A stretch of 64,000 bases of DNA from Microbacterium sufflavum (lineage in GTDB: Bacteria > Actinomycetota > Actinomycetes > Actinomycetales > Microbacteriaceae): the NCBI RefSeq assembly GCF_023091155.1, contig NZ_JAHWXK010000001.1, forward strand, positions 1,302,001 through 1,366,000, read 5' to 3'. The position numbers and the translations under genes are program-made. Below are positions 1-64,000 of this stretch, in pieces. Position 1 is the stretch's first letter, and each line of letters begins with the position of its first letter. The notes below the pieces were generated by a model. That model ran no database searches, was not told the DNA's origin, and saw nothing but the letters and a program-made list of their open reading frames with translations.

Positions 1-1688
1 GATGCGGTCGGGCTGACCACCCGCACCTCGTCGCCCTCCACCAGGTTGAGCACGTTGACCGTGCCCTCGGTGTCGTGATCGGCGCCCTGCGCGAACCAGT
101 GCCGGCGCACCTCGATGAACTCCAGCTCGTGCAGTCCCGTGCGCTCCTCGGTGACCTCGTCATCGGTGTGCACGGTCTCGACGCGGTCGACCAGGTTCTC
201 CATCACCCAGGTGGTGTCGCGGTCCCACTGGATGTTGCGGGCGCCGTGGTCGAGGTGCACGGGGCGGGGGATGCCGTCGAGGCCCACGCGGCCCCAGTCC
301 CACAGCTTGAACGTGAAGATGAACGGCGTCGCCGAGATCTCCAGCACCATCGAATTCGATCCCGATGCGTGCACGGTGCCCGCGGGGATCAGGAAGTGGT
401 CGTGCTTGCGGGCGGGGAACGAGTTGACGTACTTCTCGGCGGGGAACGGGTGCTCGCCGTCCTGCGCGGTCGCCAGATCCTGCAGCATCTCGGCGGGGTC
501 GATGCCCTCCTTGGTGCCCAGGTACACGACCGCGTCGTCGCCGACGTCGAGCATGTAGTAGCTCTCGTCCTGCGTGTAGTGCATGCCGAACGTGTTCTGG
601 ATGTAGTCCGTCAGCGGATGCACCTGCAGGCTGAGGTTGCCGCCGTCCATCGTGTCGAGGAAGTCGAAGCGGATGGGGAACTCGGCCCCGAAGCGCGCGA
701 ACGTCTTGGCGCCGAGCAGATCGACCGGGCGGCTGAACACCAGGTCGAGCGCGGGCAGCTCGATCACGCCGCCGTCGCCCTCCAGCAGCAGCGAGTTCTC
801 CTCGGGCACGCAGTCGAAGCACCACGCGTAGTTGTCCTTCGAGGGGTCGAGCCCGATGAGGTTCTTCATCCACTGCCCGCCCCACACGCCGGGGTCGAAG
901 AACGGCACGACGCGGAACGGGCGGTGCGCCGCATCCTTCAGGGCCTGCCGGAAGGCGGTGCCCGTGATCATGCCCGCGTCGGGGGAGTCGGGGTGCGGTT
1001 CGGCCGGGGCGATCGCGTTGCCGTCGAGCACGAAGTCGAGCGTGTCGAACAGCGTGCGCTTGTGGCGGTCGGCCACCCGCCACTCCACGAAGAAACCGCG
1101 CTTGTACTTGCGCAGGTTGTCCTCGCCGGGGTTGTCGGCGCGCCAGTTCGTGGCCCCCTGGCGCTGCCGCAGCTGGATCTCCCAGCGGGCCATGTCGACC
1201 AGCACGGTCGCGGAGGCTCCGGCCAGACGGTCCTCGAGCAGCGCCGCGCCCCAGCCGACCACGACCGTCGGGGTTCCGGTGATCGCGGCCGCGAGGGCGT
1301 CGAGGCGCTCGGCGTCGTAGAAGTCGTCCAGGGTGAAGTGGCTCATGACGCCGAAGACCCGGTCGTCGGTGAGGTTCGGGGCGATCAGCCGCTCGACCTC
1401 GGCGACCGGACGCGCCGCGGTCTCCACGTCGGTGAGGGTCCAGGCGGGAAGGGCGGCCTCCACCTGGGCGGCGAGCGCGGGCACGTCGACGCCGGGGTAG
1501 GTGTCCACCAGCAGCACGGGCGCCGTGCCGGTCACGCGGGCGCGGGCCTCGGCGAGCTCGGCGGCGGCGGCCCACGCCTCGGCACCGCGCAGGATGCGCT
1601 CGCCCGGCGGCAGCGCCACGGTCGGCTGGGTGTCGTAGCGACCCCGGGTGGTGTGCCCTTCGTGCATGTCGCTGATCGGCGCGGTCAC
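1..1688 (-). CDS. Class I mannose-6-phosphate isomerase-like protein (C-terminus cut by window edge)
   Basis: The reading frame opens with GTG at 1688 inside a GTGA overlap with the ROK kinase stop and runs off the left edge with 562 codons visible. Translating it by hand gives a cupin-type isomerase. The first ~280 residues are a unique N-terminal half containing a VVPFFDPGVWGGQWMK segment. Cupin-like segments follow, such as SLQVHPLTDYIQNTFGMHY and LIPAGTVHASG, whose His residues fit the metal site of type I phosphomannose isomerases. The family interconverts mannose-6-phosphate and fructose-6-phosphate in the cytoplasm. Being coupled to a sugar kinase and a LacI regulator fits hexose catabolism. 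Long antisense ORFs cover this gene and are artefacts of GC-rich codons. The family call is fairly sure, the exact substrate is not. Confidence 0.8.
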   Translation of the reverse strand, partial: MTAPISDMHEGHTTRGRYDTQPTVALPPGERILRGAEAWAAAAELAEARARVTGTAPVLLVDTYPGVDVPALAAQVEAALPAWTLTDVETAARPVAEVERLIAPNLTDDRVFGVMSHFTLDDFYDAERLDALAAAITGTPTVVVGWGAALLEDRLAGASATVLVDMARWEIQLRQRQGATNWRADNPGEDNLRKYKRGFFVEWRVADRHKRTLFDTLDFVLDGNAIAPAEPHPDSPDAGMITGTAFRQALKDAAHRPFRVVPFFDPGVWGGQWMKNLIGLDPSKDNYAWCFDCVPEENSLLLEGDGGVIELPALDLVFSRPVDLLGAKTFARFGAEFPIRFDFLDTMDGGNLSLQVHPLTDYIQNTFGMHYTQDESYYMLDVGDDAVVYLGTKEGIDPAEMLQDLATAQDGEHPFPAEKYVNSFPARKHDHFLIPAGTVHASGSNSMVLEISATPFIFTFKLWDWGRVGLDGIPRPVHLDHGARNIQWDRDTTWVMENLVDRVETVHTDDEVTEERTGLHELEFIEVRRHWFAQGADHDTEGTVNVLNLVEGDEVRVVSPTA

Positions 1689-2653
1689 TGGTCCTCCTGC
1701 GGTGGTGCGGTGCGGGGTGCGGTCGTCGGCTCCGGGGTCCCCGATGGGGCCGGGCGCGACGAGGGGTTCGAGGGTGCGGGTGGGGCGGCGGTCCGGCTGG
1801 CCGTCGCGGCGTCGCGGGCGAGGACGCTGAGGCCGCGGGCGACCGAGAGCTCCGGCTCGGGCGGCACGACGAGGCGCGGGGGCGTGAGCGACGGCCACAG
1901 GTGTGCGCGCAGGTACTCGTCGACGGGCGTGCTGATCGCGGCGCCCGCGCGGAGGATGCCCCCGGAGAGGATCACCACGGCCGGGTCGTAGGAGTGCACG
2001 AGGCTCGTGACGACCGCGCCCCAGACGTGCAGGAAGCGGTCACGGAGCTCGGGGTGCGCGTCGGTCGTGAAGACCTCGGTCATGCTCACGCCCGCCGGCA
2101 GGGCGCGGGTGCTGGCGAGCGCCTCACCGCAGCCGATGTTGCCGCACGGGCAGGTGGGGCCGTCGAGGTCGACCGTGAGGTGTCCGCCGAGGATGCCTGC
2201 GTGACCCGTGCGGCCGCGGAGCGCGACCCCGTCAAGGAGGGCGGCCGTGCCGATGCCCGTGCCCAGTGTGACCAGCACGGCGTCGCGCTCGCCGAGGGCG
2301 CTGCCCGCGGAGGTCTCGCCGATCAGCGCCGCGCGGGCGTCGTTCTCCACCACGGCGGGCAGCCCGAACTCGGCGCGGGCCCAGGTGCCGAGGTCGAAGT
2401 CGCGGAGGAAGTCGTACTTGGCGTTCGCGTGCCGCATGCGCCCGGTCGCGGGGTCGACCACGCCGGGGACGGCGATGCCCACGGCGTCGGCCTCGGCGCC
2501 GAGTTCGCTCAGGAGACGGCGGGCGTCGAGGGCCGCGTCGGCGAGGTCGGCGGCGGTGCCGCGCACGGGGAGCAGGTTCGACGCGAGGACGCGGTCGCCG
2601 TCGATGACGGCCAGCTTGATCTCGGTTCCCCCGAAATCGATGCACAGCTCCAT
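1685..2653 (-). CDS. ROK family sugar kinase
   Basis: This 322-aa cytoplasmic protein belongs to the ROK family (repressor, ORF, kinase). Residues 5-15 (IDFGGTEIKLA) form the phosphate-binding loop, a TLGTGIGTA segment lies mid-protein, and CPCGNIGCGE is the intact zinc motif C-x-C-G-x2-G-C-x-E. There is no N-terminal helix-turn-helix, so it should be a kinase rather than a repressor. The start at 2653 is preceded by GAGGAGG; a longer frame upstream would run through the LacI operator at 2673-2688. It overlaps the isomerase gene by 4 bases and follows the LacI gene by 75 bases. It probably phosphorylates the hexose that the isomerase then converts; the substrate cannot be read from sequence. 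Confidence 0.88.
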   Translation of the reverse strand: MELCIDFGGTEIKLAVIDGDRVLASNLLPVRGTAADLADAALDARRLLSELGAEADAVGIAVPGVVDPATGRMRHANAKYDFLRDFDLGTWARAEFGLPAVVENDARAALIGETSAGSALGERDAVLVTLGTGIGTAALLDGVALRGRTGHAGILGGHLTVDLDGPTCPCGNIGCGEALASTRALPAGVSMTEVFTTDAHPELRDRFLHVWGAVVTSLVHSYDPAVVILSGGILRAGAAISTPVDEYLRAHLWPSLTPPRLVVPPEPELSVARGLSVLARDAATASRTAAPPAPSNPSSRPAPSGTPEPTTAPRTAPPQEDQ

Positions 2654-2672
2654 CCGGCCTCCTCGTCGATGA

Positions 2673-2688
2673 TTGGTAACGTTATCAA
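2673..2688. promoter_or_regulatory. LacI-type operator before the ROK kinase gene
   Basis: A 16-bp dyad TTGGTAACGTTATCAA has seven of eight pairs matched about a central CG. It lies 20 bases upstream of the ROK start. A related core, AACGTTATCA, precedes the lacI-like gene at 3785-3798. The shape is that of LacI/GalR operators, so the regulator encoded at 2729-3751 is the obvious ligand. Confidence 0.75.
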
Positions 2689-2728
2689 CGCGGCTGAGGA
2701 GTGTCAACCATCCGCGGCGAGGGGTGGT

Positions 2729-3751
2729 TCAGCGCACGCCGCGGAGCGACACCGGCAGCTCGACCTCGCGGGCGGGCGCCTCGCGATCGCCGCCGTCGAG
2801 ACGGTCGAGCAGCAGGCGGGCGGCCGTGCGACCGAGCTCTCGCGGGTCGTGGTCGATCACGCTGATGGGCACGGGCGACAGCTCGGCGAGCTCGAAGTCG
2901 TCGAAGCTCAGCAGCTCGGGGAAGTCGGCCGGAGCACGAAGCCCCGTGGCGAGCTGTGTGCTGATCTCCTTGAGCGCGCCGATCGCGTTGCGGTTGTTGG
3001 CGCAGAAGATCGCCGTCGGCGGGTTCTTGGCCCGCAGCAGCGCGCGGGTGGCATCGCGCGCCTGCTCGACGGTCTGCTGGTTCGTGGCGACCAGGTGCGG
3101 GTCGACCCGGACGCCGCGCGTCTCCATCGCCCGCACGAACCCGGCATGGCGGCGCTCGCCGGTGAAGATCGACAGGGCGTTGCCGAGATAGCCGATGCGG
3201 GTGTGACCGCCGTCGATCAGGGCCGTCGTGCCGCGGAACGCTCCGTCTTCGTCGGCGAGCACCACGCTGTCGGCCGCGAGCCCGTCGATGCGGCGCGAGG
3301 CCAGCACCACCGGCACGCCCTGGTTCTGCGAGTGCGCGAGGTGCGTGGAGGTGGTGCTCGCGGGCACCACGATGAGTCCGTCGACGCGACGCCCGAGGAA
3401 GTCGCCGACGAGCTCGGCCTCGCGGGCGGCGTCCTCCGAGGTGTTGCCGAGCAGGATGCGGCGTCCGGTGAGGGCGGCCTCCTCCTCCACGCCGAGTGCG
3501 AAGGTGCTGTAGTACGGGTTGGCGATGTTGGTGATCGCGACGCCGATGAGTCCGCTGCTGTGACCCGGGCGGATGCTGCGGGCGTTCTCGTTGCGGTGAT
3601 ACCCGAGCTCGGCGACCGCGGCGAGCACCCGCTGCTGCACCTCGGGCTTCACGTTCACGCCGCCGGACAGCGTGCGTGACACCGTCATGGGGCTGACGCC
3701 CGCGCGCTGGGCGACCTCCTTCACGGTCGGCCGGTGCGCCCTCTCGCTCAT
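2729..3751 (-). CDS. LacI family transcriptional regulator
   Basis: The protein has 340 aa. Residues 9-30 (TVKEVAQRAGVSPMTVSRTL) are the classic LacI helix-turn-helix and hinge, followed by a periplasmic-binding-protein-like sensor domain from about residue 63 (GLIGVAITNIANPYYS) to the end. It is a DNA-binding repressor or activator that responds to a sugar or sugar phosphate. It stands at the head of the ROK kinase and isomerase genes, with one operator before the kinase gene and a weaker one before its own start. This suggests local autoregulation plus control of the two enzymes. The effector is unknown. Confidence 0.93.
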   Translation of the reverse strand: MSERAHRPTVKEVAQRAGVSPMTVSRTLSGGVNVKPEVQQRVLAAVAELGYHRNENARSIRPGHSSGLIGVAITNIANPYYSTFALGVEEEAALTGRRILLGNTSEDAAREAELVGDFLGRRVDGLIVVPASTTSTHLAHSQNQGVPVVLASRRIDGLAADSVVLADEDGAFRGTTALIDGGHTRIGYLGNALSIFTGERRHAGFVRAMETRGVRVDPHLVATNQQTVEQARDATRALLRAKNPPTAIFCANNRNAIGALKEISTQLATGLRAPADFPELLSFDDFELAELSPVPISVIDHDPRELGRTAARLLLDRLDGGDREAPAREVELPVSLRGVR

Positions 3752-3784
3752 TCCTGCCTCCGAGCCGTGGTGTCCGCGATCTGA

Positions 3785-3798
3785 AGGGAACGTTATCA
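3785..3798. promoter_or_regulatory. Weaker copy of the LacI operator before the lacI-like gene
   Basis: AGGGAACGTTATCA shares the AACGTT core and right arm of the 2673-2688 operator, but its left arm is degenerate. It lies 34 bases upstream of the regulator start at 3751, which suits autoregulation. The rest of 3752-3957 holds no gene that I can support. Confidence 0.5.
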
Positions 3799-3957
3799 GC
3801 GAAGCCGCGGGGCGGCGGTCAGGGTGCGCGAGGTCCGCCGTGGATCGGAGGAGTTGTGCGCGGATGCGGCCGGCGCCGTGGGCGGAAACACGGTGTCAAG
3901 GCCCTCTTCGCTGTCGGTCGCCCCACGTAGAAAGGAAGGACGACGAAAGGCAGGGGC

Positions 3958-4185
3958 ATGGCCGCAGGTGACATCGAGACCTTCTCGCGCAACGGGATCT
4001 GGTTCAACCGCATCCAGGGCGAGTCGCACACGCTCGGGAGCAGCTTCGAGTCGATGGACGAGGCGGTGAAGGTCGGTCGCGGGGCGGCGGTCGCGCGACA
4101 GGTGCAGCACTTCGTGCGCACCGAGGAAGGGCCGTCCGAGGATGTCGCTCCGAACGAGGCGCACCCGCGAGACCTGATGTGGTGA
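3958..4185 (+). CDS. DUF2188 family small protein
   Basis: This 75-aa soluble protein reads as a DUF2188 member: a short strand-rich start (NGIWFNRIQGE) followed by a helix containing MDEAVKVGRGAAVARQVQHFV. In this family the ordered Gly-Arg and His positions recur, but no biochemical role is established. GAAAGG stands seven bases before ATG 3958. Its stop lies inside the start of the next gene (GTGGTGA), so the two are translated together. It is probably a small accessory protein; function unknown. Confidence 0.75.
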   Translation: MAAGDIETFSRNGIWFNRIQGESHTLGSSFESMDEAVKVGRGAAVARQVQHFVRTEEGPSEDVAPNEAHPRDLMW

Positions 4186-4916
4186 ACGCGCCGATGCTGC
4201 TGCAGGTGTGCGCGAACGGCGCGCGCGAGGTGGCGTCGCATCCCTGGCTGAGCGCCGACGAGACGGTGGTCGCGCAAGACGCCGCGGCGGCGCTCGAGGC
4301 CGGTGCGGTGGAGGTGCACGTGCACCCGAAGGATGCGTCGGGCCGCGATTCGCTCGACTCGCGGGACGTGCAGCGGTGGCTCGGGGCCGTCCGCGCGGCA
4401 TGCCCCGGTGTGCCCGTGGGCGTGACGACCGGCGCGTGGGCGGAGCCCGACGTGTCGCGACGGCTCGCCGCGATCGAGTCGTGGACCGAGCTGCCCGACT
4501 ACGCCTCGGTGAACTGGCACGAGGCGGGGGCCGATGAGGTGGCCGCCCTGCTGCGGCGTCGCGGGATCGGCGTGGAGGCGGGGATCTGGGACGCGGCGGG
4601 CCTGGAGGTGTGGCGGCACTCGCCGGTGCGCGGCGACTGTGTGCGGGTGCTCGTCGAGCTGCCCGACGAGGCGGCCGAGGTGGTGCGTGCGCACGCGGAG
4701 GGCCTGGTCGCGCACGTGGCCAAGGAGGAGCCCGACCTGCCGATCCTGCTGCACGGGGAGGAGCGGTCGGCTTGGGCCGCGCTCGACCTCGCCGTGGAGC
4801 TCGGCCTCGACACGCGGATCGGCCTGGAGGACGTGCTGCTGCTTCCCGACGGCACCGATGCCCCCGGCAACGCCGCCCTCGTCCGGGCGGCTCGCGCCCG
4901 CGGCGCCGGGGCGTGA
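4179..4916 (+). CDS. BKACE family protein (beta-keto acid cleavage enzyme, DUF849)
   Basis: The 245-aa protein carries the marks of the BKACE/DUF849 family, zinc enzymes that cleave beta-keto acids with acetyl-CoA. These include an early acidic residue, VHVHPKDASGRDSL with the paired histidines near residues 46-48, VGVTTGAWAE, SVNWHE, and a C-terminal GLEDVLLLPDG segment. It is about 40 residues shorter than typical members (around 280-300), mostly in the loops. Starts at GTG 4179, GTG 4182 or ATG 4194 are all in frame; the overlap with the DUF2188 stop favours one of the GTGs. The keto-acid substrate is not predictable. Confidence 0.78.
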   Translation: MVNAPMLLQVCANGAREVASHPWLSADETVVAQDAAAALEAGAVEVHVHPKDASGRDSLDSRDVQRWLGAVRAACPGVPVGVTTGAWAEPDVSRRLAAIESWTELPDYASVNWHEAGADEVAALLRRRGIGVEAGIWDAAGLEVWRHSPVRGDCVRVLVELPDEAAEVVRAHAEGLVAHVAKEEPDLPILLHGEERSAWAALDLAVELGLDTRIGLEDVLLLPDGTDAPGNAALVRAARARGAGA

Positions 4917-4935
4917 CCCCGCGCCCGGTGGCGGT

Positions 4936-5310
4936 TCAGGCCTCCCAGCCGCGCCAGTCCGGACGGTCGACGATGCAGAAGCGGTTGCCCTCGGGGTCTT
5001 CCATGATGATGTAGTCCGCGTCGTCGGGTCGGCCGTCCCAGTGCACCTCGCGCGCCCCGAGCCCGGCCAGTCGCCGGACCTCGGCGGCCTGGTCTTCGGC
5101 GTAGATGTCGAGGTGGATGCGCGGCGGCAGCACCCGCTCGGAGTGGTGGGCGTCGAGCGCGATGCACGGCGTCTCGGCATCGCGCGGTTTCAGCACGAGC
5201 CAGTCGTCCTCGGCGGGGTCGCGCTCCACATAGTCGAGGGCGGCTTTCCAGAACGCGGCCTGGGCCGGGAGGTCGTTCACGCGGATCACGATCGACACGA
5301 TCTTCAGCAT
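4936..5310 (-). CDS. VOC family protein (glyoxalase/bleomycin resistance fold)
   Basis: This 124-aa protein starts MLKIVSIVIRVNDL and ends with the typical EDPEGNRFCIVD strand of vicinal-oxygen-chelate proteins. PRIHLDIYAED in the middle supplies the expected metal-ligand-like His. A single module of this size normally dimerises. Such proteins act as dioxygenases, isomerases or antibiotic-binding proteins, and the substrate here is not evident. It converges on the BKACE gene with a 19-base gap. The 161 bases upstream, to the WYL gene stop, show no gene. Confidence 0.85.
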   Translation of the reverse strand: MLKIVSIVIRVNDLPAQAAFWKAALDYVERDPAEDDWLVLKPRDAETPCIALDAHHSERVLPPRIHLDIYAEDQAAEVRRLAGLGAREVHWDGRPDDADYIIMEDPEGNRFCIVDRPDWRGWEA

Positions 5311-5471
5311 GCCCGGGAGTGTACGGGCAGCTCGGGAGGGAGGGACAGGGCCTTGCGGACCGATGCGGGTGCGCTCCGCGGACCCGGGCGGCGTGCGCGT
5401 CTGCGCGCGAGACTCCGCCTTCTCACCCCGTAGCCCGCACCCCGCACCCGCGCACCGCGGCTCACCACAAC

Positions 5472-6203
5472 TCACATCACTCCTGCGGATCCCGCCACCG
5501 TCGCGTCCGTCCGCCCGAAGTCGCTCGTGAGCCACGCCTCCACCGACGCGAAGGGGAAGTCGCGCGGGGTGTGCGTGCCCGGAAGGATCCGCGCGTGCCG
5601 CATCCGGTCGAGGCGGAACAGCCGCCAGTCGTCGCGATCGAGGTCGAATGCCACGACGTACCACCGCGACGTCCGCCGCACGTGGCGGTGCGGCTCGATG
5701 GTCCGCGCGGAGGCGGTGCCGTGCTGGTCGGTGTAGTCGAAGGTGAGGCGCGAGCCCTGGGCGACCGCGTCGGCGAGGGTGCCGACGAGTGCCCAGTCCA
5801 CGGCGGCCGTCTCCGGCTGGAGGATCTGCGTCGACAGGGCGGTGGCGGCGGCTCGGCGGCGCAGCGCGGGCGGCAGGGTCTGTTCGAGTTTGGCGCGGGC
5901 GACCGCGGGCGCGGGGTCGGCGGGGTCTCCGGTCTCGAGCACGAGCAGAGCCGTGATGATCGTGGTGACCTCGTCCGCGTCGAGCAGCAGCGGAGGGATG
6001 CGGGTGCCGGGGCGCAGGCGGTAGGCGGCGCCGGGTCCGGGTCGGGAGTGCACGTCGTAGCCGAGGTCGCGGAGGCGTTGCGCATCGCGGCGGACGGTCC
6101 GGGCACTCACCTCCAGGCGTGCGGCGAGCTCGGGCACGCTCCACTCGCCGCCGGTCTGCAGGAGGGACAGGAGACGGAGCGTGCGGTTCGACGGAGTGTC
6201 CAC
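5472..6203 (-). CDS. HTH/WYL-domain transcriptional regulator
   Basis: The 243-aa protein has an N-terminal winged helix-turn-helix (LLSLLQTGGEWSVPELAARL, then VSARTVRRDAQRL) and a C-terminal WYL domain with SRWYVVAFDLDRDDWRLFRLDR. WYL domains sense small ligands or nucleic acids. GTG 6203 is preferred because VDTPSNRTLRLLSLLQ matches the family start; a TTG at 6218 would add five residues. It is divergent from the NmrA-like reductase, with a perfect 10-bp dyad between them, so it most likely controls that gene and itself. There is no link to defence genes here. Confidence 0.87.
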   Translation of the reverse strand: MDTPSNRTLRLLSLLQTGGEWSVPELAARLEVSARTVRRDAQRLRDLGYDVHSRPGPGAAYRLRPGTRIPPLLLDADEVTTIITALLVLETGDPADPAPAVARAKLEQTLPPALRRRAAATALSTQILQPETAAVDWALVGTLADAVAQGSRLTFDYTDQHGTASARTIEPHRHVRRTSRWYVVAFDLDRDDWRLFRLDRMRHARILPGTHTPRDFPFASVEAWLTSDFGRTDATVAGSAGVM

Positions 6204-6220
6204 GCCTCCATGATCCAACG

Positions 6221-6247
6221 AGATACGGCCAGGATCAGGCCGTATCT
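6221..6247. promoter_or_regulatory. Perfect dyad operator between WYL regulator and NmrA-like gene
   Basis: AGATACGGCC (6221-6230) and GGCCGTATCT (6238-6247) are a perfect 10-bp inverted repeat with a 7-base spacer, in the 83-base divergent intergenic region. The TATCTGG and TAACG bases that follow could belong to a promoter. It is the likely binding site of the WYL regulator. Confidence 0.72.
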
Positions 6248-6286
6248 GGTTCTAACGTAGGCGGACATCGAACGAGAGGATCCCTC

Positions 6287-7156
6287 ATGCGCATCGCTGT
6301 CACGACCCCGAACGGCCATGTCGGCCGTCACCTGACGCGGATGCTGGTGCGCGCCGGCGTCCGTCCGCTCCTGCTCACGCGCACCCCCGATCGCATCGCG
6401 GCGGAGCTGCGGCCGCACGTCGAGATCGCCCGCGCCGACTCGCAGAACGCGGAGGAGGTGAGCGCCGCGACCCGGGGCGTGGACGCCCTGTACTGGGTGG
6501 ATCCGTCGGTGATGTCGGAGGATCCGCTCGCCGACTACGCGCGGGCGACGGACGCCCTGGTGGGCGCGGTCGCGCGGAACGGCATCGGGCGGGTGGTGTT
6601 CCAGAGCAGCGTCGGTGCCGAGAAGCGTCACGGCGCGGGCGAGATCGACGGGCTCGCCGCGACCGAGGTGGCGCTCGACGCTCTGGGCATCGCTGTGACC
6701 CATCTGCGCTGCGGCTACTTCTTCAGCAACCTGCTGCTCGACGCGGAGTCGCTGCGGGCCGGGCGGCTGTCGACGGTGCTGCCGCTCGATTCGACGATGC
6801 CGTGGGTGGCGCCGCGCGACATCGCCGAGGTCGCCGCGCTCACCCTGCTCAACCGCGAGTGGAGCGGGCGGCGGGTGCAGGCGGTGCACGGGCCGGAGGA
6901 TCTGAGCTGGGCGCAGGTCGCCGGCATCCTCACGCACGAGCTCGGCCGCGAGGTCACGGTGGAGCGCATCGCCGACGACGACCTGCGTCAGGGCCTGCAG
7001 GCTGCGGGCATGCCGGAGGCGATGGCGGAGGCCGTGTTGGGCATGTCCACCGGGCTGCGCGACGACTTCACCCCGGAGCAACCGCGCTCGCTCGTGACCA
7101 CGACCCCCACGACCCTGCGGTCCTGGGTGCGGGACGAGCTCGTGGGGGTGGTGTAG
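6287..7156 (+). CDS. NmrA-like NAD(P)H-binding oxidoreductase
   Basis: This 289-aa atypical short-chain dehydrogenase starts with a Rossmann motif of the G-x-x-G type (MRIAVTTPNGHVGRHLTRML). It continues with RVVFQSSVGAEKRHG, then a PWVAPRDIAEVAALTLL segment typical of NmrA/YtfG quinone reductase-like proteins. The catalytic Tyr-x3-Lys of classical SDRs is absent, as expected for NmrA proteins, which act as reductases or redox sensors. The start is fixed by GAGAGGATCCCTC before ATG 6287. It ends three bases before the convergent nucleotidyltransferase gene. Confidence 0.85.
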   Translation: MRIAVTTPNGHVGRHLTRMLVRAGVRPLLLTRTPDRIAAELRPHVEIARADSQNAEEVSAATRGVDALYWVDPSVMSEDPLADYARATDALVGAVARNGIGRVVFQSSVGAEKRHGAGEIDGLAATEVALDALGIAVTHLRCGYFFSNLLLDAESLRAGRLSTVLPLDSTMPWVAPRDIAEVAALTLLNREWSGRRVQAVHGPEDLSWAQVAGILTHELGREVTVERIADDDLRQGLQAAGMPEAMAEAVLGMSTGLRDDFTPEQPRSLVTTTPTTLRSWVRDELVGVV

Positions 7157-7159
7157 CCG

Positions 7160-7849
7160 TCAGCGCACGAAGCCGTCCTGCACCCGACCCCCGGCACGGG
7201 CGAGCTCCTCGTCCGCGCGTGCCGCGAACGCGGTGAGGTCGCCGTGGAGCAGGGGTGCGGCGAGGCGCTCCGCGCGGGCGGGGTCCAGGTCGCGGAGCCG
7301 CCGCGGGAGGTACTTGCCCGTTCCGATCCAGTGCCGTTCGGTGAGCAGCACGAGCTCCGCGACCCGGGAGAACAGCGTCCAGGCGATGACGTTCCGCTCC
7401 AGCTCGTCGGTGGCGTCGCGCAGATCGTCGAGCAGGTCGGTGATCATGTAGCGCCGCAGCGCGAGCTCATGCTCGTCCATGGTCGGGCCGTCTGCGAGTC
7501 GCGCGCCCCACTCCTCGCGGAGGGCGGTGAGGGCCTGGCCGCCGCGCACCTCTTCGCCTTCGACGAGCATGTGGACGATGACGGGCCGGTGCTGATCGAT
7601 CCCGCCGCGCGCCCATTCCCGGTAGCCGTCGTGCGTGTACGCGAACACCTCGAAGATCTCTCCCTCGAAGCGGTAGGTCGCGGCCAGGCTCGTCCCGCCG
7701 TTCGGAAACAGCGCGTCGCCGATCACGAGGAGGTCGATGTCGCTGGAGGCCGTCCGGTCGCCGCGGGCCGTGCTGCCGCCGATCACCGCGATCTCCGCCG
7801 CCGGGAACTCCCGCTCGATGAAGCGCTCACACAGGTCGAGGTACGTCAT
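7160..7849 (-). CDS. Nucleotidyltransferase domain protein
   Basis: The 229-aa protein has the polymerase-beta-like nucleotidyltransferase signature GGSTARGDRTASSDIDLLVI at about residues 24-43, with the G-S and D-x-D metal-binding pattern intact. A helical C-terminal half with ITDLLDDLRDATDELERNVIAW follows. Proteins of this layout include aminoglycoside-type and stand-alone nucleotidyltransferases; the acceptor is unknown. ATG 7849 is chosen because the frame upstream contains no typical sequence. It has no operon partner. Confidence 0.83.
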   Translation of the reverse strand: MTYLDLCERFIEREFPAAEIAVIGGSTARGDRTASSDIDLLVIGDALFPNGGTSLAATYRFEGEIFEVFAYTHDGYREWARGGIDQHRPVIVHMLVEGEEVRGGQALTALREEWGARLADGPTMDEHELALRRYMITDLLDDLRDATDELERNVIAWTLFSRVAELVLLTERHWIGTGKYLPRRLRDLDPARAERLAAPLLHGDLTAFAARADEELARAGGRVQDGFVR

Positions 7850-7933
7850 CCGGGCATCGTAACGACAGTGCACCTCGACCCGGGCGCAGGCCGCTCTCAC
7901 CCGCCGCATCAGACCCGCGCCCGCACACGAGTA

Positions 7934-7964
7934 ACGCCCCCGCCGTTCGGGTCGGCGGGGGCGT
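7934..7964 (-). terminator. Strong hairpin terminator after the SDR gene
   Basis: ACGCCCCCGCCG (7934-7945) pairs perfectly with CGGCGGGGGCGT (7953-7964) around a 7-base loop, 18 bases downstream of the SDR stop. There is no long U-run, as is common in actinobacteria. It insulates the SDR from the nucleotidyltransferase gene. Confidence 0.8.
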
Positions 7965-7982
7965 CGGTCTCACGCAGTCGCG

Positions 7983-8984
7983 TTACTGGACGGACCAGCC
8001 GCCGTCCGAGGCGAGGATGGCGCCGTTGATGTTCACGGCGTCGTCCGACAGCAGGAACGTGATCGACGCGGCCAGGTGCTCGGCGGTCGCGACGGTGGGG
8101 ATGGCCTGCTGGAACGGGGCGAGGCGCCCGGAGCCGTACTCCGACATGTGCGGGGGCATCGGGATGCCGGTGGCGACACCGCCGGGGGCGACGGAGTTCA
8201 CGCGGATGCCCTTCGGCCCGTACATGAAGGCGGCCGACTTGGTGACGCCGATGATGCCGTGCTTGCTGGCGGTGTAGGCGTTGCCCGAGGCGTTGCCGCG
8301 GAGGCCGGCCTCGCTCGAGACGTTGAGGATCGCGCCGTGTCCGGCCTTCTCCATCACGGGGATGACCGCGCGCATGAGCTTGAACGGGGCGGTGAGGTTG
8401 ATCGCGATGACGCGGTCCCAGACCGCGTCGGGGGTCTCGCCCGCGGGGGAGAAGTCGTCGTTGATGCCGGCGACGTTGGCGAGGCCGTCGATGCGGTCGC
8501 CCGCGGCGGCGAGCACCGCGTCGATGGCCTCCTGCTTCGTGAGGTCGCCCGCGACCGTGACGATGTCGGCCTCCGGGAGCTCGGCCGTGAGGGCGTCGAG
8601 CTTCTCGGCGGCGATGTCGCTCGCGATCACGCGGCCGCCCTCGCGGGCGATGCGGGAGGCGGTGGCCTTGCCGATGCCGGAGGCGGCGCCCGTGACGATC
8701 ACGGTCTTGCCGGCGAAGCGGCCCGCGGTGACCTTCTCGGTCCACCCCTCGGAGGCGTCGTCTTCGGGGATCTCGCCGTTGTTGGCGGCGCGCACCAGGT
8801 CGTCGACGACCGACTGCGGGAGCTGGCCCTGGCTCATGGCGACGAGCTGCTGCAGGGGCAGGCCGAGCACGGGGGTGAGGAGCTCGGGGTCGGCGCCCGT
8901 CTGCTCGAAGAGGCCCCGGATGAGCGGGCCGCCGGTCGGGTCGTTCATCCAGTCGCCGATGGTGGAGTGTGCGGTGAGGGCCAT
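7983..8984 (-). CDS. SDR oxidoreductase with an extra N-terminal helical module
   Basis: The 333-aa protein has a classical short-chain dehydrogenase core from about residue 90: TGAASGIG cofactor loop, NVAG, then a Ser and NAYTASKHG supplying the Tyr-x3-Lys catalytic pair, and SDGGW near the end. The first ~85 residues (GDWMNDPTGGPLIRGLFEQ, then LGLPLQQLVAMSQGQLP) are a helical extension not found in ordinary SDRs. It resembles the small helical domain I recall from the C-termini of actinobacterial family 3 glycosidases. It is divergent from a TetR gene, which probably controls it. Confidence 0.88.
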   Translation of the reverse strand: MALTAHSTIGDWMNDPTGGPLIRGLFEQTGADPELLTPVLGLPLQQLVAMSQGQLPQSVVDDLVRAANNGEIPEDDASEGWTEKVTAGRFAGKTVIVTGAASGIGKATASRIAREGGRVIASDIAAEKLDALTAELPEADIVTVAGDLTKQEAIDAVLAAAGDRIDGLANVAGINDDFSPAGETPDAVWDRVIAINLTAPFKLMRAVIPVMEKAGHGAILNVSSEAGLRGNASGNAYTASKHGIIGVTKSAAFMYGPKGIRVNSVAPGGVATGIPMPPHMSEYGSGRLAPFQQAIPTVATAEHLAASITFLLSDDAVNINGAILASDGGWSVQ

Positions 8985-9033
8985 GCTCTTTCTCCTTGCT
9001 CGGGTTTCGCAACGGTGCGTCTACTTATGTTCC

Positions 9034-9053
9034 AGTGTACGCCTCTGTACGCT
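9034..9053. promoter_or_regulatory. Candidate TetR operator between SDR and TetR genes
   Basis: AGTGTAC (9034-9040) and GTACGCT (9047-9053) form a near-perfect dyad around six bases, seven bases before the GTG start of the TetR gene and about 50 bases from the SDR start. The position suits repression of both divergent genes. Confidence 0.5.
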
Positions 9054-9059
9054 CGATGG

Positions 9060-9632
9060 GTGCCCCGTCCTCGCAGCGAGAAAGCCCGCCAGTCCGTGCT
9101 GGACGCGATGCGTCGCGCGCTCGCCGAGGACGGCTACGAGGCCGTGACGATCGAGGGTCTGGCGGAGGCGGCCGGGGTGTCGAAGCAGACCATCTACCGC
9201 TGGTGGAAGACGAAGGCCGCGATCCTCGGCGAGGCGCTGCTCGAGGGCACCCTGCCCGGGTCGGATGTGGCGGTACCGATGACCGACGACCTCGGCGCGG
9301 ATCTGCGGGCCTGGTTCACGGCGGTGTCCGCGGGGCTCGCCCGGCCGCAGGGGGTGGCGCTCGCGCGGGCGCTGATCGAGGTGACCGCGGCCGACCCCGA
9401 CCTCGGGCTGGTGTTGAACGAGAAGCTCGCGGCGCCGATCCGCGAGTGGGTGTCGGAGCGGATGTCGCGTGGACGGGCGGACGGAGACGTGCGGGCGGAC
9501 GTTGATGCCGCCGCGATCGCGGATCAGTTCATCGCGATGGCCTCGTACGCCGCACTGATCGGTCAGCCCCTGAGCGCCGAGCGCGTGGAGGAGACGGTGC
9601 TCCTGCTCCTCCGCGGGATTGCCCAGGGCTGA
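9060..9632 (+). CDS. TetR/AcrR family transcriptional regulator
   Basis: This 190-aa regulator begins VPRPRSEKARQSVLDAM. The helix-turn-helix lies at about residues 26-50 (TIEGLAEAAGVSKQTIYRWW) and a helical ligand domain follows. GTG 9060 is preferred over an in-frame ATG at 9029 because the extra residues do not match the family and the operator-like dyad lies there. I see no clear ribosome binding site, so it may be translated from a leaderless message. The divergent SDR gene is the likely target. Confidence 0.86.
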   Translation: MPRPRSEKARQSVLDAMRRALAEDGYEAVTIEGLAEAAGVSKQTIYRWWKTKAAILGEALLEGTLPGSDVAVPMTDDLGADLRAWFTAVSAGLARPQGVALARALIEVTAADPDLGLVLNEKLAAPIREWVSERMSRGRADGDVRADVDAAAIADQFIAMASYAALIGQPLSAERVEETVLLLLRGIAQG

Positions 9633-9800
9633 GCCACCACCACCGATATACAACGGCCGGAGGGTGTGCACTTTTCTGGACTCCGCATCGACCCCTGTGC
9701 CAGCGTTCATGACGAATCGATCGCGGGGGCTGTGCGGGGATGCGTCGCGTCAGATTTCGCGAGCACGCCCTTCACCGCGGTCGGGGGAAGGGAGACAGCA

Positions 9801-10196
9801 ATGCGCATCAAGGAGCCCTCGGGGCAGGTCGGATATGTCCTCGTCGTCGTGATCGGAATTCCGCTTGTCCTTGTCCCTCTGAGCGTCGTCAGCTTCGAGC
9901 TCGGCGTCATCTGGGCCGTCGTGGCGCTCGTTTCCGCGGCGATCGTGTCGGCGCGAACATTTCGCGGGCCGGCAGAGTCGGACGCCAGGAGACCGTGGTG
10001 GAGGATGACGTACGCCCGCCGCATGAGCATCGCGCTTGCTCTGTTCTTCTTCGCGCAGGGAGCGTGCGCGTCGATCGCTGCGGGGCAGTTCCCGAATCCG
10101 CCACTCGTCTTCGTGGGAGGTGTCGTGCTGGTTCTCGTGGCGGGGTTGTACGTGAACTCGGCGATCAGGATGGGATCCGCGTCCGGGACGGAATAG
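9801..10196 (+). CDS. Hypothetical four-helix membrane protein
   Basis: This 131-aa protein has about four hydrophobic segments: residues 12-30 (VLVVVIGIPLVLVPLSVV), 33-52, a segment near 78-92 (ALALFFFAQGACA) and 102-120 (LVFVGGVVLVLVAGLYV). Charged loops lie between them. GGGAGACAGCA precedes ATG 9801. I do not recognise a family. The 168 bases upstream, after the TetR gene, hold no other gene I can support. Confidence 0.6.
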   Translation: MRIKEPSGQVGYVLVVVIGIPLVLVPLSVVSFELGVIWAVVALVSAAIVSARTFRGPAESDARRPWWRMTYARRMSIALALFFFAQGACASIAAGQFPNPPLVFVGGVVLVLVAGLYVNSAIRMGSASGTE

Positions 10197-10234
10197 CGGC
10201 CGCGGTTCGGAGACGAACGAGTGATCGCTTCTGG

Positions 10235-10432
10235 CTAGCCGCGTCTGCGGAGCACCTTTCCCACCACAGCCAACGCGACTCCGAGAAGTATCAGAGCAGC
10301 GAGCCAGAGGACCCACGCGACGTCGTGGAACAGCGGGAGGGTCGCGACCGTCGGAAGCGCCGTGCCGAGCAGCACCAGCGCGACGACCGTTCCCCGCTCC
10401 CGGGCGGTTCCGCGGGTCGGGCTCCCGCTCAC
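10235..10432 (-). CDS. Small membrane protein coupled to APC permease
   Basis: A 65-aa reading frame starts with GTG 10432 in a GTGA overlap with the permease stop. It has two hydrophobic segments (TVVALVLLGTALPTVATLPLF and VAWVLWLAALILLGVALAVVG) and ends VGKVLRRRG, which would give a hairpin with the positive end in the cytoplasm. Translational coupling to the permease suggests an accessory subunit, but no such partner is known to me. The family is unrecognised. Confidence 0.6.
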   Translation of the reverse strand: MSGSPTRGTARERGTVVALVLLGTALPTVATLPLFHDVAWVLWLAALILLGVALAVVGKVLRRRG

Positions 10433-11880
10433 GACTTCTTCTCCGCGCGGTGCCGGGGGCTGTCGGGGTTCATGAGGGAGTGGCGGCGGCCGTAGAGGAA
10501 GTAGATGATCAGGCCGATCAAGAGCCAGACGGCGAAGCGCAGCCAGGTCTCCCAGTGCAGCTGGGAGATGAGGAACAGGGAGAAGCCGACGCCGATGATC
10601 GGGACCACCGGCATGAAGGGCAGGCGGAAGGTGCGCGGGGCGTCGGGCTTCGTGTAGCGGAACACGATCACCGCGACGCACACCACGACGAACGCGGCGA
10701 GGATGCCGATGTTCGTCAGGTCGGCGACCGCGCGGATGGGGAAGACGCCGGCGAAGAAGGCGGAGGCGATGCCGGCGATCCAGGTGACGCGCTGCGGCAC
10801 GCCCCGGCGGTCGACCTTGCTGAACCAGCCGGGGAGGAGTCCGTCGCGGCTCATCGAGAACCAGACGCGGGTCGCGCCGAGGAGGAAGGTGAGCATGACG
10901 GTGAGGATCGACAGCACCGCGAACACGGAGATGATGGCGGCGACGACGGGCAGGCCCACGCCGGTGAACGCGGAGGCGAAGCCGGCCTTGGGGTCGATCT
11001 CGGTGTAGTTCTGCATGCCGGTGAGCACGAGGGTCGCGGCGACGTACAGCAGCATCGCGATGATGAGCGACAGGATGATGGCCTTCGGCATGTGCTTGCG
11101 GCCGTCCTTGGCCTCTTCGGCGGCGGTGCTCATGGCGTCGTAGCCGAACACAGCGAAGAACACGGTGGCGGCGCCGGTGAAGACGGGGCCGAAGCCGCTG
11201 GGCATGAAGGGGTCGTAGTTCTCGGTGTTGATGTAGAAGATGCCGAGGCCGACGATGCCGAGGATCAGCGTGATCTTGATGGCGACGGCGACGAGCTCGA
11301 AGCGTCCGAACGTCTGGGTGCCGCGGCTGAGGAGGAACGTCACGAGCAGGCAGATCACGATCGCGGGCACGTTGATGGCGCCGCCCGGCACGTCGGCGGT
11401 CTCGGTGACGGAGAGCGGCAGGTGGATGCCGAACCCGGAGAGGAACGCGTCGAGGTAGCCGGAGATGCCGATGGCGACCACCGCGACGATGGCGACGTAT
11501 TCGAGCAGGAGGTCCCAGCCGATGAACCAGCCGACGACTTCGCCGAGCGCGACGTACCCGTAGCTGTAGGCGGAGCCGGCGCGGGGGATCATGCCGGCGA
11601 ACTCGGCGTACGACAGGGCGGCGGCCGCGGAGGCGAGCCCGGCGATGAGGAACGAGATGAGCACGGCCGGTCCCACACCCGGGTTGGCGGCGTCGCCGTG
11701 TGCGACGAGTCCGGCGAGCGAGAAGATCCCGACGCCGATGATGCCGCCGACGCCGATCGCCGTGAGCTGCCACAGGCCGAGCGACTTGTGCAGGCCGCTG
11801 CGCGCGGCCTCCTCCGTCATGTCGCTGACGGGCTTGCGCCGCCAGACCGAGCGGGACGGGGTCTTCGAGGTGTCGGGCAT
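10429..11880 (-). CDS. APC superfamily amino acid permease
   Basis: The 483-aa inner-membrane transporter has about twelve transmembrane helices. The first carries TAIGVGGIIGVGIF, the substrate-binding GxGxxG-type loop of amino acid permeases, and SYAEFAGMIPRAGSAYSYGYVALGE forms the conserved TM3 region. SALFLGATRVWFSMSRDG-like residues occur later in TM8. It resembles the cationic amino acid (CAT/YfnA) branch. Of the tandem ATGs at 11883 and 11880, the second has the better spacing from GGAAGG. The 260 bases upstream show no gene. Confidence 0.9.
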   Translation of the reverse strand: MPDTSKTPSRSVWRRKPVSDMTEEAARSGLHKSLGLWQLTAIGVGGIIGVGIFSLAGLVAHGDAANPGVGPAVLISFLIAGLASAAAALSYAEFAGMIPRAGSAYSYGYVALGEVVGWFIGWDLLLEYVAIVAVVAIGISGYLDAFLSGFGIHLPLSVTETADVPGGAINVPAIVICLLVTFLLSRGTQTFGRFELVAVAIKITLILGIVGLGIFYINTENYDPFMPSGFGPVFTGAATVFFAVFGYDAMSTAAEEAKDGRKHMPKAIILSLIIAMLLYVAATLVLTGMQNYTEIDPKAGFASAFTGVGLPVVAAIISVFAVLSILTVMLTFLLGATRVWFSMSRDGLLPGWFSKVDRRGVPQRVTWIAGIASAFFAGVFPIRAVADLTNIGILAAFVVVCVAVIVFRYTKPDAPRTFRLPFMPVVPIIGVGFSLFLISQLHWETWLRFAVWLLIGLIIYFLYGRRHSLMNPDSPRHRAEKKS

Positions 11881-12140
11881 CATCGCCTTCCGGTCGGGCT
11901 CGCGCAGGGTGCTGCGCGAGGTCCTGTGCCGCACGCGGGTGCACGCGCGGGGTCGTCCGCGGCCGGGGGCGGCGCCGGGTGGAGCGCCTGTCTGCCGAGG
12001 GGACCAGTGGCACGCTACCCGCGCCGACGGCGGGCGGCAATATACGTTGCGGCGCCGGTCGGTGTGTGCTTCGAGGCGGCCACACCCTCCATATCGGGTC
12101 GCTCGCTCGATCGACGAAGTGAACGTCCTATCGTCGGTGG

Positions 12141-12764
12141 ATGTTGGATTTCGCAGGCATCCCTTTCGGTAGCTGGTTCGAAGGACTCGGCGCGGTCGGG
12201 GCGATCGTCGCGGCGGGGGTCAGCCTCGGCGCCTTGAGGACAGCTCGAGCTGCCAACGCCACGGCCGATCAGGCGCGGAGGGATGCCAGGACCTTCGCCG
12301 ACGAAGCTCGAGTGCGCGAGGAGTCGCGAGAGCACGCGAGCATCGCGCGGCAGCTGCAGGCCTGGTGGGTCGTCTGGCACGAGGGTAGGAAGAAGTGCTT
12401 CGGGGTGTACGTGACCAACGCTGGGCAGGGTGCGACGGTCTTCCGGGGCGTGCGGATCGAGACACGCGGCAACTCGAACGCCAGGGGAGCCGGCGGCGCG
12501 ATCACCTTCACCTCGTTGCCGCCGGGGTCGTACGTGCTGAGGAGTACGGACGCGGGTTCGCCGAAACCGTGGGCGGAACCGGAGGTTGCGCGATCGGCTC
12601 TCGCCTACGAACCGCTTCTCTACGCGGAGCGATACGCGGTGACCAGCATCACATTCGAGGATCCGATGAAACAGGCCTGGTGCTGGACTCCGGAGCGCGG
12701 TCTGGAACAGCTGACCGGCACTCCGTCGGTGGGTGACGGGTCTGGCGTGCAAGCGGGCGTCTAA
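12141..12764 (+). CDS. Hypothetical protein with N-terminal membrane anchor
   Basis: This 207-aa protein has one hydrophobic stretch (GLGAVGAIVAAGVSLGAL, residues 15-32), an Ala/Arg-rich helix (ARAANATADQARRDARTFADEA) and a C-terminal domain with strand-like segments (FGVYVTNAGQGATVFRGVRI). The layout resembles small membrane-anchored proteins with an Ig-like domain that are common in actinobacteria, but I do not know a function. It ends in a 4-base convergent overlap with the DUF4188 gene. Confidence 0.6.
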   Translation: MLDFAGIPFGSWFEGLGAVGAIVAAGVSLGALRTARAANATADQARRDARTFADEARVREESREHASIARQLQAWWVVWHEGRKKCFGVYVTNAGQGATVFRGVRIETRGNSNARGAGGAITFTSLPPGSYVLRSTDAGSPKPWAEPEVARSALAYEPLLYAERYAVTSITFEDPMKQAWCWTPERGLEQLTGTPSVGDGSGVQAGV

Positions 12765-13270
12765 TTCTCCAACGGCAGCGGCTTCGTCGCCTCCGTCCGT
12801 CCGTCGGTGAAGCGCGCCTGGGCGCGGTCGTGGCGGCGGGGCACCTCGACGTGCTGCGTGGCGGCGGCGAGTCCCATGCGCTTGGTGGAGACGTAGACGC
12901 TCTCGGCGGTGTCGACCAGGAACGTCTCGTGCCACACCCCGACGGCGCCGGGGGCCTTGCGGGCGGCGCGGTTGAAGGCGGTCCAGGCGGGGCGGTGCTC
13001 CTGGTTCGGGTTCGAGGCGTAGGCGTAGAGCTTCTCGACCGACGACCAGAACTGCACGACGTAGGGGCCGCCCGATCCGAGGAGCAGCTGGTAGCCGAGC
13101 AGCCCGGAGTCGGGGTCCGTGCTGAGCTCGCGGAGCATCCGGGGCATCGCGACGAACGCGGGCAGCCACAGGTCGGGCCGCCACCAGCGGTTGATCTGCA
13201 TCCCGATGTGGAACACGACGAGCTCGCCGTCGTGGTGGTGGGTCATGCGACCCGTGACGACCTGGGACAT
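12761..13270 (-). CDS. DUF4188 family protein (monooxygenase-like)
   Basis: The 169-aa protein matches DUF4188: GMQINRWWRPDLWLPAF near the start, then PRMLRELSTDPDSGLLG, GGPYVVQFWSSVEKLYAYA and GVWHETFLVD. The family has a dimeric alpha-beta barrel fold and is annotated as putative monooxygenase or phenylacetaldoxime-dehydratase-like; the substrate is unknown. GAAGGAGG precedes ATG 13270. It is divergent from a MerR gene with paired dyads between them, so it is very probably the regulator's target. Confidence 0.85.
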   Translation of the reverse strand: MSQVVTGRMTHHHDGELVVFHIGMQINRWWRPDLWLPAFVAMPRMLRELSTDPDSGLLGYQLLLGSGGPYVVQFWSSVEKLYAYASNPNQEHRPAWTAFNRAARKAPGAVGVWHETFLVDTAESVYVSTKRMGLAAATQHVEVPRRHDRAQARFTDGRTEATKPLPLEN

Positions 13271-13286
13271 GGTGCCTCCTTCGATT

Positions 13287-13324
13287 GGATAGCTTCACTA
13301 TCCATACTGGATAGCGCTACTATC
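13287..13324. promoter_or_regulatory. Paired MerR-type operators between DUF4188 and MerR genes
   Basis: GGATAG-N5-CTATCC (13287-13303) is a perfect dyad. A second copy, GGATAG-N5-CTATCG, starts 22 bases later at 13309. Two copies on the same helix face in a 71-base divergent region suggest cooperative binding by the MerR protein and control of both genes. Confidence 0.72.
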
Positions 13325-13341
13325 GATGTCAAGAGGTGGCC

Positions 13342-13962
13342 ATGAGGATTTCCGAACTGTCGGCGCAGACCGGCGTGACCGTGCCGACGATCAAGTACTA
13401 CCTGCGCGAGGGGCTGCTCCCCGAGGGCGAGCGGTCTTCGCCGACCCAGGCCGCGTACGGCGAGAAGCACGTGGAGCGGCTGCGGGTGATCCGGGCGCTG
13501 CTCGACGCCGGCGTGAGCATCGCCGAGACGCGCCGGGTGCTCGGCGCGCTGGACGACCCGCCCGCGAATCCGCACGAGCTACTGGGGACCGCGCACGCCG
13601 CGATCACCCCGTCGGTGGAGGAGTCTGTGGATCTGGCGGAGGCTGAAGCCCTGGTCGAGGGGCTCGGGTGGAAGCCGGGGATGTGCGACGAGGCGGTGCT
13701 GCACGCGGTCGCCCGGGCGTTGGATGGCTTGGAGCGCGCGGGCTTCGTCGTGCCGAAGGCCGTGATGCGCGAGTACCTGCGGTCGGCGCGGCGCATCGCG
13801 GATGCCGAGATCGCAGGGGTGCCGGGGGAGTCCGCGGAGGCGGCGGTGCGGTACGTGGTGTTGGGGTCGGTGCTGGTGGAGCCGCTGCTGTTGGCGCTAC
13901 GGCGCGTGGCGCAGCAGGTGAGCTCGGGGGAGCGGTTTAATCAGAATCGGATCGCACCCTAA
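13342..13962 (+). CDS. MerR family transcriptional regulator
   Basis: The 206-aa protein has an N-terminal MerR helix-turn-helix and wing (MRISELSAQTGVTVPTIKYY, then REGLLPEGER) and a short coiled coil (RLRVIRALLDAGVSIAETRR). The C-terminal effector domain has no recognisable Cys metal site. ATG 13342 is preferred to GTG 13336 because AGAGGTGG then acts as the ribosome site. The dyads at 13287-13324 make DUF4188 its likely target. It is the last backbone gene before the defence island. Confidence 0.87.
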   Translation: MRISELSAQTGVTVPTIKYYLREGLLPEGERSSPTQAAYGEKHVERLRVIRALLDAGVSIAETRRVLGALDDPPANPHELLGTAHAAITPSVEESVDLAEAEALVEGLGWKPGMCDEAVLHAVARALDGLERAGFVVPKAVMREYLRSARRIADAEIAGVPGESAEAAVRYVVLGSVLVEPLLLALRRVAQQVSSGERFNQNRIAP

Positions 13963-14183
13963 GCATGAGTCGGTCCGGTGTTCCCACCGCACAAATGAAA
14001 CCGTCGCCGCGCCCCGCCCGCGATCCATGCAGCGGGCATCGCTTTAGGTGATCACGTCCGAACACGATGCTCCCCTGGAACCGTCGTGGGAGTTGGCACT
14101 TTCAAATGTCCGAGGTCTGCAATAGTTTGAGAGACTTTCCCGCGAGTCGGGAGCGGTGCATTAACAGGAGGCGGGGAACAAGC
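13963..14183. other. Left boundary of defence island, no gene seen
   Basis: These 221 bases separate MerR from operon A. I see no gene, tRNA or clear direct repeat matching the right boundary (33200-33314). A small hairpin TCCCG-N5-CGGGA (14138-14152) and the AGGAGG before the first defence gene are the only structured elements. The promoter of operon A must lie here. Confidence 0.5.
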
Positions 14184-14777
14184 GTGAGTAAGTTCACGAT
14201 TGGGCCGGTGAGCGTCGAAGTGCTCAATGGCGAGCATGCAATTGCGGTCGTCCCGCCCAGCCAGTGGCATGGCGATAGGCAGGAGCGCCCCGCCCACGCC
14301 GTCCTCGCCAACCTCAAGGCCGACGACGGTCTTCGCGCACAGGTCTCGCTGGTTCGCTGGGACGACAGCGACGAGATTTCGCTCGGCTTCGCCGAGCTGC
14401 TCGCTGGCCCGTCGGACTATGAGCGGTTGGAGGATGCAGGGGCGATCTCGCCGAAGCTCGTGGGCGACAAGCTGGTCGCGCGGATTCGTGCGCTGCGATA
14501 TGGGAAGACCGGGCGAGCAACCGGCGCTGCGGTCGAGTGGGCGCAGATCAGCGATTGGGCGGGCGGCGATGCGCAGGTGATGCTTGCCGACCTTGGCGCG
14601 ACGCGCACGGGCGCGTATGGCGTCCTGCTGCCGAGCGCGACACGCTTCAAGACCGAGCCGGCCATCGAGGTGGCCATCTCCGATCCGACGGCGTTGTTCG
14701 CGGCCTACGCGCTCACGCGTGTCGTGCCGATCATGACTGGCTATGGCAAGGAATCGGTGGAAGGCCCGAACGCATGA
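14184..14777 (+). CDS. Operon A gene 1: unrecognised 197-aa protein
   Basis: I do not recognise this protein. It starts VSKFTIGPVSVEVLNGEHAI at GTG 14184, twelve bases after AGGAGG. It is soluble, mixed alpha/beta, with no Cys pair, Walker motif or nuclease motif that I can see. A hydrophobic helix-like stretch (DPTALFAAYALTRVVPIM) lies near the C-terminus. Its stop is inside ATGA with the HEPN gene, so it is part of the defence operon and probably needed in similar amounts. A longer frame from 14067 is possible but lacks a ribosome site. Confidence 0.7.
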   Translation: MSKFTIGPVSVEVLNGEHAIAVVPPSQWHGDRQERPAHAVLANLKADDGLRAQVSLVRWDDSDEISLGFAELLAGPSDYERLEDAGAISPKLVGDKLVARIRALRYGKTGRATGAAVEWAQISDWAGGDAQVMLADLGATRTGAYGVLLPSATRFKTEPAIEVAISDPTALFAAYALTRVVPIMTGYGKESVEGPNA

Positions 14778-15844
14778 GTGGCGTCGACGTCTCCATCGCG
14801 CTGCCCGAGGACGAGACGCCTGGCGAACTCATCAAGGGTTACTTCACCCTTATGCGCGCATTCGGGTGGGATCTCTACGTCACGAGCCACTTCGCGCTAC
14901 GCGAGTCGTTGGGGCCGCAGTGGTTCGCGGCCCGGATCAGCGAACTGAAGGACTCGGACCCGAAGAACTGGCGACCCAACCATCGCTTCGAGCCGCAGGA
15001 CCCCGGTGTGATCCTCCGCGACTACATCCACGAGCAGGACTCGCCGTATCTGAGCGTGTTCGGCGGACAGTTCCAGAAGCAGACCGCCGCGAAGAAGATC
15101 CTCGCCACGAGGAACATGTGGTTCCACTTCGGCGACGATCCGACGACCGCCCAGCTCGAAGAGACGGCGAAGGTCGTGCGCGGATTCGTGCAGTCCAGCG
15201 ACATGCATATCGCCGGACGTATCGACGCGCTGATCGAGCGCCTGAGCGACCTGCGCACGGGGCGCTATTCCGCGGATGCCGCGTCGAGTGTGCCTGCGAC
15301 GGTTCCTACCGTCGCCGAGCCTGAACCGTTCGACGCGCCAGACGACTTGCCCCGGCCGAGCATCGGCGGCACCTGGATCGGTCCCATCCCCGAGCTGCGC
15401 TATCGCATGACTCGTGCGGGCGACGTCGTGCATCCCGACACGATGGAGTCCGTGCGTTCCGGGGTTGTCGGAGACTTCGCAGGCAAGGTGCGTGCCTGGA
15501 CTGCTGTCGAGCCGAGGGGCCGCGAACTGTGGATCGACCGCGACGGGGCCGTGGGCGGGTTCATCGGGGCTACCCCGCGGCTGCTTGGCTACCTCGGCCC
15601 CGACCCGGACGGCGATATCGCCCGCGGGTTCTTCACGCCACACTTCTATGCCGTCGACGGCGACGAGATCGCCGCCCTCGACTCGGGTGAACGCCGCAAG
15701 GCGCCGTTCGCCCAGGGGCTCGCGGACGGCGCGATGCTTCGGGTCACGACGTATGGGGATGTCCTGGTCGTCGGGGACGCAGACGGTCTGCAGCGGGTGG
15801 CGACGGTGACGGCTGCCGAGTGGTTTCCGGGACATCTCGGATGA
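14774..15844 (+). CDS. Operon A gene 2: Swt1-type HEPN domain protein
   Basis: The 356-aa protein carries R113-N114-M-W116-F-H118 (ATRNMWFHFGD), the R-N-x-W-x-H pattern of Swt1-type HEPN domains, after a helical lead (GQFQKQTAAKKIL). Swt1 HEPN domains are known in anti-phage proteins, often fused to DUF499 ATPases; here the domain is free. The C-terminal half (from about residue 190, after a Pro/Ala linker) contains strand-rich sequence (GGTWIGPIPELRYRMT) that I do not recognise. It could be an RNase effector or an assembly subunit. ATGA overlaps on both sides tie it to its neighbours. Confidence 0.72.
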   Translation: MSGVDVSIALPEDETPGELIKGYFTLMRAFGWDLYVTSHFALRESLGPQWFAARISELKDSDPKNWRPNHRFEPQDPGVILRDYIHEQDSPYLSVFGGQFQKQTAAKKILATRNMWFHFGDDPTTAQLEETAKVVRGFVQSSDMHIAGRIDALIERLSDLRTGRYSADAASSVPATVPTVAEPEPFDAPDDLPRPSIGGTWIGPIPELRYRMTRAGDVVHPDTMESVRSGVVGDFAGKVRAWTAVEPRGRELWIDRDGAVGGFIGATPRLLGYLGPDPDGDIARGFFTPHFYAVDGDEIAALDSGERRKAPFAQGLADGAMLRVTTYGDVLVVGDADGLQRVATVTAAEWFPGHLG

Positions 15845-18800
15845 GCGTGGAGAGAGTAGGGAACGTGTCGGCATTGCAGCTTGACGGGTCGAGCACGGTC
15901 GCGTGGGCGGATGCGCCAGCGGGCGCGGCCGACGCCATCGTCGTCCTCGGCCGGGATGACGCCGGGGCAGGAGCGATCCAGGTGGGTATCGCCCGCCTGG
16001 CCACGCGGCCGACGAAGGGCGTGCTCGATGACCTGTGGAAGTCGCGCGGCACGCGGGCTCCGATGGGTTTCATCGTCGCAGCCGTCACGCCGGAGGGCGT
16101 ATGGATTCACTACCCGTCCGCGGACGCCCCGCCCATCGGCCCCATCACGGTCGGTCAGGCGGAGAGACAGCTTCAGTCTGTGCTGGAGGAAGGGAACGGG
16201 CTCGCCGCCCACGGGCGTATTCGTGCCATCCAGGAGGCGATGTCCTCGGCGGGCACGGACGGCTTCTCCAACCACTTCCTGTTCGCCACCTACCACCTGA
16301 ACCGCGATGTGCCTCGCCGCCCGGATTGGGAGTCGGCGGGCAAGAAGGCGACGCCGATCCTGCCCAAGCGCGGAATCGAGCTGGTCACCGCGCTCGGGTT
16401 CGACACCGAGCCCGCGGGGTCGGAGCGGCTGCTCGTCCTGCGCACCTCCAGCGGCCCACGCCGCGCCGTCGCGGTGCTTCTGCGTGACGACGAGCACTTC
16501 AATCAGAAGTCCACGACGTACCAGCTCACACCCGTCGCCAAGGCGCTCGAAATCGCTGGCCGCGAGGACGTGCCGTGGGTGATCGCGCTGCGCAAGTCCA
16601 CCCTGCGGCTCTACCCAGGACGCGACGGTGTCGGCGTCGGCCAGCGCGGGCAGTCCGAGACCTACTTCGAGCTGGATCTCGATCTGCTCGCGCCCGAGCA
16701 GGCTGCATTGCTCACACTGATCTTCTCCGCCGAGGCGCTCGACGCGGGCGGCTCCGCGCAGCAGATCCTCGATGGTTCTGGCAAGTATGCCGCCGACCTC
16801 GGCACGCGCCTGCGCGACCGTGTGTACGAAGGCGTGGTGCCTCGGGTCGCGCTCGCCATCGCCGATCAGCTCCCGTCGCTCGGGCTCGCGCTCGACGCTC
16901 AGGGTCTTCAGATGGCGTACCGCCTGACGATGCGCATCCTGTTCCGGCTGCTCTTCCAGGCGTACGGGGAGGCGACCGAGCTGCTGCCCGCGGGTCGCAA
17001 CGATCACTACGACGCCAACTCGCTCCAAGCGTTCATCACCCGCGAGATCGGCACCGGCCCCGACCAGTTCTCCACTGAGTCGGCAGCGATCTGGTCGGAT
17101 CTCACGCAGGTGTGGGAGGTCATCTTCCATGGCAACTCCCGCTGGGAGGTGCCCGCCTACGGCGGCAGCCTGTTCGACCCGGCTACCGAAGAGGGCGCGC
17201 TGCTGTCGCGCGTCAAGCTCACCGACAGCGTGATCGGCCCGGCCCTCCAGGAACTCCTTAGCGAGGAGACCGTCGACCGGACCTGGGGGCCGGTCGACTT
17301 CCGCAGCCTCCAGGTGCGCGAGTTCGGCACCATCTACGAGGGTCTGCTGGAATCCAGCCTCTCGCTCGCCGAGCAGAACCTCACCGTCGACCGGAACGGC
17401 GCATACGTTCCCGCGAAGGATGGCGATGAGGTCGTCGCGCCCGCGGGTCGCCCGTACTTCCACTCCGCCTCGGGGGAGCGCAAGGCGACCGGTTCGTACT
17501 ACACGCCGAAGATCGTCGTGGATCACCTCATTGAGCGGTCGGTCGAGCCCGCGCTGAAGGCCCACCTCGACCGGATCAAGACCCTCATGGACGAGGGCAA
17601 GGAACGCCAAGCTTCTGACGCCTTCTTCGACTTCCGCGTCGCCGACCTGGCGATGGGATCCGCCCATTTCCTCGTCGCCGCCGTAGACAAGATCGAGCGC
17701 GGTATGCGCGACTTCCTCACCGCCACCGAGGTGCCGGGCGTGCGTGCCGAACTCGCACGCCTCGCGGAGAAGGCGCGTGAGGCGCTCGGACAGGACACGG
17801 ACGGCGCGAAGGCGATCACGGACGGCCAGCTCCTTCGCCGTCAGGTGGCACGTCGCTGTATCTATGGCCTCGACATCAACCCGCTGGCCGTCGAGCTGTC
17901 ACAGCTCGCGCTCTGGATTCACACCTTCGTGCCCGGCCTGCCGATGTCGAGCCTCGACCATGGACTCGTCCTCGCCAACTCCCTCACTGGCATCGGCACC
18001 ATCGACGAGGCGATGGTCGCGCTGAAAGCCGACGGCCTGTTCGAGCAGATCATCCGCGAGCCGCTGACGTCCGCACGCGACCTCCTCATCGACTACGCGA
18101 ACGCCTCAGAGGCCGACAAATCGGAGGTCGCGGCCGGTGCCGAGACGCTGGCGAAGGCACGCGAGGCAGCGACCCCGGCGAAGGCGATCTTCGACGTGGC
18201 CGTCGCCAAGCGCCTTGGCGTGACGATTGACGAGGCGTGGGACGCCGAGCAGTTCGTAGCTCTCGCGGCGATGCGCGAGGTGCGCGAAGCCGTCGATCCG
18301 CTCCAGCCTGCGCACATGCCTTATCTCTTCCCCGAGGTGTTCCTTCGTGAGCGGCCCGGCTTCGATGTGCTGGTCGGGAATCCGCCGTGGGAGAAGCTTC
18401 AGGTCGAGGAGCACTCCTTGTATGCGCTTACCTACCCTGGGCTCCGGGGACTGGCACAAGAGGACGCCGAGACACTTGTCCAGAAGATTCGTGCTGAGCG
18501 TCCAGATCTGGTGTCAGCATATGACCTCGCCACAACGTCCATGAAGAGCGTGCAGACGGTGCTCGCACGAGGACCGTTTCCAGGGATGACATCCGGTAGG
18601 CCGGACCTGTACAAGGCGTTCGCCTGGCGATTCTGGCAGTTGGCGCGTACCGATGGGCGGGTTGGCATCGTTCTCCCGCGGAAGGCGCTTGAAGCATCGG
18701 GGATGAAGGATTGGCGGCTGGCCATGCTTAAGCACGGGACGTTCACGGACGTGTCGGTGCTCGCGAACACGGGGGGCTGGGTCTTCCCCGGAATCGATCA

Positions 18801-19869
18801 ACGGCTGACCGTTGCCGCCATATCGATCCTCGCGGACCATACGCAAAGCGCGAAGTCGGCCGTCATCCGTGGGCCCTTCACTTCAGCTCAGGCATTCACT
18901 GAGAGTGCGCTCCACGAGACGGCTCCCGTCGACGTGGCTGCATTGCTTTCATGGTCGCCCGGAGGCGTATTTCCGCTGTTGCCGAATGCGGCAAGCTCCG
19001 AGGTCTTCTTCGCACTACGCTCGCAGCCGCGTCTCGATCACGAAGACGACATGTTTAGCGTCCGAGGGCTCCGTGAATGGAACGCCACTGACGACAAGCA
19101 CCGGTTCACCCTCGGCGCGAAGCCGGCCGATTTCATCCCCGTCTATAAAGGTGACTCCTTCGATCTTTGGAATCCGAGCACGGGCTCTGTCTATGCATGG
19201 GCGGACCCCGACCGTATGAACCGAGAGCTCCAGGAGCGTCGCGCGAATCAGGTGCGTATTCGGCGGTCAGCTTTCTTTGGCATGCCGGATACATGGGCGT
19301 CCGACTCAGAAACTCTGCCGATGCATCGTCCGCGAATCGCCTGGCGCGACACGACCAACCGCACGAATCAACGCACCCTCATTGCGGCGATGGTCCCGCC
19401 GCGGATCGTCATGGTGCACCAGGCGTACTACCTCTTCTTCCGGCGAGGAACCTCCCGCGATGAGGCCTATGTGCTGGGTGTGCTCTCATCCCTACCGTTC
19501 GACTGGTATGCGCGTCAGATGGTGGAGACCCATGCCACAGTGGAGTTCCTACTTGGATCTCCTGTACCGCGGCCGGACGACAACTCCCCCTTGCGTAGGC
19601 GGATAATCGAGATCTCAGGTCGTCTTGCCGCGGTCGACGAGCGCTACCAGGCATGGGCCGTTGAGGTCGGCGTTGAGGTCGGCACCGCTAACACCGAACC
19701 TGTCAAGTCGGAGCTCATCGCGGAACTAGACGCACTCGTGTCGATCCTCTACGGGCTGACGCCGGAGCAGGTGGAGCACGTCTTTGCCACGTTCCATCGT
19801 GGCTGGGACTACGCCGCGCGGCTGGAACGGGTGCTCGCGTACTACGAGCAGTGGAAGGACGCGGCATGA
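15841..19869 (+). CDS. Operon A gene 3: Eco57I-like N6-adenine DNA methyltransferase
   Basis: The 1342-aa protein is built like a type IIG or PglX/DrmMI-type methylase. An N-terminal region (about 130-300) has the outline of a type I/IIG nuclease domain ending VPWVIALRKSTLRLY, but I find no clear E-x-K. Residues 497-504 are TIYEGLLE, then G551-SYYTPK, methylase motif I ADLAMGSAHF (601-610), DINPLAVELSQLALW (from 678) and catalytic NPPW (847-850). The region after about 870, presumably target recognition, has lower GC and different codon use. It should methylate adenine to mark self DNA. ATG 15841 and the stop both sit in ATGA overlaps. Confidence 0.85.
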   Translation: MSVERVGNVSALQLDGSSTVAWADAPAGAADAIVVLGRDDAGAGAIQVGIARLATRPTKGVLDDLWKSRGTRAPMGFIVAAVTPEGVWIHYPSADAPPIGPITVGQAERQLQSVLEEGNGLAAHGRIRAIQEAMSSAGTDGFSNHFLFATYHLNRDVPRRPDWESAGKKATPILPKRGIELVTALGFDTEPAGSERLLVLRTSSGPRRAVAVLLRDDEHFNQKSTTYQLTPVAKALEIAGREDVPWVIALRKSTLRLYPGRDGVGVGQRGQSETYFELDLDLLAPEQAALLTLIFSAEALDAGGSAQQILDGSGKYAADLGTRLRDRVYEGVVPRVALAIADQLPSLGLALDAQGLQMAYRLTMRILFRLLFQAYGEATELLPAGRNDHYDANSLQAFITREIGTGPDQFSTESAAIWSDLTQVWEVIFHGNSRWEVPAYGGSLFDPATEEGALLSRVKLTDSVIGPALQELLSEETVDRTWGPVDFRSLQVREFGTIYEGLLESSLSLAEQNLTVDRNGAYVPAKDGDEVVAPAGRPYFHSASGERKATGSYYTPKIVVDHLIERSVEPALKAHLDRIKTLMDEGKERQASDAFFDFRVADLAMGSAHFLVAAVDKIERGMRDFLTATEVPGVRAELARLAEKAREALGQDTDGAKAITDGQLLRRQVARRCIYGLDINPLAVELSQLALWIHTFVPGLPMSSLDHGLVLANSLTGIGTIDEAMVALKADGLFEQIIREPLTSARDLLIDYANASEADKSEVAAGAETLAKAREAATPAKAIFDVAVAKRLGVTIDEAWDAEQFVALAAMREVREAVDPLQPAHMPYLFPEVFLRERPGFDVLVGNPPWEKLQVEEHSLYALTYPGLRGLAQEDAETLVQKIRAERPDLVSAYDLATTSMKSVQTVLARGPFPGMTSGRPDLYKAFAWRFWQLARTDGRVGIVLPRKALEASGMKDWRLAMLKHGTFTDVSVLANTGGWVFPGIDQRLTVAAISILADHTQSAKSAVIRGPFTSAQAFTESALHETAPVDVAALLSWSPGGVFPLLPNAASSEVFFALRSQPRLDHEDDMFSVRGLREWNATDDKHRFTLGAKPADFIPVYKGDSFDLWNPSTGSVYAWADPDRMNRELQERRANQVRIRRSAFFGMPDTWASDSETLPMHRPRIAWRDTTNRTNQRTLIAAMVPPRIVMVHQAYYLFFRRGTSRDEAYVLGVLSSLPFDWYARQMVETHATVEFLLGSPVPRPDDNSPLRRRIIEISGRLAAVDERYQAWAVEVGVEVGTANTEPVKSELIAELDALVSILYGLTPEQVEHVFATFHRGWDYAARLERVLAYYEQWKDAA

Positions 19870-22800
19870 CCGACCAGCTTCCGGTCTTTGCGACGAACCG
19901 GATCGCGCCGCCGATGACGGTGCGCGAGGAGGTGCGTCGGCTGTTCCGGGTCAACCGGGAGGCGCTTGCGGTGCCGCCGAGCGCCGCGATTGCGACGGCC
20001 TACATCAACCCGGCAGGGTTCCTGTTGCTCGCTGATGAGTTGGAGAAGCTGCCGCGCATCCGCATCCTGCTCGGGGCCGACCCGGTGCCCGATCCGCTGC
20101 TGCCGGTGGATGCCGACGCGACGCTCCAGAAGCGACTCGATGCGGCGCTGACCGACCATGTGCGCTGGCTGAAGGCGGAGCGCGACGCGCTCGGGTTCGA
20201 GCTTCGGGCTACCCAGTCGGCGCAGCGGCTCGTGGCGTGGCTGCGTGCCGCCGACGAGCGCGGTGAGCCGATTGTGGAGATCCGCCGCTATACGGGCGGG
20301 TTCCTGCACGGCAAAGCATTCATCAGCCACCACCCGACGCATCCCGCGTATCTCGCGGGGTCGTCGAACCTGACCTACGCTGGGCTCACGCGCAACGCCG
20401 AGCTGAACGTCGGCGCGTCTGGGCAGCACGGGTCGACGCCGCAGGTGATCGACTGGTTCGAGGAGTGCTGGGCCGACTCCGAAGTCTTCGACCTGGCGGG
20501 TCTGTACGAGCCGCTGTGGGCCGAGCACACCCCGTGGAGCGTCTTCCTCCGCATGTTGCTGGCCCGCTACGGCGAGCACCTCGACGATGAGCAGGCTGGT
20601 CCGACGCGCTTCGAGCTGACCCGGTTCCAGGCCGACGGCGTGAAGCGGATGCGGCGGCTGTTGGAGGAGATCGGCGGCGTGCTGGTGGCCGACGAAGTGG
20701 GTCTTGGTAAGACTTTCCTTGCGCTCGAAGTGATCGCAGCGGCCACGGAGCAGCAGCGTCAGCGCGTGCTTGTCGCAGCTCCCGCAGCGCTGAAGGCATC
20801 GGTGTGGGACCCGGTGCTGGAGCGGTATGACATCTCTCGCCGCGTCTCGGTGCACTCCTATGAGGAGATTCGCAGCCGCATGGACCCGGGGCACCCGGAG
20901 CACCTCGGGTTCTACGAGCGTGCCGAGGACGCTGCGCTGGTGATCGTGGATGAGGCGCACAACCTGCGGAACGCGGGAGCTGCGCGCTCGGAGGCGCTGG
21001 ATCGGATCATCCTCGCGGGGCGGCACCCGAAGAAGGTCGTGCTGCTGACCGCTACGCCGGTGAACAACTCGCTCATCGACCTGGAGACCCTGGTCAAGTA
21101 CTTCATCCGCGACGATGCGCGCTTCGCCTCCATCGGCATCCCGTCGATCCGGAAGTACATCCGCGATGCACAGGCGCTCGACCCGGAGGCGCTGACGCCC
21201 GCGCACCTGTTCGACCTGATGGATCAGGTCGCGGTGCGGCGCACCAGGAAGTTCGTCAAGGACAACTACCGCGGCGAGACGATCGCCGGGCCGGGCGGCA
21301 AGAAGATCCCGGTCGAGTTCCCCGACGCCGACGTGCGTCGCGTGGACTATCAGCTCGACGAGCCCGGCGAAGTGCTGGTCGATGCGGTCACCTACGCGCT
21401 CGACATCCCGGATAACGAGGCACACGTCGCGTCGTTCAGTGTGCGCCGAAGCGACCCAGGCCGTCTGCTGCTCGCGCGGTACGTCCCGAGCCGGTATCTG
21501 AGGACCGAGGACCTGAACAAGACGGAGGTCTCGAACATGGGGCTGCTGCGCTCCGCGCTGCTCAAGCGCCTCGAATCCTCGCCGACCGCACTGGCCGGCA
21601 CGCTCGGCGTGCTCATCCAGACGCACGAGGCGTTCCTCTCCGCCCTCGGCAAGGGCACCGTGCTCGTCGGCGGTGCGCTGCGCGACTATGTCAACTCCGA
21701 GTCGGAGGATCTTGACGAGATCGTCGCCGGGCTCGACGAGGACACCGAGCATCAGGCCACTGCCGCAGAGCTGTACGACGCGGAGCTGCTGGCATCGGAT
21801 GTCGAGCGGGACCTCTTGCTGATCCGTCATCTCCAGGCACTCGCCGAGGCGGCGGCGCACGACGGCGAGCCGAAGGTCGCGGCACTGCTCGCCGAGCTGG
21901 AGCGCATCGCGGCCGAGGCCGAGAAGCCCGCCGTGACGAACGCGCCGAGCGGCGACCGGAGAAAGGTCATCGTCTTCTCCACGTACGCCGACACCATCCG
22001 CGACCTACACGAGCGGCTCATCGCTGCGCTGGAGGCGGTGCCCGACGGCTCGCCGCTCGCGGCCTACCGTGGCCGCGTCGCGCCCGCGGTGATCGGCGAG
22101 TTCGCCTCGGGCAAGCGCGGCGGCATCGACCAGCCAACCCGTGCGAAGGCGGTCGCCAATTTCGCGCCCCGCACCGCCGGCCAGCTCCGCGACGACGGCA
22201 CTCCCATCGAGGCGGACCTCTACGACATCCTGCTGACGACCGACGTGCTCGCCGAGGGCGTGAACCTCCAGCAGGCCGCGCACATCGTCAACTACGACCT
22301 GCCGTGGAACCCGATGCGCATCGTGCAGCGCCACGGCCGCGTCGACCGCATCGGCAGCCAGCACAAGTCCATCGAACTCGACGTGTTCTTCCCCGCCGAG
22401 CATCTCGACGAGTTCCTCGGGCTGGAGCAGACCCTGATCCGCAAGCTCCGGCAGGCGGACGCGGCCATCGGCGCGGGCAAGGTGCTCCCCGGCGTCTCGC
22501 ACTACCCGCCGCAGGAGCACTACGACCCCGACGCGATTGTCGGCGAGATCGAGGAACTCATCGAGCAGGGCGGCGGCTCGGCAGCGGGATCGGGGGAGGA
22601 GTACCGGAGACGCCTCGCCAACGCGCTCGACGCCGACCAGGCGCTCCGCGGACGGCTCGAGGACCTGCCGTACGGTATCGGCAGCGGGTTCGTGAACCCA
22701 GCAGTCTCCGGCCGCTCCTTCGTGTTCTGCATGAAGATGGGCGACAGCGGCCACATCTGGTTCCGCAACGTGAATGCCGACAACGCCTGGCAGCCCGTCG

Positions 22801-23315
22801 CCGACGAGGATGGTCGGATCGTGGTCGACGACACCTTGATCTCGCTCGTCACGGCTGACCCCGGCAGGCCTGACAGGCCGCGCTCTCTGCCCGACGAGGC
22901 GTTCCGCGCTGCCTACGAGGCATGGGCGCTCGCACAGGAGGATGCGCACGACGAGTGGATGCGCTCCACCGACCCGAACGCCCTCGCCGCCGAGATCCCG
23001 GCAGCCTTCCGCGACGCGCGAGAGGTCATCCTGAACAAGGGCGGCTACCTCGGCGCCGCACAGCTCCAGACCATCAAGCGCCTCAACACTGTGCCTACCG
23101 CCAAGGCGAGGAAGGCCATGCGGGCCGCACTTCGGACCCCCGGCAAGCCCGAGGCTGTTGTCGACGCGATCATCCAGGTGCTCGACGGGTTCGGCATCCA
23201 GCCCGCAGAGAAAGTCGAACCGCTTCCGCCCATCGCGCTCGACGACGTGCGCCTCATCGCTTGGATGGCGGTCGAAGGGACGAAGGCGACGGAGACCCAA
23301 GGAGGCGCGTCGTGA
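19866..23315 (+). CDS. Operon A gene 4: phospholipase D-SNF2 helicase fusion
   Basis: This is a 1149-aa cytoplasmic protein. The N-terminal ~230 residues are a PLD-like nuclease domain: FLHGKAFI with H-x-K near residue 147, followed by GSSNLTYAGLTRNAELNVG. A superfamily 2 helicase follows, with motif I ADEVGLGKTF near 275-285, motif II VDEAHN near 360, motif III LLTATPVNN near 395, and motif VI HGRVDRIGS near 822. A C-terminal region of ~300 residues follows. Such PLD-helicases occur in phage-defence islands next to methylases; DISARM instead carries PLD (DrmC) and SNF2 (DrmD) as separate proteins. Probably the DNA-tracking restriction component. Confidence 0.85.
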   Translation: MTDQLPVFATNRIAPPMTVREEVRRLFRVNREALAVPPSAAIATAYINPAGFLLLADELEKLPRIRILLGADPVPDPLLPVDADATLQKRLDAALTDHVRWLKAERDALGFELRATQSAQRLVAWLRAADERGEPIVEIRRYTGGFLHGKAFISHHPTHPAYLAGSSNLTYAGLTRNAELNVGASGQHGSTPQVIDWFEECWADSEVFDLAGLYEPLWAEHTPWSVFLRMLLARYGEHLDDEQAGPTRFELTRFQADGVKRMRRLLEEIGGVLVADEVGLGKTFLALEVIAAATEQQRQRVLVAAPAALKASVWDPVLERYDISRRVSVHSYEEIRSRMDPGHPEHLGFYERAEDAALVIVDEAHNLRNAGAARSEALDRIILAGRHPKKVVLLTATPVNNSLIDLETLVKYFIRDDARFASIGIPSIRKYIRDAQALDPEALTPAHLFDLMDQVAVRRTRKFVKDNYRGETIAGPGGKKIPVEFPDADVRRVDYQLDEPGEVLVDAVTYALDIPDNEAHVASFSVRRSDPGRLLLARYVPSRYLRTEDLNKTEVSNMGLLRSALLKRLESSPTALAGTLGVLIQTHEAFLSALGKGTVLVGGALRDYVNSESEDLDEIVAGLDEDTEHQATAAELYDAELLASDVERDLLLIRHLQALAEAAAHDGEPKVAALLAELERIAAEAEKPAVTNAPSGDRRKVIVFSTYADTIRDLHERLIAALEAVPDGSPLAAYRGRVAPAVIGEFASGKRGGIDQPTRAKAVANFAPRTAGQLRDDGTPIEADLYDILLTTDVLAEGVNLQQAAHIVNYDLPWNPMRIVQRHGRVDRIGSQHKSIELDVFFPAEHLDEFLGLEQTLIRKLRQADAAIGAGKVLPGVSHYPPQEHYDPDAIVGEIEELIEQGGGSAAGSGEEYRRRLANALDADQALRGRLEDLPYGIGSGFVNPAVSGRSFVFCMKMGDSGHIWFRNVNADNAWQPVADEDGRIVVDDTLISLVTADPGRPDRPRSLPDEAFRAAYEAWALAQEDAHDEWMRSTDPNALAAEIPAAFRDAREVILNKGGYLGAAQLQTIKRLNTVPTAKARKAMRAALRTPGKPEAVVDAIIQVLDGFGIQPAEKVEPLPPIALDDVRLIAWMAVEGTKATETQGGAS

Positions 23316-23435
23316 GAGGTAGGGTGACGTTGCGTCTCCGGCTCGTTTCCAGAGAACTTGATTCTCATCGCGTTCTCGCTGTTGAGCGCGTCCTTCTCGT
23401 CGCCGAAGCAAGAAGCAGAAAGGTCGTCGACGGCA

Positions 23436-25199
23436 ATGAGCAATGAGGTTGTGCTTGTCGATCAGTTCATCAAGGCCGCGCAGGACAGTCGGGATGCGCC
23501 GTTGCCAGACGACGTTGCGTTCGAGCTGTTCGCTGCAGCGACGGTGCTCAGTGGCAACAACATGAGTGACGAGGAAGTAGAGGCGGGGCGCATTGGAGGT
23601 GGTCTAGACGGTGGGCTGGACGCCGTGTACACCTTCCTCGATGGCCGTCTCCTCAGCGAAGACGCGGAGATCTTCGAGGATGGGTTCAAGCCGAGTGAGA
23701 TTCGGAAGGGTGCTGAGCTCTCACTTTGGTTGATCCAAGCAAAACGGTCCGAGGGGTTCGGAGAAGACGCCTTTGATAAGGCCGGGGCGAGTATGAAGAA
23801 GCTGCTCGACCTGAACTTCACTGACGAGCAGCTCGTTGGGATCTACTCGGCTGATGTAATCGAGCGCGTGCGCATCTTCACTCGGGCGTGGACTTTGCTG
23901 AGTATCCGGTCTCCGCGTATCTCGATTACGTTCGCGTACGTTTCACGCGGCGATACGGCGAGCGTCTCTGGTGGCGTGGCGCAGAAGATGGTCGATGTAC
24001 GCACGGAACTCGGCGCTTTGGTCCCAGGTGCTGAAGTTGATGTTCGCGTCGTGGGCGCCAAGGAGCTTTGGGCGATGGCGAGCGCGACGCCGGAATACGA
24101 TCTTCAGCTCCGATTCAGGGACTACATCTCGGAAGGGGACTCCTACGCGGGCCTAGTCGCGCTGCCGGAGTACTTTCGGTTCCTGTCAGATGACAATGGG
24201 GCGCTGCGGGGGCATCTCTTCGACTGGAACGTTCGAGACTTCCAAGGCGCAGTTACCGTGAACAGGCAGATGAAGGCGACGCTGGAAGCTGATGACGACA
24301 GGGACTTCTGGTGGCTCAATAATGGAGTCACGATCCTCTGTTCGGCAGTCAATATCGGTGGTGAGAAGACGTTCACTCTCTCGGGCGTCCAGATCGTCAA
24401 CGGGATGCAGACGTCGCACGCGATTCATGACGTGCTCACGGCCACGGGTGCGGACCTTGATCGGCACAAGCGCCGATCTGTACAGGTCCGCGTGATCAAA
24501 ACCCTGGACGAGGCGACGCGTGATGACGTCATCAGGGCTACAAACAGCCAGACGAAGGTTCCTGACGCATCGCTTCACGCGACCGAGGATCTCCATCGGC
24601 AGATCGAGTCGCACTTCGCCGCAAGAGGCTGGTACTACGACCGACGGAAGAACTTCTACAAGAACGCCGGCAAGCCCGCGGACAAGATCATCAGCATCCC
24701 CACCCTGGGCCAGGCGGTCATGGCGATCGGTCTCAGCCGTCCGGATGATGCGCGCGCGCGTCCCTCAACGCTGCTCAACAATGAAGCGGACTATGCCGCG
24801 GTGTTCAGCGTGTCATTGAGCCTGGATGTCTACCTCTGGATTGCTGCTGTCCAGCGGCGCGTCGATTCGCTCCTTCTGACTGAGGGCGTCGCCGATGCGC
24901 CGACTAGGACGAACACCCGCTTCTACATCAGCAGCTATCTCGTGACGAAGGCGCTGGGCGCGCAGATCTACAACCCGAGCCAGCTAAAGACCCTTTCGCA
25001 GGCACCGCTCTCCATAGACGCCGACGACGTAAAGGCTGGACTTGCTGTCGTCAGCGAAGAGATCCAACGCATCGCCGACAAGAACTCTTGGCAGGTCGAT
25101 CGCGTGGCGAAGAGTGACTTGCTGACCAAGGCGGTGGTTGCGCGGGCAGTCGCGGGCGCCACCAACCAATCCGAAACAGATGCTGTCGACGTCCCCTGA
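23436..25199 (+). CDS. Operon A gene 5: AIPR family abortive-infection protein
   Basis: The 587-aa protein fits the AIPR family (abortive infection phage resistance). Near residue 290 it has NNGVTILCSAVNIGG followed by VQIVNGMQTSHAI, the family hallmark. The N-terminus has GGGLDGGLDAVY (D58, D62) and WLIQAKRS (Q101-x-K103), a spacing that suits a PD-(D/E)xK-like nuclease site. It follows the helicase by 120 bases, the only gap in operon A, and its GC is visibly lower (32 of 60 bases at 23761-23820). ATG 23436 has only a weak ribosome site; an upstream in-frame start at 23358 looks less likely. Confidence 0.83.
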   Translation: MSNEVVLVDQFIKAAQDSRDAPLPDDVAFELFAAATVLSGNNMSDEEVEAGRIGGGLDGGLDAVYTFLDGRLLSEDAEIFEDGFKPSEIRKGAELSLWLIQAKRSEGFGEDAFDKAGASMKKLLDLNFTDEQLVGIYSADVIERVRIFTRAWTLLSIRSPRISITFAYVSRGDTASVSGGVAQKMVDVRTELGALVPGAEVDVRVVGAKELWAMASATPEYDLQLRFRDYISEGDSYAGLVALPEYFRFLSDDNGALRGHLFDWNVRDFQGAVTVNRQMKATLEADDDRDFWWLNNGVTILCSAVNIGGEKTFTLSGVQIVNGMQTSHAIHDVLTATGADLDRHKRRSVQVRVIKTLDEATRDDVIRATNSQTKVPDASLHATEDLHRQIESHFAARGWYYDRRKNFYKNAGKPADKIISIPTLGQAVMAIGLSRPDDARARPSTLLNNEADYAAVFSVSLSLDVYLWIAAVQRRVDSLLLTEGVADAPTRTNTRFYISSYLVTKALGAQIYNPSQLKTLSQAPLSIDADDVKAGLAVVSEEIQRIADKNSWQVDRVAKSDLLTKAVVARAVAGATNQSETDAVDVP

Positions 25200-25217
25200 A
25201 CGCTTCCTCATGCGTCG

Positions 25218-25237
25218 GGTGTGGTAGCCCCCGCACC
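25218..25237. terminator. Weak stem-loop between converging defence operons
   Basis: GGTGTGG (25218-25224) pairs with CCGCACC (25231-25237) with one G-T wobble and a 6-base loop, in the 103-base gap where operons A and B converge. No U-run is present, so terminator function is uncertain. Confidence 0.35.
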
Positions 25238-25302
25238 ATGCGATCCGAAGGGACGACTGATCTACCCGGGTGGAGAAGGGGCGGCCGAACCGTCGATGGT
25301 TG

Positions 25303-28300
25303 TCACCCGTTCCCTGGTGGCCGAAGATCGAGTGCCCCGGCCTCAAGGTCCCGGTCCACGCCACCCTGCTGCATCAGCCGCAGCATGTCCTCCTGTCGGG
25401 GTTGCCCGAGGGTGAGGCGGTACAGGGTCAAGGCGTCCAGCAGCCGCTCGTACTTGTCGTGGTCGCGGCTCAACGTGAACGAGGCGATCCGCCGGTGGAT
25501 CCGGGCGTCCCCCTCGTAGACCCACCACGGCGCGAATTCGCCGAGCCGTTCGGTGTCGGGTGATGCGAGCGCGGCGGTGAACGCGGCGTCCCACGCCCCC
25601 TCCGTCGAGGACAGCACGTCCTCCCAGTGCGCGGCGGCCACGTTCTTGCGCACGGCGTGGCCCATGAACCGGTGCACCCGGCCTTCGCGCTGCTCGAAGT
25701 CGACGGGGTTCGACGGCAGGTTCCAGTGCACGACGGCATGGCTCCACCAGTGAAAGTCGATCCCCTCCTGGCCGATGCTCGTCGACGCCAGCACGAACGG
25801 GGCGAACGGGCTGTTGAACGCGGCTCGCACTTCGCTCTGACGCGCCGCGACCTTCTCGTCGGCGTCCGTGCCCGCGCCGCCGTACCGCACCGCGAACCTC
25901 GTCGCGAACGGGATCTGTGCACGCTCAGCAGTCGCCTCGTGCCCGCGCAGCGTCGCCGCGTTCGTCCGCACCGCTGATGCCGCACTCGTCGCGACCTTCC
26001 ACAGCCCGTCGTCATCGAGCAGCCCCCCACCGAGGTCACTGCGCAACTGGTGGACGTACTCGTCGATGACCGCCTGCAGGTTCCCGTCCGCGCAGTAGTC
26101 CAGCACGGCGCTCCAGTAGTGCGCGCCCGGGTCGCCCACGGTGTCGAGAAGTGCCGCGGTGTCCGGCCGGGCGAAAAGCGAACGCAGACCGAGCGACAGC
26201 ACCCACGCCGCATGCCACACACCCGCCTCCGTTGCATCCGCCGACGCGGCACCGCGCAACGCTCGATACGCGATCGACCCCGGAGCATGCGCGCCGAACC
26301 GGGCCAGGTCGCGGTGCACGCCGGGGTCCTCATCCATCGCGTCGACCGCCGCCCGCACATAGTCCGCGAAACGGCCAGACCGCGCGTCGAGCACCCGCAG
26401 CACCGACGATGCGTTCACGCCCGCCGGCACGGCACCGGCTGTCGCGAAGAAGGCGTGCGAGGGCTCGGCAGCGTCGTCCTCGGCGGCCGTGCTCGCCGTG
26501 AACGCCTCCGCATCGACGAGCCCGCCAGCCGCACGCGCCGCCCGCAGCGGATCCCACGACTGTGCCAGTGTCGGATGCGGCCAGAACAACGCCAGCGAGT
26601 TCATCTGCGATGGTCGCCCCGCCTCGCTCATCGCCCACGTCAACCGACTGCTCGACGAATCCGTCGACCGGTCCGAACCCGCATACGCGCGGCGAGCAGC
26701 CTCGTGACTGAGCAGACCAGCGACTGCGGTCGGCACCCCGTTCCACGCCGAGAACACGACGTGCTTCGTGACATCCCCCACGCTCGAGAACACGGGGCCC
26801 GGCCGCAGATACGGCATCGACGGCGGCATCCAGAGCAGCTTCCACCAGCCGCCCCCGATCGTGTCGGCGGCCAACGCGCGCAGCAGTCCGTTGCCGAGAT
26901 CGAGCTCCTCCCGCGCACTCACGTCGTCCCGCGTCAGCCCTCGGGTTGCCGCCAACAGTTCGCGGACGGCGACATCGTCCCGGCCGAGCGCGTCCCGAAC
27001 ACTGCTCCCCGACTTGTACGTGTCCATGAACGAGGCGAAGTGCGGGATCGACTTCCACTGCTCCAGATCCACCCGCGCCCCGATGTGGGTGCCGAGCCGA
27101 TGCAGCGCCGACCAGTCGGCGATCTCCGCCGCGGTCGGCACCCCGCCGTCGAGCGGACGGTCGATCACCATGTCCTGATTGCGCGCCAGCGGCGGCCGCT
27201 CCGACCGCGACAGATACGGAAGCAGCACCTCCCGCACCCGGCGCGCGGAAGCTTCGGCATCGCCGTCGGTGATCATGGCGAGCCGGTGCGCGTCGAGCGC
27301 ATCCTTGACCGCTCTGACACGCGCGTCGTCCTCGTCGGTGAGGAACTCGATGAGCTTGAGGAAATCGGCATGGTGGTCCTCGCCAGCCTCGGCCTGTGTC
27401 GTATAGGGCTTGAACGGCGTCGCCGAGAGGAGCAGGACCTTGGCGCCATCGGCGTTGAACAGGTCGTGGGCGAGCTCACCGCCCTCGGTCGTCGGATCGA
27501 GGAGCGGGCGGAAACGCTGGAACTCGTCGAGGATGATGAGGTCGGGCTCGAGGGCGTCCACCCCCGCCCGCGCCAGATGCCGACGTAGCTTCGCGACGAG
27601 CTCCATCACCTCGTGCCACAGTCGACCGCGGGTCGGGCGTTCGCCCAGGGTCCGGACCTCCTCGCGGAGCTCGAGGAACCGCGCCCACAGCTCGTCCTTG
27701 ACGATGGCCTCCTGGTAGCGCCCGGCGATCTCGTGATCGGCGCCCTCCTCGCCCAGACGGTCTCGCGTCCACTGCACACGCCCCGCGAAGTTCCTCGCCG
27801 ACTGCACCGCTCCCTGGAAGAGCCAGCGCGTCGGCTCGTCCTCGTCCACACCGAGCACATCCTCCGCCAGTACGCACAGCAGCGCCCGCTCGTCGCCGTT
27901 GCCCGAGCGCCAGCCGCCCTCCTTGAACGAGGTGCCCGGGGTGAACGAGACGAGGTTCACCTTCTTGCGGCTCGTGTCGTCGGCGGCTGCGAGCTTGCGG
28001 CTCTCGCGCGCCAACAGCGTGAGCCGCGTTGCCATCGCGAGGTGCTTGTCGCCGGTGACGTTCAGACGCTGCAGGTTCTGGTTGGCGAGGTCGGCGTTGC
28101 TGCAGATGTACACGATGTCGATGCGCTTCACGGCGTCGACCTCGTTCAACTCCTGGATCGCCCTGGCGATGATCCCCCGCGCGATCACGCTCTTGCCCAA
28201 CCCGGTCTCGTCCGCGACGAGGAACCGCCCGCTGCCGTCGACACGCCCTGACCCGTAGAAACGGTCGATCACATGCTCCACTGCGTCCTGCTGGAAGCCC

Positions 28301-28341
28301 TTGAGCCCGCGCATCACCGCCTCGACGTCGAGACCCGTCAT
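25303..28341 (-). CDS. Operon B gene 5: SNF2-type helicase
   Basis: The 1012-aa helicase starts MTGLDVEAVMRGLKGFQQDA, with a Q-motif-like segment at 13-29 and Walker A ADETGLGKS at 43-51. Motif II is unusual, ILDEFQRF near 270, followed by LLLSATPFKPYTT near 304. Motif V/VI (IGQEGIDFHWWS, then EQREGRVHRFMGH) lies near 860-890. No nuclease domain is fused; the nuclease is encoded by the preceding gene, whose stop overlaps this ATG (ATGA 28341-28338). It probably translocates on DNA as the motor of operon B. Confidence 0.83.
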   Translation of the reverse strand: MTGLDVEAVMRGLKGFQQDAVEHVIDRFYGSGRVDGSGRFLVADETGLGKSVIARGIIARAIQELNEVDAVKRIDIVYICSNADLANQNLQRLNVTGDKHLAMATRLTLLARESRKLAAADDTSRKKVNLVSFTPGTSFKEGGWRSGNGDERALLCVLAEDVLGVDEDEPTRWLFQGAVQSARNFAGRVQWTRDRLGEEGADHEIAGRYQEAIVKDELWARFLELREEVRTLGERPTRGRLWHEVMELVAKLRRHLARAGVDALEPDLIILDEFQRFRPLLDPTTEGGELAHDLFNADGAKVLLLSATPFKPYTTQAEAGEDHHADFLKLIEFLTDEDDARVRAVKDALDAHRLAMITDGDAEASARRVREVLLPYLSRSERPPLARNQDMVIDRPLDGGVPTAAEIADWSALHRLGTHIGARVDLEQWKSIPHFASFMDTYKSGSSVRDALGRDDVAVRELLAATRGLTRDDVSAREELDLGNGLLRALAADTIGGGWWKLLWMPPSMPYLRPGPVFSSVGDVTKHVVFSAWNGVPTAVAGLLSHEAARRAYAGSDRSTDSSSSRLTWAMSEAGRPSQMNSLALFWPHPTLAQSWDPLRAARAAGGLVDAEAFTASTAAEDDAAEPSHAFFATAGAVPAGVNASSVLRVLDARSGRFADYVRAAVDAMDEDPGVHRDLARFGAHAPGSIAYRALRGAASADATEAGVWHAAWVLSLGLRSLFARPDTAALLDTVGDPGAHYWSAVLDYCADGNLQAVIDEYVHQLRSDLGGGLLDDDGLWKVATSAASAVRTNAATLRGHEATAERAQIPFATRFAVRYGGAGTDADEKVAARQSEVRAAFNSPFAPFVLASTSIGQEGIDFHWWSHAVVHWNLPSNPVDFEQREGRVHRFMGHAVRKNVAAAHWEDVLSSTEGAWDAAFTAALASPDTERLGEFAPWWVYEGDARIHRRIASFTLSRDHDKYERLLDALTLYRLTLGQPRQEDMLRLMQQGGVDRDLEAGALDLRPPGNG

Positions 28342-30119
28342 CGCTCCACACCCGCCGCTTCCGTCACAGCCGCCCACACCTCGGCGAACCCCGGCGGCAG
28401 GGCGCTGCCGCGCGCATCCTCCGGCACATGCCGCAGCACCCGCTCCACGTCCACGAGCCCCGACCGATTCGTGGCCGACGCGCGCACGAGAAGCTCCAGC
28501 AGTCCTGCGCCGCTATCCGCGACCCCCGCGCCGAACGCCGAAGAGAACGCGCCACCGCCGCCGGTCCCGATCGATGTGAGGCTGCCGTCCTGCAGCATGA
28601 GCCGGATGAAACGCGCCACTGCCGTCGGCTCGCTGAGGTGGGCGGCGACGATCGCGTCGCCCCGACCAGGTACGTCGTCGAGCAGGTCGGCGACCACCAG
28701 GGTCTCGCGCCGGCGGCCGTCACCATCCGTGAGCGCGATCGCCACGAACGGAGTGATCTGCTCCAGGCGGAGAGCCGGGGACTCGTAGGGGTCGTCGGCG
28801 GTCGGCAGAGGTCCGGGGATCGGCTCCGGCTGCGACAGCATCCGCCAGGTCAGCGTGTACCGGTCGTCCGCGGTCGGTGCGGCCTCCGCCCAGACGGTAA
28901 CCGTGTACTCGCCCTCCGCGTTCACCCGAAGCGCGAGGCGGGCGCGGGCGACCTCCCGCAGGGCGTTCTCCAGCCGACGGTCGGCCTCCTCCTCCTCCTC
29001 CTCCTGGCTGCTCTCGGCGCCGCCCGCGGTCGCGTACTCCTCCATCAGCGGGGCGAGCGACCCGAGCACTGCCTCGACGCCGAAGTGCGACTTCGGCCCC
29101 TCGGCCTCGACCATCACCTCGACGTTGTTCGACCAGGCCGGCCCGGTGGCATTCGCCGACCCCACGAGCACCGTCGACTGCTTGTGGGCGTGGTCGTGCA
29201 CCACCACCTTCGCGTGCAGCCCGCGCAGTTCTCCGGCAGACACAGCCGAGGTCTCGGCGTCGGCGAGCGCCAGATCCACCATCTCGTCGAGCACCCGCAG
29301 CGAGAGTCCCTGCAGCGTCTCGGGGTGCAGCCGGTCCAGCGCCTCGGGACGGCTGAGCAGAGTCGTCTCGCCGCCTGGCCGGGCCCGAAGGATCCGCACG
29401 CCCTCATCGGTGACGAACGGGGAGACGATGGCGGTGCGGATGCCGCTGAGACGCGGTTCCGCGTCGCTCGACGGCAGCCCGATCCCGAAGGCGTGCACCC
29501 GAAGCGCCCGCACGTGGTCCGGGTGCTCCCAGCGGATGCCGGCCCACGCCTCGGCCAGCCGTGCGATGCGGGCCGCACGCGCGGGCGCGAGCGCCGGTGC
29601 CGTACGACCGTCGTCGATCAGCCAGCGCAGCACGGCGGCCATCGCGTGGTTCGAACGGACGGTCTCCGCATCGAGATCCTCGTCGGGTACGCCGTCGAGG
29701 GAGACGACGGCATCCCACGTGCGGTCGTTCGTGAGGTTCCGGCTGCTGCAGATGAAGCGGTAGCGGCGCTCCCCCTCCCGCTCGAACTCCAGGAACCACA
29801 CCTTCGGGTGGAACAGGCGGCTCCCCGGCATCCGCACCGGGTGCACCATCGGCTCGAGGACCGTGACGAGCTCGCTCGCCGTGCCGAGTCCCAAGCATCC
29901 GGCCTGCGCGAACAGGTCGATGCGCTGCGTGGCCCGCCGAACGGCCCCGAGGATGCCGACCTCGTCGTCGACCTCCACCGCACCCGCGAACGCCAGAGGG
30001 ATCGAGAGGGCCGCTTCGAGCGTCATCGTGAAGCTCGTGCCCACCGCGTGCGACAGATGGAATCCGGCCGGAGGGCGCAGCAGCTCGGACAGCAGCGAGC
30101 GGGAGTCGGGTTCAAGCAC
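28338..30119 (-). CDS. Operon B gene 4: phospholipase D-like nuclease
   Basis: The 593-aa protein has two PLD half-sites. The first is FHPKVWFLEF with H104-x-K106, followed by SSRNLTND. The second is LHAKVVVHD with H302-x-K304, followed by GSANATGPAWSNNVEVM. This matches the duplicated HxK(x)nN layout of PLD-family nucleases in defence loci. A Glu-rich stretch (SSQEEEEEEADRR) near 355-367 looks like a linker to a C-terminal domain. GTG 30119 is preferred because GAGGGG stands seven bases upstream; ATG 30134 would give five more residues. It should cut DNA presented by the neighbouring helicase. Confidence 0.8.
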   Translation of the reverse strand: MLEPDSRSLLSELLRPPAGFHLSHAVGTSFTMTLEAALSIPLAFAGAVEVDDEVGILGAVRRATQRIDLFAQAGCLGLGTASELVTVLEPMVHPVRMPGSRLFHPKVWFLEFEREGERRYRFICSSRNLTNDRTWDAVVSLDGVPDEDLDAETVRSNHAMAAVLRWLIDDGRTAPALAPARAARIARLAEAWAGIRWEHPDHVRALRVHAFGIGLPSSDAEPRLSGIRTAIVSPFVTDEGVRILRARPGGETTLLSRPEALDRLHPETLQGLSLRVLDEMVDLALADAETSAVSAGELRGLHAKVVVHDHAHKQSTVLVGSANATGPAWSNNVEVMVEAEGPKSHFGVEAVLGSLAPLMEEYATAGGAESSQEEEEEEADRRLENALREVARARLALRVNAEGEYTVTVWAEAAPTADDRYTLTWRMLSQPEPIPGPLPTADDPYESPALRLEQITPFVAIALTDGDGRRRETLVVADLLDDVPGRGDAIVAAHLSEPTAVARFIRLMLQDGSLTSIGTGGGGAFSSAFGAGVADSGAGLLELLVRASATNRSGLVDVERVLRHVPEDARGSALPPGFAEVWAAVTEAAGVER

Positions 30120-31284
30120 GGGCCAGCCCCTCATGGATGTCGCGGGTGAACTGTCGGACGGTCGCCCAACGGAACGTCAGCAGCGCAGTGCCCGACGCCC
30201 CCTTCCACGTCTCGAGCCGTCGCGGGTTGCCGAGCCGCGTCTTCGCACCCTTGATCTTCTCCCGCTCCCGGATCATCGCTCGTGCTTCCGGCAGATCGGC
30301 GAGCGAGTTCGGATCGCTGCGCTGCACGAGCGTCGTCCAGTTCTGCACGAACCGCTGCGCGGCCGGTGCGACCGGGAGTCGACTGCCTCGCTCTTCACGG
30401 AGAACGCCGAGCAAGTCGTCGAGGCGCCACTCGTCGTAACCTGCCGCAAGCTCCGCGGGCCACCGGGCGAGGCGATCACGGTAGTCGTCGCGGAGCTCTG
30501 CCCGGTCCGCCTCTTCGGCCAGGAGCAGATTGTAGAGCAGCTGCGCGCCGTGGAGGATCGTCGCGAAGTGCTGCGCGTGGTGCAGCACCGTCGCCGCGCG
30601 CTGCGGTGCACGGGTGGCAGCCGCATCGCGCCACGGGGCCGTGCTGTCGTCCGGTCGATGCTGCACCAGGTGAGCCAGCATCGTTCCGGGGGCGTGTTCG
30701 AGCACGCGATCCCGTAGCCAGCTGGCCTCCTCCGCGGTGAGTGCGAAGCCGGCTGCCACCTCCTCGGGGAAGTCCTTCGGAATCGGCGGGGCCGACCACA
30801 GGGAGCTCGTCGTCGTCAGACCGTCGTCGTCGACATGCACGTGCGCGGTCGACGCCTCGAACGCCTCCGCACGACTTGCAGGTCGGGTGAGGATGCCGTA
30901 CCGCTGCAGCATCGACCAGTACACCGAAGACGGCAGGTTCCGCAGGTCGCGGCCCGCCCGCTCGCCGAGCAGCCCATCCGCATCGCGCGACGACCGTAGG
31001 GCGTCGATGAGGTCAAGCTCGGTCGCGTCGGGTTGGCGTGTGCCGCCCTTCACCCGCGACCTCGACTGCGCGGCGTGCTGGAAGCACCACGGCACGAACA
31101 GCAGGTAGCGCGCGCGGGTGTGCAGGGTCGACGTGCCGGGGAACAGCGCGTCGCCGATGCCGTCGCGGAGCTGCCCGATGCCCAGCTCGTCCCGGCTGTC
31201 TCGTTGCGTGAACATCGCCGCGAGTTCTCGCATCCGTCGCTGCTCGTCTGCCGACACGTCGAGCCACGTGATCACGGACGCCAT
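30112..31284 (-). CDS. Operon B gene 3: DUF6361 family protein
   Basis: This 390-aa protein reads as DUF6361: SVITWLDVSADEQRRMRELA at the start, then GIGQLRDGIGDALFPGTSTL, HTRARYLLFVPW and RNLPSSVYWSML. The family is known to me mainly from genes beside PLD-helicase defence modules and has no established biochemistry. No catalytic motif is obvious; it is Arg-rich and mostly helical. ATG 31284 overlaps the HNH stop by one base (TGATG) and its own stop overlaps the PLD gene, so it is made together with both. Confidence 0.72.
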   Translation of the reverse strand: MASVITWLDVSADEQRRMRELAAMFTQRDSRDELGIGQLRDGIGDALFPGTSTLHTRARYLLFVPWCFQHAAQSRSRVKGGTRQPDATELDLIDALRSSRDADGLLGERAGRDLRNLPSSVYWSMLQRYGILTRPASRAEAFEASTAHVHVDDDGLTTTSSLWSAPPIPKDFPEEVAAGFALTAEEASWLRDRVLEHAPGTMLAHLVQHRPDDSTAPWRDAAATRAPQRAATVLHHAQHFATILHGAQLLYNLLLAEEADRAELRDDYRDRLARWPAELAAGYDEWRLDDLLGVLREERGSRLPVAPAAQRFVQNWTTLVQRSDPNSLADLPEARAMIREREKIKGAKTRLGNPRRLETWKGASGTALLTFRWATVRQFTRDIHEGLARA

Positions 31285-31910
31285 CAGGTCGCCGTCTGTC
31301 TCTTGGCCTCATGGGCTTCCCGCACGCGGGTTCTGATCTCCTGCGCGTCCTGATCGGCCACGCGCATCAGCTCCAGCAGGTGCTTGTGGTGCGCCCAGTG
31401 CCGCTGCCAAAGGTCGGGGCCGACGGCCGCTTCGAAGTCGACTCGGGTCGGGGATGCTTGGCGCTCGTATTCCTGTAAGCGAGCGATGCGATCTTCAATG
31501 TCGGCGACACCGCGAGATCTCGGAGAGAGCGGGGCCGAGCTGCGCATCCAGGTCAGCCAGTCCTTATTGCCTTTGCTCTGGTTGCACTTGCCGCAGGCGG
31601 GTACGAGATTGTGTATCTCGGAGATGTATCCCGTCGGCCGCTGGTTGCTCACCAGAGGACGAAGATGGTCCCATTCCGTGCTCGTGTCGCCGCAGTAGCT
31701 GCAGCTCACACGATCGAGCATGCCGAGAATCTCGAGGGCTGCGCGAACCTCTGCCTCGGTTGGCGCGACCACAGGGATGATGCCGTTCACGAACGAGTTC
31801 GTGATGCTCGAACTCCGACCCGTGATCCGCACGGGCTTCGGCATCGCGAACGTGCTGAGGAAGGTCTTTGAGATCAATTCTCCAGTCCCGTGCCCCGCCT
31901 GGTCACTCAC
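31284..31910 (-). CDS. Operon B gene 2: HNH endonuclease
   Basis: The 208-aa protein holds an HNH/zinc module: C70-x2-C73 (CSYCGD), E79-W-D81-H82 (the catalytic His position), H100-N101-LVPA, then C106-x2-C109-N-QSKGN. This is the McrA/HNH fold with four zinc-binding Cys. The rest is helical with no other domain that I know. Start GTG 31910 is a GTGA overlap with the upstream stop. Codon use is more AT-rich than the helicase and PLD genes downstream, suggesting separate acquisition. It likely cuts foreign DNA; self/non-self control is not evident. Confidence 0.82.
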   Translation of the reverse strand: MSDQAGHGTGELISKTFLSTFAMPKPVRITGRSSSITNSFVNGIIPVVAPTEAEVRAALEILGMLDRVSCSYCGDTSTEWDHLRPLVSNQRPTGYISEIHNLVPACGKCNQSKGNKDWLTWMRSSAPLSPRSRGVADIEDRIARLQEYERQASPTRVDFEAAVGPDLWQRHWAHHKHLLELMRVADQDAQEIRTRVREAHEAKRQTAT

Positions 31911-33199
31911 TCGCCCGCCGTGTCTTTCGGTGAACGCCGACGAAAAGTGCGTCCAGCAAGGTCTGCGAAGGACCCAGCGATCTCCTTTGCTTTGTCCACG
32001 CTTTCGGCGCCGACCCGCCCGGCGACCTGGATGCTCTCCGCGCCAATGCGCCACGCGGCGTCCAATCCATCCGCGCCGGCCTTGAGTAGGTCGTCGCGAG
32101 TGTCCGTGGCCGCTGACGACCAGCGTCGCGACTCTCGCACCTCCGCTGACGCCTCGATCCCGAGTCGCTCGTGGAAGGTGCCGACAGAGTCGCTCACCTT
32201 GTTTCTGGAGCGCACGATGGCCGGAGACTCGATCGGGTTGAACAGGACTTTCGAGTTCGCCAGAGTTGCGGCCTCGTCGACCCGGTCGAGTAGCTGTCGC
32301 GTGGTCCGAGTGATCAGTTCCGCACGGTTCATGCGAGCTCTCTGCAGGCCAACTCGGTGTTGCTCCAGTTCCTCGGGGGATGTCTGGAGGACCCGGTCGA
32401 GTTCGATCACTCCCATCGCCTCCTGCAGATAGAAGCACTGTGCGAGGACGGCGAGCCATTCCTGTACCTCGCCGTCGATCTTTTTGGACGAGTCAGCGAG
32501 TTCGTTGACAGACTTGCTTTGGAGCTTCCCCGCTAACGCCTCGATCTGCCTTAAGGCGTATGCCTGCGTGCGGGCGATCGTCATCGAGGACGCTTGCACT
32601 TTCGACCAGGTCACCTCGGAGATGCCGCCGACCTCCTTGCGGATCGTGAGTGCCTCTTCGAGCATCATGTCCACGCCGATGATGTCCGCAAGCACGGCGT
32701 CCTTCTGCGCGCGCAGTACGTCATCGACCTTCTGATCGATTGCGGCGAGGTAGTCAGTGATCTCGTCCATGGTCTGTTGCATCGCAACCTGTGCCATGAT
32801 TCCGGCGACACCAGCGAGCATCGCAGGGTTTGTGAGGATCGACCCTGGTGTCTTGAGGAACTGCAGGTTCTTCGCGAACTGACCATTAGGTGCCCGAAGA
32901 GTTGCATGCAGCTGTTTGCTCGTCGAGTTTGTGACCTTGGGAAGGGCCTGCGCGGCGGCCCACGACTCTTCGGTTAGCTTCATCCAGCGCCCCGAGTTCG
33001 CCGCTATTTCGGAGCCGGCCTTCATGACAGCCGCCCCGGCTCCGAATGCGGTCTTGAGCTTGGACAGATCCAGCTCGCGAGACCGTAATTTGTTGGCCTC
33101 AATAAACTCCTCGACAAGTTCGCGCCGGCCGATCAGGGAGATTCCATCCCCATCGATGACCAACTCAATCTCGGACAGGTCCCCGTCGTCCATCCTCAT
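31907..33199 (-). CDS. Operon B gene 1: unrecognised helical protein with hydrophobic segment
   Basis: The 430-aa protein is almost wholly helical. It has one hydrophobic stretch at about 120-141 (SILTNPAMLAGVAGIMAQVA) and long amphipathic helices on either side (DEITDYLAAIDQKVDDVLRA; SVNELADSSKKIDGEVQEWL). I do not recognise a family with certainty. The shape, long helices around a buried hydrophobic hairpin, is reminiscent of membrane-inserting helical toxins, but that is inference. GC is low for the window (31 of 60 bases at 32461-32520). ATG 33199 and ATG 33193 are both possible. It leads the operon, so its product may be the sensor or effector. Confidence 0.62.
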   Translation of the reverse strand: MRMDDGDLSEIELVIDGDGISLIGRRELVEEFIEANKLRSRELDLSKLKTAFGAGAAVMKAGSEIAANSGRWMKLTEESWAAAQALPKVTNSTSKQLHATLRAPNGQFAKNLQFLKTPGSILTNPAMLAGVAGIMAQVAMQQTMDEITDYLAAIDQKVDDVLRAQKDAVLADIIGVDMMLEEALTIRKEVGGISEVTWSKVQASSMTIARTQAYALRQIEALAGKLQSKSVNELADSSKKIDGEVQEWLAVLAQCFYLQEAMGVIELDRVLQTSPEELEQHRVGLQRARMNRAELITRTTRQLLDRVDEAATLANSKVLFNPIESPAIVRSRNKVSDSVGTFHERLGIEASAEVRESRRWSSAATDTRDDLLKAGADGLDAAWRIGAESIQVAGRVGAESVDKAKEIAGSFADLAGRTFRRRSPKDTAGE

Positions 33200-33314
33200 G
33201 CCCCGTTCGTCGTCGGCCCGCTGATGGACCACTCACGATGATGGCCTAAACCGGGGACGTACGTATGCAGCCACAGCTGCTTGACGTTAGCAGCGCTCCG
33301 TCACCCGGGGGCCT
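33200..33314. other. Right boundary of defence island, no gene seen
   Basis: These 115 bases between operon B and the SulP stop must contain the operon B promoter. No tRNA, integrase remnant or direct repeat matching 13963-14183 was found by eye. Confidence 0.5.
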
Positions 33315-34811
33315 CTACTCGAACCCGCCCGTCAGCCGCCCGTGCATGGTTCCGCTCGAGTCGTTCATCCCGACGATCTCCACCGTCTTCCCCAACGCCG
33401 CGTACTTCGTCTCGATCGCGTCCAACGCGGCGACGGTCGACGCATCCCACACGTGCGATCCCGACAGATCAACAACAACGCGGGATGGGTCGTCCGTGTA
33501 GGAGAACAGCGTCGTCAAGTCGTTGCTCGACGCGAAGAACAGCTCCCCATCCACGACATACGTCACCACGTCGCCCGCAACCGAACGCGTCACCGATACG
33601 AAGTGCGCCACCCGCCGGACGAACAGCACCGACGCGACCAGCACGCCACCCACAACCCCGACCGCGAGGTTGTGCGTCACCAAGACCAACAGAACGGTCG
33701 CGAGCATCACGAACGTCTCGCTCTTCGGCATCCGCTTCAGCGTCGACGGCTTGATCGAGTGCCAGTCGAACGCGCCGATCGCCACCATCACCATCACGGC
33801 CACGAGTGCCGCCATCGGAATGGTCCCGACGAAGTCGCCGAACACCACCACCAGCAGGAACAGGAACACCCCGGCGCAGAACGTGGAGATGCGGGTCCTG
33901 GCGCCCGAGGCCTTCACGTTGATCATGGTCTGCCCGATCACGGCGCAGCCGCCCATGCCGCCGAAGATCCCCGACAGCACGTTCGCGACGCCCTGCGCCC
34001 ACGACTCGCGCGTCTTGTTCGAGTGGGTGTCGGTGATCTCGTCGACGAGCTTCGCGGTGAGCAGCGACTCCATCAGTCCGACCAGCGCCACCCCGAGGGC
34101 GAACGGCGCGATGATCGTGAACGTCTCCCACGTGAGCGGCACGTTCGGGATGAAGAGCTCCGGCAGGCTGCGCGGCAGTTCGCCCTGATCGCCGACCGTG
34201 GGCACCGTGATGCCGAACGCGAGCACCACCCCGGTGACGATGATCACCGACACGAGCGGCGCCGGCACGACCTTCGTGAGCTTCGGCATGACCAGCATCA
34301 CGACGATCCCGAGCGCCACGAGCGGATACACGAGCCATGGCACGTCGATCAGCTGGGGGAACTGCGAGCTGAACACGAAGATCGCCAGCGCGTTCACGAA
34401 CCCGACCATCACGCTGCGGGGGATGAATCGCATGAGCTTCGCGACCCCAAGCACTCCGAGCACGACCTGGAAGATCCCGGCGAGGATGACCGTCGCGATG
34501 AAGTAGTCCAGCCCGTACGTCGGCGCGACCGGCGCGATCACGAGCGCCACGGCCCCGGTCGCCGCGGTCACCATCGCCGGGCGCCCGCCGAGGAACGCGA
34601 TCGACACGGCCATGATGAACGACGAGAACAGTCCCACCTTCGGGTCCACCCCCGCGATCACCGAGAACGCGATCGCCTCCGGGATCAGCGCGAGCCCCAC
34701 GACGAGCCCGGCGAGCACCTCGCGCGTCAGCATCCGCGGGTTCTTCAGCGCCGTGAGCACCGACGGGTGGTCGCGATAGCGGGCGCGGTCGATGGCCGTC
34801 GTTGCAGACAA
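33315..34811 (-). CDS. SulP family anion transporter with STAS domain
   Basis: The 498-aa inner-membrane protein has the SulP N-terminal signature (LAGLVVGLALIPEAIAFSVI) and about ten to twelve helices. GMGGCAVIGQTMINVKASGARTR is the conserved cytoplasmic loop, and a C-terminal STAS domain (VVVDLSGSHVWDASTVAALD) follows. SulP proteins carry sulfate, bicarbonate or other anions. Start TTG 34811 is preceded by CTGGAG with correct spacing, and no ATG fits better. It is divergent from a TetR gene whose operator lies between them, so it may be co-regulated. Confidence 0.92.
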   Translation of the reverse strand: MSATTAIDRARYRDHPSVLTALKNPRMLTREVLAGLVVGLALIPEAIAFSVIAGVDPKVGLFSSFIMAVSIAFLGGRPAMVTAATGAVALVIAPVAPTYGLDYFIATVILAGIFQVVLGVLGVAKLMRFIPRSVMVGFVNALAIFVFSSQFPQLIDVPWLVYPLVALGIVVMLVMPKLTKVVPAPLVSVIIVTGVVLAFGITVPTVGDQGELPRSLPELFIPNVPLTWETFTIIAPFALGVALVGLMESLLTAKLVDEITDTHSNKTRESWAQGVANVLSGIFGGMGGCAVIGQTMINVKASGARTRISTFCAGVFLFLLVVVFGDFVGTIPMAALVAVMVMVAIGAFDWHSIKPSTLKRMPKSETFVMLATVLLVLVTHNLAVGVVGGVLVASVLFVRRVAHFVSVTRSVAGDVVTYVVDGELFFASSNDLTTLFSYTDDPSRVVVDLSGSHVWDASTVAALDAIETKYAALGKTVEIVGMNDSSGTMHGRLTGGFE

Positions 34812-34944
34812 TGGGGGCTCCAGGGGGAAGGTGCCTCAGAGGAAGAGGCAGACGATCCAGCCTATGCGGACACACCGACTGGGAAGTCCCATCGCCCTGC
34901 CGCTTCAGCCCCGCGCAACCACGACACCTCTTGCCCCGCCCGCA

Positions 34945-34966
34945 AGAGTGAGTGTACAGTCACTCT
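34945..34966. promoter_or_regulatory. TetR operator upstream of tetR-like gene
   Basis: AGAGTGA (34945-34951) and TCACTCT (34960-34966) are perfect arms around GTGTACAG, itself nearly palindromic. The dyad ends one base before the TetR start. The same GAGTGA-N8-TCACTC geometry recurs at 35570-35589 before the efflux gene. Confidence 0.8.
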
Positions 34967-34967
34967 C

Positions 34968-35534
34968 ATGCCCGCCACCCGAAGCTCCGTCCTCTCCACG
35001 GCCGACGCACGCCGCCCGCTCGTGGCTGCCGCGGCTCTGCGTGCGTTCGCGCGCCGGGGGTTTCACGGCACGACGGTGGCCGATGTCGCGGGCGAGGCGA
35101 AGATCTCCCCGGCCTACGTGTTCAAGCTGTACTCCGGCAAGGAGGCGCTCTTCGTCGCGGCGCTCGACGCGTGCTTCGACGCGATCCTCGTCGCCCTCGA
35201 GGAGGGTGCCGACGCCGCGAAGGACCAGAAGCCCGCCACCGTGCTCGAGGCGATGGGCGATGCCTACGCGCACCTCATCTCCGACCGCACGCTGCTCATG
35301 CTCCAGGTGCACGCGCAGTCCGTGGCCGACATCGAGGTGATCGGTGAAGCGCTGCGCGCCGGACTGGGGCGCATCACCACCTACGTCCAGTCCCGCTCCG
35401 GCGGCAGCGACGAGGACGTGCAGCGCTTCATCGCCTACGGGCAGCTCTGCCATCTCATCGTCACCACGCAGCTCGACGGCCGACCCGAGGACTGGGTTGC
35501 CCTCCTGACCGCGGGCATCACCCACCCCGAGTGA
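34968..35534 (+). CDS. TetR family regulator of efflux pump
   Basis: The 188-aa regulator has its helix-turn-helix at about residues 32-52 (TTVADVAGEAKISPAYVFKL) and a helical ligand-binding part after it. ATG 34968 is immediately preceded by the operator rather than by a ribosome site, so translation may be leaderless. Its operator occurs before itself and before the DHA2 pump 100 bases downstream, which makes a standard TetR-pump switch: drug binding releases the repressor and expresses the pump. Confidence 0.9.
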   Translation: MPATRSSVLSTADARRPLVAAAALRAFARRGFHGTTVADVAGEAKISPAYVFKLYSGKEALFVAALDACFDAILVALEEGADAAKDQKPATVLEAMGDAYAHLISDRTLLMLQVHAQSVADIEVIGEALRAGLGRITTYVQSRSGGSDEDVQRFIAYGQLCHLIVTTQLDGRPEDWVALLTAGITHPE

Positions 35535-35569
35535 GCCCCCGCAGGGCGCGCCCTTTCGCATGCCTACAG

Positions 35570-35589
35570 GAGTGAGTGAGCAATCACTC
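35570..35589. promoter_or_regulatory. Second TetR operator before the DHA2 efflux gene
   Basis: GAGTGA (35570-35575) and TCACTC (35584-35589) with an 8-base spacer repeat the arms of the 34945-34966 operator exactly. The site lies 45 bases upstream of the transporter ATG. Confidence 0.8.
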
Positions 35590-35634
35590 TCCACGAACCC
35601 GACAATCGACCGACACGACAGAGAAGAGAGAACC

Positions 35635-37056
35635 ATGACCACCCTCACTCCGCTCACCTCCGCCGCGGCCCCTCTGCGCAGCACCCGCCGTTGGCTCGCC
35701 CTGAGCGTGCTCGCGCTCGCGCAGTTCCTCGTGGTGCTCGACGCCTCCATCGTCAACATCGCCCTTCCGGTGCTCGGGCAGCAGCTCGGCATGGACACGG
35801 CCGCGCTCGCATGGGTCATCACCGCCTACGTGCTCGCGTTCGGCGGCCTCCTGCTCCTCGGCGGGCGGCTCGCCGACCGCTACGGCCACCGCCGCGTGTT
35901 CCTGCTCGGCACCGCGGGGTTCGTCGTCGCCTCGGCGCTCGCGGGGTTCTCGGTCGTGCCCGAGATGCTCCTCGCCGCGCGCGCACTCCAGGGGGCATCC
36001 GCCGCGCTGCTCGCCCCCGCGGCCCTCGCCCTGCTCACGCACCTCTTCCCCGACGACGCCGAACGCACCAGAGCGCTCGGCGTCTGGGGTGCCGTCGCGG
36101 GCATCGGCTCCGCGGCCGGCGTACTCCTCGGCGGCGTGCTCACCGCGACCCTCGGGTGGCAGTCGGTGTTCTTCGTGAACGTCCCGGTCGGGGCGGTCGT
36201 GCTCATCGCCGTCCCGCTCCTCATCACCCGCGACACGGTCCGCGCCTCCGGTCGCCTCGACGCGGCCGGTGCGATCAGCGTGACCGCGGCACTCGTCGCC
36301 CTCGTCGGGGCGTTCAGCGCGGTCGAGCAGCTCGGCTTCGTCCACCCTCTGCCCCTCGGGCTCTTCGCCGTCGCGCTCGTGCTCGGCGCCGTGTTCCTCC
36401 TGATCGAGCGTCGCGCGCCGGAGCCGCTCCTCCCGCTGGCGGTGTTCCGCAACCGCGACCTCGCCCTCGGCAACGTCGTGATGCTGCTCGGCGGCGCCGC
36501 CATGGTCGCGCTGTTCTTCGCGCTCTCCGTGTTCATGCAGGCCGTGCTCGGGTACGACGCCCTCACGACCGGCCTCACCCAGCTGCCGCTCGCCGGTGCC
36601 CTGGTCGTCGTCGCGGGCGTCGTCCCGGCGCTGATCGGTCGTGCCGGCGCTCGACGCGTGCTCGCCGCCTCGCTCCTCGTGCTCGCCGGTGGGCTCGTGT
36701 GGCTCGCGCTCGCTCCGTCTGACGCGGTCTTCCTCGTCCACCTGCTCGGCCCGACGCTGCTGATCGGCATCGGACTCGGGGGCGCGTTCGTCGCCACGAC
36801 CCAGCTCGCGGTCGACGGGGTCGACGGGGGAGAGGCGGGACTGGCGGGCGGACTCATCAACACCAGCCAGCAGATCGGGGGTGCGGTCGGCCTCGCGGTC
36901 CTCGGAACGATCGCGGGACTGCGCACCTCGGCGCTCGATGCCGCCGGTGTCCCTGCCGCCGAGGCGATGACGGGCGGCTTCTCCTGGCTCTTCCTCGGCG
37001 CCGCCGCGCTCGCCGTGATCGGCGCGGGAACCGTCGCGGTCTGGCGCCGCCGCTGA
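35635..37056 (+). CDS. MFS transporter, DHA2-type drug efflux
   Basis: The 473-aa inner-membrane protein has fourteen predicted helices. LDASIVNIALPVLGQQLG in TM1 is the DHA2 motif, GGRLADRYGHRRVFLLG is MFS motif A, and GAVAGIGSAAGVLLGGVL fits motif C of antiporters. Proteins of the EmrB/QacA type expel lipophilic drugs using the proton gradient. ATG 35635 is chosen over an in-frame 35560 start because the operator lies in between. The adjacent TetR controls it. Confidence 0.9.
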   Translation: MTTLTPLTSAAAPLRSTRRWLALSVLALAQFLVVLDASIVNIALPVLGQQLGMDTAALAWVITAYVLAFGGLLLLGGRLADRYGHRRVFLLGTAGFVVASALAGFSVVPEMLLAARALQGASAALLAPAALALLTHLFPDDAERTRALGVWGAVAGIGSAAGVLLGGVLTATLGWQSVFFVNVPVGAVVLIAVPLLITRDTVRASGRLDAAGAISVTAALVALVGAFSAVEQLGFVHPLPLGLFAVALVLGAVFLLIERRAPEPLLPLAVFRNRDLALGNVVMLLGGAAMVALFFALSVFMQAVLGYDALTTGLTQLPLAGALVVVAGVVPALIGRAGARRVLAASLLVLAGGLVWLALAPSDAVFLVHLLGPTLLIGIGLGGAFVATTQLAVDGVDGGEAGLAGGLINTSQQIGGAVGLAVLGTIAGLRTSALDAAGVPAAEAMTGGFSWLFLGAAALAVIGAGTVAVWRRR

Positions 37057-37067
37057 GGTGCGGCAGT

Positions 37068-37102
37068 CGGCCCCGCGCGTCGCCTCCGGGCGCGCGGGGC
37101 CG
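37068..37102 (+). terminator. Hairpin terminator after DHA2 efflux gene
   Basis: CGGCCCCGCGCG (37068-37079) pairs perfectly with CGCGCGGGGCCG (37091-37102) around an 11-base loop, 11 bases after the transporter stop. Confidence 0.75.
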
Positions 37103-37179
37103 CTGCGTGCGCACCTGGACCCTTCCTCTCCGCCGCCACCTCCGACATGATGAAGGGGACCGACCGCGAAGGAGACCCC

Positions 37180-37695
37180 GTGTCGCTCACGCCGCCACCG
37201 TCGCAGCACATCGAGACCGCCGCCTCTGCGCTCCCGGGCGCCGTGGTGATCGCGGGCATTCGACGAACTCTGATCTGGATGGTGGTCGCGGGCGTCGTCT
37301 ACTCCGCCTTCATGACGGGTAGCAAGAGCTACTGCCCGGGCGGTTACGACGGCAGCGGCGGCTTCGTCGATTCCGAGGGTCGGTCGGTCGACCAGGCCCC
37401 CGTCTGCGTCTCGATGGCGCTTCAGTCCAACGTGCTGGTCTACGTCGCCCTCGCAGCGATCTTCCTGATCGCGCTCGGTCGCGTGACGAAGGCTGCCGAC
37501 GAGCGTGCGGCACTGCGGACGCTGGAGCGCGCGATGTACGGAGCCGGCGTGCTCGTCGTGATCGCCGTCGTGGTGTCGCAGGTGTGGTTCCAGTCGATCG
37601 ATCTCGAGCAGTTCACCTCGGGGTCCTGGTCCGTCGTGAGCCCCTTCCCGCTCGGGATCATCGACGTGTCGACCACCCCGATGACGACCCCCTGA
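37180..37695 (+). CDS. Hypothetical DUF2975-like membrane protein
   Basis: The 171-aa protein has about four hydrophobic segments (TLIWMVVAGVVYSAFMTG, NVLVYVALAAIFLIALG, AGVLVVIAVVVSQVWF). An extracytoplasmic loop carries two Cys (SKSYCPGGYDG and APVCVS) that could pair. GTG 37180 follows GGAG with a 7-base gap; an upstream ATG at 37147 lacks one. I do not recognise the family firmly. It converges on the MFS gene at 37706 with a 10-base gap. Confidence 0.6.
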   Translation: MSLTPPPSQHIETAASALPGAVVIAGIRRTLIWMVVAGVVYSAFMTGSKSYCPGGYDGSGGFVDSEGRSVDQAPVCVSMALQSNVLVYVALAAIFLIALGRVTKAADERAALRTLERAMYGAGVLVVIAVVVSQVWFQSIDLEQFTSGSWSVVSPFPLGIIDVSTTPMTTP

Positions 37696-37705
37696 CCGCC
37701 CGGAG

Positions 37706-38938
37706 CTACCGCCCCGCCCGCACCCGCAGGGTGAACGCCACCGCGGCGAGCCCGATCACCACCACCCCGTACCCGACGCACACCGCCTCCAGCCCGACCA
37801 CGCCGACGAGTGACCCGGCGACCACGGCGGGCACGCCGAACGCGAGATAGGCGAGCACGTACAGCACCGCGAAGGTGTCGGCGCGTTCGGTCGCGGGAAT
37901 GCGCGGTGCGAGCGACGCGACCACACCGGAGAACGCCGTGCCGAAGCCCATGCCCGTGACCGCGGCCGCGCCCAGGTAGAAGGGGAGGGAGCCGACCCCG
38001 AGCGCGAGGAGCGACAGCAGCGTGCCGAGGCCGAGCGCGGCGGTGCCGAACAGCACGCTCGTGTGCGCCGAGCGCCCGCGCATCGCGAACGCCGTGACCG
38101 CCCCGACCCCGGCGAGCAGCACCACGCCGAGGCCCTGCCACAGGTGCGCGACGCCGCCGAGCTCACGCGCCACGATGTTCGCGCCGAGCGACAGGAACAG
38201 CCCGCCCGTGGCCCACCCCGCCACGACGGCCGGGGCTCCGCGCCAGAAGTCGCCCCGGATCGCGGCGGGGATCGACAGGCGGAAGCTCAGCGACGCCCAC
38301 GCGCCCGGCCGCCGCGGAGCTGTCTCCGGAACGACGAGGAACAGCGCTGCGAGCAGCACGTACACCGTGGTGAGCGGGGCGAACACGTCGAGCAGCGCCT
38401 CCCGGGTGAGGTCGAGCATGACCGCCGACACGAGCGCGCCGAGCGCGAGTCCGATGCCGGGGCTCAGCGCGTTCCACAGCGCGGCCGTCTTCGCTCGACC
38501 CCCGGGGGCGAAGTCGAGCACCGTCGCCGACAGCGCCGAGATCAGTGCCCCGCTCGCGACGCCCTGGAGGATCCGCGCCACGAACAGCACCCACACGGCG
38601 TCGGCGTGCCAGAACAGGAACATGCTCCCCGCGAGCAGCAGGAACCCCACGACCGCGACCGGTCGCCGCCCCACGTGGTCCGACAGCGACCCGGCGGTGA
38701 GGAGCGTCAGGAGCAGTGCGACCGCGTACACCGCGAACACCGCGCTGATCACGACCGGCGCGAACCCGATGTCGTGCGCGAGCACGGGGTAGAACGGCGA
38801 GGGTGCGCTCGCTCCCGCCATCATCAGGATCTGCGCGACCACGACGAGCACGAACCCGAGCCGGGTGCGCGTCGCGGTCGGGCGGGGGTGCCGGGGCGCG
38901 GCGGGCGGGGCGGTGACGATGGGCTCGGTGGTGGTCAT
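37706..38938 (-). CDS. MFS transporter (12 helices)
   Basis: The 410-aa inner-membrane protein has MFS motif A (GSLSDHVGRRPVAVVGF) after TM2 and NALSPGIGLALGALVSAV in TM5, typical of efflux-type major facilitators. AAGGAG precedes ATG 38938, and an upstream frame to 39007 would run through the operator. It is divergent from an ArsR-type regulator with two identical operators between them, so it should be repressed by that protein. The substrate is unknown. Confidence 0.88.
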   Translation of the reverse strand: MTTTEPIVTAPPAAPRHPRPTATRTRLGFVLVVVAQILMMAGASAPSPFYPVLAHDIGFAPVVISAVFAVYAVALLLTLLTAGSLSDHVGRRPVAVVGFLLLAGSMFLFWHADAVWVLFVARILQGVASGALISALSATVLDFAPGGRAKTAALWNALSPGIGLALGALVSAVMLDLTREALLDVFAPLTTVYVLLAALFLVVPETAPRRPGAWASLSFRLSIPAAIRGDFWRGAPAVVAGWATGGLFLSLGANIVARELGGVAHLWQGLGVVLLAGVGAVTAFAMRGRSAHTSVLFGTAALGLGTLLSLLALGVGSLPFYLGAAAVTGMGFGTAFSGVVASLAPRIPATERADTFAVLYVLAYLAFGVPAVVAGSLVGVVGLEAVCVGYGVVVIGLAAVAFTLRVRAGR

Positions 38939-38954
38939 GCGCGGCTCCTTGACA

Positions 38955-38972
38955 GTTCGAGAATCATCGAAC
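38955..38972. promoter_or_regulatory. ArsR-type operator, copy next to MFS gene
   Basis: GTTCGA-N6-TCGAAC is a perfect dyad 16 bases upstream of the MFS start. A second copy of the same geometry is at 39002-39019. Confidence 0.78.
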
Positions 38973-39001
38973 TCTCGGAGCGTACTCGCCCTCGCACCAT
39001 T

Positions 39002-39019
39002 GTTCAACTATTCTCGAAC
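39002..39019. promoter_or_regulatory. ArsR-type operator, copy abutting regulator start
   Basis: GTTCAA-N6-TCGAAC ends one base before ATG 39021. Together with the copy at 38955 it marks a repressor controlling both divergent genes. Confidence 0.75.
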
Positions 39020-39020
39020 C

Positions 39021-39326
39021 ATGCCTGGCGACCTGCCCCACCCGGAGCGCTCCGAGATCCAGCTGACCGAGGTGCTCTTCGCGCTCAGCGACCCCGAGCG
39101 ACTGGCCATCGCGCGCCAGCTCGCCGACGGTCCCCTCGACATGGCCTCCTGCCACGCGACTGACCCGAACCTGCCGAAGTCCACCAAGTCGCACTTCATG
39201 AAGGTGCTGCGCGAGGCCGGCGTCATCCGCAACGAGCCCAACGGGCGGCGCCGTACCCTCACCCTCCGCCGCGACGACCTCGACGCCCGCTTCCCCGGGC
39301 TGCTCGACTCCGTACTGCCGGGCTAG
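39021..39326 (+). CDS. ArsR/winged-helix regulator
   Basis: This 101-aa winged-helix protein has EVLFALSDPERLAIARQLAD and KSTKSHFMKVLREAGVIRNE, the ArsR recognition helix, followed by the wing RRRTLTLR. It lacks the CxC of metal-sensing ArsR proteins, so it probably senses an organic compound or redox state. No ribosome site is visible before ATG because the operator occupies that place; the message may be leaderless. Its stop overlaps the convergent XRE stop by four bases. Confidence 0.88.
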   Translation: MPGDLPHPERSEIQLTEVLFALSDPERLAIARQLADGPLDMASCHATDPNLPKSTKSHFMKVLREAGVIRNEPNGRRRTLTLRRDDLDARFPGLLDSVLPG

Positions 39327-39547
39327 TCCGCGGGCGCCCCGTCGTCCGGCACCCACCGCAGCAGGTCGCCCGGCTGGCAGTCCAGCGCCACGCACAGCGC
39401 ATCGAGCGTCGTGAACCGCACCGCCTTCGCGCGGCCGTTCTTCAGCACCGCGAGGTTGGTGGGGGTGATCCCGATGCGCTCCGCCAGCTCGCCGACACCG
39501 ATCTTCCGGCGCGCCATCATCACGTCGATGTCGACGACCACCGGCAT
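39323..39547 (-). CDS. Small XRE (Cro/CI-type, YozG-like) DNA-binding protein
   Basis: The 74-aa protein is a single helix-turn-helix: MMARRKIGVGELAERIGITP then NLAVLKNGRAKAVRF, ending GDLLRWVPD as in the YozG family. Such proteins are encoded directly after a DUF2975 membrane protein, as here (one-base overlap at 39547), and regulate the pair. The ligand and targets are unknown. Confidence 0.87.
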   Translation of the reverse strand: MPVVVDIDVMMARRKIGVGELAERIGITPTNLAVLKNGRAKAVRFTTLDALCVALDCQPGDLLRWVPDDGAPAD

Positions 39548-40035
39548 CAGATCACCTCGTCGTCGAGCTCGGACCGCAGAGCCCGTGCCTCCGCGTCGCG
39601 GTCGATCGCCTGCCGCAGCAGCGCCTTCATCACCACGACGAGCAACGCCATCCCGGCGAGCACCACTCCCGCACCGCCGATCAGCGCGACGACTCCGGGT
39701 GCCATCTCGCCCGGGGCGAGCAGGGCCGCGAGCACCCACGCGAGCACCGCCGCCGCCAGGATCGCCCCGATGATCGTGTCGACGAAGCGGAACGAGGATG
39801 TCGAGAAGAGGGATCCCCGCCGCACCTTGCGGAGCAGGATCCACACGCACACCCCGAACACCTGCATCGTCGCGACGCCCAGCACCAGGATCGCGACCAG
39901 CGTGATGCGCGCCCACGTCGCCTCCCCCTCCAGGTCGGCGTACACGAGCGGCGCGATCACCGTCTGCACCACCAGCGACCCGAGCAGGGCGAGGGCGATC
40001 ACCACCTGCAGCGCGATCGTCGTTCCCTTGGCCAT
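39547..40035 (-). CDS. DUF2975 membrane protein
   Basis: The 162-aa protein has four hydrophobic segments (TIALQVVIALALLGSLVVQ, ITLVAILVLGVATMQVFGV, FVDTIIGAILAAAVLAWVLA, VVALIGGAGVVLAGMALLVV) and the conserved RRGSLFSTSSFRFVDTI loop of DUF2975. It forms a standard pair with the XRE gene that overlaps its stop. Function is unknown; a membrane sensor that holds or releases the XRE protein is one idea. The upstream bases contain CTATCGTTAATCGTTCGAT, a possible operator. Confidence 0.85.
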   Translation of the reverse strand: MAKGTTIALQVVIALALLGSLVVQTVIAPLVYADLEGEATWARITLVAILVLGVATMQVFGVCVWILLRKVRRGSLFSTSSFRFVDTIIGAILAAAVLAWVLAALLAPGEMAPGVVALIGGAGVVLAGMALLVVVMKALLRQAIDRDAEARALRSELDDEVI

Positions 40036-40115
40036 GCGACACCTCCCGTCGAGAAACAACAGAAATCTATCGTTAATCGTTCGATGAGGCAAGCGCGAAC
40101 GCCGGCCGCCCGGAG

Positions 40116-41618
40116 CTACCGCAGCACGAGGCCGATCTCGAACGACCGCCGCCACGGCAGGGTCAGCTCGTCGATGCGCACGCCGTCGGCGGGGAGCATC
40201 GACTCCAGCAGCGCCGTCAGCTCCGCATGGATCACCCGCGACGCCTCGGCCACCCGCGCGTCGTCCGCCATCGGGTAGATGTCGGGGAACAGCGACGGCC
40301 CGGAGTCCGTGCGCACGACGGCCTGATACGCGAAGTCGTCCAGCAGCCGGGTCAGCAGGGCGATCCGCGCCGCCCGCTCGTCGAACGACCCCGTGGCCCG
40401 GCCGACCACTGCGGCGGCCGCGACCGCGACCACACTGCCGAGCGTGTTCCCCGCCGTGTTCCAGCCGCCGAACGCCTCCAGCCGCCCGAGCAGGTCGGCG
40501 TCGGCGAGCGCGCGCACCAGCGCCTCGTCCGCCCCGTTCGGATACCGCACGTCGGCCAGCGCGACCCGCTCGCCCGCCTCCAGCCGCTCCCGCACCAGGG
40601 CGACGGTGCCGGCGACGGCCGCGGTGTCGACCACATCGGGCCGCCCGCGGAACATGTCGTGCCGGTCGGGGTCGGGGGCGTGCAGCACCAGGGTCACGTC
40701 GGCGTCCGCCGCCACCTCGACGGCACCGGCCGCGCGGATCTGCCGGCTCGCCGAGGCCGCCAGCGACATGTTCTCGTACGGCGGGATCCGCTCCATCCCC
40801 GCGGCGTCGGCGCACGCCACCGCGAACGACACCGTCACCCCGGCGTTCCCCGCGAGAGCTCGGGCGACGAGCGCCGCCCCCACCTCGTCGGCGCCCGGGT
40901 ACATGAGCACGCGACGGCCCGACGGCAGCATCCGCATCCAGTGCCGCAGCCACACCTGCTCGGCGCTTCCCGCCGCGAACGGCGCGGTGTCGTCGGCGGT
41001 GATGGCGAGGAAGTCGAGCGTCTCGTCCTCGACCAGCCCGAGGGTCGAGAGGTTGACGATGTGGTTGCGCAGGCGCCGCGTCGCGTAGTCCGACACGACA
41101 TCGGCCGGCACGGGTGTCAGATCCTCCAGCGGCAGCACGTCGGTCTCGCCGAGCAGCCGGTGGGCGTCGCCCCCGAGGGCGTGGATCTCCTTGCCGTGCG
41201 CCGTCCAGTACTCCGGCTCCTCGGCCGCGGAGTACGAGTTGCTGGCGCGCGTGACCAGGGAGACGGCCGAGATCGGCAGCTCGGGGCGCATCCGCCGCAC
41301 CTCGCGCAGCACGTCGAGACGCGCCAGCACGTCACGCGTCGTGTCGTGGCTCGTCCGGCTCGCGATGAGTCCGCCGTAGAGCAGCATGTCGACCGACACC
41401 ACGAGGTGCACGGTCGCCGGGTCGGCCGCGCGCTCCCGCAGCCAGGCGCCGAGCGCGTCCGCGTCGCCCGCCGTCCGGTATGCGGGGAGGATCTCGGCGG
41501 GCGGCACGTCGAGCGTCACGCCCGCGACCGCGGCGACGTCGCCGGGCAGCTTCACGTTCACCGGCCGATCGTCGAGGGGGAGCAGGGCGATGCGCGGGCG
41601 GAGGGTCGGGTCGGACAC
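40116..41618 (-). CDS. DUF4127 family protein
   Basis: The 500-aa protein fits DUF4127: RIALLPLDDRPVN at the start, VVSVDMLLYGGLIASR, ASNSYSAAEEPEYW, then ITADDTAPFAAGSAEQ, and near the end FGGWNTAGNTLGS. The conserved Asp, Asn and His positions look catalytic, but no reaction is known to me. It is a soluble protein without a clear signal peptide. GTG 41618 has AAAGG upstream. It is downstream of the GntR gene on the same strand and faces an amino-sugar-type ABC transporter, which suggests glycan-derived substrates. Confidence 0.83.
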   Translation of the reverse strand: MSDPTLRPRIALLPLDDRPVNVKLPGDVAAVAGVTLDVPPAEILPAYRTAGDADALGAWLRERAADPATVHLVVSVDMLLYGGLIASRTSHDTTRDVLARLDVLREVRRMRPELPISAVSLVTRASNSYSAAEEPEYWTAHGKEIHALGGDAHRLLGETDVLPLEDLTPVPADVVSDYATRRLRNHIVNLSTLGLVEDETLDFLAITADDTAPFAAGSAEQVWLRHWMRMLPSGRRVLMYPGADEVGAALVARALAGNAGVTVSFAVACADAAGMERIPPYENMSLAASASRQIRAAGAVEVAADADVTLVLHAPDPDRHDMFRGRPDVVDTAAVAGTVALVRERLEAGERVALADVRYPNGADEALVRALADADLLGRLEAFGGWNTAGNTLGSVVAVAAAAVVGRATGSFDERAARIALLTRLLDDFAYQAVVRTDSGPSLFPDIYPMADDARVAEASRVIHAELTALLESMLPADGVRIDELTLPWRRSFEIGLVLR

Positions 41619-41666
41619 GAGGAGCCTTTCGTCGGTGAAGGGATTGCCGGTCGGGAGCGCGAACGC

Positions 41667-42380
41667 TCAGGGGCGGGAGATCGAGAGGAGGTAGGAGTAG
41701 CGGTCGCCCCGATACACCGATTCGGCGTACTCCAGCGGCCGGCTGCGGGCGTCGTAGGTGGTGCGCTTGACGAGGAACGCGGGCGAGAACGGGGGCGTCT
41801 GCAGGGCCGCGGCCTGCTCCTCGTCGAGCACGACCGCGTGGATCTCCTGGTCGGCGCGCACCGCCGAGATGCCGAACCGGGTGCGCAGATCCTCGTAGAG
41901 CGAGTCGCCCACGATGCCCTCCTCCAGCCCCGGCACGGCGTCGGCCGCGATCGAGCACACCTCCAGGCAGATGGGGATGTCGTCGGCGGTGCGCACGCGG
42001 CGGATCCGCACCACCGGCGACTGCGGGCTGAGGTTCAAGGCGTAGCCGGTGGTCTGCCCCGCCGCGGCGGTGGACACGTCGACCGACAGCGATCCTGGCC
42101 GCATGTTGCGGGCGAGCATGTCCTCGGAGAACGACGTGAGCTCGAACGCCTTGCTGATGCGCGAGGCGCTGACGAAGGTGCCGGCGCCCTGGAGCCGGTA
42201 GACCAGCCCGTCGCGCTCCAGCTCGTCGAGCGCCCGGCGCACCGTCTGCCGGTTGACCTCGAGCGACTCGGCGAGATCGCGTTCGGTCGGCAGCTTCTCG
42301 TGCGGCGCCAGGCCCTGCTGGATGACCTCCTCGAGATGCCGGCGCACCCGCTCGTGCTTCGTCACACCTTCGATCGTCAT
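41667..42380 (-). CDS. GntR family regulator (HutC/DasR-like, UTRA domain)
   Basis: The 237-aa protein has a GntR winged helix (LPTERDLAESLEVNRQTVRR, then GLVYRLQGAGTFVS) and a UTRA ligand domain (PVVRIRRVRTADDIPICLE; SLYEDLRTRFGI). DasR and NagR of this group bind glucosamine-6-phosphate or N-acetylglucosamine-6-phosphate. Two TTGG-N6-CCAA dyads lie between it and the divergent ABC operon, so it probably represses that operon and itself. It precedes DUF4127 on the same strand. Confidence 0.9.
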   Translation of the reverse strand: MTIEGVTKHERVRRHLEEVIQQGLAPHEKLPTERDLAESLEVNRQTVRRALDELERDGLVYRLQGAGTFVSASRISKAFELTSFSEDMLARNMRPGSLSVDVSTAAAGQTTGYALNLSPQSPVVRIRRVRTADDIPICLEVCSIAADAVPGLEEGIVGDSLYEDLRTRFGISAVRADQEIHAVVLDEEQAAALQTPPFSPAFLVKRTTYDARSRPLEYAESVYRGDRYSYLLSISRP

Positions 42381-42394
42381 GGCTTCCCCCTCAT

Positions 42395-42408
42395 TTGGAC
42401 TAACCCAA
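42395..42408. promoter_or_regulatory. GntR operator copy 1
   Basis: TTGG-ACTAAC-CCAA lies 15 bases upstream of the GntR start. It shares the TTGG-N6-CCAA layout with copy 2. Confidence 0.65.
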
Positions 42409-42458
42409 TCTTGACGACCGCCCCCAGGTGTGTCAATGTCTGTTCTCAGCGGTTCCGA

Positions 42459-42474
42459 ATTGGTCTATTCCAAT
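42459..42474. promoter_or_regulatory. GntR operator copy 2 (DasR-like)
   Basis: ATTGG-TCTATT-CCAAT resembles the DasR/NagR site (TGGTCTAGACCA core). It lies 37 bases upstream of the substrate-binding protein start, where it could block transcription of the ABC operon. Confidence 0.7.
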
Positions 42475-42510
42475 CCTTTTGCAAGGTCAACGATGAGCGG
42501 AGAACTCCCC

Positions 42511-43800
42511 ATGCACATGAAGCAGCACATGCGCCGGCGCGCCCTGGTCGCCGCCGGACTGACCACAGCGACGGTCGTGGCCCTCAGCGGATGCGCGGGA
42601 GGCGGCAGCGACGCCGACGGCCCCACCGAGATCACGTTCTCGTACCTGTGGGGAGGGGAGGAGGCCAAGGCCCTGGAGGCGATCATCGCCGACTTCAACG
42701 CCAGCCAGGACGACATCGTCGTCAAGGGCGTCTCCAGCCCCGACACCCAGAAGCAGCTCACCTCGATGTCGTCGTCCAACGGCTCGTTCGACATCTCCGA
42801 CAACTTCGGGAACACCGTCGGCGCCTGGGCCTCGAAGGGCATCCTCGCCCCGCTCGACGACGCGATCGCCGCGGAGGACATCGACGTCGACGACTTCGTG
42901 CCCAGCGCGATGGAGCAGATGACTTACGACGGCAAGATCTACTCGCTGCCCATCGCCATCCACAGCTTCCAGCTGCTCTACAACCCCCAGCTGCTCGCGG
43001 AGGCGGGCGTGACCCCGCCCACCACCATGGACGAGCTCGCCGCCGCCATCCCCAAGCTCACCAAGAAGGACGCCTCGGGCAAGATCACCCAGCTCGGCCT
43101 GGGCTCCGCCAACGACAGCACCACGCTCACCACTCTCGGCTACGCGTTCGGCGGCAGCTGGGACGGAGAGGACGGCCCGACTCCGGCGGAGGACGGCAAC
43201 CTCGAAGCGCTGCAGTGGTACCAGGACAACGTGATCGAGCCGGTGGGCGCCGACGCCATGGCCACGTTCGTCTCCGGTCAGGGCGAGTACCTCTCGGCGC
43301 AGGACCCGTTCTTCAGCGGCCAGGTCGCCATGATCATCGACGGCGAGTGGCGTTCGGCCAGCGCGGCCAAGATCGCCCCCGACTTCGAATGGGGCGTCAC
43401 CGCCATCCCCGCCGCCACCCCCGAGCTGGAGAACAGCACGCAGGTGACCGCGAGCACCCTGTTCATCCCCGCCAACTCGAAGCACAAGGAAGAGGCGGCG
43501 ACGTTCCTCGCCTACCTCGTCAGCGACGAGCCGATGGAGAAGTTCGCCGTCGCGCTGGGCAACCTCCCCGGCCGCTCCTCCCTCGCCGGCAGCGCGGCCT
43601 TCGACGAGCTGGAGGACTTCGGCGTCTGGGCCGAGGCGGCCTCCTCGCCGAACGCCAAGTCCCTCGCGAGCCGCCCGTACAGCGCGGAGTACGCGACCGA
43701 CCTGGCCACCGCGTTCGACGAGGTCGTGCGGCTGACGGCCACCCCGGAGGAGGCGATCGCGACCGTCGAGGAGCGGATGTCCTCCTACTCCTCGAAGTGA
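42511..43800 (+). CDS. ABC transporter sugar-binding lipoprotein
   Basis: The 429-aa protein has a lipoprotein signal (MRRRALVAAGLTTATVVALS then GC, lipobox LSGC) and the fold of family 1 extracellular binding proteins: ITFSYLWGGEEAKALEAIIA, VAMIIDGEWRSASA, FIPANSKHKEEAATFLAYL. It captures a sugar outside the membrane. ATG 42511 is chosen for the GGAG eight bases upstream; other in-frame ATGs lie at 42493 and 42517. It opens the operon of two permeases, epimerase and kinase. The gene context suggests an amino sugar. Confidence 0.9.
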   Translation: MHMKQHMRRRALVAAGLTTATVVALSGCAGGGSDADGPTEITFSYLWGGEEAKALEAIIADFNASQDDIVVKGVSSPDTQKQLTSMSSSNGSFDISDNFGNTVGAWASKGILAPLDDAIAAEDIDVDDFVPSAMEQMTYDGKIYSLPIAIHSFQLLYNPQLLAEAGVTPPTTMDELAAAIPKLTKKDASGKITQLGLGSANDSTTLTTLGYAFGGSWDGEDGPTPAEDGNLEALQWYQDNVIEPVGADAMATFVSGQGEYLSAQDPFFSGQVAMIIDGEWRSASAAKIAPDFEWGVTAIPAATPELENSTQVTASTLFIPANSKHKEEAATFLAYLVSDEPMEKFAVALGNLPGRSSLAGSAAFDELEDFGVWAEAASSPNAKSLASRPYSAEYATDLATAFDEVVRLTATPEEAIATVEERMSSYSSK

Positions 43801-43810
43801 GCGGCGCTCC

Positions 43811-44779
43811 GTGACCACGGCCACCACACCCCGGGTCCGGCGGGAGACGACTCCCGCCGGGCCCGGCGCCCCCGTCCGGCGGCGCCGCAGCCGCCGCACG
43901 ACGCTGATCGGCCTCGCCTTCGCCGCGCCGTTCATCGTCGGCTTCCTGTTCCTGTTCGCCTACCCGATCGTGGCCTCGGCGTACTACAGCTTCACCGACT
44001 TCAACCTCTTCCAGGCGCCCGAGTGGGTGGGCCTGGACAACTACACCCAGATGTTCGCGGACGGGGTGTTCTGGAAGTCGCTCGCCAACACCGCCGTGCT
44101 CACCGTGTTCGGGGTGCCGCTCGCGATCGGCATCGCGCTCGCCGGAGCCCACCTGCTCAACACCCCCGTCCGCGGCCAGCCGCTGTACCGCGCGCTGGTG
44201 TACCTGCCCTCGATCGTGCCCGTGGTGGTCGGCGGCTACCTGTGGCGCTGGCTGCTCAACGCCCAGTACGGCTTCATCAACCACTTCCTGTCGTGGTTCG
44301 GCATCGAAGGGCCGGCGTGGCTGCAGCAGCCGGAATGGACCAAGCCCGCGATCATCATGATGTCGCTGTGGACCGTCGGCGGCACCATGATCATCTACCT
44401 CGCGGCCCTCCAGGAGGTGCCGAAGGAGCTGTACGAGGCGGCCGAGCTCGACGGTGCGGGAGTCTGGCGCCGGTTCACGAGCGTCACCTGGCCGACGGTG
44501 TCTCCGGTGACCCTGTTCCAGGTGATCGTGAGCATCATCGGTTTCCTGCAGATCTTCACGCAGCCCTACATCCTGTCGCAGGAGCGGCTCAATCAGGCCG
44601 GCTCCGGGCCCGGGCAGTCGATGCTCTCCTACGCGATGTACCTGTACCAGAACGCGTTCGTGTTCCTGAAGATGGGCTACGCCTCGGCCATGGCCTGGAC
44701 GCTGTTCATCGTCACGCTCATCGTGAGCCTCATCGTGCTCGCGTCGTCGAAGAAGTGGGTGCACGATGGCACACGCTGA
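43811..44779 (+). CDS. ABC sugar transporter permease (MalF-like)
   Basis: The 322-aa inner-membrane protein has six helices after a basic N-terminus, and the EAA loop YEAAELDGAGVWRRFTSVTWP that contacts the ATPase. It starts at GTG 43811, ten bases after the binding-protein stop, and overlaps the second permease by 14 bases. It forms the channel with the MalG-like partner. No ATP-binding subunit is encoded nearby. Confidence 0.92.
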   Translation: MTTATTPRVRRETTPAGPGAPVRRRRSRRTTLIGLAFAAPFIVGFLFLFAYPIVASAYYSFTDFNLFQAPEWVGLDNYTQMFADGVFWKSLANTAVLTVFGVPLAIGIALAGAHLLNTPVRGQPLYRALVYLPSIVPVVVGGYLWRWLLNAQYGFINHFLSWFGIEGPAWLQQPEWTKPAIIMMSLWTVGGTMIIYLAALQEVPKELYEAAELDGAGVWRRFTSVTWPTVSPVTLFQVIVSIIGFLQIFTQPYILSQERLNQAGSGPGQSMLSYAMYLYQNAFVFLKMGYASAMAWTLFIVTLIVSLIVLASSKKWVHDGTR

Positions 44780-45632
44780 GATCTCCGCCCCCGCCCGCCG
44801 GCCCCGCCGCACGCGCCGCACGCTGCGCCGCGTCCGGCAGCAGGTGTCGGTGGCGCTGCTCGCCCTGCTGTTCCTCTTCCCGCTGCTGGTGATGCTGTCG
44901 ACCGCGTTCAAGACGCCGGGCGACGTGTTCTCCTCGCCGCCCACGCTGCTTCCGGCCGAGTGGACCATGGACAACTTCGCCGAGGCGTTCGCGCAGATCC
45001 CCGTGTGGCGTTACCTCGGCAACACGCTGTTCGTGTCGGGCATGAGCATCCTGGGCACGGTCATCTCGTGCCCGCTGGTGGCCTATGCGCTGGCGAAGGT
45101 GAAATGGCGCGGCGCCCGCCCGCTGCTCATCCTCGTGCTGGCCACGATGATGCTGCCGCCCCAGGTGACCCTCATCCCGCTGTTCCTGGTGTGGAACGGG
45201 CTCGAGGCGACGAACACCTACCTGCCGCTGATCGTGCCGGCCTTCCTGGGCACGCCGTTCTTCATCTTCATGATCCGGCAGTTCCTGCTCGCGGTGCCCG
45301 ACGAGCTGATCGAGGCCGCGCGCCTCGACGGCGCCTCCGAGTTCCGCACCTACGCGACGATCGTGCTGCCCCTGGCCCGCCCGGCCATCGTCACCGCGGC
45401 GATCTTCCAGTTCGTGTGGGCGTGGACCGACTTCCTCAATCCCCTCATCTATCTCAACGACCAGTCGACGTACACGCTGTCGATCGGTCTGTACGCCTTC
45501 TTCGGGGAGAACGACGTGGCGTGGGGGCCGCTCATGGCGGCATGCGTGATGTTCACGCTGCCGGCCGTGGTGATCTTCCTCATCGGCCAGAAGTTCTTCA
45601 TCGGCGGCGTCAGCGCAGGAGCGATCAAGTGA
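44766..45632 (+). CDS. ABC sugar transporter permease (MalG-like)
   Basis: The 288-aa protein has six helices, the EAA motif IEAARLDGASEFRTYATIVLP, and the conserved FVWAWTDFLNPLIYL of carbohydrate permeases. It pairs with the MalF-like protein. The stop overlaps the epimerase start (GTGA), so enzymes and transporter are translated as one unit. Confidence 0.92.
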   Translation: MAHAEISAPARRPRRTRRTLRRVRQQVSVALLALLFLFPLLVMLSTAFKTPGDVFSSPPTLLPAEWTMDNFAEAFAQIPVWRYLGNTLFVSGMSILGTVISCPLVAYALAKVKWRGARPLLILVLATMMLPPQVTLIPLFLVWNGLEATNTYLPLIVPAFLGTPFFIFMIRQFLLAVPDELIEAARLDGASEFRTYATIVLPLARPAIVTAAIFQFVWAWTDFLNPLIYLNDQSTYTLSIGLYAFFGENDVAWGPLMAACVMFTLPAVVIFLIGQKFFIGGVSAGAIK

Positions 45633-46312
45633 CACACGACACCCTCGAACTGCTCCGTGACAGCCTCGTCGCCTCGGTCCAGGCGTCAGCGGGCACCCCG
45701 GCCCGCGACACCCACGTGATCGGTGCGCTCGCGGAGTCGGCGCTGCTCGGCGGTGCCAGCGGGCTGCGGTTGAACGGACCGGAGGACCTCCGCCGGGTGC
45801 GGTCGGCGACGGCGGTGCCGCTGATCGGACTGCACAAGGTGTGGAACGGCGTGCGCAACGTGATCACGCCCGACGTCGCTCTTGCGGAGGGCCTCGCCGC
45901 GGCGGGGGCCGACGTCATCGCGGTGGACGCCACGACCGAGCAGCTCGGCACGGACTTCGGCCTGCTCGGCCGGATCGCGCAGGCCACCGGGCTCCCGGTG
46001 ATGGCCGACGTCTCCACCGCGGAGGAGGGCAGGAGGGCGTGGGAGGCGGGCGCCGCCGTGGTCGGCACCACCCTCTCCGGCTACACGCCGCACTCGCCGC
46101 GGCAGGACGGACCCGACCTCGATCTCGTCGCCGCGCTCGCCGCGGCCGGCATCCCGACCATCGCGGAGGGCCGCTACCAGACACCGGAGCAGGTGCGCGC
46201 GGCCTTCGACGCGGGGGCCTTCGCCGTGGTCGTCGGCGGGGCGATCACCGACCCGATCGCGCTCACGCGCCGGTTCGTCGCGGCGACCCCGAAAGCCGGG
46301 GAGCGGGTGTGA
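45629..46312 (+). CDS. N-acetylmannosamine-6-phosphate epimerase-like protein (NanE family)
   Basis: The 227-aa TIM-barrel protein matches NanE: GASGLRLNGPEDLRRVR, PLIGLHK (Lys kept), GADVIAVDAT, VMADVSTAEEG, VVGTTLSGYT and TIAEGRYQTPEQVRAAFDAG. The usual Arg-Pro-Arg after VDAT is absent (TTEQLGTD instead), so the substrate may differ. NanE turns ManNAc-6-phosphate into GlcNAc-6-phosphate in sialic acid use. It overlaps the ROK kinase gene by four bases, giving a kinase-epimerase pair. Confidence 0.82.
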   Translation: MTHDTLELLRDSLVASVQASAGTPARDTHVIGALAESALLGGASGLRLNGPEDLRRVRSATAVPLIGLHKVWNGVRNVITPDVALAEGLAAAGADVIAVDATTEQLGTDFGLLGRIAQATGLPVMADVSTAEEGRRAWEAGAAVVGTTLSGYTPHSPRQDGPDLDLVAALAAAGIPTIAEGRYQTPEQVRAAFDAGAFAVVVGGAITDPIALTRRFVAATPKAGERV

Positions 46313-47244
46313 TCGTCGGGGTCGACATCGGCGGCACCAAGATCGCGGTCGCCGGATTCGAGCCCGATCCCGCGGGCGGCCGTCGCCGGGTGACGCCCGT
46401 GCGCAGCTGTGCGACGCCGGCGCGCGAGGGCGGGGACGCGATCGTGCGGGCGGTCGTCGAGGCGGTCCGCGCGGTCGCCGACGGCGAACCCGTGACGGCG
46501 GTCGGTGTCGGCACGGCCGGCGTGGTCGCCCCCGACGGATCCATCACCTCGGCCACGGACGCGATCCGGGGGTGGGCGGGGTTCCCGCTGCGCTCGGCAC
46601 TCGAGCGCGCCACGGGGGTTGCGGTCGCGGTCGTGAACGACGTGCACGCGGCGGCGGTCGCGGAGGCCGCCCAGGGAGCGGGTCGCGGAGCGGGCGGGCT
46701 GCTGATGGTCGCGGTGGGCACGGGCATCGGCGGGGCCGTGGTCCTCCCGGACGGGCTCCGCGCCGGGGCGACCGGCACCGCGGGATCGGTCGGGCACACC
46801 GAGCTGGCGCTGCCGGCCGAGCTCGCCGGGAGGCGCTGCGGCTGCGGGGCGCCCGGGCACGTCGAGGCCGTGGCGTCGGGGCCCGGACTCGAACGGACGT
46901 ACCGGGAGCGCACCGGGACACCGCTCCCGTTGCGCGAGGTGGATGCCCTGGCCCGTGCGGGCGACCGGACGGCGGCGGAGGTGATCGCGCAGGGGGCGCA
47001 GTTCCTCGGGCGCGCTCTCGCCGCGGCCAACGCGCTGCTCGACGTCGAGGCGGTGGCGGTGGGCGGGGGTGTCGCGGGCATCGGTGAGCGGTATCTGGAC
47101 GAGGTGGCGCGGGCCTATCGGGCCGTGGCGATGCCGGGCCCGGCGCGGGCCCGCGTCCTTCCGGCCGAGTTCGGGGTGGACGCGACGGCGACCGGCGCGG
47201 CCCTGCTCGCGCCGGTCGAAACTCCCACCCCACGCCCAGCGTGA
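46309..47244 (+). CDS. ROK family kinase (NanK-like)
   Basis: The 311-aa protein has the ROK phosphate loop IVGVDIGGTKIAV, VAVGTGIGGAV and the motif CGCGAPGHVE. Here the last Cys of the zinc site C-x-C-G-x2-G-C-x-E is His, so metal binding may be altered. No DNA-binding domain is present. By position it should phosphorylate ManNAc or a related sugar for the epimerase. Start GTG 46309; stop lies in the PadR operator dyad. Confidence 0.85.
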   Translation: MIVGVDIGGTKIAVAGFEPDPAGGRRRVTPVRSCATPAREGGDAIVRAVVEAVRAVADGEPVTAVGVGTAGVVAPDGSITSATDAIRGWAGFPLRSALERATGVAVAVVNDVHAAAVAEAAQGAGRGAGGLLMVAVGTGIGGAVVLPDGLRAGATGTAGSVGHTELALPAELAGRRCGCGAPGHVEAVASGPGLERTYRERTGTPLPLREVDALARAGDRTAAEVIAQGAQFLGRALAAANALLDVEAVAVGGGVAGIGERYLDEVARAYRAVAMPGPARARVLPAEFGVDATATGAALLAPVETPTPRPA

Positions 47245-47270
47245 GCGATATATCGTTAACTATCGTTCAC
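47241..47270. promoter_or_regulatory. PadR-type operator dyad
   Basis: GTGAGCGATA (47241-47250) and TATCGTTCAC (47261-47270) match at nine of ten positions around a 10-base AT-rich spacer TATCGTTAAC. It overlaps the ROK stop and lies 15 bases before the PadR start, so the promoter and autoregulation of padR are probably here. Confidence 0.68.
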
Positions 47271-47285
47271 GACTGGGAGGTCATC

Positions 47286-47918
47286 ATGAGCAACGCATTC
47301 CCCTCCAACCCGTTCGGCGGAACCGGGAACACCGGCGGCAGCGGTGCCGGTGACTTCGCGTCCGGCCTCGGCAACCTCTTCGGCGGACCCCACGGTCCGG
47401 CCGGCGCGCTCTTCGAGGCGATGGACCAGCTCCGCAAGTCGTTCGACTCGCGCCCGTCCGGCGGCTCCCGCATGGCGCGCGGCGACGTCCGCACCGCCGT
47501 GCTCACGCTCCTCGCCGAGCGCCCCATGCACGGCTATCAGATCATCAACGAGATCGCCGAGCGCAGCGGCGGCACCTGGAAGCCCAGCGCCGGTTCCGTG
47601 TACCCCACGCTCCAGCTGCTCGCCGACGAAGGGCTGATCGAGGCGGAGGAGCAGAACGGCCGCAAGACCTATGCGCTCACCGAGGCCGGTCGCGCCGTCG
47701 CCGACGAGACCACCGAGACCCCGGCGCCGTGGGTGTCCACCTCCGACAAGGACCGCGGACGCGACCCCCGCTACAGCGCGCTGCCCAAGGCCGGCGTCGA
47801 CCTGGCCGCCGCGGCCGCGCAGGTCGGTCGCAGCGGTTCGGCGGAGCAGGTGCAGCAGGCGATCGAGGTGCTCGACGACGCCCGCCGTAGGCTGTACACG
47901 ATCCTTGCCCAGGACTGA
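47286..47918 (+). CDS. PadR family transcriptional regulator
   Basis: The 210-aa protein has a Gly-rich, disordered N-terminus (about 55 residues) and a PadR winged helix (VRTAVLTLLAERPMHGYQII, GGTWKPSAGSVYPTLQLLAD, GLIEAEEQNGRKTYALTEAG) with a C-terminal dimerisation helix. PadR proteins repress detoxification or envelope genes. GGGAGG precedes ATG 47286. The next gene (ABC1 kinase) is 45 bases downstream on the same strand and may be in the same operon. Confidence 0.9.
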   Translation: MSNAFPSNPFGGTGNTGGSGAGDFASGLGNLFGGPHGPAGALFEAMDQLRKSFDSRPSGGSRMARGDVRTAVLTLLAERPMHGYQIINEIAERSGGTWKPSAGSVYPTLQLLADEGLIEAEEQNGRKTYALTEAGRAVADETTETPAPWVSTSDKDRGRDPRYSALPKAGVDLAAAAAQVGRSGSAEQVQQAIEVLDDARRRLYTILAQD

Positions 47919-47963
47919 CCGCGTCGTGCGGCATCCGGCGCGGAACGGCGGAAGGATGACGCG

Positions 47964-49643
47964 ATGACGGAAGCGGTAGCCCAGGGCGTCCATCGCGCCA
48001 GGTACCGCCGCATCCTGTCGTTCGCGAGCCGCGAGTTCGTGAAGATCTGGTGGTTCGAGCTGGTGCTTCCGCGCTTCGGGCTCGCCGCGGTCGCGGAGCG
48101 CACCCGCCCGCGCCGGATGCAGCGCTTCGCCCGGCGCTTCCACACCCTCGCGGTCGAGCTCGGCGGACTCATGATCAAGGTCGGGCAGTTCATGTCGTCG
48201 CGCCTCGACGTGCTCCCGCCCGAGATCACGAAGGAGCTGGAGGGACTGCAGGACGAGGTGCCCGCGGTGCCCACGCCGCAGATCCGGGCGCTCGCGGAGG
48301 CCGAGCTCGGCATCCCCCTGGAGCGCGCCTACGCCTGGTTCGACGACACCCCCGTCGCCGCGGCCTCGCTCGGTCAGGTGCACCGCGCGCGGCTCTCGGC
48401 CCTCGACGCGGAGGACACCGGGCTCGACGAGGTCGTGGTCAAGGTGCAGCGCCCCGGCATCGACGAGATCGTCGCGGTCGACCTCGCTGCCCTCCGCCGG
48501 GTCGCCCGCTGGCTCACGCGGGTGCGCATCGTCGCCGACCGGGTGGATGCGCCCGCCCTCGTGGAGGAGTTCGCCGTCACGAGCCTGGAGGAGATCGACT
48601 ACCTGCACGAGGCCCGCAGCGCCGAGCGGTTCCGCGAGAACTTCGCCGACGACCCCCGGGTCGCGGCGCCCGAGATCGTGTGGGAGCGCACGACCCGCCG
48701 CGTGCTGACGCTGTCCGACGTGACCGCCATCAAGATCAACGACACCGAGGCGCTGCGGGCGGCCGGCATCGAACCGCGGGCCGTCGCCGACGCGTTCGCC
48801 GAGGTCATGTTCGACCAGGTGTTCACGCATCGCTTCGTGCACGCCGACCCGCATCCCGGCAACATCTTCGTCACCCCGGTTCCCACGGACGGGGGCTTCC
48901 GTCTGACGTTCATCGACTTCGGCATGATGGCCGAGGTCCCCGACAACCTCCGCGAGGGGCTGCGGATGCTCCTGATCGCGGTCACCGCGCGCGACAGTCG
49001 CGGACTCGTGGCCGCCGCGAAGGAGATCGGGGTGCTGCTGCCCACCGCCGACACCGCCGAGCTCGAGCGCGCCCTGACGGCCCTGTTCGCCCGCTTCGGC
49101 GGCATGGGCTTCGCGGAGCTGAGCCGCGTCGACCCGCGCGAGTTCACCGACTTCGCAGACGAGTTCGGCGACATGGTGCGCCGCCTCCCGCTCCAGCTGC
49201 CGGAAGACCTGCTGCTGCTGATCCGGGCGGTGTCGCTCACCTCGGGCATGTGCAGCGGCCTCGACCCCGCGTTCAACGTGTGGGATGCGGCGGAGCCCTA
49301 CGCCGCTCGGCTGCTGCGCGACGAGTCCGGCAACCTGATGCAGGACATGGCCCAGCAGGCGATGGAGAACGCCGCGACCACGTGGCGCCTCCCTGGGCGC
49401 ATCGACCGCATCATCACCCGCATCGACGACGGCACCGTGTCGTTCGACACCTCGCGACTGGAGCGGCGCCTCGATCGGCTGGAGGGTATCGCGCGCCGCA
49501 TCGCCTCCGGGGTGCTGTTCGCCGCGATGCTCGTGGGCGGCGCGCTGCTGGTCGCCCCGGTGCCCCCGCTCGGGATCACGCTGCTGTGCGTCTCCGTGCT
49601 GCCTCTGCTCGGGGCGCTCTTCGCGGGGCGCCGCGGCCGCTAG
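47964..49643 (+). CDS. ABC1/UbiB-type atypical protein kinase
   Basis: The 559-aa protein carries the family signatures: KxGQ motif LMIKVGQFMSSR, Ala-rich loop AAASLGQVHRARL, catalytic-loop HADPHPGNI and IDFGMMAEV (the DFG equivalent). Two hydrophobic C-terminal helices (VLFAAMLVGGALLVAPVPPLG and ITLLCVSVLPLLGALF) anchor it to the membrane. UbiB proteins act in isoprenoid-quinone or lipid metabolism; in this menaquinone-using lineage the target is uncertain. It follows PadR. Confidence 0.9.
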   Translation: MTEAVAQGVHRARYRRILSFASREFVKIWWFELVLPRFGLAAVAERTRPRRMQRFARRFHTLAVELGGLMIKVGQFMSSRLDVLPPEITKELEGLQDEVPAVPTPQIRALAEAELGIPLERAYAWFDDTPVAAASLGQVHRARLSALDAEDTGLDEVVVKVQRPGIDEIVAVDLAALRRVARWLTRVRIVADRVDAPALVEEFAVTSLEEIDYLHEARSAERFRENFADDPRVAAPEIVWERTTRRVLTLSDVTAIKINDTEALRAAGIEPRAVADAFAEVMFDQVFTHRFVHADPHPGNIFVTPVPTDGGFRLTFIDFGMMAEVPDNLREGLRMLLIAVTARDSRGLVAAAKEIGVLLPTADTAELERALTALFARFGGMGFAELSRVDPREFTDFADEFGDMVRRLPLQLPEDLLLLIRAVSLTSGMCSGLDPAFNVWDAAEPYAARLLRDESGNLMQDMAQQAMENAATTWRLPGRIDRIITRIDDGTVSFDTSRLERRLDRLEGIARRIASGVLFAAMLVGGALLVAPVPPLGITLLCVSVLPLLGALFAGRRGR

Positions 49644-49725
49644 ACCCGCCCGGCCGCAGGAGAACGCGGCGGCTCCGGCGGAGGCGGCCCTGGCCGAGGC
49701 GGCCCGCATGGGAGGATGGGTTCTC

Positions 49726-51696
49726 ATGGACAACCCGGTCGAGAAGCATTCCCCCTCCGACGGTCCGCAGACCCCCACCGGCACCCACCGCACCGCGGGA
49801 GAGGCCGCGCGCAAGATCGTGCGCGACATCACCACGGTTCCGCCGCGCAGCGTGCACCCCGCGCTCGTGCCGGGCGTCTCGGTCGAGGAGACCGGTCGCA
49901 CCTACCGCACCGACCCGCTCGTGTTCGGTGTGGCGGCGGCGTTCGCCCTCGGGTTCATCGCGTGGGGCGTGTTCGCGGGCGACAACCTCGCAGGCACCAC
50001 CAGCACCGTGCTCGCGTGGGTCGTGGAGTACTTCGGCTTCTTCTTCACCACGATCGCGACGATCATCCTCGTGTTCATGCTGTTCGTCGGCTTCAGCCGC
50101 TACGGGCGCATTCCTCTGGGTCGTGACGACGAGGAGCCCGAGTTCTCGATGTTCTCGTGGATCTCGATGCTCTTCGCGGCCGGCATGGGCATCGGGCTGG
50201 TGTTCTGGGGCGCCGCGGAGCCGCTGACGTTCTTCGAGAACCCGCCACCCGGAACGGTCGAGGCGAACACGCTCGAGGCTATGCACACCGCGCAGACGCA
50301 GGTGCTCTACCACTGGGGCCCGCAGGCCTGGGCGTTCTATGCGCTCGTCGGCGGGGCCATCGCCTACGGCGCCTACCGCCGCGGTCGCACCCCGCTGATC
50401 TCGTCGATCTTCGCGCCGCTGCTCGGCGAGCACCGCACGACGGGCCCGGTCGGCCGAACGATCGACATCTTCTCCATCATCGTGACGCTGTTCGGCACGG
50501 CCGCGTCTCTCGGGCTCGGTGCGCTGCAGATCGGCCACGGCGTCGAGCTGGTGAGCGGCATCGGCCCGCTCGGCAACGGCATCCTGATCGCCGTCATCGC
50601 CGTGCTGACGGCGTGCTTCATCGCGTCGGCCGTCTCCGGGGTCTCGAAGGGCATCCGCGCGCTGTCGAACATCAACGCGGTCGTCGCGATCCTGCTGGCG
50701 TTCTTCGTGTTCTTCGTCGGGCCGACGCTGCTCATCCTCAACGTCATCCCGTCGGTCGCGGTGCAGTTCCTCGGCGACCTGCCGACCATGATCGGCCGCT
50801 CGGCCTCGCAGGGTGAGGCCGCGGAGGCGTTCCTGTCGAGCTGGACGATCTTCTACTGGGCGTGGTGGATCTCGTGGTCGCCCTTCGTCGGCATGTTCAT
50901 CGCGAAGATCTCGCGCGGGCGCACGCTGCGCCAGTTCGTGTCGGTGGTCATCGTCGTGCCGTCGGCGATCTCGCTCGTGTGGTTCGCGATCTTCGGCACC
51001 ACCGCGATCCAGCAGCAGATGAACGGCGCCGGGCTCGTGGTCGACCCGCCCGAGGAGGTGCTGTTCGGCGTGCTGGAGAACCTGCCGTTCCCCCTCGTCA
51101 CGAGCATCGTGCTCATCCTGCTCATCGCGATTTTCTTCATCACCGGCGCCGACTCCGCCTCGCTCGTGATGGGCACGCTCTCCCAGCAGGGGCGCCCAGA
51201 GCCGTCGCGCTGGGTCGCGGTGGTCTGGGGTGTGCTGGTCGGCGTGATCGCCGCGGTGCTGCTCGTGAGCGGCGCGGAGGGCAGCGGCCTGCAGTCGCTG
51301 CAGAACGCGACGATCATCGCGGCCCTGCCGTTCGCCATCATCATGGCGTTCATGATGATCGCGTTCATGAAGGATCTGCGGCGCGACCCGATGATCCTGC
51401 GCGACCGCTACGCCCGCGCCGCCGTGCGGCACAGCGTGATGGCCGGACTGGAGGAGTACGGCGACGACTTCGCGCTCGTGCCCGTCGAGTACGACCACTC
51501 GGAGGACGACCTGGCATGGATCGACGAGGACACGGTCGACGACACCCTCGCCGAGGTGTACGAGGCGGCGACCGAGGCGATCGACATCGTCCCGCCGGCC
51601 GACGTCGAAGCCGCAGTGGACGCCGCGATGGACGAGACCCTGAATCAGCCCGACGAGGCCGCGCAGCCCGGGGCCGAGGGTCCGCCCGTCCGCTGA
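49726..51696 (+). CDS. BCCT family transporter (betaine/carnitine/choline type)
   Basis: The 656-aa inner-membrane protein has twelve helices with the signature GMGIGLVFWGAAEPLTFF and the conserved TM8 region YWAWWISWSPFVGMFIAKIS. A hydrophilic N-terminus of ~60 residues and an acidic C-terminal tail of about 100 residues flank the core; such tails sense osmotic stress in BetP-like proteins. GGGAGG is upstream of ATG 49726. It imports compatible solutes such as glycine betaine, most likely with Na+. Confidence 0.92.
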   Translation: MDNPVEKHSPSDGPQTPTGTHRTAGEAARKIVRDITTVPPRSVHPALVPGVSVEETGRTYRTDPLVFGVAAAFALGFIAWGVFAGDNLAGTTSTVLAWVVEYFGFFFTTIATIILVFMLFVGFSRYGRIPLGRDDEEPEFSMFSWISMLFAAGMGIGLVFWGAAEPLTFFENPPPGTVEANTLEAMHTAQTQVLYHWGPQAWAFYALVGGAIAYGAYRRGRTPLISSIFAPLLGEHRTTGPVGRTIDIFSIIVTLFGTAASLGLGALQIGHGVELVSGIGPLGNGILIAVIAVLTACFIASAVSGVSKGIRALSNINAVVAILLAFFVFFVGPTLLILNVIPSVAVQFLGDLPTMIGRSASQGEAAEAFLSSWTIFYWAWWISWSPFVGMFIAKISRGRTLRQFVSVVIVVPSAISLVWFAIFGTTAIQQQMNGAGLVVDPPEEVLFGVLENLPFPLVTSIVLILLIAIFFITGADSASLVMGTLSQQGRPEPSRWVAVVWGVLVGVIAAVLLVSGAEGSGLQSLQNATIIAALPFAIIMAFMMIAFMKDLRRDPMILRDRYARAAVRHSVMAGLEEYGDDFALVPVEYDHSEDDLAWIDEDTVDDTLAEVYEAATEAIDIVPPADVEAAVDAAMDETLNQPDEAAQPGAEGPPVR

Positions 51697-51703
51697 CGCC
51701 GCG

Positions 51704-51738
51704 GAGGGCCCGGGCGCGCGACGGCACCCGGGTCCCTC
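51704..51738. terminator. Bidirectional terminator after BCCT gene
   Basis: GAGGGCCCGGG (51704-51714) pairs with CCCGGGTCCCTC (51727-51738) with one bulged base. It lies between the convergent BCCT and SDR genes. Confidence 0.65.
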
Positions 51739-51774
51739 GGCTCAGGCGACCGCGCGGGTGAGGGCGGCCGTGGC

Positions 51775-53442
51775 TCAGGACGCCTGATGCGGCGCGTCCG
51801 CCTGTGTCTCCGCGTCCGCCGGGGTCTCCGCGTCCGCCGGGGTGTCCGCGTCCGCCGGGGTCTCCGCGTCCGCCTGTGTCTCCGCGTCGGCCGGGGTCTC
51901 CGCGGCCGCCGGGGTCTCTGCGGCGGCGGTGATGCGGGCGGCCATGCCCGAGAAGATCAGGCCGTGGAACGGCAGCACGGCCAGCCAGTACAGCCGTCCG
52001 GTGAGGCCGCGCGGGAAGAAGATCGCCCGCTGCTCATACCGCGCACCCGCGCCGTCTGGCACCGCCCGCAGCTCGAGCCACGCCTCCCCCGGCACCTTCA
52101 TCTCGGCGCGCAGCCGCAGCAGGTGCCCGGCGTCGGTCTGCTCCACGGCCTCGACGCGCCAGAAGTCGATCGCGTCGCCCACCCGAGCGGCGGTGCGGCT
52201 GCGGCGGCCGCGGCGCAGACCAACGCCGCCCACCACGCGGTCCATCCAGCCACGCACGGCCCACAGCAGCGGCGAGGAGTACCAGCCGTTCTCGCCGCCG
52301 ATGCCCAGGATCACGCGCCAAAGTTCCGCGACGGAGGCGTGCGTGCGCACCGAGCGGGCGTCGGTGAACACGGTGCGTCCGGCCCAGTCGGGGTCGCTCG
52401 GCAGCGGGTCGCTGGGCGCGCCGGACACCTCCGCATCTTGCCAGCTGGTCTCGATGGCGTCGGCGTCGACGCGGCCGAGGGCGAGCGCGACGGCGCGGCG
52501 GTACGGGGTGAGGCCGCCGTCCGGCCGCGGGATCAGCTCGTCGATCGCGTGGTCCTTCATGATGCACTCGTTCTGCAGGGATGCCACGAGCGGTCGGGCG
52601 ATCGATCGCGGCACCGGCGTCACGAGGTTCACCCAGTGCGAGGCCAGCTCGGGCGTGAGCACGGGCAGCGCGGCGATCGCACGCTGACGGAGCCCCGCCT
52701 CGACCGCGTAGCCGTTCATCATCTGTCCGTAGCGCAGCACGTCGGGGCCGCCGATGTCGACCGCGCGGTTCACGTCGGGGTCGAGGCGGGCGGCACCGAG
52801 CAGGTAGTGCAGCACGTCGCGCACGGAGATCGGCTGGATGCGGTTGCGCACCCACTTCGGCGCGGGCATGTAGGGCAGCACGTCGGTGAGGTGGCGGATC
52901 ATCTCGAAGGATGCGGAGCCGGAGCCGATCACGACCCCGGCCTGGAGCACGAGGGTCGGCACGCCGGAGTCGAGCAGGATCTCGCCGACGCGCACCCGGG
53001 AGCGCAGGTGGGGGGAGAGCGTCACGTCGTCGGGGTGCAGTCCGCCGAGGTAGACGATGCGCCGCACTCCCGCCGCGGCGGCGGCGCGGGCGACCGTGTG
53101 CGCGGCCCGCTCGTCGCTCTCCTCGAAGCCCTTGCCCGCGGACATCGAGTGGATCAGGTAGTACACGACGTCCACGTCGTCCATCGCGCGGGCGACGGCG
53201 TCGGCGTCGTCGGCGGATCCCTCGACGATCTCGCAGTCGTCCCCCCAGGTGAACGACGCGGCGCGCGCGGCGTCTCGGGCGAGCACCCGCACGCGGTAGC
53301 CGGCGTTGAGCAGGCGGGGGGTGAGGCGGCCGCCGATGTAGCCGGTGGCGCCGAGGACGAGGGCGCGGGGAGCGGAACCGTCGGCGCGGGGGACGGCCCG
53401 CAGCATCTCTTCGCGCCCGGTGGGCTGGGTGAGCTCGCTCAT
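51775..53442 (-). CDS. SDR/DUF2867 protein with C-terminal repeat tail
   Basis: The 555-aa protein has an N-terminal NAD-binding domain (ALVLGATGYIGGRLTPRLL, with the GxxGxxG type) and a complex-I-NDUFA9/YbjT-like segment. A DUF2867 domain follows (FWRVEAVEQTDAGHLLRLRA; RYEQRAIFFPRGLTGRLYWL). A short helix (PFHGLIFSGMAARI) leads into seven six-residue repeats A-(A/D)-A-(E/D)-T-(P/Q) at the end. The family may act on lipids or quinones; function unproven. ATG 53442 is the only credible start. Confidence 0.86.
   Translation of the reverse strand: MSELTQPTGREEMLRAVPRADGSAPRALVLGATGYIGGRLTPRLLNAGYRVRVLARDAARAASFTWGDDCEIVEGSADDADAVARAMDDVDVVYYLIHSMSAGKGFEESDERAAHTVARAAAAAGVRRIVYLGGLHPDDVTLSPHLRSRVRVGEILLDSGVPTLVLQAGVVIGSGSASFEMIRHLTDVLPYMPAPKWVRNRIQPISVRDVLHYLLGAARLDPDVNRAVDIGGPDVLRYGQMMNGYAVEAGLRQRAIAALPVLTPELASHWVNLVTPVPRSIARPLVASLQNECIMKDHAIDELIPRPDGGLTPYRRAVALALGRVDADAIETSWQDAEVSGAPSDPLPSDPDWAGRTVFTDARSVRTHASVAELWRVILGIGGENGWYSSPLLWAVRGWMDRVVGGVGLRRGRRSRTAARVGDAIDFWRVEAVEQTDAGHLLRLRAEMKVPGEAWLELRAVPDGAGARYEQRAIFFPRGLTGRLYWLAVLPFHGLIFSGMAARITAAAETPAAAETPADAETQADAETPADADTPADAETPADAETQADAPHQAS
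51802..51927 (-). repeat. Seven 18-bp tandem repeats encoding A-D-A-E-T-P tail
   Basis: Seven 18-base units encode AAAETP, AAAETP, ADAETQ, ADAETP, ADADTP, ADAETP, ADAETQ at the C-terminus of the SDR/DUF2867 protein. The units keep the reading frame and could change in number by slippage. Confidence 0.85.
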
Positions 53443-53576
53443 GGTCCGAGCGTAGGCGGGGGAGCGGACGATCGGAACGGGCTTGCGGCGGTCGCGATGC
53501 GCGGATAATCGTCCGGCTCGCGGCCTCGATCGCGGGCGGTCGCCGAGGGGGCGCCAGACGGGGTACGGTCGTACTC

Positions 53577-54797
53577 GTGACTTCCATCGAATCGATTCGA
53601 CGCACGCGGCCCGACCGGCAGACGCGCCGCGCCAGGATCGCCGTCTCGGCGCTGTTCCTCACCAACGGCGCCCTGTTCGCAAACATCCTCCCGCGCTACC
53701 CGGAGATCAAGTCGGCCCTCGGCCTGGACAACCTCGGCTACGGCGTCGCGATCGCGGCCTTCCCCGCGGGAGCCATCGCGGCAGGGCTGCTCGCGGCCGT
53801 CCTGATCCGGCGGTTCGGCTCGGCCCGCGTCGCCGTGATCGGCACGGTGCTCACGAGCCTCGGGCTGCTGTCGGCCGCCCTCGCGCCGTCGGGAGTGCTG
53901 TTCGCCCTGGCGCTGCTGCTGGGCGGAGCCTCCGACGCGATCACCGATGTCGCCCAGAACGCGCACGGCCTCCGCGTGCAGAAGCGCTACGGCCGCTCGA
54001 TCATCAACGGCTTCCACGCGATCTGGTCGATCGGTGCCGTGCTGGGCGGGGTCATGGCCGCCGGGGCGATCGCGCTGCACCTGCCGCTCGCCGTGCACCT
54101 GGGGATCTCGACGGCGCTGTTCGCCGCGGTCGCGCTCGTGGCGCTGGGCTTCTGCCTCCCTGGTCGCGACGACGACGCGGAGGAGGCCGCGGCCGAGCCG
54201 GGCGAGCTGGCGGGGCAGGTGCGCCGAGGTGTGCCGCCGCGGACGATCGTCGCGATCGTGGCGCTGACCCTCATCGCGATGGCGGGAGCGGTCGCGGAGG
54301 ATGCGGGCAACTCGTGGGCCACGCTGTACCTGGGCGACTCGCTGGGGGCTGCCGCCGCGATCGCCCCGCTCGGCTTCATCGCCCTCGTCGGTGCGCAGTT
54401 CATCGGGCGGCTGCTGGGCGACCCCCTGACCGATCGGTTCGGGCAGCGCGCGGTGGCGGCGGTCGGTGGCCTGATCGCGGCGGTCGGGATGACGCTCGCG
54501 CTCGCCTTCCCGAGCGTTCCCGGCACGATCCTGGGGTTCGCCGCCGTGGGGTTCGGGATCGCCACGCTCATCCCGGCCGCGATGCACGCCGCCGACGAGC
54601 TGCCGGGACTGCGTCCGGGGGTGGGGCTGACGCTCGTGTCATGGCTGCTGCGCCTGGGCTTCCTGCTGTCGCCGCCGTTCGTGGGATATCTCGCGGAGAC
54701 GCAGAGCCTGGCGGCCGGGCTGATCGTCGCCCCGGCGGCGGCCCTGCTCGCGGTGCTGCTGTCGGGCTTCCTCGACGGGCGGCGACCGCGCGACTGA
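53577..54797 (+). CDS. MFS transporter
   Basis: The 406-aa membrane protein has twelve helices, with SALFLTNGALFANILPRYPE in TM1, AVLIRRFGSARVAVIG (a diverged motif A) and SDAITDVAQNAHGLRVQKRYG in the cytoplasmic region between TM4 and TM5. The last is typical of the YbjJ branch of the MFS, whose substrates are unknown. It starts at GTG 53577 and is divergent from the SDR/DUF2867 gene with 134 bases between them. Confidence 0.85.
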   Translation: MTSIESIRRTRPDRQTRRARIAVSALFLTNGALFANILPRYPEIKSALGLDNLGYGVAIAAFPAGAIAAGLLAAVLIRRFGSARVAVIGTVLTSLGLLSAALAPSGVLFALALLLGGASDAITDVAQNAHGLRVQKRYGRSIINGFHAIWSIGAVLGGVMAAGAIALHLPLAVHLGISTALFAAVALVALGFCLPGRDDDAEEAAAEPGELAGQVRRGVPPRTIVAIVALTLIAMAGAVAEDAGNSWATLYLGDSLGAAAAIAPLGFIALVGAQFIGRLLGDPLTDRFGQRAVAAVGGLIAAVGMTLALAFPSVPGTILGFAAVGFGIATLIPAAMHAADELPGLRPGVGLTLVSWLLRLGFLLSPPFVGYLAETQSLAAGLIVAPAAALLAVLLSGFLDGRRPRD

Positions 54798-54809
54798 TCT
54801 GCAATACAA

Positions 54810-54827
54810 GGGTTGCAAGAGAGAGGG
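54810..54827. promoter_or_regulatory. ArsR operator copy 1 before SRPBCC-ArsR operon
   Basis: TGCAAT-N6-GTTGCA. It shares the TGCAAY-N6-GTTGCA layout with the copy 23 bases downstream. Confidence 0.7.
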
Positions 54828-54832
54828 CGCTG

Positions 54833-54850
54833 TGCAACGCTAGAGTTGCA
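54833..54850. promoter_or_regulatory. ArsR operator copy 2 before SRPBCC-ArsR operon
   Basis: TGCAAC-N6-GTTGCA is a perfect dyad 40 bases upstream of the SRPBCC start, where it would overlap the promoter. The ArsR protein encoded second in the operon is the likely ligand. Confidence 0.75.
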
Positions 54851-54890
54851 GTCGTCGTCATTCCGACGCCGACCCGAGAAAGGAACCATC

Positions 54891-55373
54891 ATGGTGGACA
54901 TGACTCGCAGTGACGCAGCGGTGGTCGACGAGGAAGCCTTCTCCGTCCGTCGGACCATCCGCATCGACGCCCCCATCGGCAAGGTCTGGCAGGCGGTGGC
55001 CGAGCCGGAGCACGTGTCGCGCTGGTTCGGTCGCACAGAGCTCGCGGGCTCCGGGGTGGGCGCGACCGGGACGATGACGTTCCCCGACTACGACGTGATC
55101 CCGCTGCGCGTGGAGGAGTTCGACGCCCCGCGCCGCATCACCTACCGGTGGAACAACGACGACGCGCTCGGCAGCCTGCCCGAGCGGATCGACGAGGCGA
55201 CCTCCACCGTCTTCACCTTCACGCTCGACGAGGTCGACGGCGGCACGCAGCTCACGGTCGTGGAGAGCGGGTTCGACCGCACGTCCGACCCGCGCGCGAA
55301 CCTGGAGTCGCACCGCACCGGCTGGGAGCTCGAGCTCGACAAGCTCGTCGCACTGGTCGAGGACCGCACGTGA
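54891..55373 (+). CDS. SRPBCC (AHSA1-like) protein
   Basis: The 160-aa protein begins its START-like domain with VRRTIRIDAPIGKVWQAVAEPEHVSRWFG (residues ~19-47, quoted in part), followed by the FPDYDVIPLRVEEFDAPRRI strand region and a long C-terminal helix. Such proteins bind hydrophobic ligands; those next to ArsR genes are often co-regulated. GAAAGGA precedes ATG 54891. It is followed by arsR with a 4-base overlap. Confidence 0.88.
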   Translation: MVDMTRSDAAVVDEEAFSVRRTIRIDAPIGKVWQAVAEPEHVSRWFGRTELAGSGVGATGTMTFPDYDVIPLRVEEFDAPRRITYRWNNDDALGSLPERIDEATSTVFTFTLDEVDGGTQLTVVESGFDRTSDPRANLESHRTGWELELDKLVALVEDRT

Positions 55374-55687
55374 CGGCGCCGACCCTTCTGCCCGTGCTCT
55401 CGGCCCTCGCCGACGAGACGCGGTGGAGCATCCTGACCGCGCTCGGTGAGGGCGACGCCTCCGCGTCCGCCCTCGCCGGGCGGCTGCCCGTCTCGCGGCA
55501 GGCCATCGCGAAGCACCTCGGCGTGCTGCAGGAAGTCGGGCTGGTCGAGCCGGTGCGCGTCGGCCGCGAGGTGCGGTTCCGCGTGATCGGCGCCGAGCTG
55601 TCGGCCACCGCCACCGCGCTGGACGCGATCGGCCGCGAGTGGGACCGACGCCTCGCCGCGATCAAGCAGATCGCGGAAGGGCTCTAG
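55370..55687 (+). CDS. ArsR family regulator
   Basis: The 105-aa protein is a winged helix: VLSALADETRWSILTALGEG, then LPVSRQAIAKHLGVLQEVGL (recognition helix) and EVRFRVI (wing). No Cys metal site is present, as usual in ArsR-SRPBCC pairs. It starts with GTG inside GTGA and should repress its own operon through the dyads at 54810-54850. Confidence 0.9.
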   Translation: MTAPTLLPVLSALADETRWSILTALGEGDASASALAGRLPVSRQAIAKHLGVLQEVGLVEPVRVGREVRFRVIGAELSATATALDAIGREWDRRLAAIKQIAEGL

Positions 55688-56229
55688 GCCATCTCCTTCG
55701 CGGCCTCGGCGTCGCCATGCTCCCCGTCGGTCTCCGCAGCCTCTTCGATCGCGGCCGTCATGCCGACCAGGAAGCGCATCACGGTGCCGCGTTCGGCGTC
55801 GGACAGCTCATCGACGAGGCTCAGCATCCGGCGGTGCATGGCGCCGAGCGTCGCGCGCACCTCTTCATCGCTGCTGACGGTGGGGACGACGATGCCCGCG
55901 CGACGGTCGGTCGGATGCGGCTCGCGGCGCGCGTGACCTCCGCGCTCCAGGCGGTCGATCAGCGTGGTGGTCGATGCCGTGGAGATGTCGAGCATCCGGG
56001 CGATGTCGATCGGTCGTACGATGCGCCCGGCCCGCTGTTCGCGGAGCAGGAAGCGCAGGGCCACGAGGTCGGTCTCGTTCATGCCCATCGAGGCGCGGGT
56101 GCGGGCGCGCATGGCGGTCTCGGCACTGCGGTAGCGGCGCAGCATGTTCAGCACGTCGACGGTGGAGGCGGTGTCGCTCTCGGGGTACCAGTATCCGGAG
56201 GCGTGGAACTCGCCTCTGCTGTCGGTCAC
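55684..56229 (-). CDS. MarR family regulator
   Basis: The 181-aa protein has a MarR winged helix: VALRFLLREQRAGRIVRPID, ARMLDISTASTTTLIDRLER (recognition helix) and a wing with HARREPHPTDRRAG. The ~30-residue N-terminus and acidic C-terminus are extra. GTG 56229 overlaps the preceding stop by four bases, so it is translated with the small three-helix protein. It ends in a convergent overlap with ArsR. Targets are unknown. Confidence 0.87.
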   Translation of the reverse strand: MTDSRGEFHASGYWYPESDTASTVDVLNMLRRYRSAETAMRARTRASMGMNETDLVALRFLLREQRAGRIVRPIDIARMLDISTASTTTLIDRLERGGHARREPHPTDRRAGIVVPTVSSDEEVRATLGAMHRRMLSLVDELSDAERGTVMRFLVGMTAAIEEAAETDGEHGDAEAAKEMA

Positions 56230-56462
56230 GCGACCTCCCCCTCGTCGCTCGACCCGGCCTCCCGCTCGAGCATCTCCATCGCGCCCGTCTCGACCTCGGC
56301 CGGGACGATGCGCAGGAGGCCGCCCGTGATGGCGTCGGTCTCGGCGCCGATGATCTGCTCGATCCGGCGTCGCGTGACGGAGGGGAAGCGCTCCTCCAGG
56401 CGTTCGAGCAGATCGGCGTAGCTGATGTACGACGCCTCCTCGAGACTGAATCGCTCGGGCAT
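56226..56462 (-). CDS. Small three-helix bundle protein
   Basis: The 78-aa protein (EEASYISYADLLERLEERFP then VTRRRIEQIIGAETDAITGG) reads as the actinobacterial family of three-helix bundle dimerisation proteins, which share the RFPSV and RIVPAEVE segments. No enzyme function. It is coupled by GTGA to the MarR gene, so it may modulate that regulator. Confidence 0.68.
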   Translation of the reverse strand: MPERFSLEEASYISYADLLERLEERFPSVTRRRIEQIIGAETDAITGGLLRIVPAEVETGAMEMLEREAGSSDEGEVA

Positions 56463-56531
56463 GGCATCCTTTCGGGGGCGATGTCTCCATCATCGCATCC
56501 CGGAAGTGCCCGATCGCGCGGAATAATCGCT

Positions 56532-56552
56532 AGTCTGCCTCGTTGTCAGACT
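56532..56552. promoter_or_regulatory. Dyad upstream of second MarR gene
   Basis: AGTCTG-N9-CAGACT, a perfect 6-bp dyad, overlaps a second one (CCTCG ... CGAGG). It lies between the divergent three-helix and MarR genes and may be a MarR operator. Confidence 0.5.
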
Positions 56553-56590
56553 GTCGAGGTACCATGGGCTGCGGGGAAGGAGTACTCGGC

Positions 56591-57037
56591 ATGGGGAAGA
56601 CCAGCACGGATGTGGCGACGTCGTCGCTCGCGCGCGATGTGGACGACTTCCGTCGCGCCGACGCCCAGCTCAACCGCCGCCTCGCCGCCCGTCGCGAGCC
56701 CAACGACACCGACCGGGCCGCGATGCACTTTATCGGCACCGCGCCGGCCGAGCGTCCCCTCACCCCCCGCGACCTCGCCGGCTTCCTCGGCATCAGCACT
56801 GCGGCGGTGACGAGCGTGATCCGCCGCCTGTCGGAGCGTGGGCAGATCGTGGTCGCGCCGCATCCGCTGGATGCCCGGTCCAAGGTGCTGCGTCCCTCCC
56901 TGCGGGACCTCCACTCGCAGGGCGACGAGCTGTCGGTGCGGGTGGCGGCGCTCGCCGGCGAGTTCACCGAGCAGGAGGCGGCTGCGATCTCGCGGTTCCT
57001 GCGCCGCCTGACCGACGAGCTCGGCGACCTCCCCTGA
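56591..57037 (+). CDS. MarR family regulator (second)
   Basis: The 148-aa protein has the MarR layout: DRAAMHFIGTAPAERPLTPR, LAGFLGISTAAVTSVIRRLS (recognition helix) and the wing VVAPHPLDARSKVLRPS. AAGGAG stands nine bases before ATG 56591; longer frames upstream pass through the dyad and are unlikely. It precedes DUF7882, whose upstream palindrome may be its operator. Confidence 0.87.
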   Translation: MGKTSTDVATSSLARDVDDFRRADAQLNRRLAARREPNDTDRAAMHFIGTAPAERPLTPRDLAGFLGISTAAVTSVIRRLSERGQIVVAPHPLDARSKVLRPSLRDLHSQGDELSVRVAALAGEFTEQEAAAISRFLRRLTDELGDLP

Positions 57038-57047
57038 CCCGACTTGA

Positions 57048-57061
57048 TTTAACTAGTTAAA
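57048..57061. promoter_or_regulatory. AT-rich palindrome before DUF7882 gene
   Basis: TTTAACTAGTTAAA is a perfect 14-bp palindrome, followed by a second ACTAGT at 57061-57066. In so GC-rich a genome this stands out. MarR sites are often of the TAGTTAACTA type, so the upstream MarR may bind here. It also overlaps a possible promoter. Confidence 0.65.
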
Positions 57062-57104
57062 CTAGTAAACTATCCTCGTCCAGCTTTCTGCACGAGGAGA
57101 GATC

Positions 57105-57431
57105 ATGGGAACCCTGACGTACGCGAATGCCACCGCTCCGATCGAGATCGACGACGAGGTGCTCGCGCATCTCCGAGCCGCAACCGTCACCAAGCTCCGC
57201 CGCAATGAGCCGTTCGCTCTCACCGTGCCCACGGGAGACGGACAGTCGGAGACGCTGTGGATGCACGCGTCCATCCCGGTGCGCTTCGCCCTCGACTCCA
57301 CGGTCGAGCTGCACCGACCGCTCCTGGCGCGCCTGATGCAGGCCGCGAGCTCCACCGGAGGCCTCGACCTCACCGACGCCGAGCTGTCGCTCGAGCTGGC
57401 ATCGCGTGAGCTGCACGCGATGACCGCCTGA
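57105..57431 (+). CDS. DUF7882 family protein
   Basis: The 108-aa protein (MGTLTYANATAPIEIDDEVL, HLRAATVTKLRRNEPFALTV, then TLWMHASIPVRFAL) belongs to a small family common in Microbacteriaceae and now called DUF7882. It is soluble, with a half-site pattern suited to a dimer. Some databases once labelled such proteins DNA ligase; nothing here supports that. GAGGAGA precedes ATG 57105. Control by the neighbouring MarR is likely. Confidence 0.82.
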   Translation: MGTLTYANATAPIEIDDEVLAHLRAATVTKLRRNEPFALTVPTGDGQSETLWMHASIPVRFALDSTVELHRPLLARLMQAASSTGGLDLTDAELSLELASRELHAMTA

Positions 57432-57464
57432 AAACGGAGGATGCAAGCCAGCCTCACCGTCCAT

Positions 57465-57495
57465 CGTGGTCCTCTCGAAGGGCTCTCGGACCACG
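57465..57495 (+). terminator. Hairpin after DUF7882 gene
   Basis: CGTGGTCC (57465-57472) pairs perfectly with GGACCACG (57488-57495) around a 15-base loop, 33 bases after the DUF7882 stop. Confidence 0.5.
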
Positions 57496-57544
57496 TGCGG
57501 TGATGGCCTCGGCGAGAACGGAGCGGGGGCTCCGCCTCGCCATC

Positions 57545-57596
57545 GAGCGGCATCCGGCCGCCTGGGATTCGGGTTCCCGGCCGCCGGATGCCGCTC
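57545..57596. terminator. Strong bidirectional terminator before SDR stop
   Basis: GAGCGGCATCCGGC (57545-57558) and GCCGGATGCCGCTC (57583-57596) are perfect 14-base arms; the loop holds an inner GGGA ... TCCC hairpin. It separates the convergent DUF7882 and SDR genes. Confidence 0.82.
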
Positions 57597-57602
57597 CGTC
57601 TG

Positions 57603-58355
57603 TCACAGGGCGGTGTAGCCGCCGTCGACCAGGTGGTAGCTGCCGGTGATGAAGCTCGCGGCGTCGCTCGCGAGGAACACCACGAGGTTCGCGACCTCGT
57701 CGGCCTGCCCGAGCCGACCGATCGGGTGCTTCGACACGAGGAACTCCTTCGCTTCGTCGCCCATGTTCGCCAGCAGCGGGGTGTCGATGAAGCCGGGGCC
57801 CACCGAGTTCACGCGCACGCCCTGCGCCGAGTACTCCAGTGCGGCCGTCTTGGTCATGCCGACCACGCCGTGCTTGGCCGTGACGTAGGCGGGCGATCCC
57901 GCGAAGCCGACGCTGCCGAGGATCGAGGCGATGTTCACGACCGAGCCGCCGCCGTTCGCGAGGATCGACGGGATCTGCGCCTTCATGTTGCGGAACACGG
58001 CGTTGAGGTTGATCGCGATGACCTTGTCCCACGCGTCCTCCTCGTAGTCGGCCGTCGGGGCGGTGGCGCCGCCGATGCCGGCGTTGTTGACGCCGATGCG
58101 CAGGGGCGCGAGGGAGTTCGCGAGCTCGACCGACGAGGCGATCCAGGCGGGGTCGGTCGCGTCGCCGACCGAGGCCTCGGCGGTGCCGCCCGCGGCGCGG
58201 ATCTCGTCGACCGCGGCCTGCGCGTGCTCCGCGTTCAGGTCGTTCACGACCACCGACGCGCCGTTCTGCGCCAGCAGCAGCGCGACCGAGCGGCCGATGC
58301 CGCTGCCTGCTCCCGTCACGATCGCCGAGCGGTTCGAGACGTCGTACTGAGCCAC
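57603..58355 (-). CDS. SDR family oxidoreductase (classical)
   Basis: The 250-aa protein has TGAGSGIG (cofactor loop, residues 15-22), NNAG, a Ser, and SPAYVTAKHG supplying Tyr-x3-Lys. VNDLNA after the second strand suggests NAD preference. It is a cytoplasmic dehydrogenase of unknown substrate, typical of 3-oxoacyl-ACP reductase-like SDRs. No partner genes in the same direction. Confidence 0.92.
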   Translation of the reverse strand: MAQYDVSNRSAIVTGAGSGIGRSVALLLAQNGASVVVNDLNAEHAQAAVDEIRAAGGTAEASVGDATDPAWIASSVELANSLAPLRIGVNNAGIGGATAPTADYEEDAWDKVIAINLNAVFRNMKAQIPSILANGGGSVVNIASILGSVGFAGSPAYVTAKHGVVGMTKTAALEYSAQGVRVNSVGPGFIDTPLLANMGDEAKEFLVSKHPIGRLGQADEVANLVVFLASDAASFITGSYHLVDGGYTAL

Positions 58356-58464
58356 GAGAGACTCCTCTTCCGGGCGGGCGCGGTGCCGGGAGATCTTCTC
58401 GGACGGTCCGTCCTTCCCTCCAGCCTACGCCGGAATATCGGAGGTGGATTCACGTGAATGGAAG

Positions 58465-59007
58465 TCAGCGGAGGACTCGGTAGCGCAGATGAGCCTCGCT
58501 CGCGAACGCCGACGTCTCCAGCCTCTCCAGCTCGATGCGCTGCCCGAGGCCCGCGAACAGGGAGATGCCGTCGCCGAGCAGTACCGGTGCCACGTCGAGA
58601 TGGATCTCGTCGACCAGCCCGAGGCGAAGGCACTGGCGCGAGATGCTTCCGCCGAGCAGGCTCACCCACCCGTCGCCGGCGGCCTGCGAGGCGCGCTCGA
58701 CGGCCTCGGCGATGTCGTCCACGACGAACGTGTAGGTGATGCCGTCGCGCTCGATCGGCTCGTGGGGGTGGTGCGTCATGAGGAAGACCGGCACTCGGAG
58801 CATGCCGCCGTAGGGGATCTCTCCGTCGTCGATCGTCTGCGTCCTGTTCGCGCCGCCGACGATGGCTCCGATGCGGCTCGTGACGCGCTCGACGACGGTG
58901 TCGTCTTCGGGGGCGGATGGTCGACCGAACATCCAGTCGACACCGCCGTCCGCATCGGCGAGGAATCCGTCGAGTGTGACGGTGGCATGGACGATCACCG
59001 TGGCCAT
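58465..59007 (-). CDS. Dihydrofolate reductase-like (RibD C-terminal) protein
   Basis: The 180-aa protein resembles the RibD C-terminal/DHFR fold: VIVHATVTLDGFLADADGGV, a Gly-rich GGSISRQCLRLGLVDEIHLD and VLLGDGISLFAGL. Such stand-alone proteins are NADPH-dependent reductases whose substrate is unknown. It is divergent from a TetR gene with an operator-like dyad between them. Confidence 0.9.
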   Translation of the reverse strand: MATVIVHATVTLDGFLADADGGVDWMFGRPSAPEDDTVVERVTSRIGAIVGGANRTQTIDDGEIPYGGMLRVPVFLMTHHPHEPIERDGITYTFVVDDIAEAVERASQAAGDGWVSLLGGSISRQCLRLGLVDEIHLDVAPVLLGDGISLFAGLGQRIELERLETSAFASEAHLRYRVLR

Positions 59008-59030
59008 GAGTGCTCCTTCGAAGAGATGAG

Positions 59031-59048
59031 TTGAGTGACTTGCCTCAA
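59031..59048. promoter_or_regulatory. Candidate TetR operator between DHFR-like and TetR genes
   Basis: TTGAG-N8-CTCAA, a perfect 5-bp dyad (59031-59048), lies 24 bases from the DHFR-like start and 59 bases before the TetR start. Confidence 0.55.
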
Positions 59049-59106
59049 ACCGTATGTGGAGTGGAGAGGGAAGTCAATGCGCTCACTACTATGGGATACT
59101 GGAGGC

Positions 59107-59745
59107 ATGACTCGCGGCGACTCCTCCTATCACCGAGCGCTGGCGGCGACGAACCGGGAGGCGATCCTCGCCGCCGCGACACCGCTGTTCCTCGAATCCG
59201 GATATGACCGCACGTCGCTGGCTCGCGTCGCCGAGCGAGCAGGGGTCTCCACCGCCACGCTGTTCAAGCAGTTCCCGACCAAGGCGGCGCTGTTCGAGGC
59301 GGCGGTGCTCGCGGCCGGAGGAGCGCGCGACCCAGACCCCGTGGAGGTGTCGACGGACGACTTCGAGGAGGGGCTCGTGGCGCTCGGGCACGCCTACGCG
59401 GAACTGGTGACCCGTGCGCAGATGGTCGACCTGATGCGGACCGTCATCGCCGAGTCGCCGAAGTTCCCCGAGGTGCGGGAGCGGACCTTCGACTTCGGCA
59501 CGCTCCCCGTGCTGGAGGCGCTGGGGCGCTTCCTTCGGGCATCGCACGCGGCGGGCACAGCGGACATCCCCGAACCGGACCGCACCTCGGCGCAGTTCCT
59601 CGGGATGATCGCCTCCGAGGTCTTCTGGCCGCGCCTCGTGCACGGCACCTGGTCGATCACGGGCGCCGAGCAGCGACGGGTCGTCGAGGAGGCCGCGCGC
59701 ACGATCGCCGCGCGCCACGCGGCGCGGCCCGCGGCGGCTGAGTGA
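59107..59745 (+). CDS. TetR family regulator
   Basis: The 212-aa regulator has its helix-turn-helix at about 34-54 (TSLARVAERAGVSTATLFKQ) and a C-terminal TetR ligand domain of the AcrR type. ATG 59107 follows GGAGG closely (one base), so expression may be low; an upstream frame to 59035 is possible. It probably represses itself and the divergent DHFR-like reductase. The 66 bases after it hold nothing recognised. Confidence 0.86.
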   Translation: MTRGDSSYHRALAATNREAILAAATPLFLESGYDRTSLARVAERAGVSTATLFKQFPTKAALFEAAVLAAGGARDPDPVEVSTDDFEEGLVALGHAYAELVTRAQMVDLMRTVIAESPKFPEVRERTFDFGTLPVLEALGRFLRASHAAGTADIPEPDRTSAQFLGMIASEVFWPRLVHGTWSITGAEQRRVVEEAARTIAARHAARPAAAE

Positions 59746-59811
59746 TCGCCCCGCTCGTCGCCCCGGTCGCCCTGGCGTCGCTCGGGAAGGGAGGGGGCCC
59801 GTGAACGGAGA

Positions 59812-60162
59812 TCACGCCGGGGGCGTGACGGAACCGCCGGTGTGCACCGGACGCACCTCGACGCCCCCGCCGGACAGCAACGACGGGTCCGTCCGAGCGA
59901 GATGGATGGCCTCGTCGATGTCGGCGGCATCCAGGATGTAGAACCCGGCGACGACGTCCCCCGACCCGTAGGGCCCGTCGGTCGGGCCGTCCGCCCGCAG
60001 CGTGCGCGCCATCGACCGAGGGGTCAGCGCGTACGCGGCCCGCATGCGGCCGGACGCGACCAGGGAGTCGAAGTGCTCATCGCACTCCTGCAGCTCCTCC
60101 GGGGTCGCCGTGGGGGCGTGTCGGGAGTCGCCGGCGTAGATCAGGATCGCGAACCGGGGCAC
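59812..60162 (-). CDS. YciI family (DGPF-type) protein 1
   Basis: The 116-aa ferredoxin-fold protein (MPRFAILIYAGDSRH, then LVASGRMRAAYAL, AGFYILDAADIDEAIHLA) is a YciI/YCII member. Proteins of this kind are encoded with ECF42 sigma factors. GTG 60162 lies one base after the stop of the second YciI gene, so three genes form one operon led by the sigma factor. Function unknown. Confidence 0.85.
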   Translation of the reverse strand: MPRFAILIYAGDSRHAPTATPEELQECDEHFDSLVASGRMRAAYALTPRSMARTLRADGPTDGPYGSGDVVAGFYILDAADIDEAIHLARTDPSLLSGGGVEVRPVHTGGSVTPPA

Positions 60163-60163
60163 G

Positions 60164-60520
60164 TCAGGACTCGTCCCAGGGGAGCTTCACCAGCGGCAGG
60201 ATGTAGATCCGGCCCGCGATCGCGACGGGATGCTTCGCCATGAAGGCGGCGGCCTCGTCGATCGAGTCGGCGGTGACGAGGTCGTAACCCGCGAACCACT
60301 CCTTGAACTCCGGGAACGGGCCGTCGGTGATGATCGTCTTCCCGTCGCGGACCGCGACGGATTTCGCCTGTTCGGGTCCGGCGACCGGGCCGCCGTCTCC
60401 GAGGCGCCCCGCCGCGTCGCCCTCGGTCGCCCAGCGTTCGAGGATCTCCTGATCCTCCGCGCGGGCCAGCGGGGTCCCGGTGGAATCGGACATGTGGATG
60501 ACGAGGTACGTGCTGCTCAT
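60164..60520 (-). CDS. YciI family (DGPF-type) protein 2
   Basis: The 118-aa protein shows the DGPF motif (IITDGPFPEFKEWFAGYDLV), the feature that gives DGPF proteins their name, and the typical AGRIYILPLVKLPW end. DGPF proteins are the standard partners of ECF42 sigma factors; their biochemical role is unclear. ATG 60520 overlaps the sigma stop (ATGA). Confidence 0.88.
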   Translation of the reverse strand: MSSTYLVIHMSDSTGTPLARAEDQEILERWATEGDAAGRLGDGGPVAGPEQAKSVAVRDGKTIITDGPFPEFKEWFAGYDLVTADSIDEAAAFMAKHPVAIAGRIYILPLVKLPWDES

Positions 60521-61788
60521 GGGGTGTCTCCGTTTCTTGTGAGGTGAGTGCGGCGGCGGATGAGGTGCGCGGTCTCGGCGGTGTTGCCGCCGAGGGCGAT
60601 CGCGCGGTCGTAGGCGGAGCGGGCCTCGGCCGGTCGGCCGAGCGCACGCAGCAGCTCGGCACGCGCGACGTGGAAGGCGTGGTGGCCGTCGAGCGTCTCG
60701 GCGAGCGGCTCGATCATCGCGAGGGCGACCTGCGAGGAGTCGAACTCGGAGACCGCGATCGCCTTGTTGAGGGTGATGACGGGGCTCGGATCGATCTGCT
60801 CGAGCCGCGTGTACAGCGACACGATCCGATCCCAGTCGGTGTCCCGCGCGTCGGCGGCGGTGACGTGCACTGCGTTGATCGCGGCCAGCAGCAGATACCG
60901 TCCCGGACGCCCGGCCTCCCGCTCGTCGGCGCGGGAGTGCAGGAGCTGCAGGCCCTCCGTGATGGCGGACCGGTCCCACGCTGTCCTGTCCTGTTCGTCC
61001 AGCCGCACGAGCTCGCCGTCGCGGGACACGCGTGCGGCGGCTCGCGCCTCAGTGAGCAGCATGAGGGCGAGAAGCCCGGTCACCTCCGGGTCGTCGGGGA
61101 GGAGGTCGTGGGCGAGTCTCGTGAGGCGGATCGCCTCGGCGGTCAGGTCCCGCCGGAGCGGGGGCGAGTCCGGGCCTGACGCGAGATACCCCTCGTTGAA
61201 CACGAGATACAGCACGGTCAGGACGGCGTCGGTGCGGGCGGGGAGGTCCTCCGCGCGCGGGATCGTGAACGGGATCCGGGCGGCCTTGATCTTCGCCTTC
61301 GCCCGGGAGATGCGCTGGCCCATCGTGGTGTCCTGCACGAGGAACGCGTGGGCGATCTCCGCGACGCTGAGGCCGCCGACCATGCGCAGCGTCAGGGCGA
61401 CGCGGGCCTCCAGCGGCAGCGTCGGGTGGCAGCAGATGAAGAGCAGGCGCAGCCGATCGTCTTCCACCACGCCCGCGGATGCCGGCGGGTCTGTGTCGTG
61501 CAGCATCATCGCCTCCCGGTGCTTCTCGTCGCGACGTGCCTCGCGACGGAGCCGATCGATCGCACGGCGGTTCGCGGTGGTCGTCACCCAGCCGGCCGGG
61601 TTCGGCGGGATGCCGTGCGCCGGCCAGTGCTCCACGGCTGCCGCGAACGCCTCCGCGGCCATCTCCTCGGCCAGATCGAGGTCGCCGAAGCGGCGCGCCA
61701 GTCCGGCGACGATCCGGGTCCATTCCTCCCGATGCGTCCGCGTGATGGCCGTCCTGGCCGCCCCCGCGTGGGAGGGCGTCGGCGTCAC
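60517..61788 (-). CDS. ECF sigma factor, ECF42-like with C-terminal extension
   Basis: The 423-aa protein has sigma region 2 (LARRFGDLDLAEEMAAEAFA, then WPAHGIPPNPAGWVTTTANR) and region 4 (LTLRMVGGLSVAEIAHAFLV, then GQRISRAKAKIK). A long TPR-like helical C-terminus follows (DUF6596; RYLLLAAINAVHVTAADA; ALGRPAEARSAYDRAIALGG). No anti-sigma gene is present; in the ECF42 group the extension is thought to control activity. It is coupled to two DGPF/YciI genes, the classic ECF42 setting. GTG 61788 follows GGAGG by five bases. Confidence 0.9.
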   Translation of the reverse strand: MTPTPSHAGAARTAITRTHREEWTRIVAGLARRFGDLDLAEEMAAEAFAAAVEHWPAHGIPPNPAGWVTTTANRRAIDRLRREARRDEKHREAMMLHDTDPPASAGVVEDDRLRLLFICCHPTLPLEARVALTLRMVGGLSVAEIAHAFLVQDTTMGQRISRAKAKIKAARIPFTIPRAEDLPARTDAVLTVLYLVFNEGYLASGPDSPPLRRDLTAEAIRLTRLAHDLLPDDPEVTGLLALMLLTEARAAARVSRDGELVRLDEQDRTAWDRSAITEGLQLLHSRADEREAGRPGRYLLLAAINAVHVTAADARDTDWDRIVSLYTRLEQIDPSPVITLNKAIAVSEFDSSQVALAMIEPLAETLDGHHAFHVARAELLRALGRPAEARSAYDRAIALGGNTAETAHLIRRRTHLTRNGDTP

Positions 61789-61961
61789 GATGCCCTCCGC
61801 GTCGACAGGGCCGCGAAGACGCGCCGGATCGGAGCGAGTCGTGCACCGCTCCCGCGAGGCGCGGGCGGGACGGCGATCCGGCGATCGGCGAGGGCCGCTC
61901 GTCTCTGCCACGCGACGGACCCCTGGTGCGTTGCCGTGTCGTGGAGCAGCAGCGCCATCAT
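61785..61961 (-). CDS. Possible small ORF upstream of the ECF42 gene
   Basis: A 58-aa frame (MMALLLHDTATHQGSVAWQR, later APIRRVFAALSTRRAS) ends in a GTGA overlap with the sigma start, as real coupled genes do here. It is basic and low-complexity, with no ribosome site seen, so it could also be chance. It lies between the sigma gene and a candidate ECF42 promoter at 62029-62054. Confidence 0.3.
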   Translation of the reverse strand: MMALLLHDTATHQGSVAWQRRAALADRRIAVPPAPRGSGARLAPIRRVFAALSTRRAS

Positions 61962-62028
61962 CGGATCAGTATGCACGGGTGCCGCCTTCCGGGGTGAGGG
62001 GAGCCCGAGGACTCCGGATACTCACACC

Positions 62029-62054
62029 ACGAACGGCACCCGCGCATTTCGACA
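62029..62054 (-). promoter_or_regulatory. Candidate ECF42-type promoter
   Basis: On the minus strand TGTCGA (62054-62049) is followed after 17 bases by CGT (62031-62029). ECF42 promoters are reported to have TGTCGA at -35 and a CGT/CGA-type -10, so autoregulation is plausible. The rest of 61789-62085 holds only the small ORF. Confidence 0.5.
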
Positions 62055-62085
62055 CCTCCGGCGAGACAGGCTCCAGTCCTCCTGG

Positions 62086-62274
62086 TTACCTCGTCAGGGC
62101 GTATCCGTGTTCCGCGAGCGCCCGCGCGAGGAACGACGCGTACCAGGTGGGCCACTGCTCGTCGTAGACGCCGCCGAGCTGTTCGCGCTCGTAGATGCCG
62201 TGGGCCGCAGCGGTCGTGCGGAGCAGTTCCTCGAGAACGCCCGCTGCGCGTTCGGTGTCGATCGACTCGGCCAT
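62086..62274 (-). CDS. Hypothetical small helical protein
   Basis: This 62-aa protein (RAAGVLEELLRTTAAAHGIY, DEQWPTWYASFLARALAEHG) is helical and soluble, with conserved-looking Trp and Tyr residues of a small family seen near VOC and SRPBCC genes in actinobacteria. It begins three bases after the VOC stop and so is the third gene of that operon. Function unknown. Confidence 0.66.
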   Translation of the reverse strand: MAESIDTERAAGVLEELLRTTAAAHGIYEREQLGGVYDEQWPTWYASFLARALAEHGYALTR

Positions 62275-62277
62275 CGA

Positions 62278-62721
62278 TCAGCGCCCGGGGAGTCGGTCGA
62301 TCACCTGCTGGATGATCCACTCGTTGCCGTCGGGGTCGTCGAACGAGGCGTACGACGCGTAGCTGTCGTGCTCCTCGTTCGGCCCGTCGACGCGGTTGTG
62401 GCCGTCGGCCCAGTGGAAGACGCCGTCGGCGTCGTGCCAGATGGGGGTGATGTCGATCCCGCGGTCGGCGAGTTCCTGCCGGGCACCCGCGAGGTCGGAG
62501 GTCACCAGATGCAGCCCGCGCGCGCTGCCGGGCCGAGCCGACGTGAGCTGCTCGCCGAAGATGATCGAGGCGCTCGATCCTGGTGGGGTGAACTGCACGA
62601 CGCGCAGTCCGCGATCGGTGGCGAAGTCGGCGTCCTCGCGGAAACCGATTCTGGTGTAGAAATCCTTGGCGCGGTCGACGTCGGAGACGGGGAGGACGAC
62701 GATCTCGAGGGCGAGTTCCAT
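62278..62721 (-). CDS. VOC family protein
   Basis: The 147-aa protein has the VOC pattern: LEIVVLPVSDVDRAKDFYTR, SSASIIFGEQLTS, GLHLVTSDLAGARQELADRG and the end SFDDPDGNEWIIQQV, with the glutamate of the metal site (NE). It acts as a metal-dependent enzyme or binding protein of unknown substrate. It sits between an SRPBCC gene and a small protein gene in one operon, probably controlled by the CGNR regulator. Confidence 0.88.
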   Translation of the reverse strand: MELALEIVVLPVSDVDRAKDFYTRIGFREDADFATDRGLRVVQFTPPGSSASIIFGEQLTSARPGSARGLHLVTSDLAGARQELADRGIDITPIWHDADGVFHWADGHNRVDGPNEEHDSYASYASFDDPDGNEWIIQQVIDRLPGR

Positions 62722-62754
62722 GGTGCTTGTTCCTGTTCTTGCGGGTGGGCGCGG

Positions 62755-63183
62755 TCAGCGGGCGCTGAAGGCGGAGGTGAACGACTTCTTGAGGCCGGGG
62801 GTGCCGAGGAGGGGCAGGAGCGCGGCGAGCACCCGGGGGCCGAAGGCGGCAGGGGTTCTGGTCAGCGTGACGTCGATGAGCGTGCCGCCGCTCGCGGGGG
62901 TGAAGCGGAAGTCCCAGCCGCCGCCGGCGCCGAACAGCTTGGAGTCGTGGGTGACCATCGTCGCGGAGCCCGCGGCGGTGTCCCACTCGTAGCGTCCGCG
63001 CTCCCAGGCGGCGTCGTTGCCTTCGGTCACCTCGGCCCAGTTCGCTCCGCGGTCGTGCACGTGGAAGTGCTCGGGCTCGATGCCCGACCAGGCATCGGTG
63101 CGAGCGGGGCTGAAGTCGGTGAGGACGGCCATGGCGGCCGTGGGGGAGAGCGGCGAGGACACCTGGAAACGGGTGACGGACAT
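62755..63183 (-). CDS. SRPBCC family protein
   Basis: The 142-aa protein (TRFQVSSPLSPTAAMAVLTD, HVHDRGANWAEVTEGN, GWDFRFTPASGGTLIDVTLT) has the START/SRPBCC helix-grip pattern. It probably binds a hydrophobic ligand. It is the first gene of the operon divergent from the CGNR regulator, with two perfect dyads upstream. Confidence 0.82.
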   Translation of the reverse strand: MSVTRFQVSSPLSPTAAMAVLTDFSPARTDAWSGIEPEHFHVHDRGANWAEVTEGNDAAWERGRYEWDTAAGSATMVTHDSKLFGAGGGWDFRFTPASGGTLIDVTLTRTPAAFGPRVLAALLPLLGTPGLKKSFTSAFSAR

Positions 63184-63200
63184 CGGGGGCCTTTCGGAGA

Positions 63201-63221
63201 GTAACCGTTTGGAATGGTTAC
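63201..63221. promoter_or_regulatory. CGNR operator copy 1
   Basis: GTAACC-N9-GGTTAC, a perfect dyad 17 bases upstream of the SRPBCC start. The same dyad recurs at 63239. Confidence 0.75.
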
Positions 63222-63238
63222 ACTCTGACAGTGCCCGA

Positions 63239-63259
63239 GTAACCTGTCAAGCTGGTTAC
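63239..63259. promoter_or_regulatory. CGNR operator copy 2
   Basis: A second perfect GTAACC-N9-GGTTAC, 38 bases from copy 1. A third, degenerate version (GATACC-N9-GGTTAC, 63272-63292) abuts the CGNR gene start. Confidence 0.75.
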
Positions 63260-63295
63260 CCCGATCCGCTCGATACCCGTTAGAGTGGTTACGTG

Positions 63296-63853
63296 ATGCA
63301 CGCCTTCCCCTGTGGGACTCTCGCTCTCGATTTCGTGGGCACGCTTCGCGCGCGCCGCGATCCGGAGCCGCGCGAGATGCTCGCCGACGGGCCCGCGCTC
63401 GACGCCTGGTTCGTCGAAGCGGGCGTCATCGGCGAGGCGCCCGCGGCCAGCCGGACGGAGTTGGAGCGCGCGATCGAGCTGCGCGAAGCCATCTACGACT
63501 GCGCTCTCGCACGACTGCAGGGGCACGGACTGCCGAGTGTGGCCGTCGGCGTGCTCAACCGCTGGGCCGGCTCCGCCCCCGTGCGGCTGATGCTCGACGA
63601 CGCCTCCACCCGGCGAGAGGGATCGGCCGCGAACGGGCTCGCGACGGTGGCGCGCAACGCCGTCGAGCTCTTCGGCGGTGACGACGCCGCGCTGCTCCGC
63701 GAGTGCGGGCGGCCGGGCTGCACGCAGGTGTACGTCGACCGTTCGCGGGGCGGTCGCCGGGAATGGTGCTCGATGCGCACCTGTGGCAACCGCGTCAAGG
63801 CCGCACAGTTCCGGGCTCGTCACCGCGACGCCCCCGCGAGCGCGTCCGCCTGA
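63296..63853 (+). CDS. CGNR zinc-finger (ABATE-domain) regulator
   Basis: The 185-aa protein has an N-terminal ABATE domain (GTLALDFVGTLRARRDPEPR; RAIELREAIYDCALARL) and a C-terminal zinc finger C-x4-C-x12-C-x4-C ending TCGNRVKAAQFRARH, the CGNR signature. Members are putative transcription factors. ATG 63296 or GTG 63293 starts it; no ribosome site is seen and the operator region is directly upstream, so it may be leaderless. It should regulate itself and the SRPBCC-VOC operon. Confidence 0.87.
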   Translation: MHAFPCGTLALDFVGTLRARRDPEPREMLADGPALDAWFVEAGVIGEAPAASRTELERAIELREAIYDCALARLQGHGLPSVAVGVLNRWAGSAPVRLMLDDASTRREGSAANGLATVARNAVELFGGDDAALLRECGRPGCTQVYVDRSRGGRREWCSMRTCGNRVKAAQFRARHRDAPASASA

Positions 63854-63856
63854 GCT

Positions 63857-64000
63857 TCACACGGACGCTCGACGGAGTCGGCCCTGCTCGTCGATCTCGA
63901 TCAGCAGCTCGATGCCGAGACGTCTCAGGAAGTCGGCGTCGTGGCTCACGACCAGGAGGGCGCCGCGGTAGCTTCCGAGCGCTTCGATGAGCTGATCCAC
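63857..64000 (-). CDS. ABC-F family ATPase, C-terminal end (partial)
   Basis: The last 47 residues of a gene entering from the right edge read ALLVVSHDADFLRRLG, the ABC H-loop (switch) with its conserved His-Asp, in the context of an ABC-F second nucleotide domain (LIEALGSYRGALL). ABC-F proteins act on ribosomes, some as antibiotic-protection factors. The stop is TGA at 63859-63857, three bases after the CGNR stop. Only the tail is visible, so the subgroup cannot be named. Confidence 0.8.
   Translation of the reverse strand: MDQLIEALGSYRGALLVVSHDADFLRRLGIELLIEIDEQGRLRRASV

Follow-up and report, generated by a model that had tools for sequence, protein, structure and literature searches.

Do the five consecutive genes A1 to A5, at positions 14,184 to 25,199 of a 64,000-nucleotide stretch of the Microbacterium sufflavum genome (the window), form one defence system, or does a smaller conserved unit stand here among neighbours? 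The original prediction took them for a single DISARM/BREX-like system of no named type. All five genes are real and were correctly placed: the A1/A2, A2/A3 and A3/A4 junctions read as three 4-base ATGA overlaps, and A5, the AIPR gene, starts 120 bases after the end of A4 on the same strand. The conserved unit, however, is not five genes but A3-A4, a widespread two-gene unit of a methylase and an HKD(PLD)-SNF2 protein; A1-A2 is a cassette separate from this core, its two genes travelling together, and A5 is a separable AbiU/AIPR gene. Judging from sequence features, we consider it likely that A3-A4 is a two-component ATP-dependent restriction-modification system, with A1-A2 as an optional plug-in and A5 separable from it. 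The features of the locus are as follows.

14123-14137, plus strand: upstream element like TAGNNTGRNRRACTT, preceding A1; probably a promoter element serving the A1-A2 cassette
14184-14777, plus strand: A1, GTG start, 197 aa, a family-less protein; first gene of the A1-A2 cassette
14774-15844, plus strand: A2, 356 aa, with an N-terminal HEPN-like domain (RNxWxH) and a C-terminal beta-rich domain
15841-19869, plus strand: A3, 1342 aa, Eco57I-like N6-adenine methyltransferase with specificity region; first core gene
18391-19612, plus strand: target-recognition region within A3 that is exchanged (residues ~851-1257), with nucleotide breakpoints at ~18410 and ~19612
19866-23315, plus strand: A4, 1149 aa, HKD (PLD) nuclease-SNF2 helicase fusion; second core gene
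23436-25199, plus strand: A5, 587 aa, AIPR/AbiU abortive-infection protein; separable neighbour
25303-28344, minus strand: ZacC of the adjoining Azaca system (PADLOC ZacC, 1040.5 bits)
28338-30134, minus strand: ZacB of the same system (PADLOC ZacB, 497.4 bits)
30112-31284, minus strand: ZacA of the same system (PADLOC ZacA, 410.9 bits)

An A4 homologue lies downstream of the A3 homologue in 27 of 27 informative loci, from six bacterial phyla and the haloarchaea, in a count that ignores kinship and leaves out methylase homologues scoring below 840 bits (67 loci from one set of 80, plus L021, L023 and L050). A locus counts as informative if its sequence runs on for 3 kb or more downstream; 26 came from an automated count and one, L065, lay outside its overlap cut. 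Some of the 27 have extra genes between methylase and helicase, or broken frames. Of the methylases left out, many follow a helicase that matches weakly, the arrangement of DISARM class I; in some a helicase comes after the methylase, and in others the stretch contains none.

The sequence motifs of the core are equally constant. A3 is an Eco57I-like methylase, as predicted (above the Pfam cut-off, E 1.6e-14), and 13 of 13 aligned proteins of its family carry a DxxMGSxHF-type motif and NPP(W/Y). The predicted PLD-SNF2 fusion in A4 is sound on its helicase side, where SNF2 and Helicase_C exceed the Pfam cut-off; PLDc_2 falls just under it (23.6 vs 27 bits), and the HKD-type motif HGK...GS(S/A)N is kept in 12 of 12 aligned A4-family proteins, as are GLGKT and the DE box. 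The general features of restriction-modification are present in A3-A4 at the sequence level (methylase motifs, a nuclease motif and exchangeable target recognition), and the predicted restriction-modification-like pairing of methylase and PLD-helicase, without DrmB, DUF499, PglZ or BrxC, stands. A search covering passages of open-access PubMed Central papers found no A3-A4 pair as a named system. The nearest descriptions there are a text on Type-2 BR (PMC12839542) and a DUF499 operon (PMC7641849).

The A1-A2 cassette has a different distribution. Homologues of A3, A4 and A5 exist far outside the genus, whereas solid homologues of A1 and A2 were found only inside it. A1 has no match in Pfam, PADLOC or NCBIfam; seven relatives could be aligned, one of them shortened, and A1 weakly matches the C-terminal end of a NERD-kinase protein. 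In A2, the RNxWxH motif noted originally is present unchanged in all 7 aligned proteins and fits the HEPN Rx4-6H motif, while the HEPN_Swt1 profile stays below the Pfam cut-off for A2 (E 0.014, 16.1 vs 27.5 bits) and is likewise sub-threshold for its relative in L047 (E 0.0015, 19.2 bits). A structure model of A2 (mean pLDDT 73.6) has helices over residues 16-162 and mostly strands after 210, and a structural search with it gave no clear fold match.

The order A1-A2-A3-A4 recurs in two other genus genomes (L043 and L045), and A1-A2 stands before other cores in L044, L046 and L047. The cassette thereby precedes two non-orthologous PLD-SNF2/methylase cores, and in L050 the A2 C-terminal domain alone stands before a third. 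Copies with 83-86% nucleotide identity lead into unrelated cores, the breakpoints lying at ~15855. A similar upstream element precedes A1 in 5 of 5 loci (the window, L043, L044, L045 and L046), with two core types; the pattern, written from these same sequences, has a sole match in the window and none in 100 shuffles. RNase-type genes also occur inside cores of other phyla, as a sub-threshold HEPN match in L055 and as IrrE and DUF4411-PIN pairs in L056 and L058.

Our best guess, by analogy, is that A1-A2 may be a portable, PrrC-like RNase fail-safe. The precedent is PrrC, a HEPN-fold RNase encoded with a restriction system, EcoprrI, that keeps it latent, and a hypothesis that couples immunity with suicide has been put forward (PMC3506569). 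A2 differs from PrrC in having no ABC ATPase match and in coming with A1, and its latency is putative. Tentatively, the A2 C-terminal domain might dock on HKD-SNF2/methylase cores of several unrelated families, an intact core silencing the HEPN domain and A1 acting as a sensor or co-inhibitor; a core that was inhibited, lost or replaced would then free the RNase, which would stop the infected cell. If true, A1-A2 would be a plug-in guard swapped among restriction systems rather than part of one. Because the cassette occurs on two non-orthologous cores, and the C-terminal domain of A2 on a third, swapping cores would be a direct test of the idea that immunity and suicide are coupled physically (PMC3506569).

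Since only 2 of 32 core-family methylase loci (L043 and L045) carry A1-A2, the cassette could instead be a passenger, either regulatory or a stand-alone toxin-antitoxin, that lends its promoter to the downstream operon with no functional tie to the core. This is possible, if rather doubtful. It agrees with the shared upstream element before two core types, with the narrow distribution of the cassette, and with the two copies out of eight that have no PLD-SNF2 neighbour (L048, and L049, where the A2 frame is broken). In the other six loci, and in the window, A2 or its C-terminal domain adjoins a PLD-SNF2 gene, even though the A3-type core is present in only 6 of 366 genus genomes, and the retention in L050 of just the C-terminal domain beside a third core likewise speaks against a passenger.

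For the core itself, the most informative comparison is within the genus. Residues 851-1250 of A3 share only 26-40% identity with 5 of 5 genus relatives, against 86-98% for residues 1-850, and A4 is 88-97% identical in the same five. Because the recognition region has diverged while the rest of A3 and A4 are near-constant, it is very probably A3 that sets the target specificity of methylation as well as of the restriction driven by A4; that A4 could in principle recognise DNA independently counts against this explanation. At this chromosomal site one genus relative, G919, has A3-A4 but lacks A1, A2 and A5, and a conspecific genome has a Type ISP restriction enzyme and Mrr there instead.

In the mechanism that we favour, A3 would carry the target-recognition region and methylate adenine in its own site. 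At an unmethylated site, A3 would form a complex with A4 and present the DNA to it; the SNF2 motor of A4 would work along the DNA and its HKD nuclease would cut, probably as a dimer, since one HKD-type motif is seen in A4. A swap of the A3 recognition region should then change the specificity of methylation and restriction together. A1-A2 would be a plug-in that the core can do without and that brings its own upstream element. Its A2 is probably a HEPN RNase that A1 and/or the core keep inactive, and inhibition or loss of the core would free it, on the pattern of PrrC and EcoprrI. A5 would be an AbiU-type gene that landed beside the core. Suicide through HEPN or AIPR, as first proposed, is plausible.

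A Pgl-/BREX-like mode of action, non-cleaving or provoked by methylation, in which A3 marks self and A4 acts on DNA with other marks, blocking or attacking it but not by classical restriction, seems improbable. A4 does resemble DrmD/BrxH-type SNF2 motors, and DISARM-I and ARMADA pairs unite such a helicase with a PglX-like methylase (PMC12458937), but the HKD-type motif is kept in all 12 aligned A4-family proteins, the genome has no DUF499, and no PglZ match falls on A1-A5 among the matches listed. Less probable still is the view of A3 as a complete Type IIG restriction enzyme-methylase, with A4 as a separate defence gene. The label comes from PADLOC, whose model PDLC03620 (REase_MTase_IIG) matches A3 over its full length (788 bits, residues 33-1338), and it sits on the methylase of a core that is nevertheless widespread in bacteria and haloarchaea. 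Within residues 1-540 of A3, however, no lysine is shared by 11 or more of the 13 aligned sequences, so the nuclease more likely resides in A4, which moreover lies downstream in every informative locus.

The assignment of A5 as an AIPR gene is secure (Pfam E 3.4e-40), and PADLOC matches it to AbiU nearly end to end (582.3 bits, residues 3-569 to model positions 1-532 of 537); at the single-gene level we found no difference between A5 and AbiU/AIPR. Its G+C content of 59.6%, against 69.6% for the window, suggests a separate arrival. Its homologues occur elsewhere on plasmids without the A3-A4 core, and none was found in the 107 loci scanned or in L140-L142, so that the window alone shows the five-gene order, which had been expected to recur in distant genomes if it marked one system. 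That HEPN and AIPR are obligate parts of one integrated DISARM/BREX-like system of five genes is very hard to credit, for all the tight junctions and the reported frequent association of AbiU1/AIPR with restriction-modification (PMC3506569), given the A3-A4 pair alone in G919, A1-A2 before other cores, the distribution of A5, and a genome without DUF1998/MZB or DUF499. Adjoining A5 is a complete Azaca system (ZacA, ZacB and ZacC), a separate system whose ZacB has a sub-threshold Pfam match to NgoFVII PLD.

How does the core relate to known systems? Among the gene models scanned (Pfam, PADLOC and NCBIfam, protein by protein), no single system spans the operon, and to this extent it matches no named type, but A5 is AbiU and A3 matches the Type IIG model. 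The reported absence of DUF1998 (DrmB) and DUF499 extends to the whole genome, with no match to DUF1998/MZB (PF09369; control search positive in 8 of 14 genomes) or to DUF499 (PF04465; control positive in 1 of 14). That of DrmA needs qualifying: the DrmA model scores 72.9 bits on A4, in the helicase region that the two share. On these results DISARM, as defined by DrmA and DrmB, was rejected. The DISARM class I pair DrmD-DrmMI and the ARMADA pair ArmA-ArmB resemble A3-A4 in that a SNF2/RapA-like helicase adjoins a PglX/Eco57I-like N6 methylase, but in A3-A4 an HKD nuclease is fused to the helicase and the methylase comes first in the core family. Orthology to DrmMI and DrmD was also rejected: these are lower-scoring matches, far under the NCBIfam cut-offs, with A4 at 142.7 bits against 610 for DrmD and A3 at 200 bits to DrmMI against 788 to REase_MTase_IIG. 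As to BREX, the stated absence of PglZ and BrxC holds for A1-A5, and no PglZ or BrxC/PglY match falls on these or the Azaca genes, among the matches listed (the best 25 of 32 PADLOC families for A3 and the best 25 of 51 for A4); PglX models give A3 a weak score (25.9 bits vs a cut-off of 500, NCBIfam). The BREX-related (BR/Hma) systems were set aside on the lack of a DUF499 ATPase in the genome. Type-2 BR shares with A4 the fusion of an HKD nuclease to the N-terminus of a SNF2 helicase, beside an N6 methylase, but it includes a DUF499 ATPase, and 98% of its taxa also have DUF3780 (PMC12839542); A1-A5 gave no Pfam match to DUF3780 at E up to 1.

The HKD/PLD plus SNF2 architecture of A4 is also that of PADLOC C3a139 (HKD+Snf2), its best PADLOC match among the best 25 of 51 listed (125.4 bits), and of NCBIfam phospholipD_antiphage (PADLOC PLD_Helicase), a weak match (100.8 bits vs a cut-off of 1100). 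The C3a models represent accessory genes of type III CRISPR loci. In Type ISP enzymes, one target-recognition region serves the methylase and an ATP-driven nuclease, a likeness to A3-A4 that is joined by the Type ISP gene in the same slot of the conspecific genome. Type ISP itself was rejected, being a single polypeptide of Mrr nuclease, ResIII motor, coupler, methylase and ISP_C, whereas the locus has two genes, A3 and A4; A3 matches neither ISP_coupler nor Type_ISP_C, HKD replaces the Mrr-type nuclease and the motor is SNF2. CglI and NgoAVII are ATP-dependent restriction systems with a PLD-type nuclease, an ATPase motor and a separate methylase; there nuclease and motor are separate proteins, and in A4 they are fused. 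The natural exchange of recognition regions beside a near-constant nuclease-helicase offers a ready series for asking how a methylase directs an HKD-SNF2 nuclease, a question that bears on DISARM, ARMADA and BREX-related systems, which are made of similar parts.

Re-reading of the sequence confirmed the coordinates and gene overlaps of the original prediction, which had claimed that genes A1 to A5 form one DISARM/BREX-like defence operon, and the types that it had assigned to A3, A4 and A5 also hold.

14184-14777: A1, a 197-aa protein matching no family in domain and defence-gene profile scans; 4-base ATGA overlap with A2
14774-15844: A2, HEPN-like; 4-base ATGA overlap with A3
15841-19869: A3, Eco57I-type methylase; 4-base ATGA overlap with A4
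19866-23315: A4, HKD(PLD)-SNF2 fusion, last gene of the ATGA-joined series
23436-25199: A5, AIPR protein, starting 120 bases after A4
25303-31284, minus strand: Azaca block (ZacC, ZacB, ZacA), a complete system convergent to A5 (1040.5, 497.4 and 410.9 bits with PADLOC models)
31284-32459, minus strand: reading frame encoding an HNH endonuclease domain (PF01844, E 3.1e-6) and adjoining ZacA on its upstream side

Relatives of A3 were found in 11/396 genomes sampled from the phylum (E up to 1e-50) and 6/366 genus genomes (E up to 1e-40), the own genome being counted in both, and on 42 plasmid records (E up to 1e-30). At least 80% of A3 is covered in six of these plasmids (Paenarthrobacter, Rhodococcus, Euzebya, Mycobacterium gallinarum, Halorubrum and Halalkalicoccus), and in 6/6 the helicase directly adjoins and follows the methylase; within 9 kb of the core, the annotation of these six records names no DUF499, PglZ or DrmB. 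From one scan of genome contigs the best 80 of 459 loci were taken. Among all fetched loci, window excluded, 32 methylase reading frames reach 840 bits or more with an A3-family profile. All 27 with at least 3 kb of downstream sequence have a helicase downstream on the same strand, close kin being counted separately (26 by script, plus L065, which the script's overlap limit left out although its helicase is there too). The gap is at most 60 bases in 19 of the 27; other genes intervene in L055, L056, L058 and L063, and frames are broken in L017, L061 and L072. As labelled, these loci come from Actinomycetota, haloarchaea, Chloroflexota, Planctomycetota, Pseudomonadota, Acidobacteriota and Gemmatimonadota. 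The conserved unit is thus A3-A4.

In the conspecific genome G1077 (L151) the chromosomal slot beside the Azaca genes, which corresponds to window 13938-25302, has lost the whole of A1-A5 and carries instead a 1629-aa Type ISP restriction enzyme (domains Mrr_cat_2, ResIII, ISP_coupler and Type_ISP_C) together with an Mrr and a DUF4238 protein (L151 1885-9402), while the adjacent Azaca stretch is 96% identical to that of the window. At the same site the genus relative G919 (L152) carries A3-A4 and an Azaca copy and lacks both A1-A2 (window 13939-15843) and A5 (window 23295-25315). Entire restriction systems are thus swapped in this slot, and A1-A2 and A5 are each separable from the core. Of the predicted five-gene order, then, the A3-A4 pair is kept across phyla, but A1-A2 and A5 come away from it. 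As a separate observation, a frame similar to the HNH frame adjoins Azaca in G919, and in a Pseudomonadales MAG (L061 14130-23733) ZacC-like (E 1e-59) and ZacA-like (E 5e-19) genes follow the core, so that Azaca adjoins an A3-A4 core in a second phylum.

The A4 motifs HGK...GS(S/A)N, GLGKT and DE box are kept in 12/12 aligned helicases, and the A3 motifs (DxxMGSxHF-type and NPP(W/Y)) in 13/13 methylases. Across residues 1-540 of A3, no Lys position is shared by 11 or more of the 13 aligned methylases, which argues against an active PD-(D/E)XK site there. Because the A4 motifs are kept and A3 has no such conserved Lys, the predicted cutting activity most likely resides in A4. Compared with the five genus relatives that have the core (L043, L045, L140, L141 and L142), A3 shows 86-98% identity over residues 1-850, just 26-40% over 851-1250 and again 77-83% over 1251-1342, except in L045, where divergence continues (18.5%); A4 is 88-97% identical over its full length. 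The nucleotide breakpoints of the exchanged region lie near 18410 and 19612. This natural variation points to A3 as the probable seat of specificity. Since an A4 that read DNA on its own would leave host DNA exposed once the methylated sequence had changed, the simplest reading is that A4 would take its DNA target from A3.

Matches to A2 occur in 11/366 genus genomes: the own genome, seven solid, one C-terminal fragment and two too weak for use; outside the genus, the samples searched held no solid relative of A1-A2. The order A1-A2-A3-A4 is present in L043 and L045, the only 2/32 core-family methylase loci that carry the pair. In L044, L046 and L047, A1-A2 precedes a different PLD-SNF2 gene. 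The next gene in L044 encodes a methylase that has a Type ISP specificity domain, and L046 and L047 show nucleotide similarity to parts of this methylase gene. Nucleotide identity of A1-A2 to the window (86% in L044, 83% in L046) ends at a breakpoint near 15855. L050 (1564-10336) has the A2 C-terminal domain alone, before a third core type (PLD-SNF2, Type IIG-like methylase and AAA_5 gene), and L048 and L049 are without a PLD-SNF2 neighbour, the L049 A2 being frame-broken. Overall, a PLD-SNF2 gene adjoins A2, or in L050 its C-terminal domain, in 6/8 loci and in the window, and A1-A2 is a cassette. Two side observations: in L018 a NERD and protein kinase protein (3510-6485) with a weakly A1-like C-terminus (E 6e-6) lies some 2 kb ahead of an A3-A4 core, and in L043 (genome G769) the A1-A4 block is followed by two genes (14527-17888) whose best scores are to GajA and GajB, a Gabija-like pair.

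A2 has an RNxWxH motif, invariant in 7/7 A2 proteins, and its HEPN_Swt1 profile match is sub-threshold; the predicted structure (mean pLDDT 73.6) is helical over residues 16-162 and rich in beta strands from about 196 onwards, and fold searches with it brought up no clear match. In other lineages RNase-type genes lie within the A3-A4 core: a HEPN-like gene (PF05168, E 0.0011, sub-threshold) in L055, and IrrE and DUF4411-PIN pairs in L056 and L058. In L056 (13864-19068, a Planctomycetota MAG) a SIR2-like protein and, judged by eye, a HerA-like ATPase accompany the IrrE/DUF4411(PIN) pair between methylase and helicase. In the available part of PMC3506569, PrrC with EcoprrI provides a worked precedent of a HEPN RNase silenced by a restriction enzyme. 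On the motif, the RNase-type genes of other cores and this precedent, we take A1-A2 to be a candidate fail-safe RNase module. That it is a portable guard, plugged in across restriction cores, is a tentative extension that we consider somewhat improbable. A serious rival is that A1-A2 is a passenger carrying a promoter; a similar element lies upstream of A1 in all five loci inspected, spanning two core types.

A5, nearly all of which is covered by the AbiU model of PADLOC, has no homologue in the 107 loci scanned or in L140-L142, and its G+C content is 59.6% versus 69.6% for the window. Its D(G/C)GxD...QAK pattern, kept in 4/4 aligned sequences, resembles a PD-(D/E)XK core, and A5 may have a loose functional link to the A3-A4 core. 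Homologues occur on 45 plasmid records (E up to 1e-20), three of which were inspected. On a Microbacterium paraoxydans plasmid (L153 1-7548) an AIPR gene, sharing 89% identity with A5 over residues 1-502, follows a DUF1156/DUF499 operon from which an unknown gene of 320 aa separates it; this copy appears truncated close to an ISL3 transposase. Neither the Arthrobacter nor the Streptomyces copy directly adjoins a methylase-helicase operon, although the former is about 2.4 kb away from a dcm gene.

The likeness to DISARM and BREX claimed for the operon extends to the A3-A4 pair, but the defining partners are missing: the own genome has no match to DUF1998/MZB or DUF499. As far as the available parts of the two sources describe them, DISARM class I and ARMADA (PMC12458937) have helicase-methylase pairs that resemble A3-A4, and Type-2 BREX-related systems (PMC12839542) have an HKD-SNF2 effector that resembles A4. 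No existing name for the A3-A4 pair was found in the literature searched, and beside this core A1-A2 is a new candidate accessory module.
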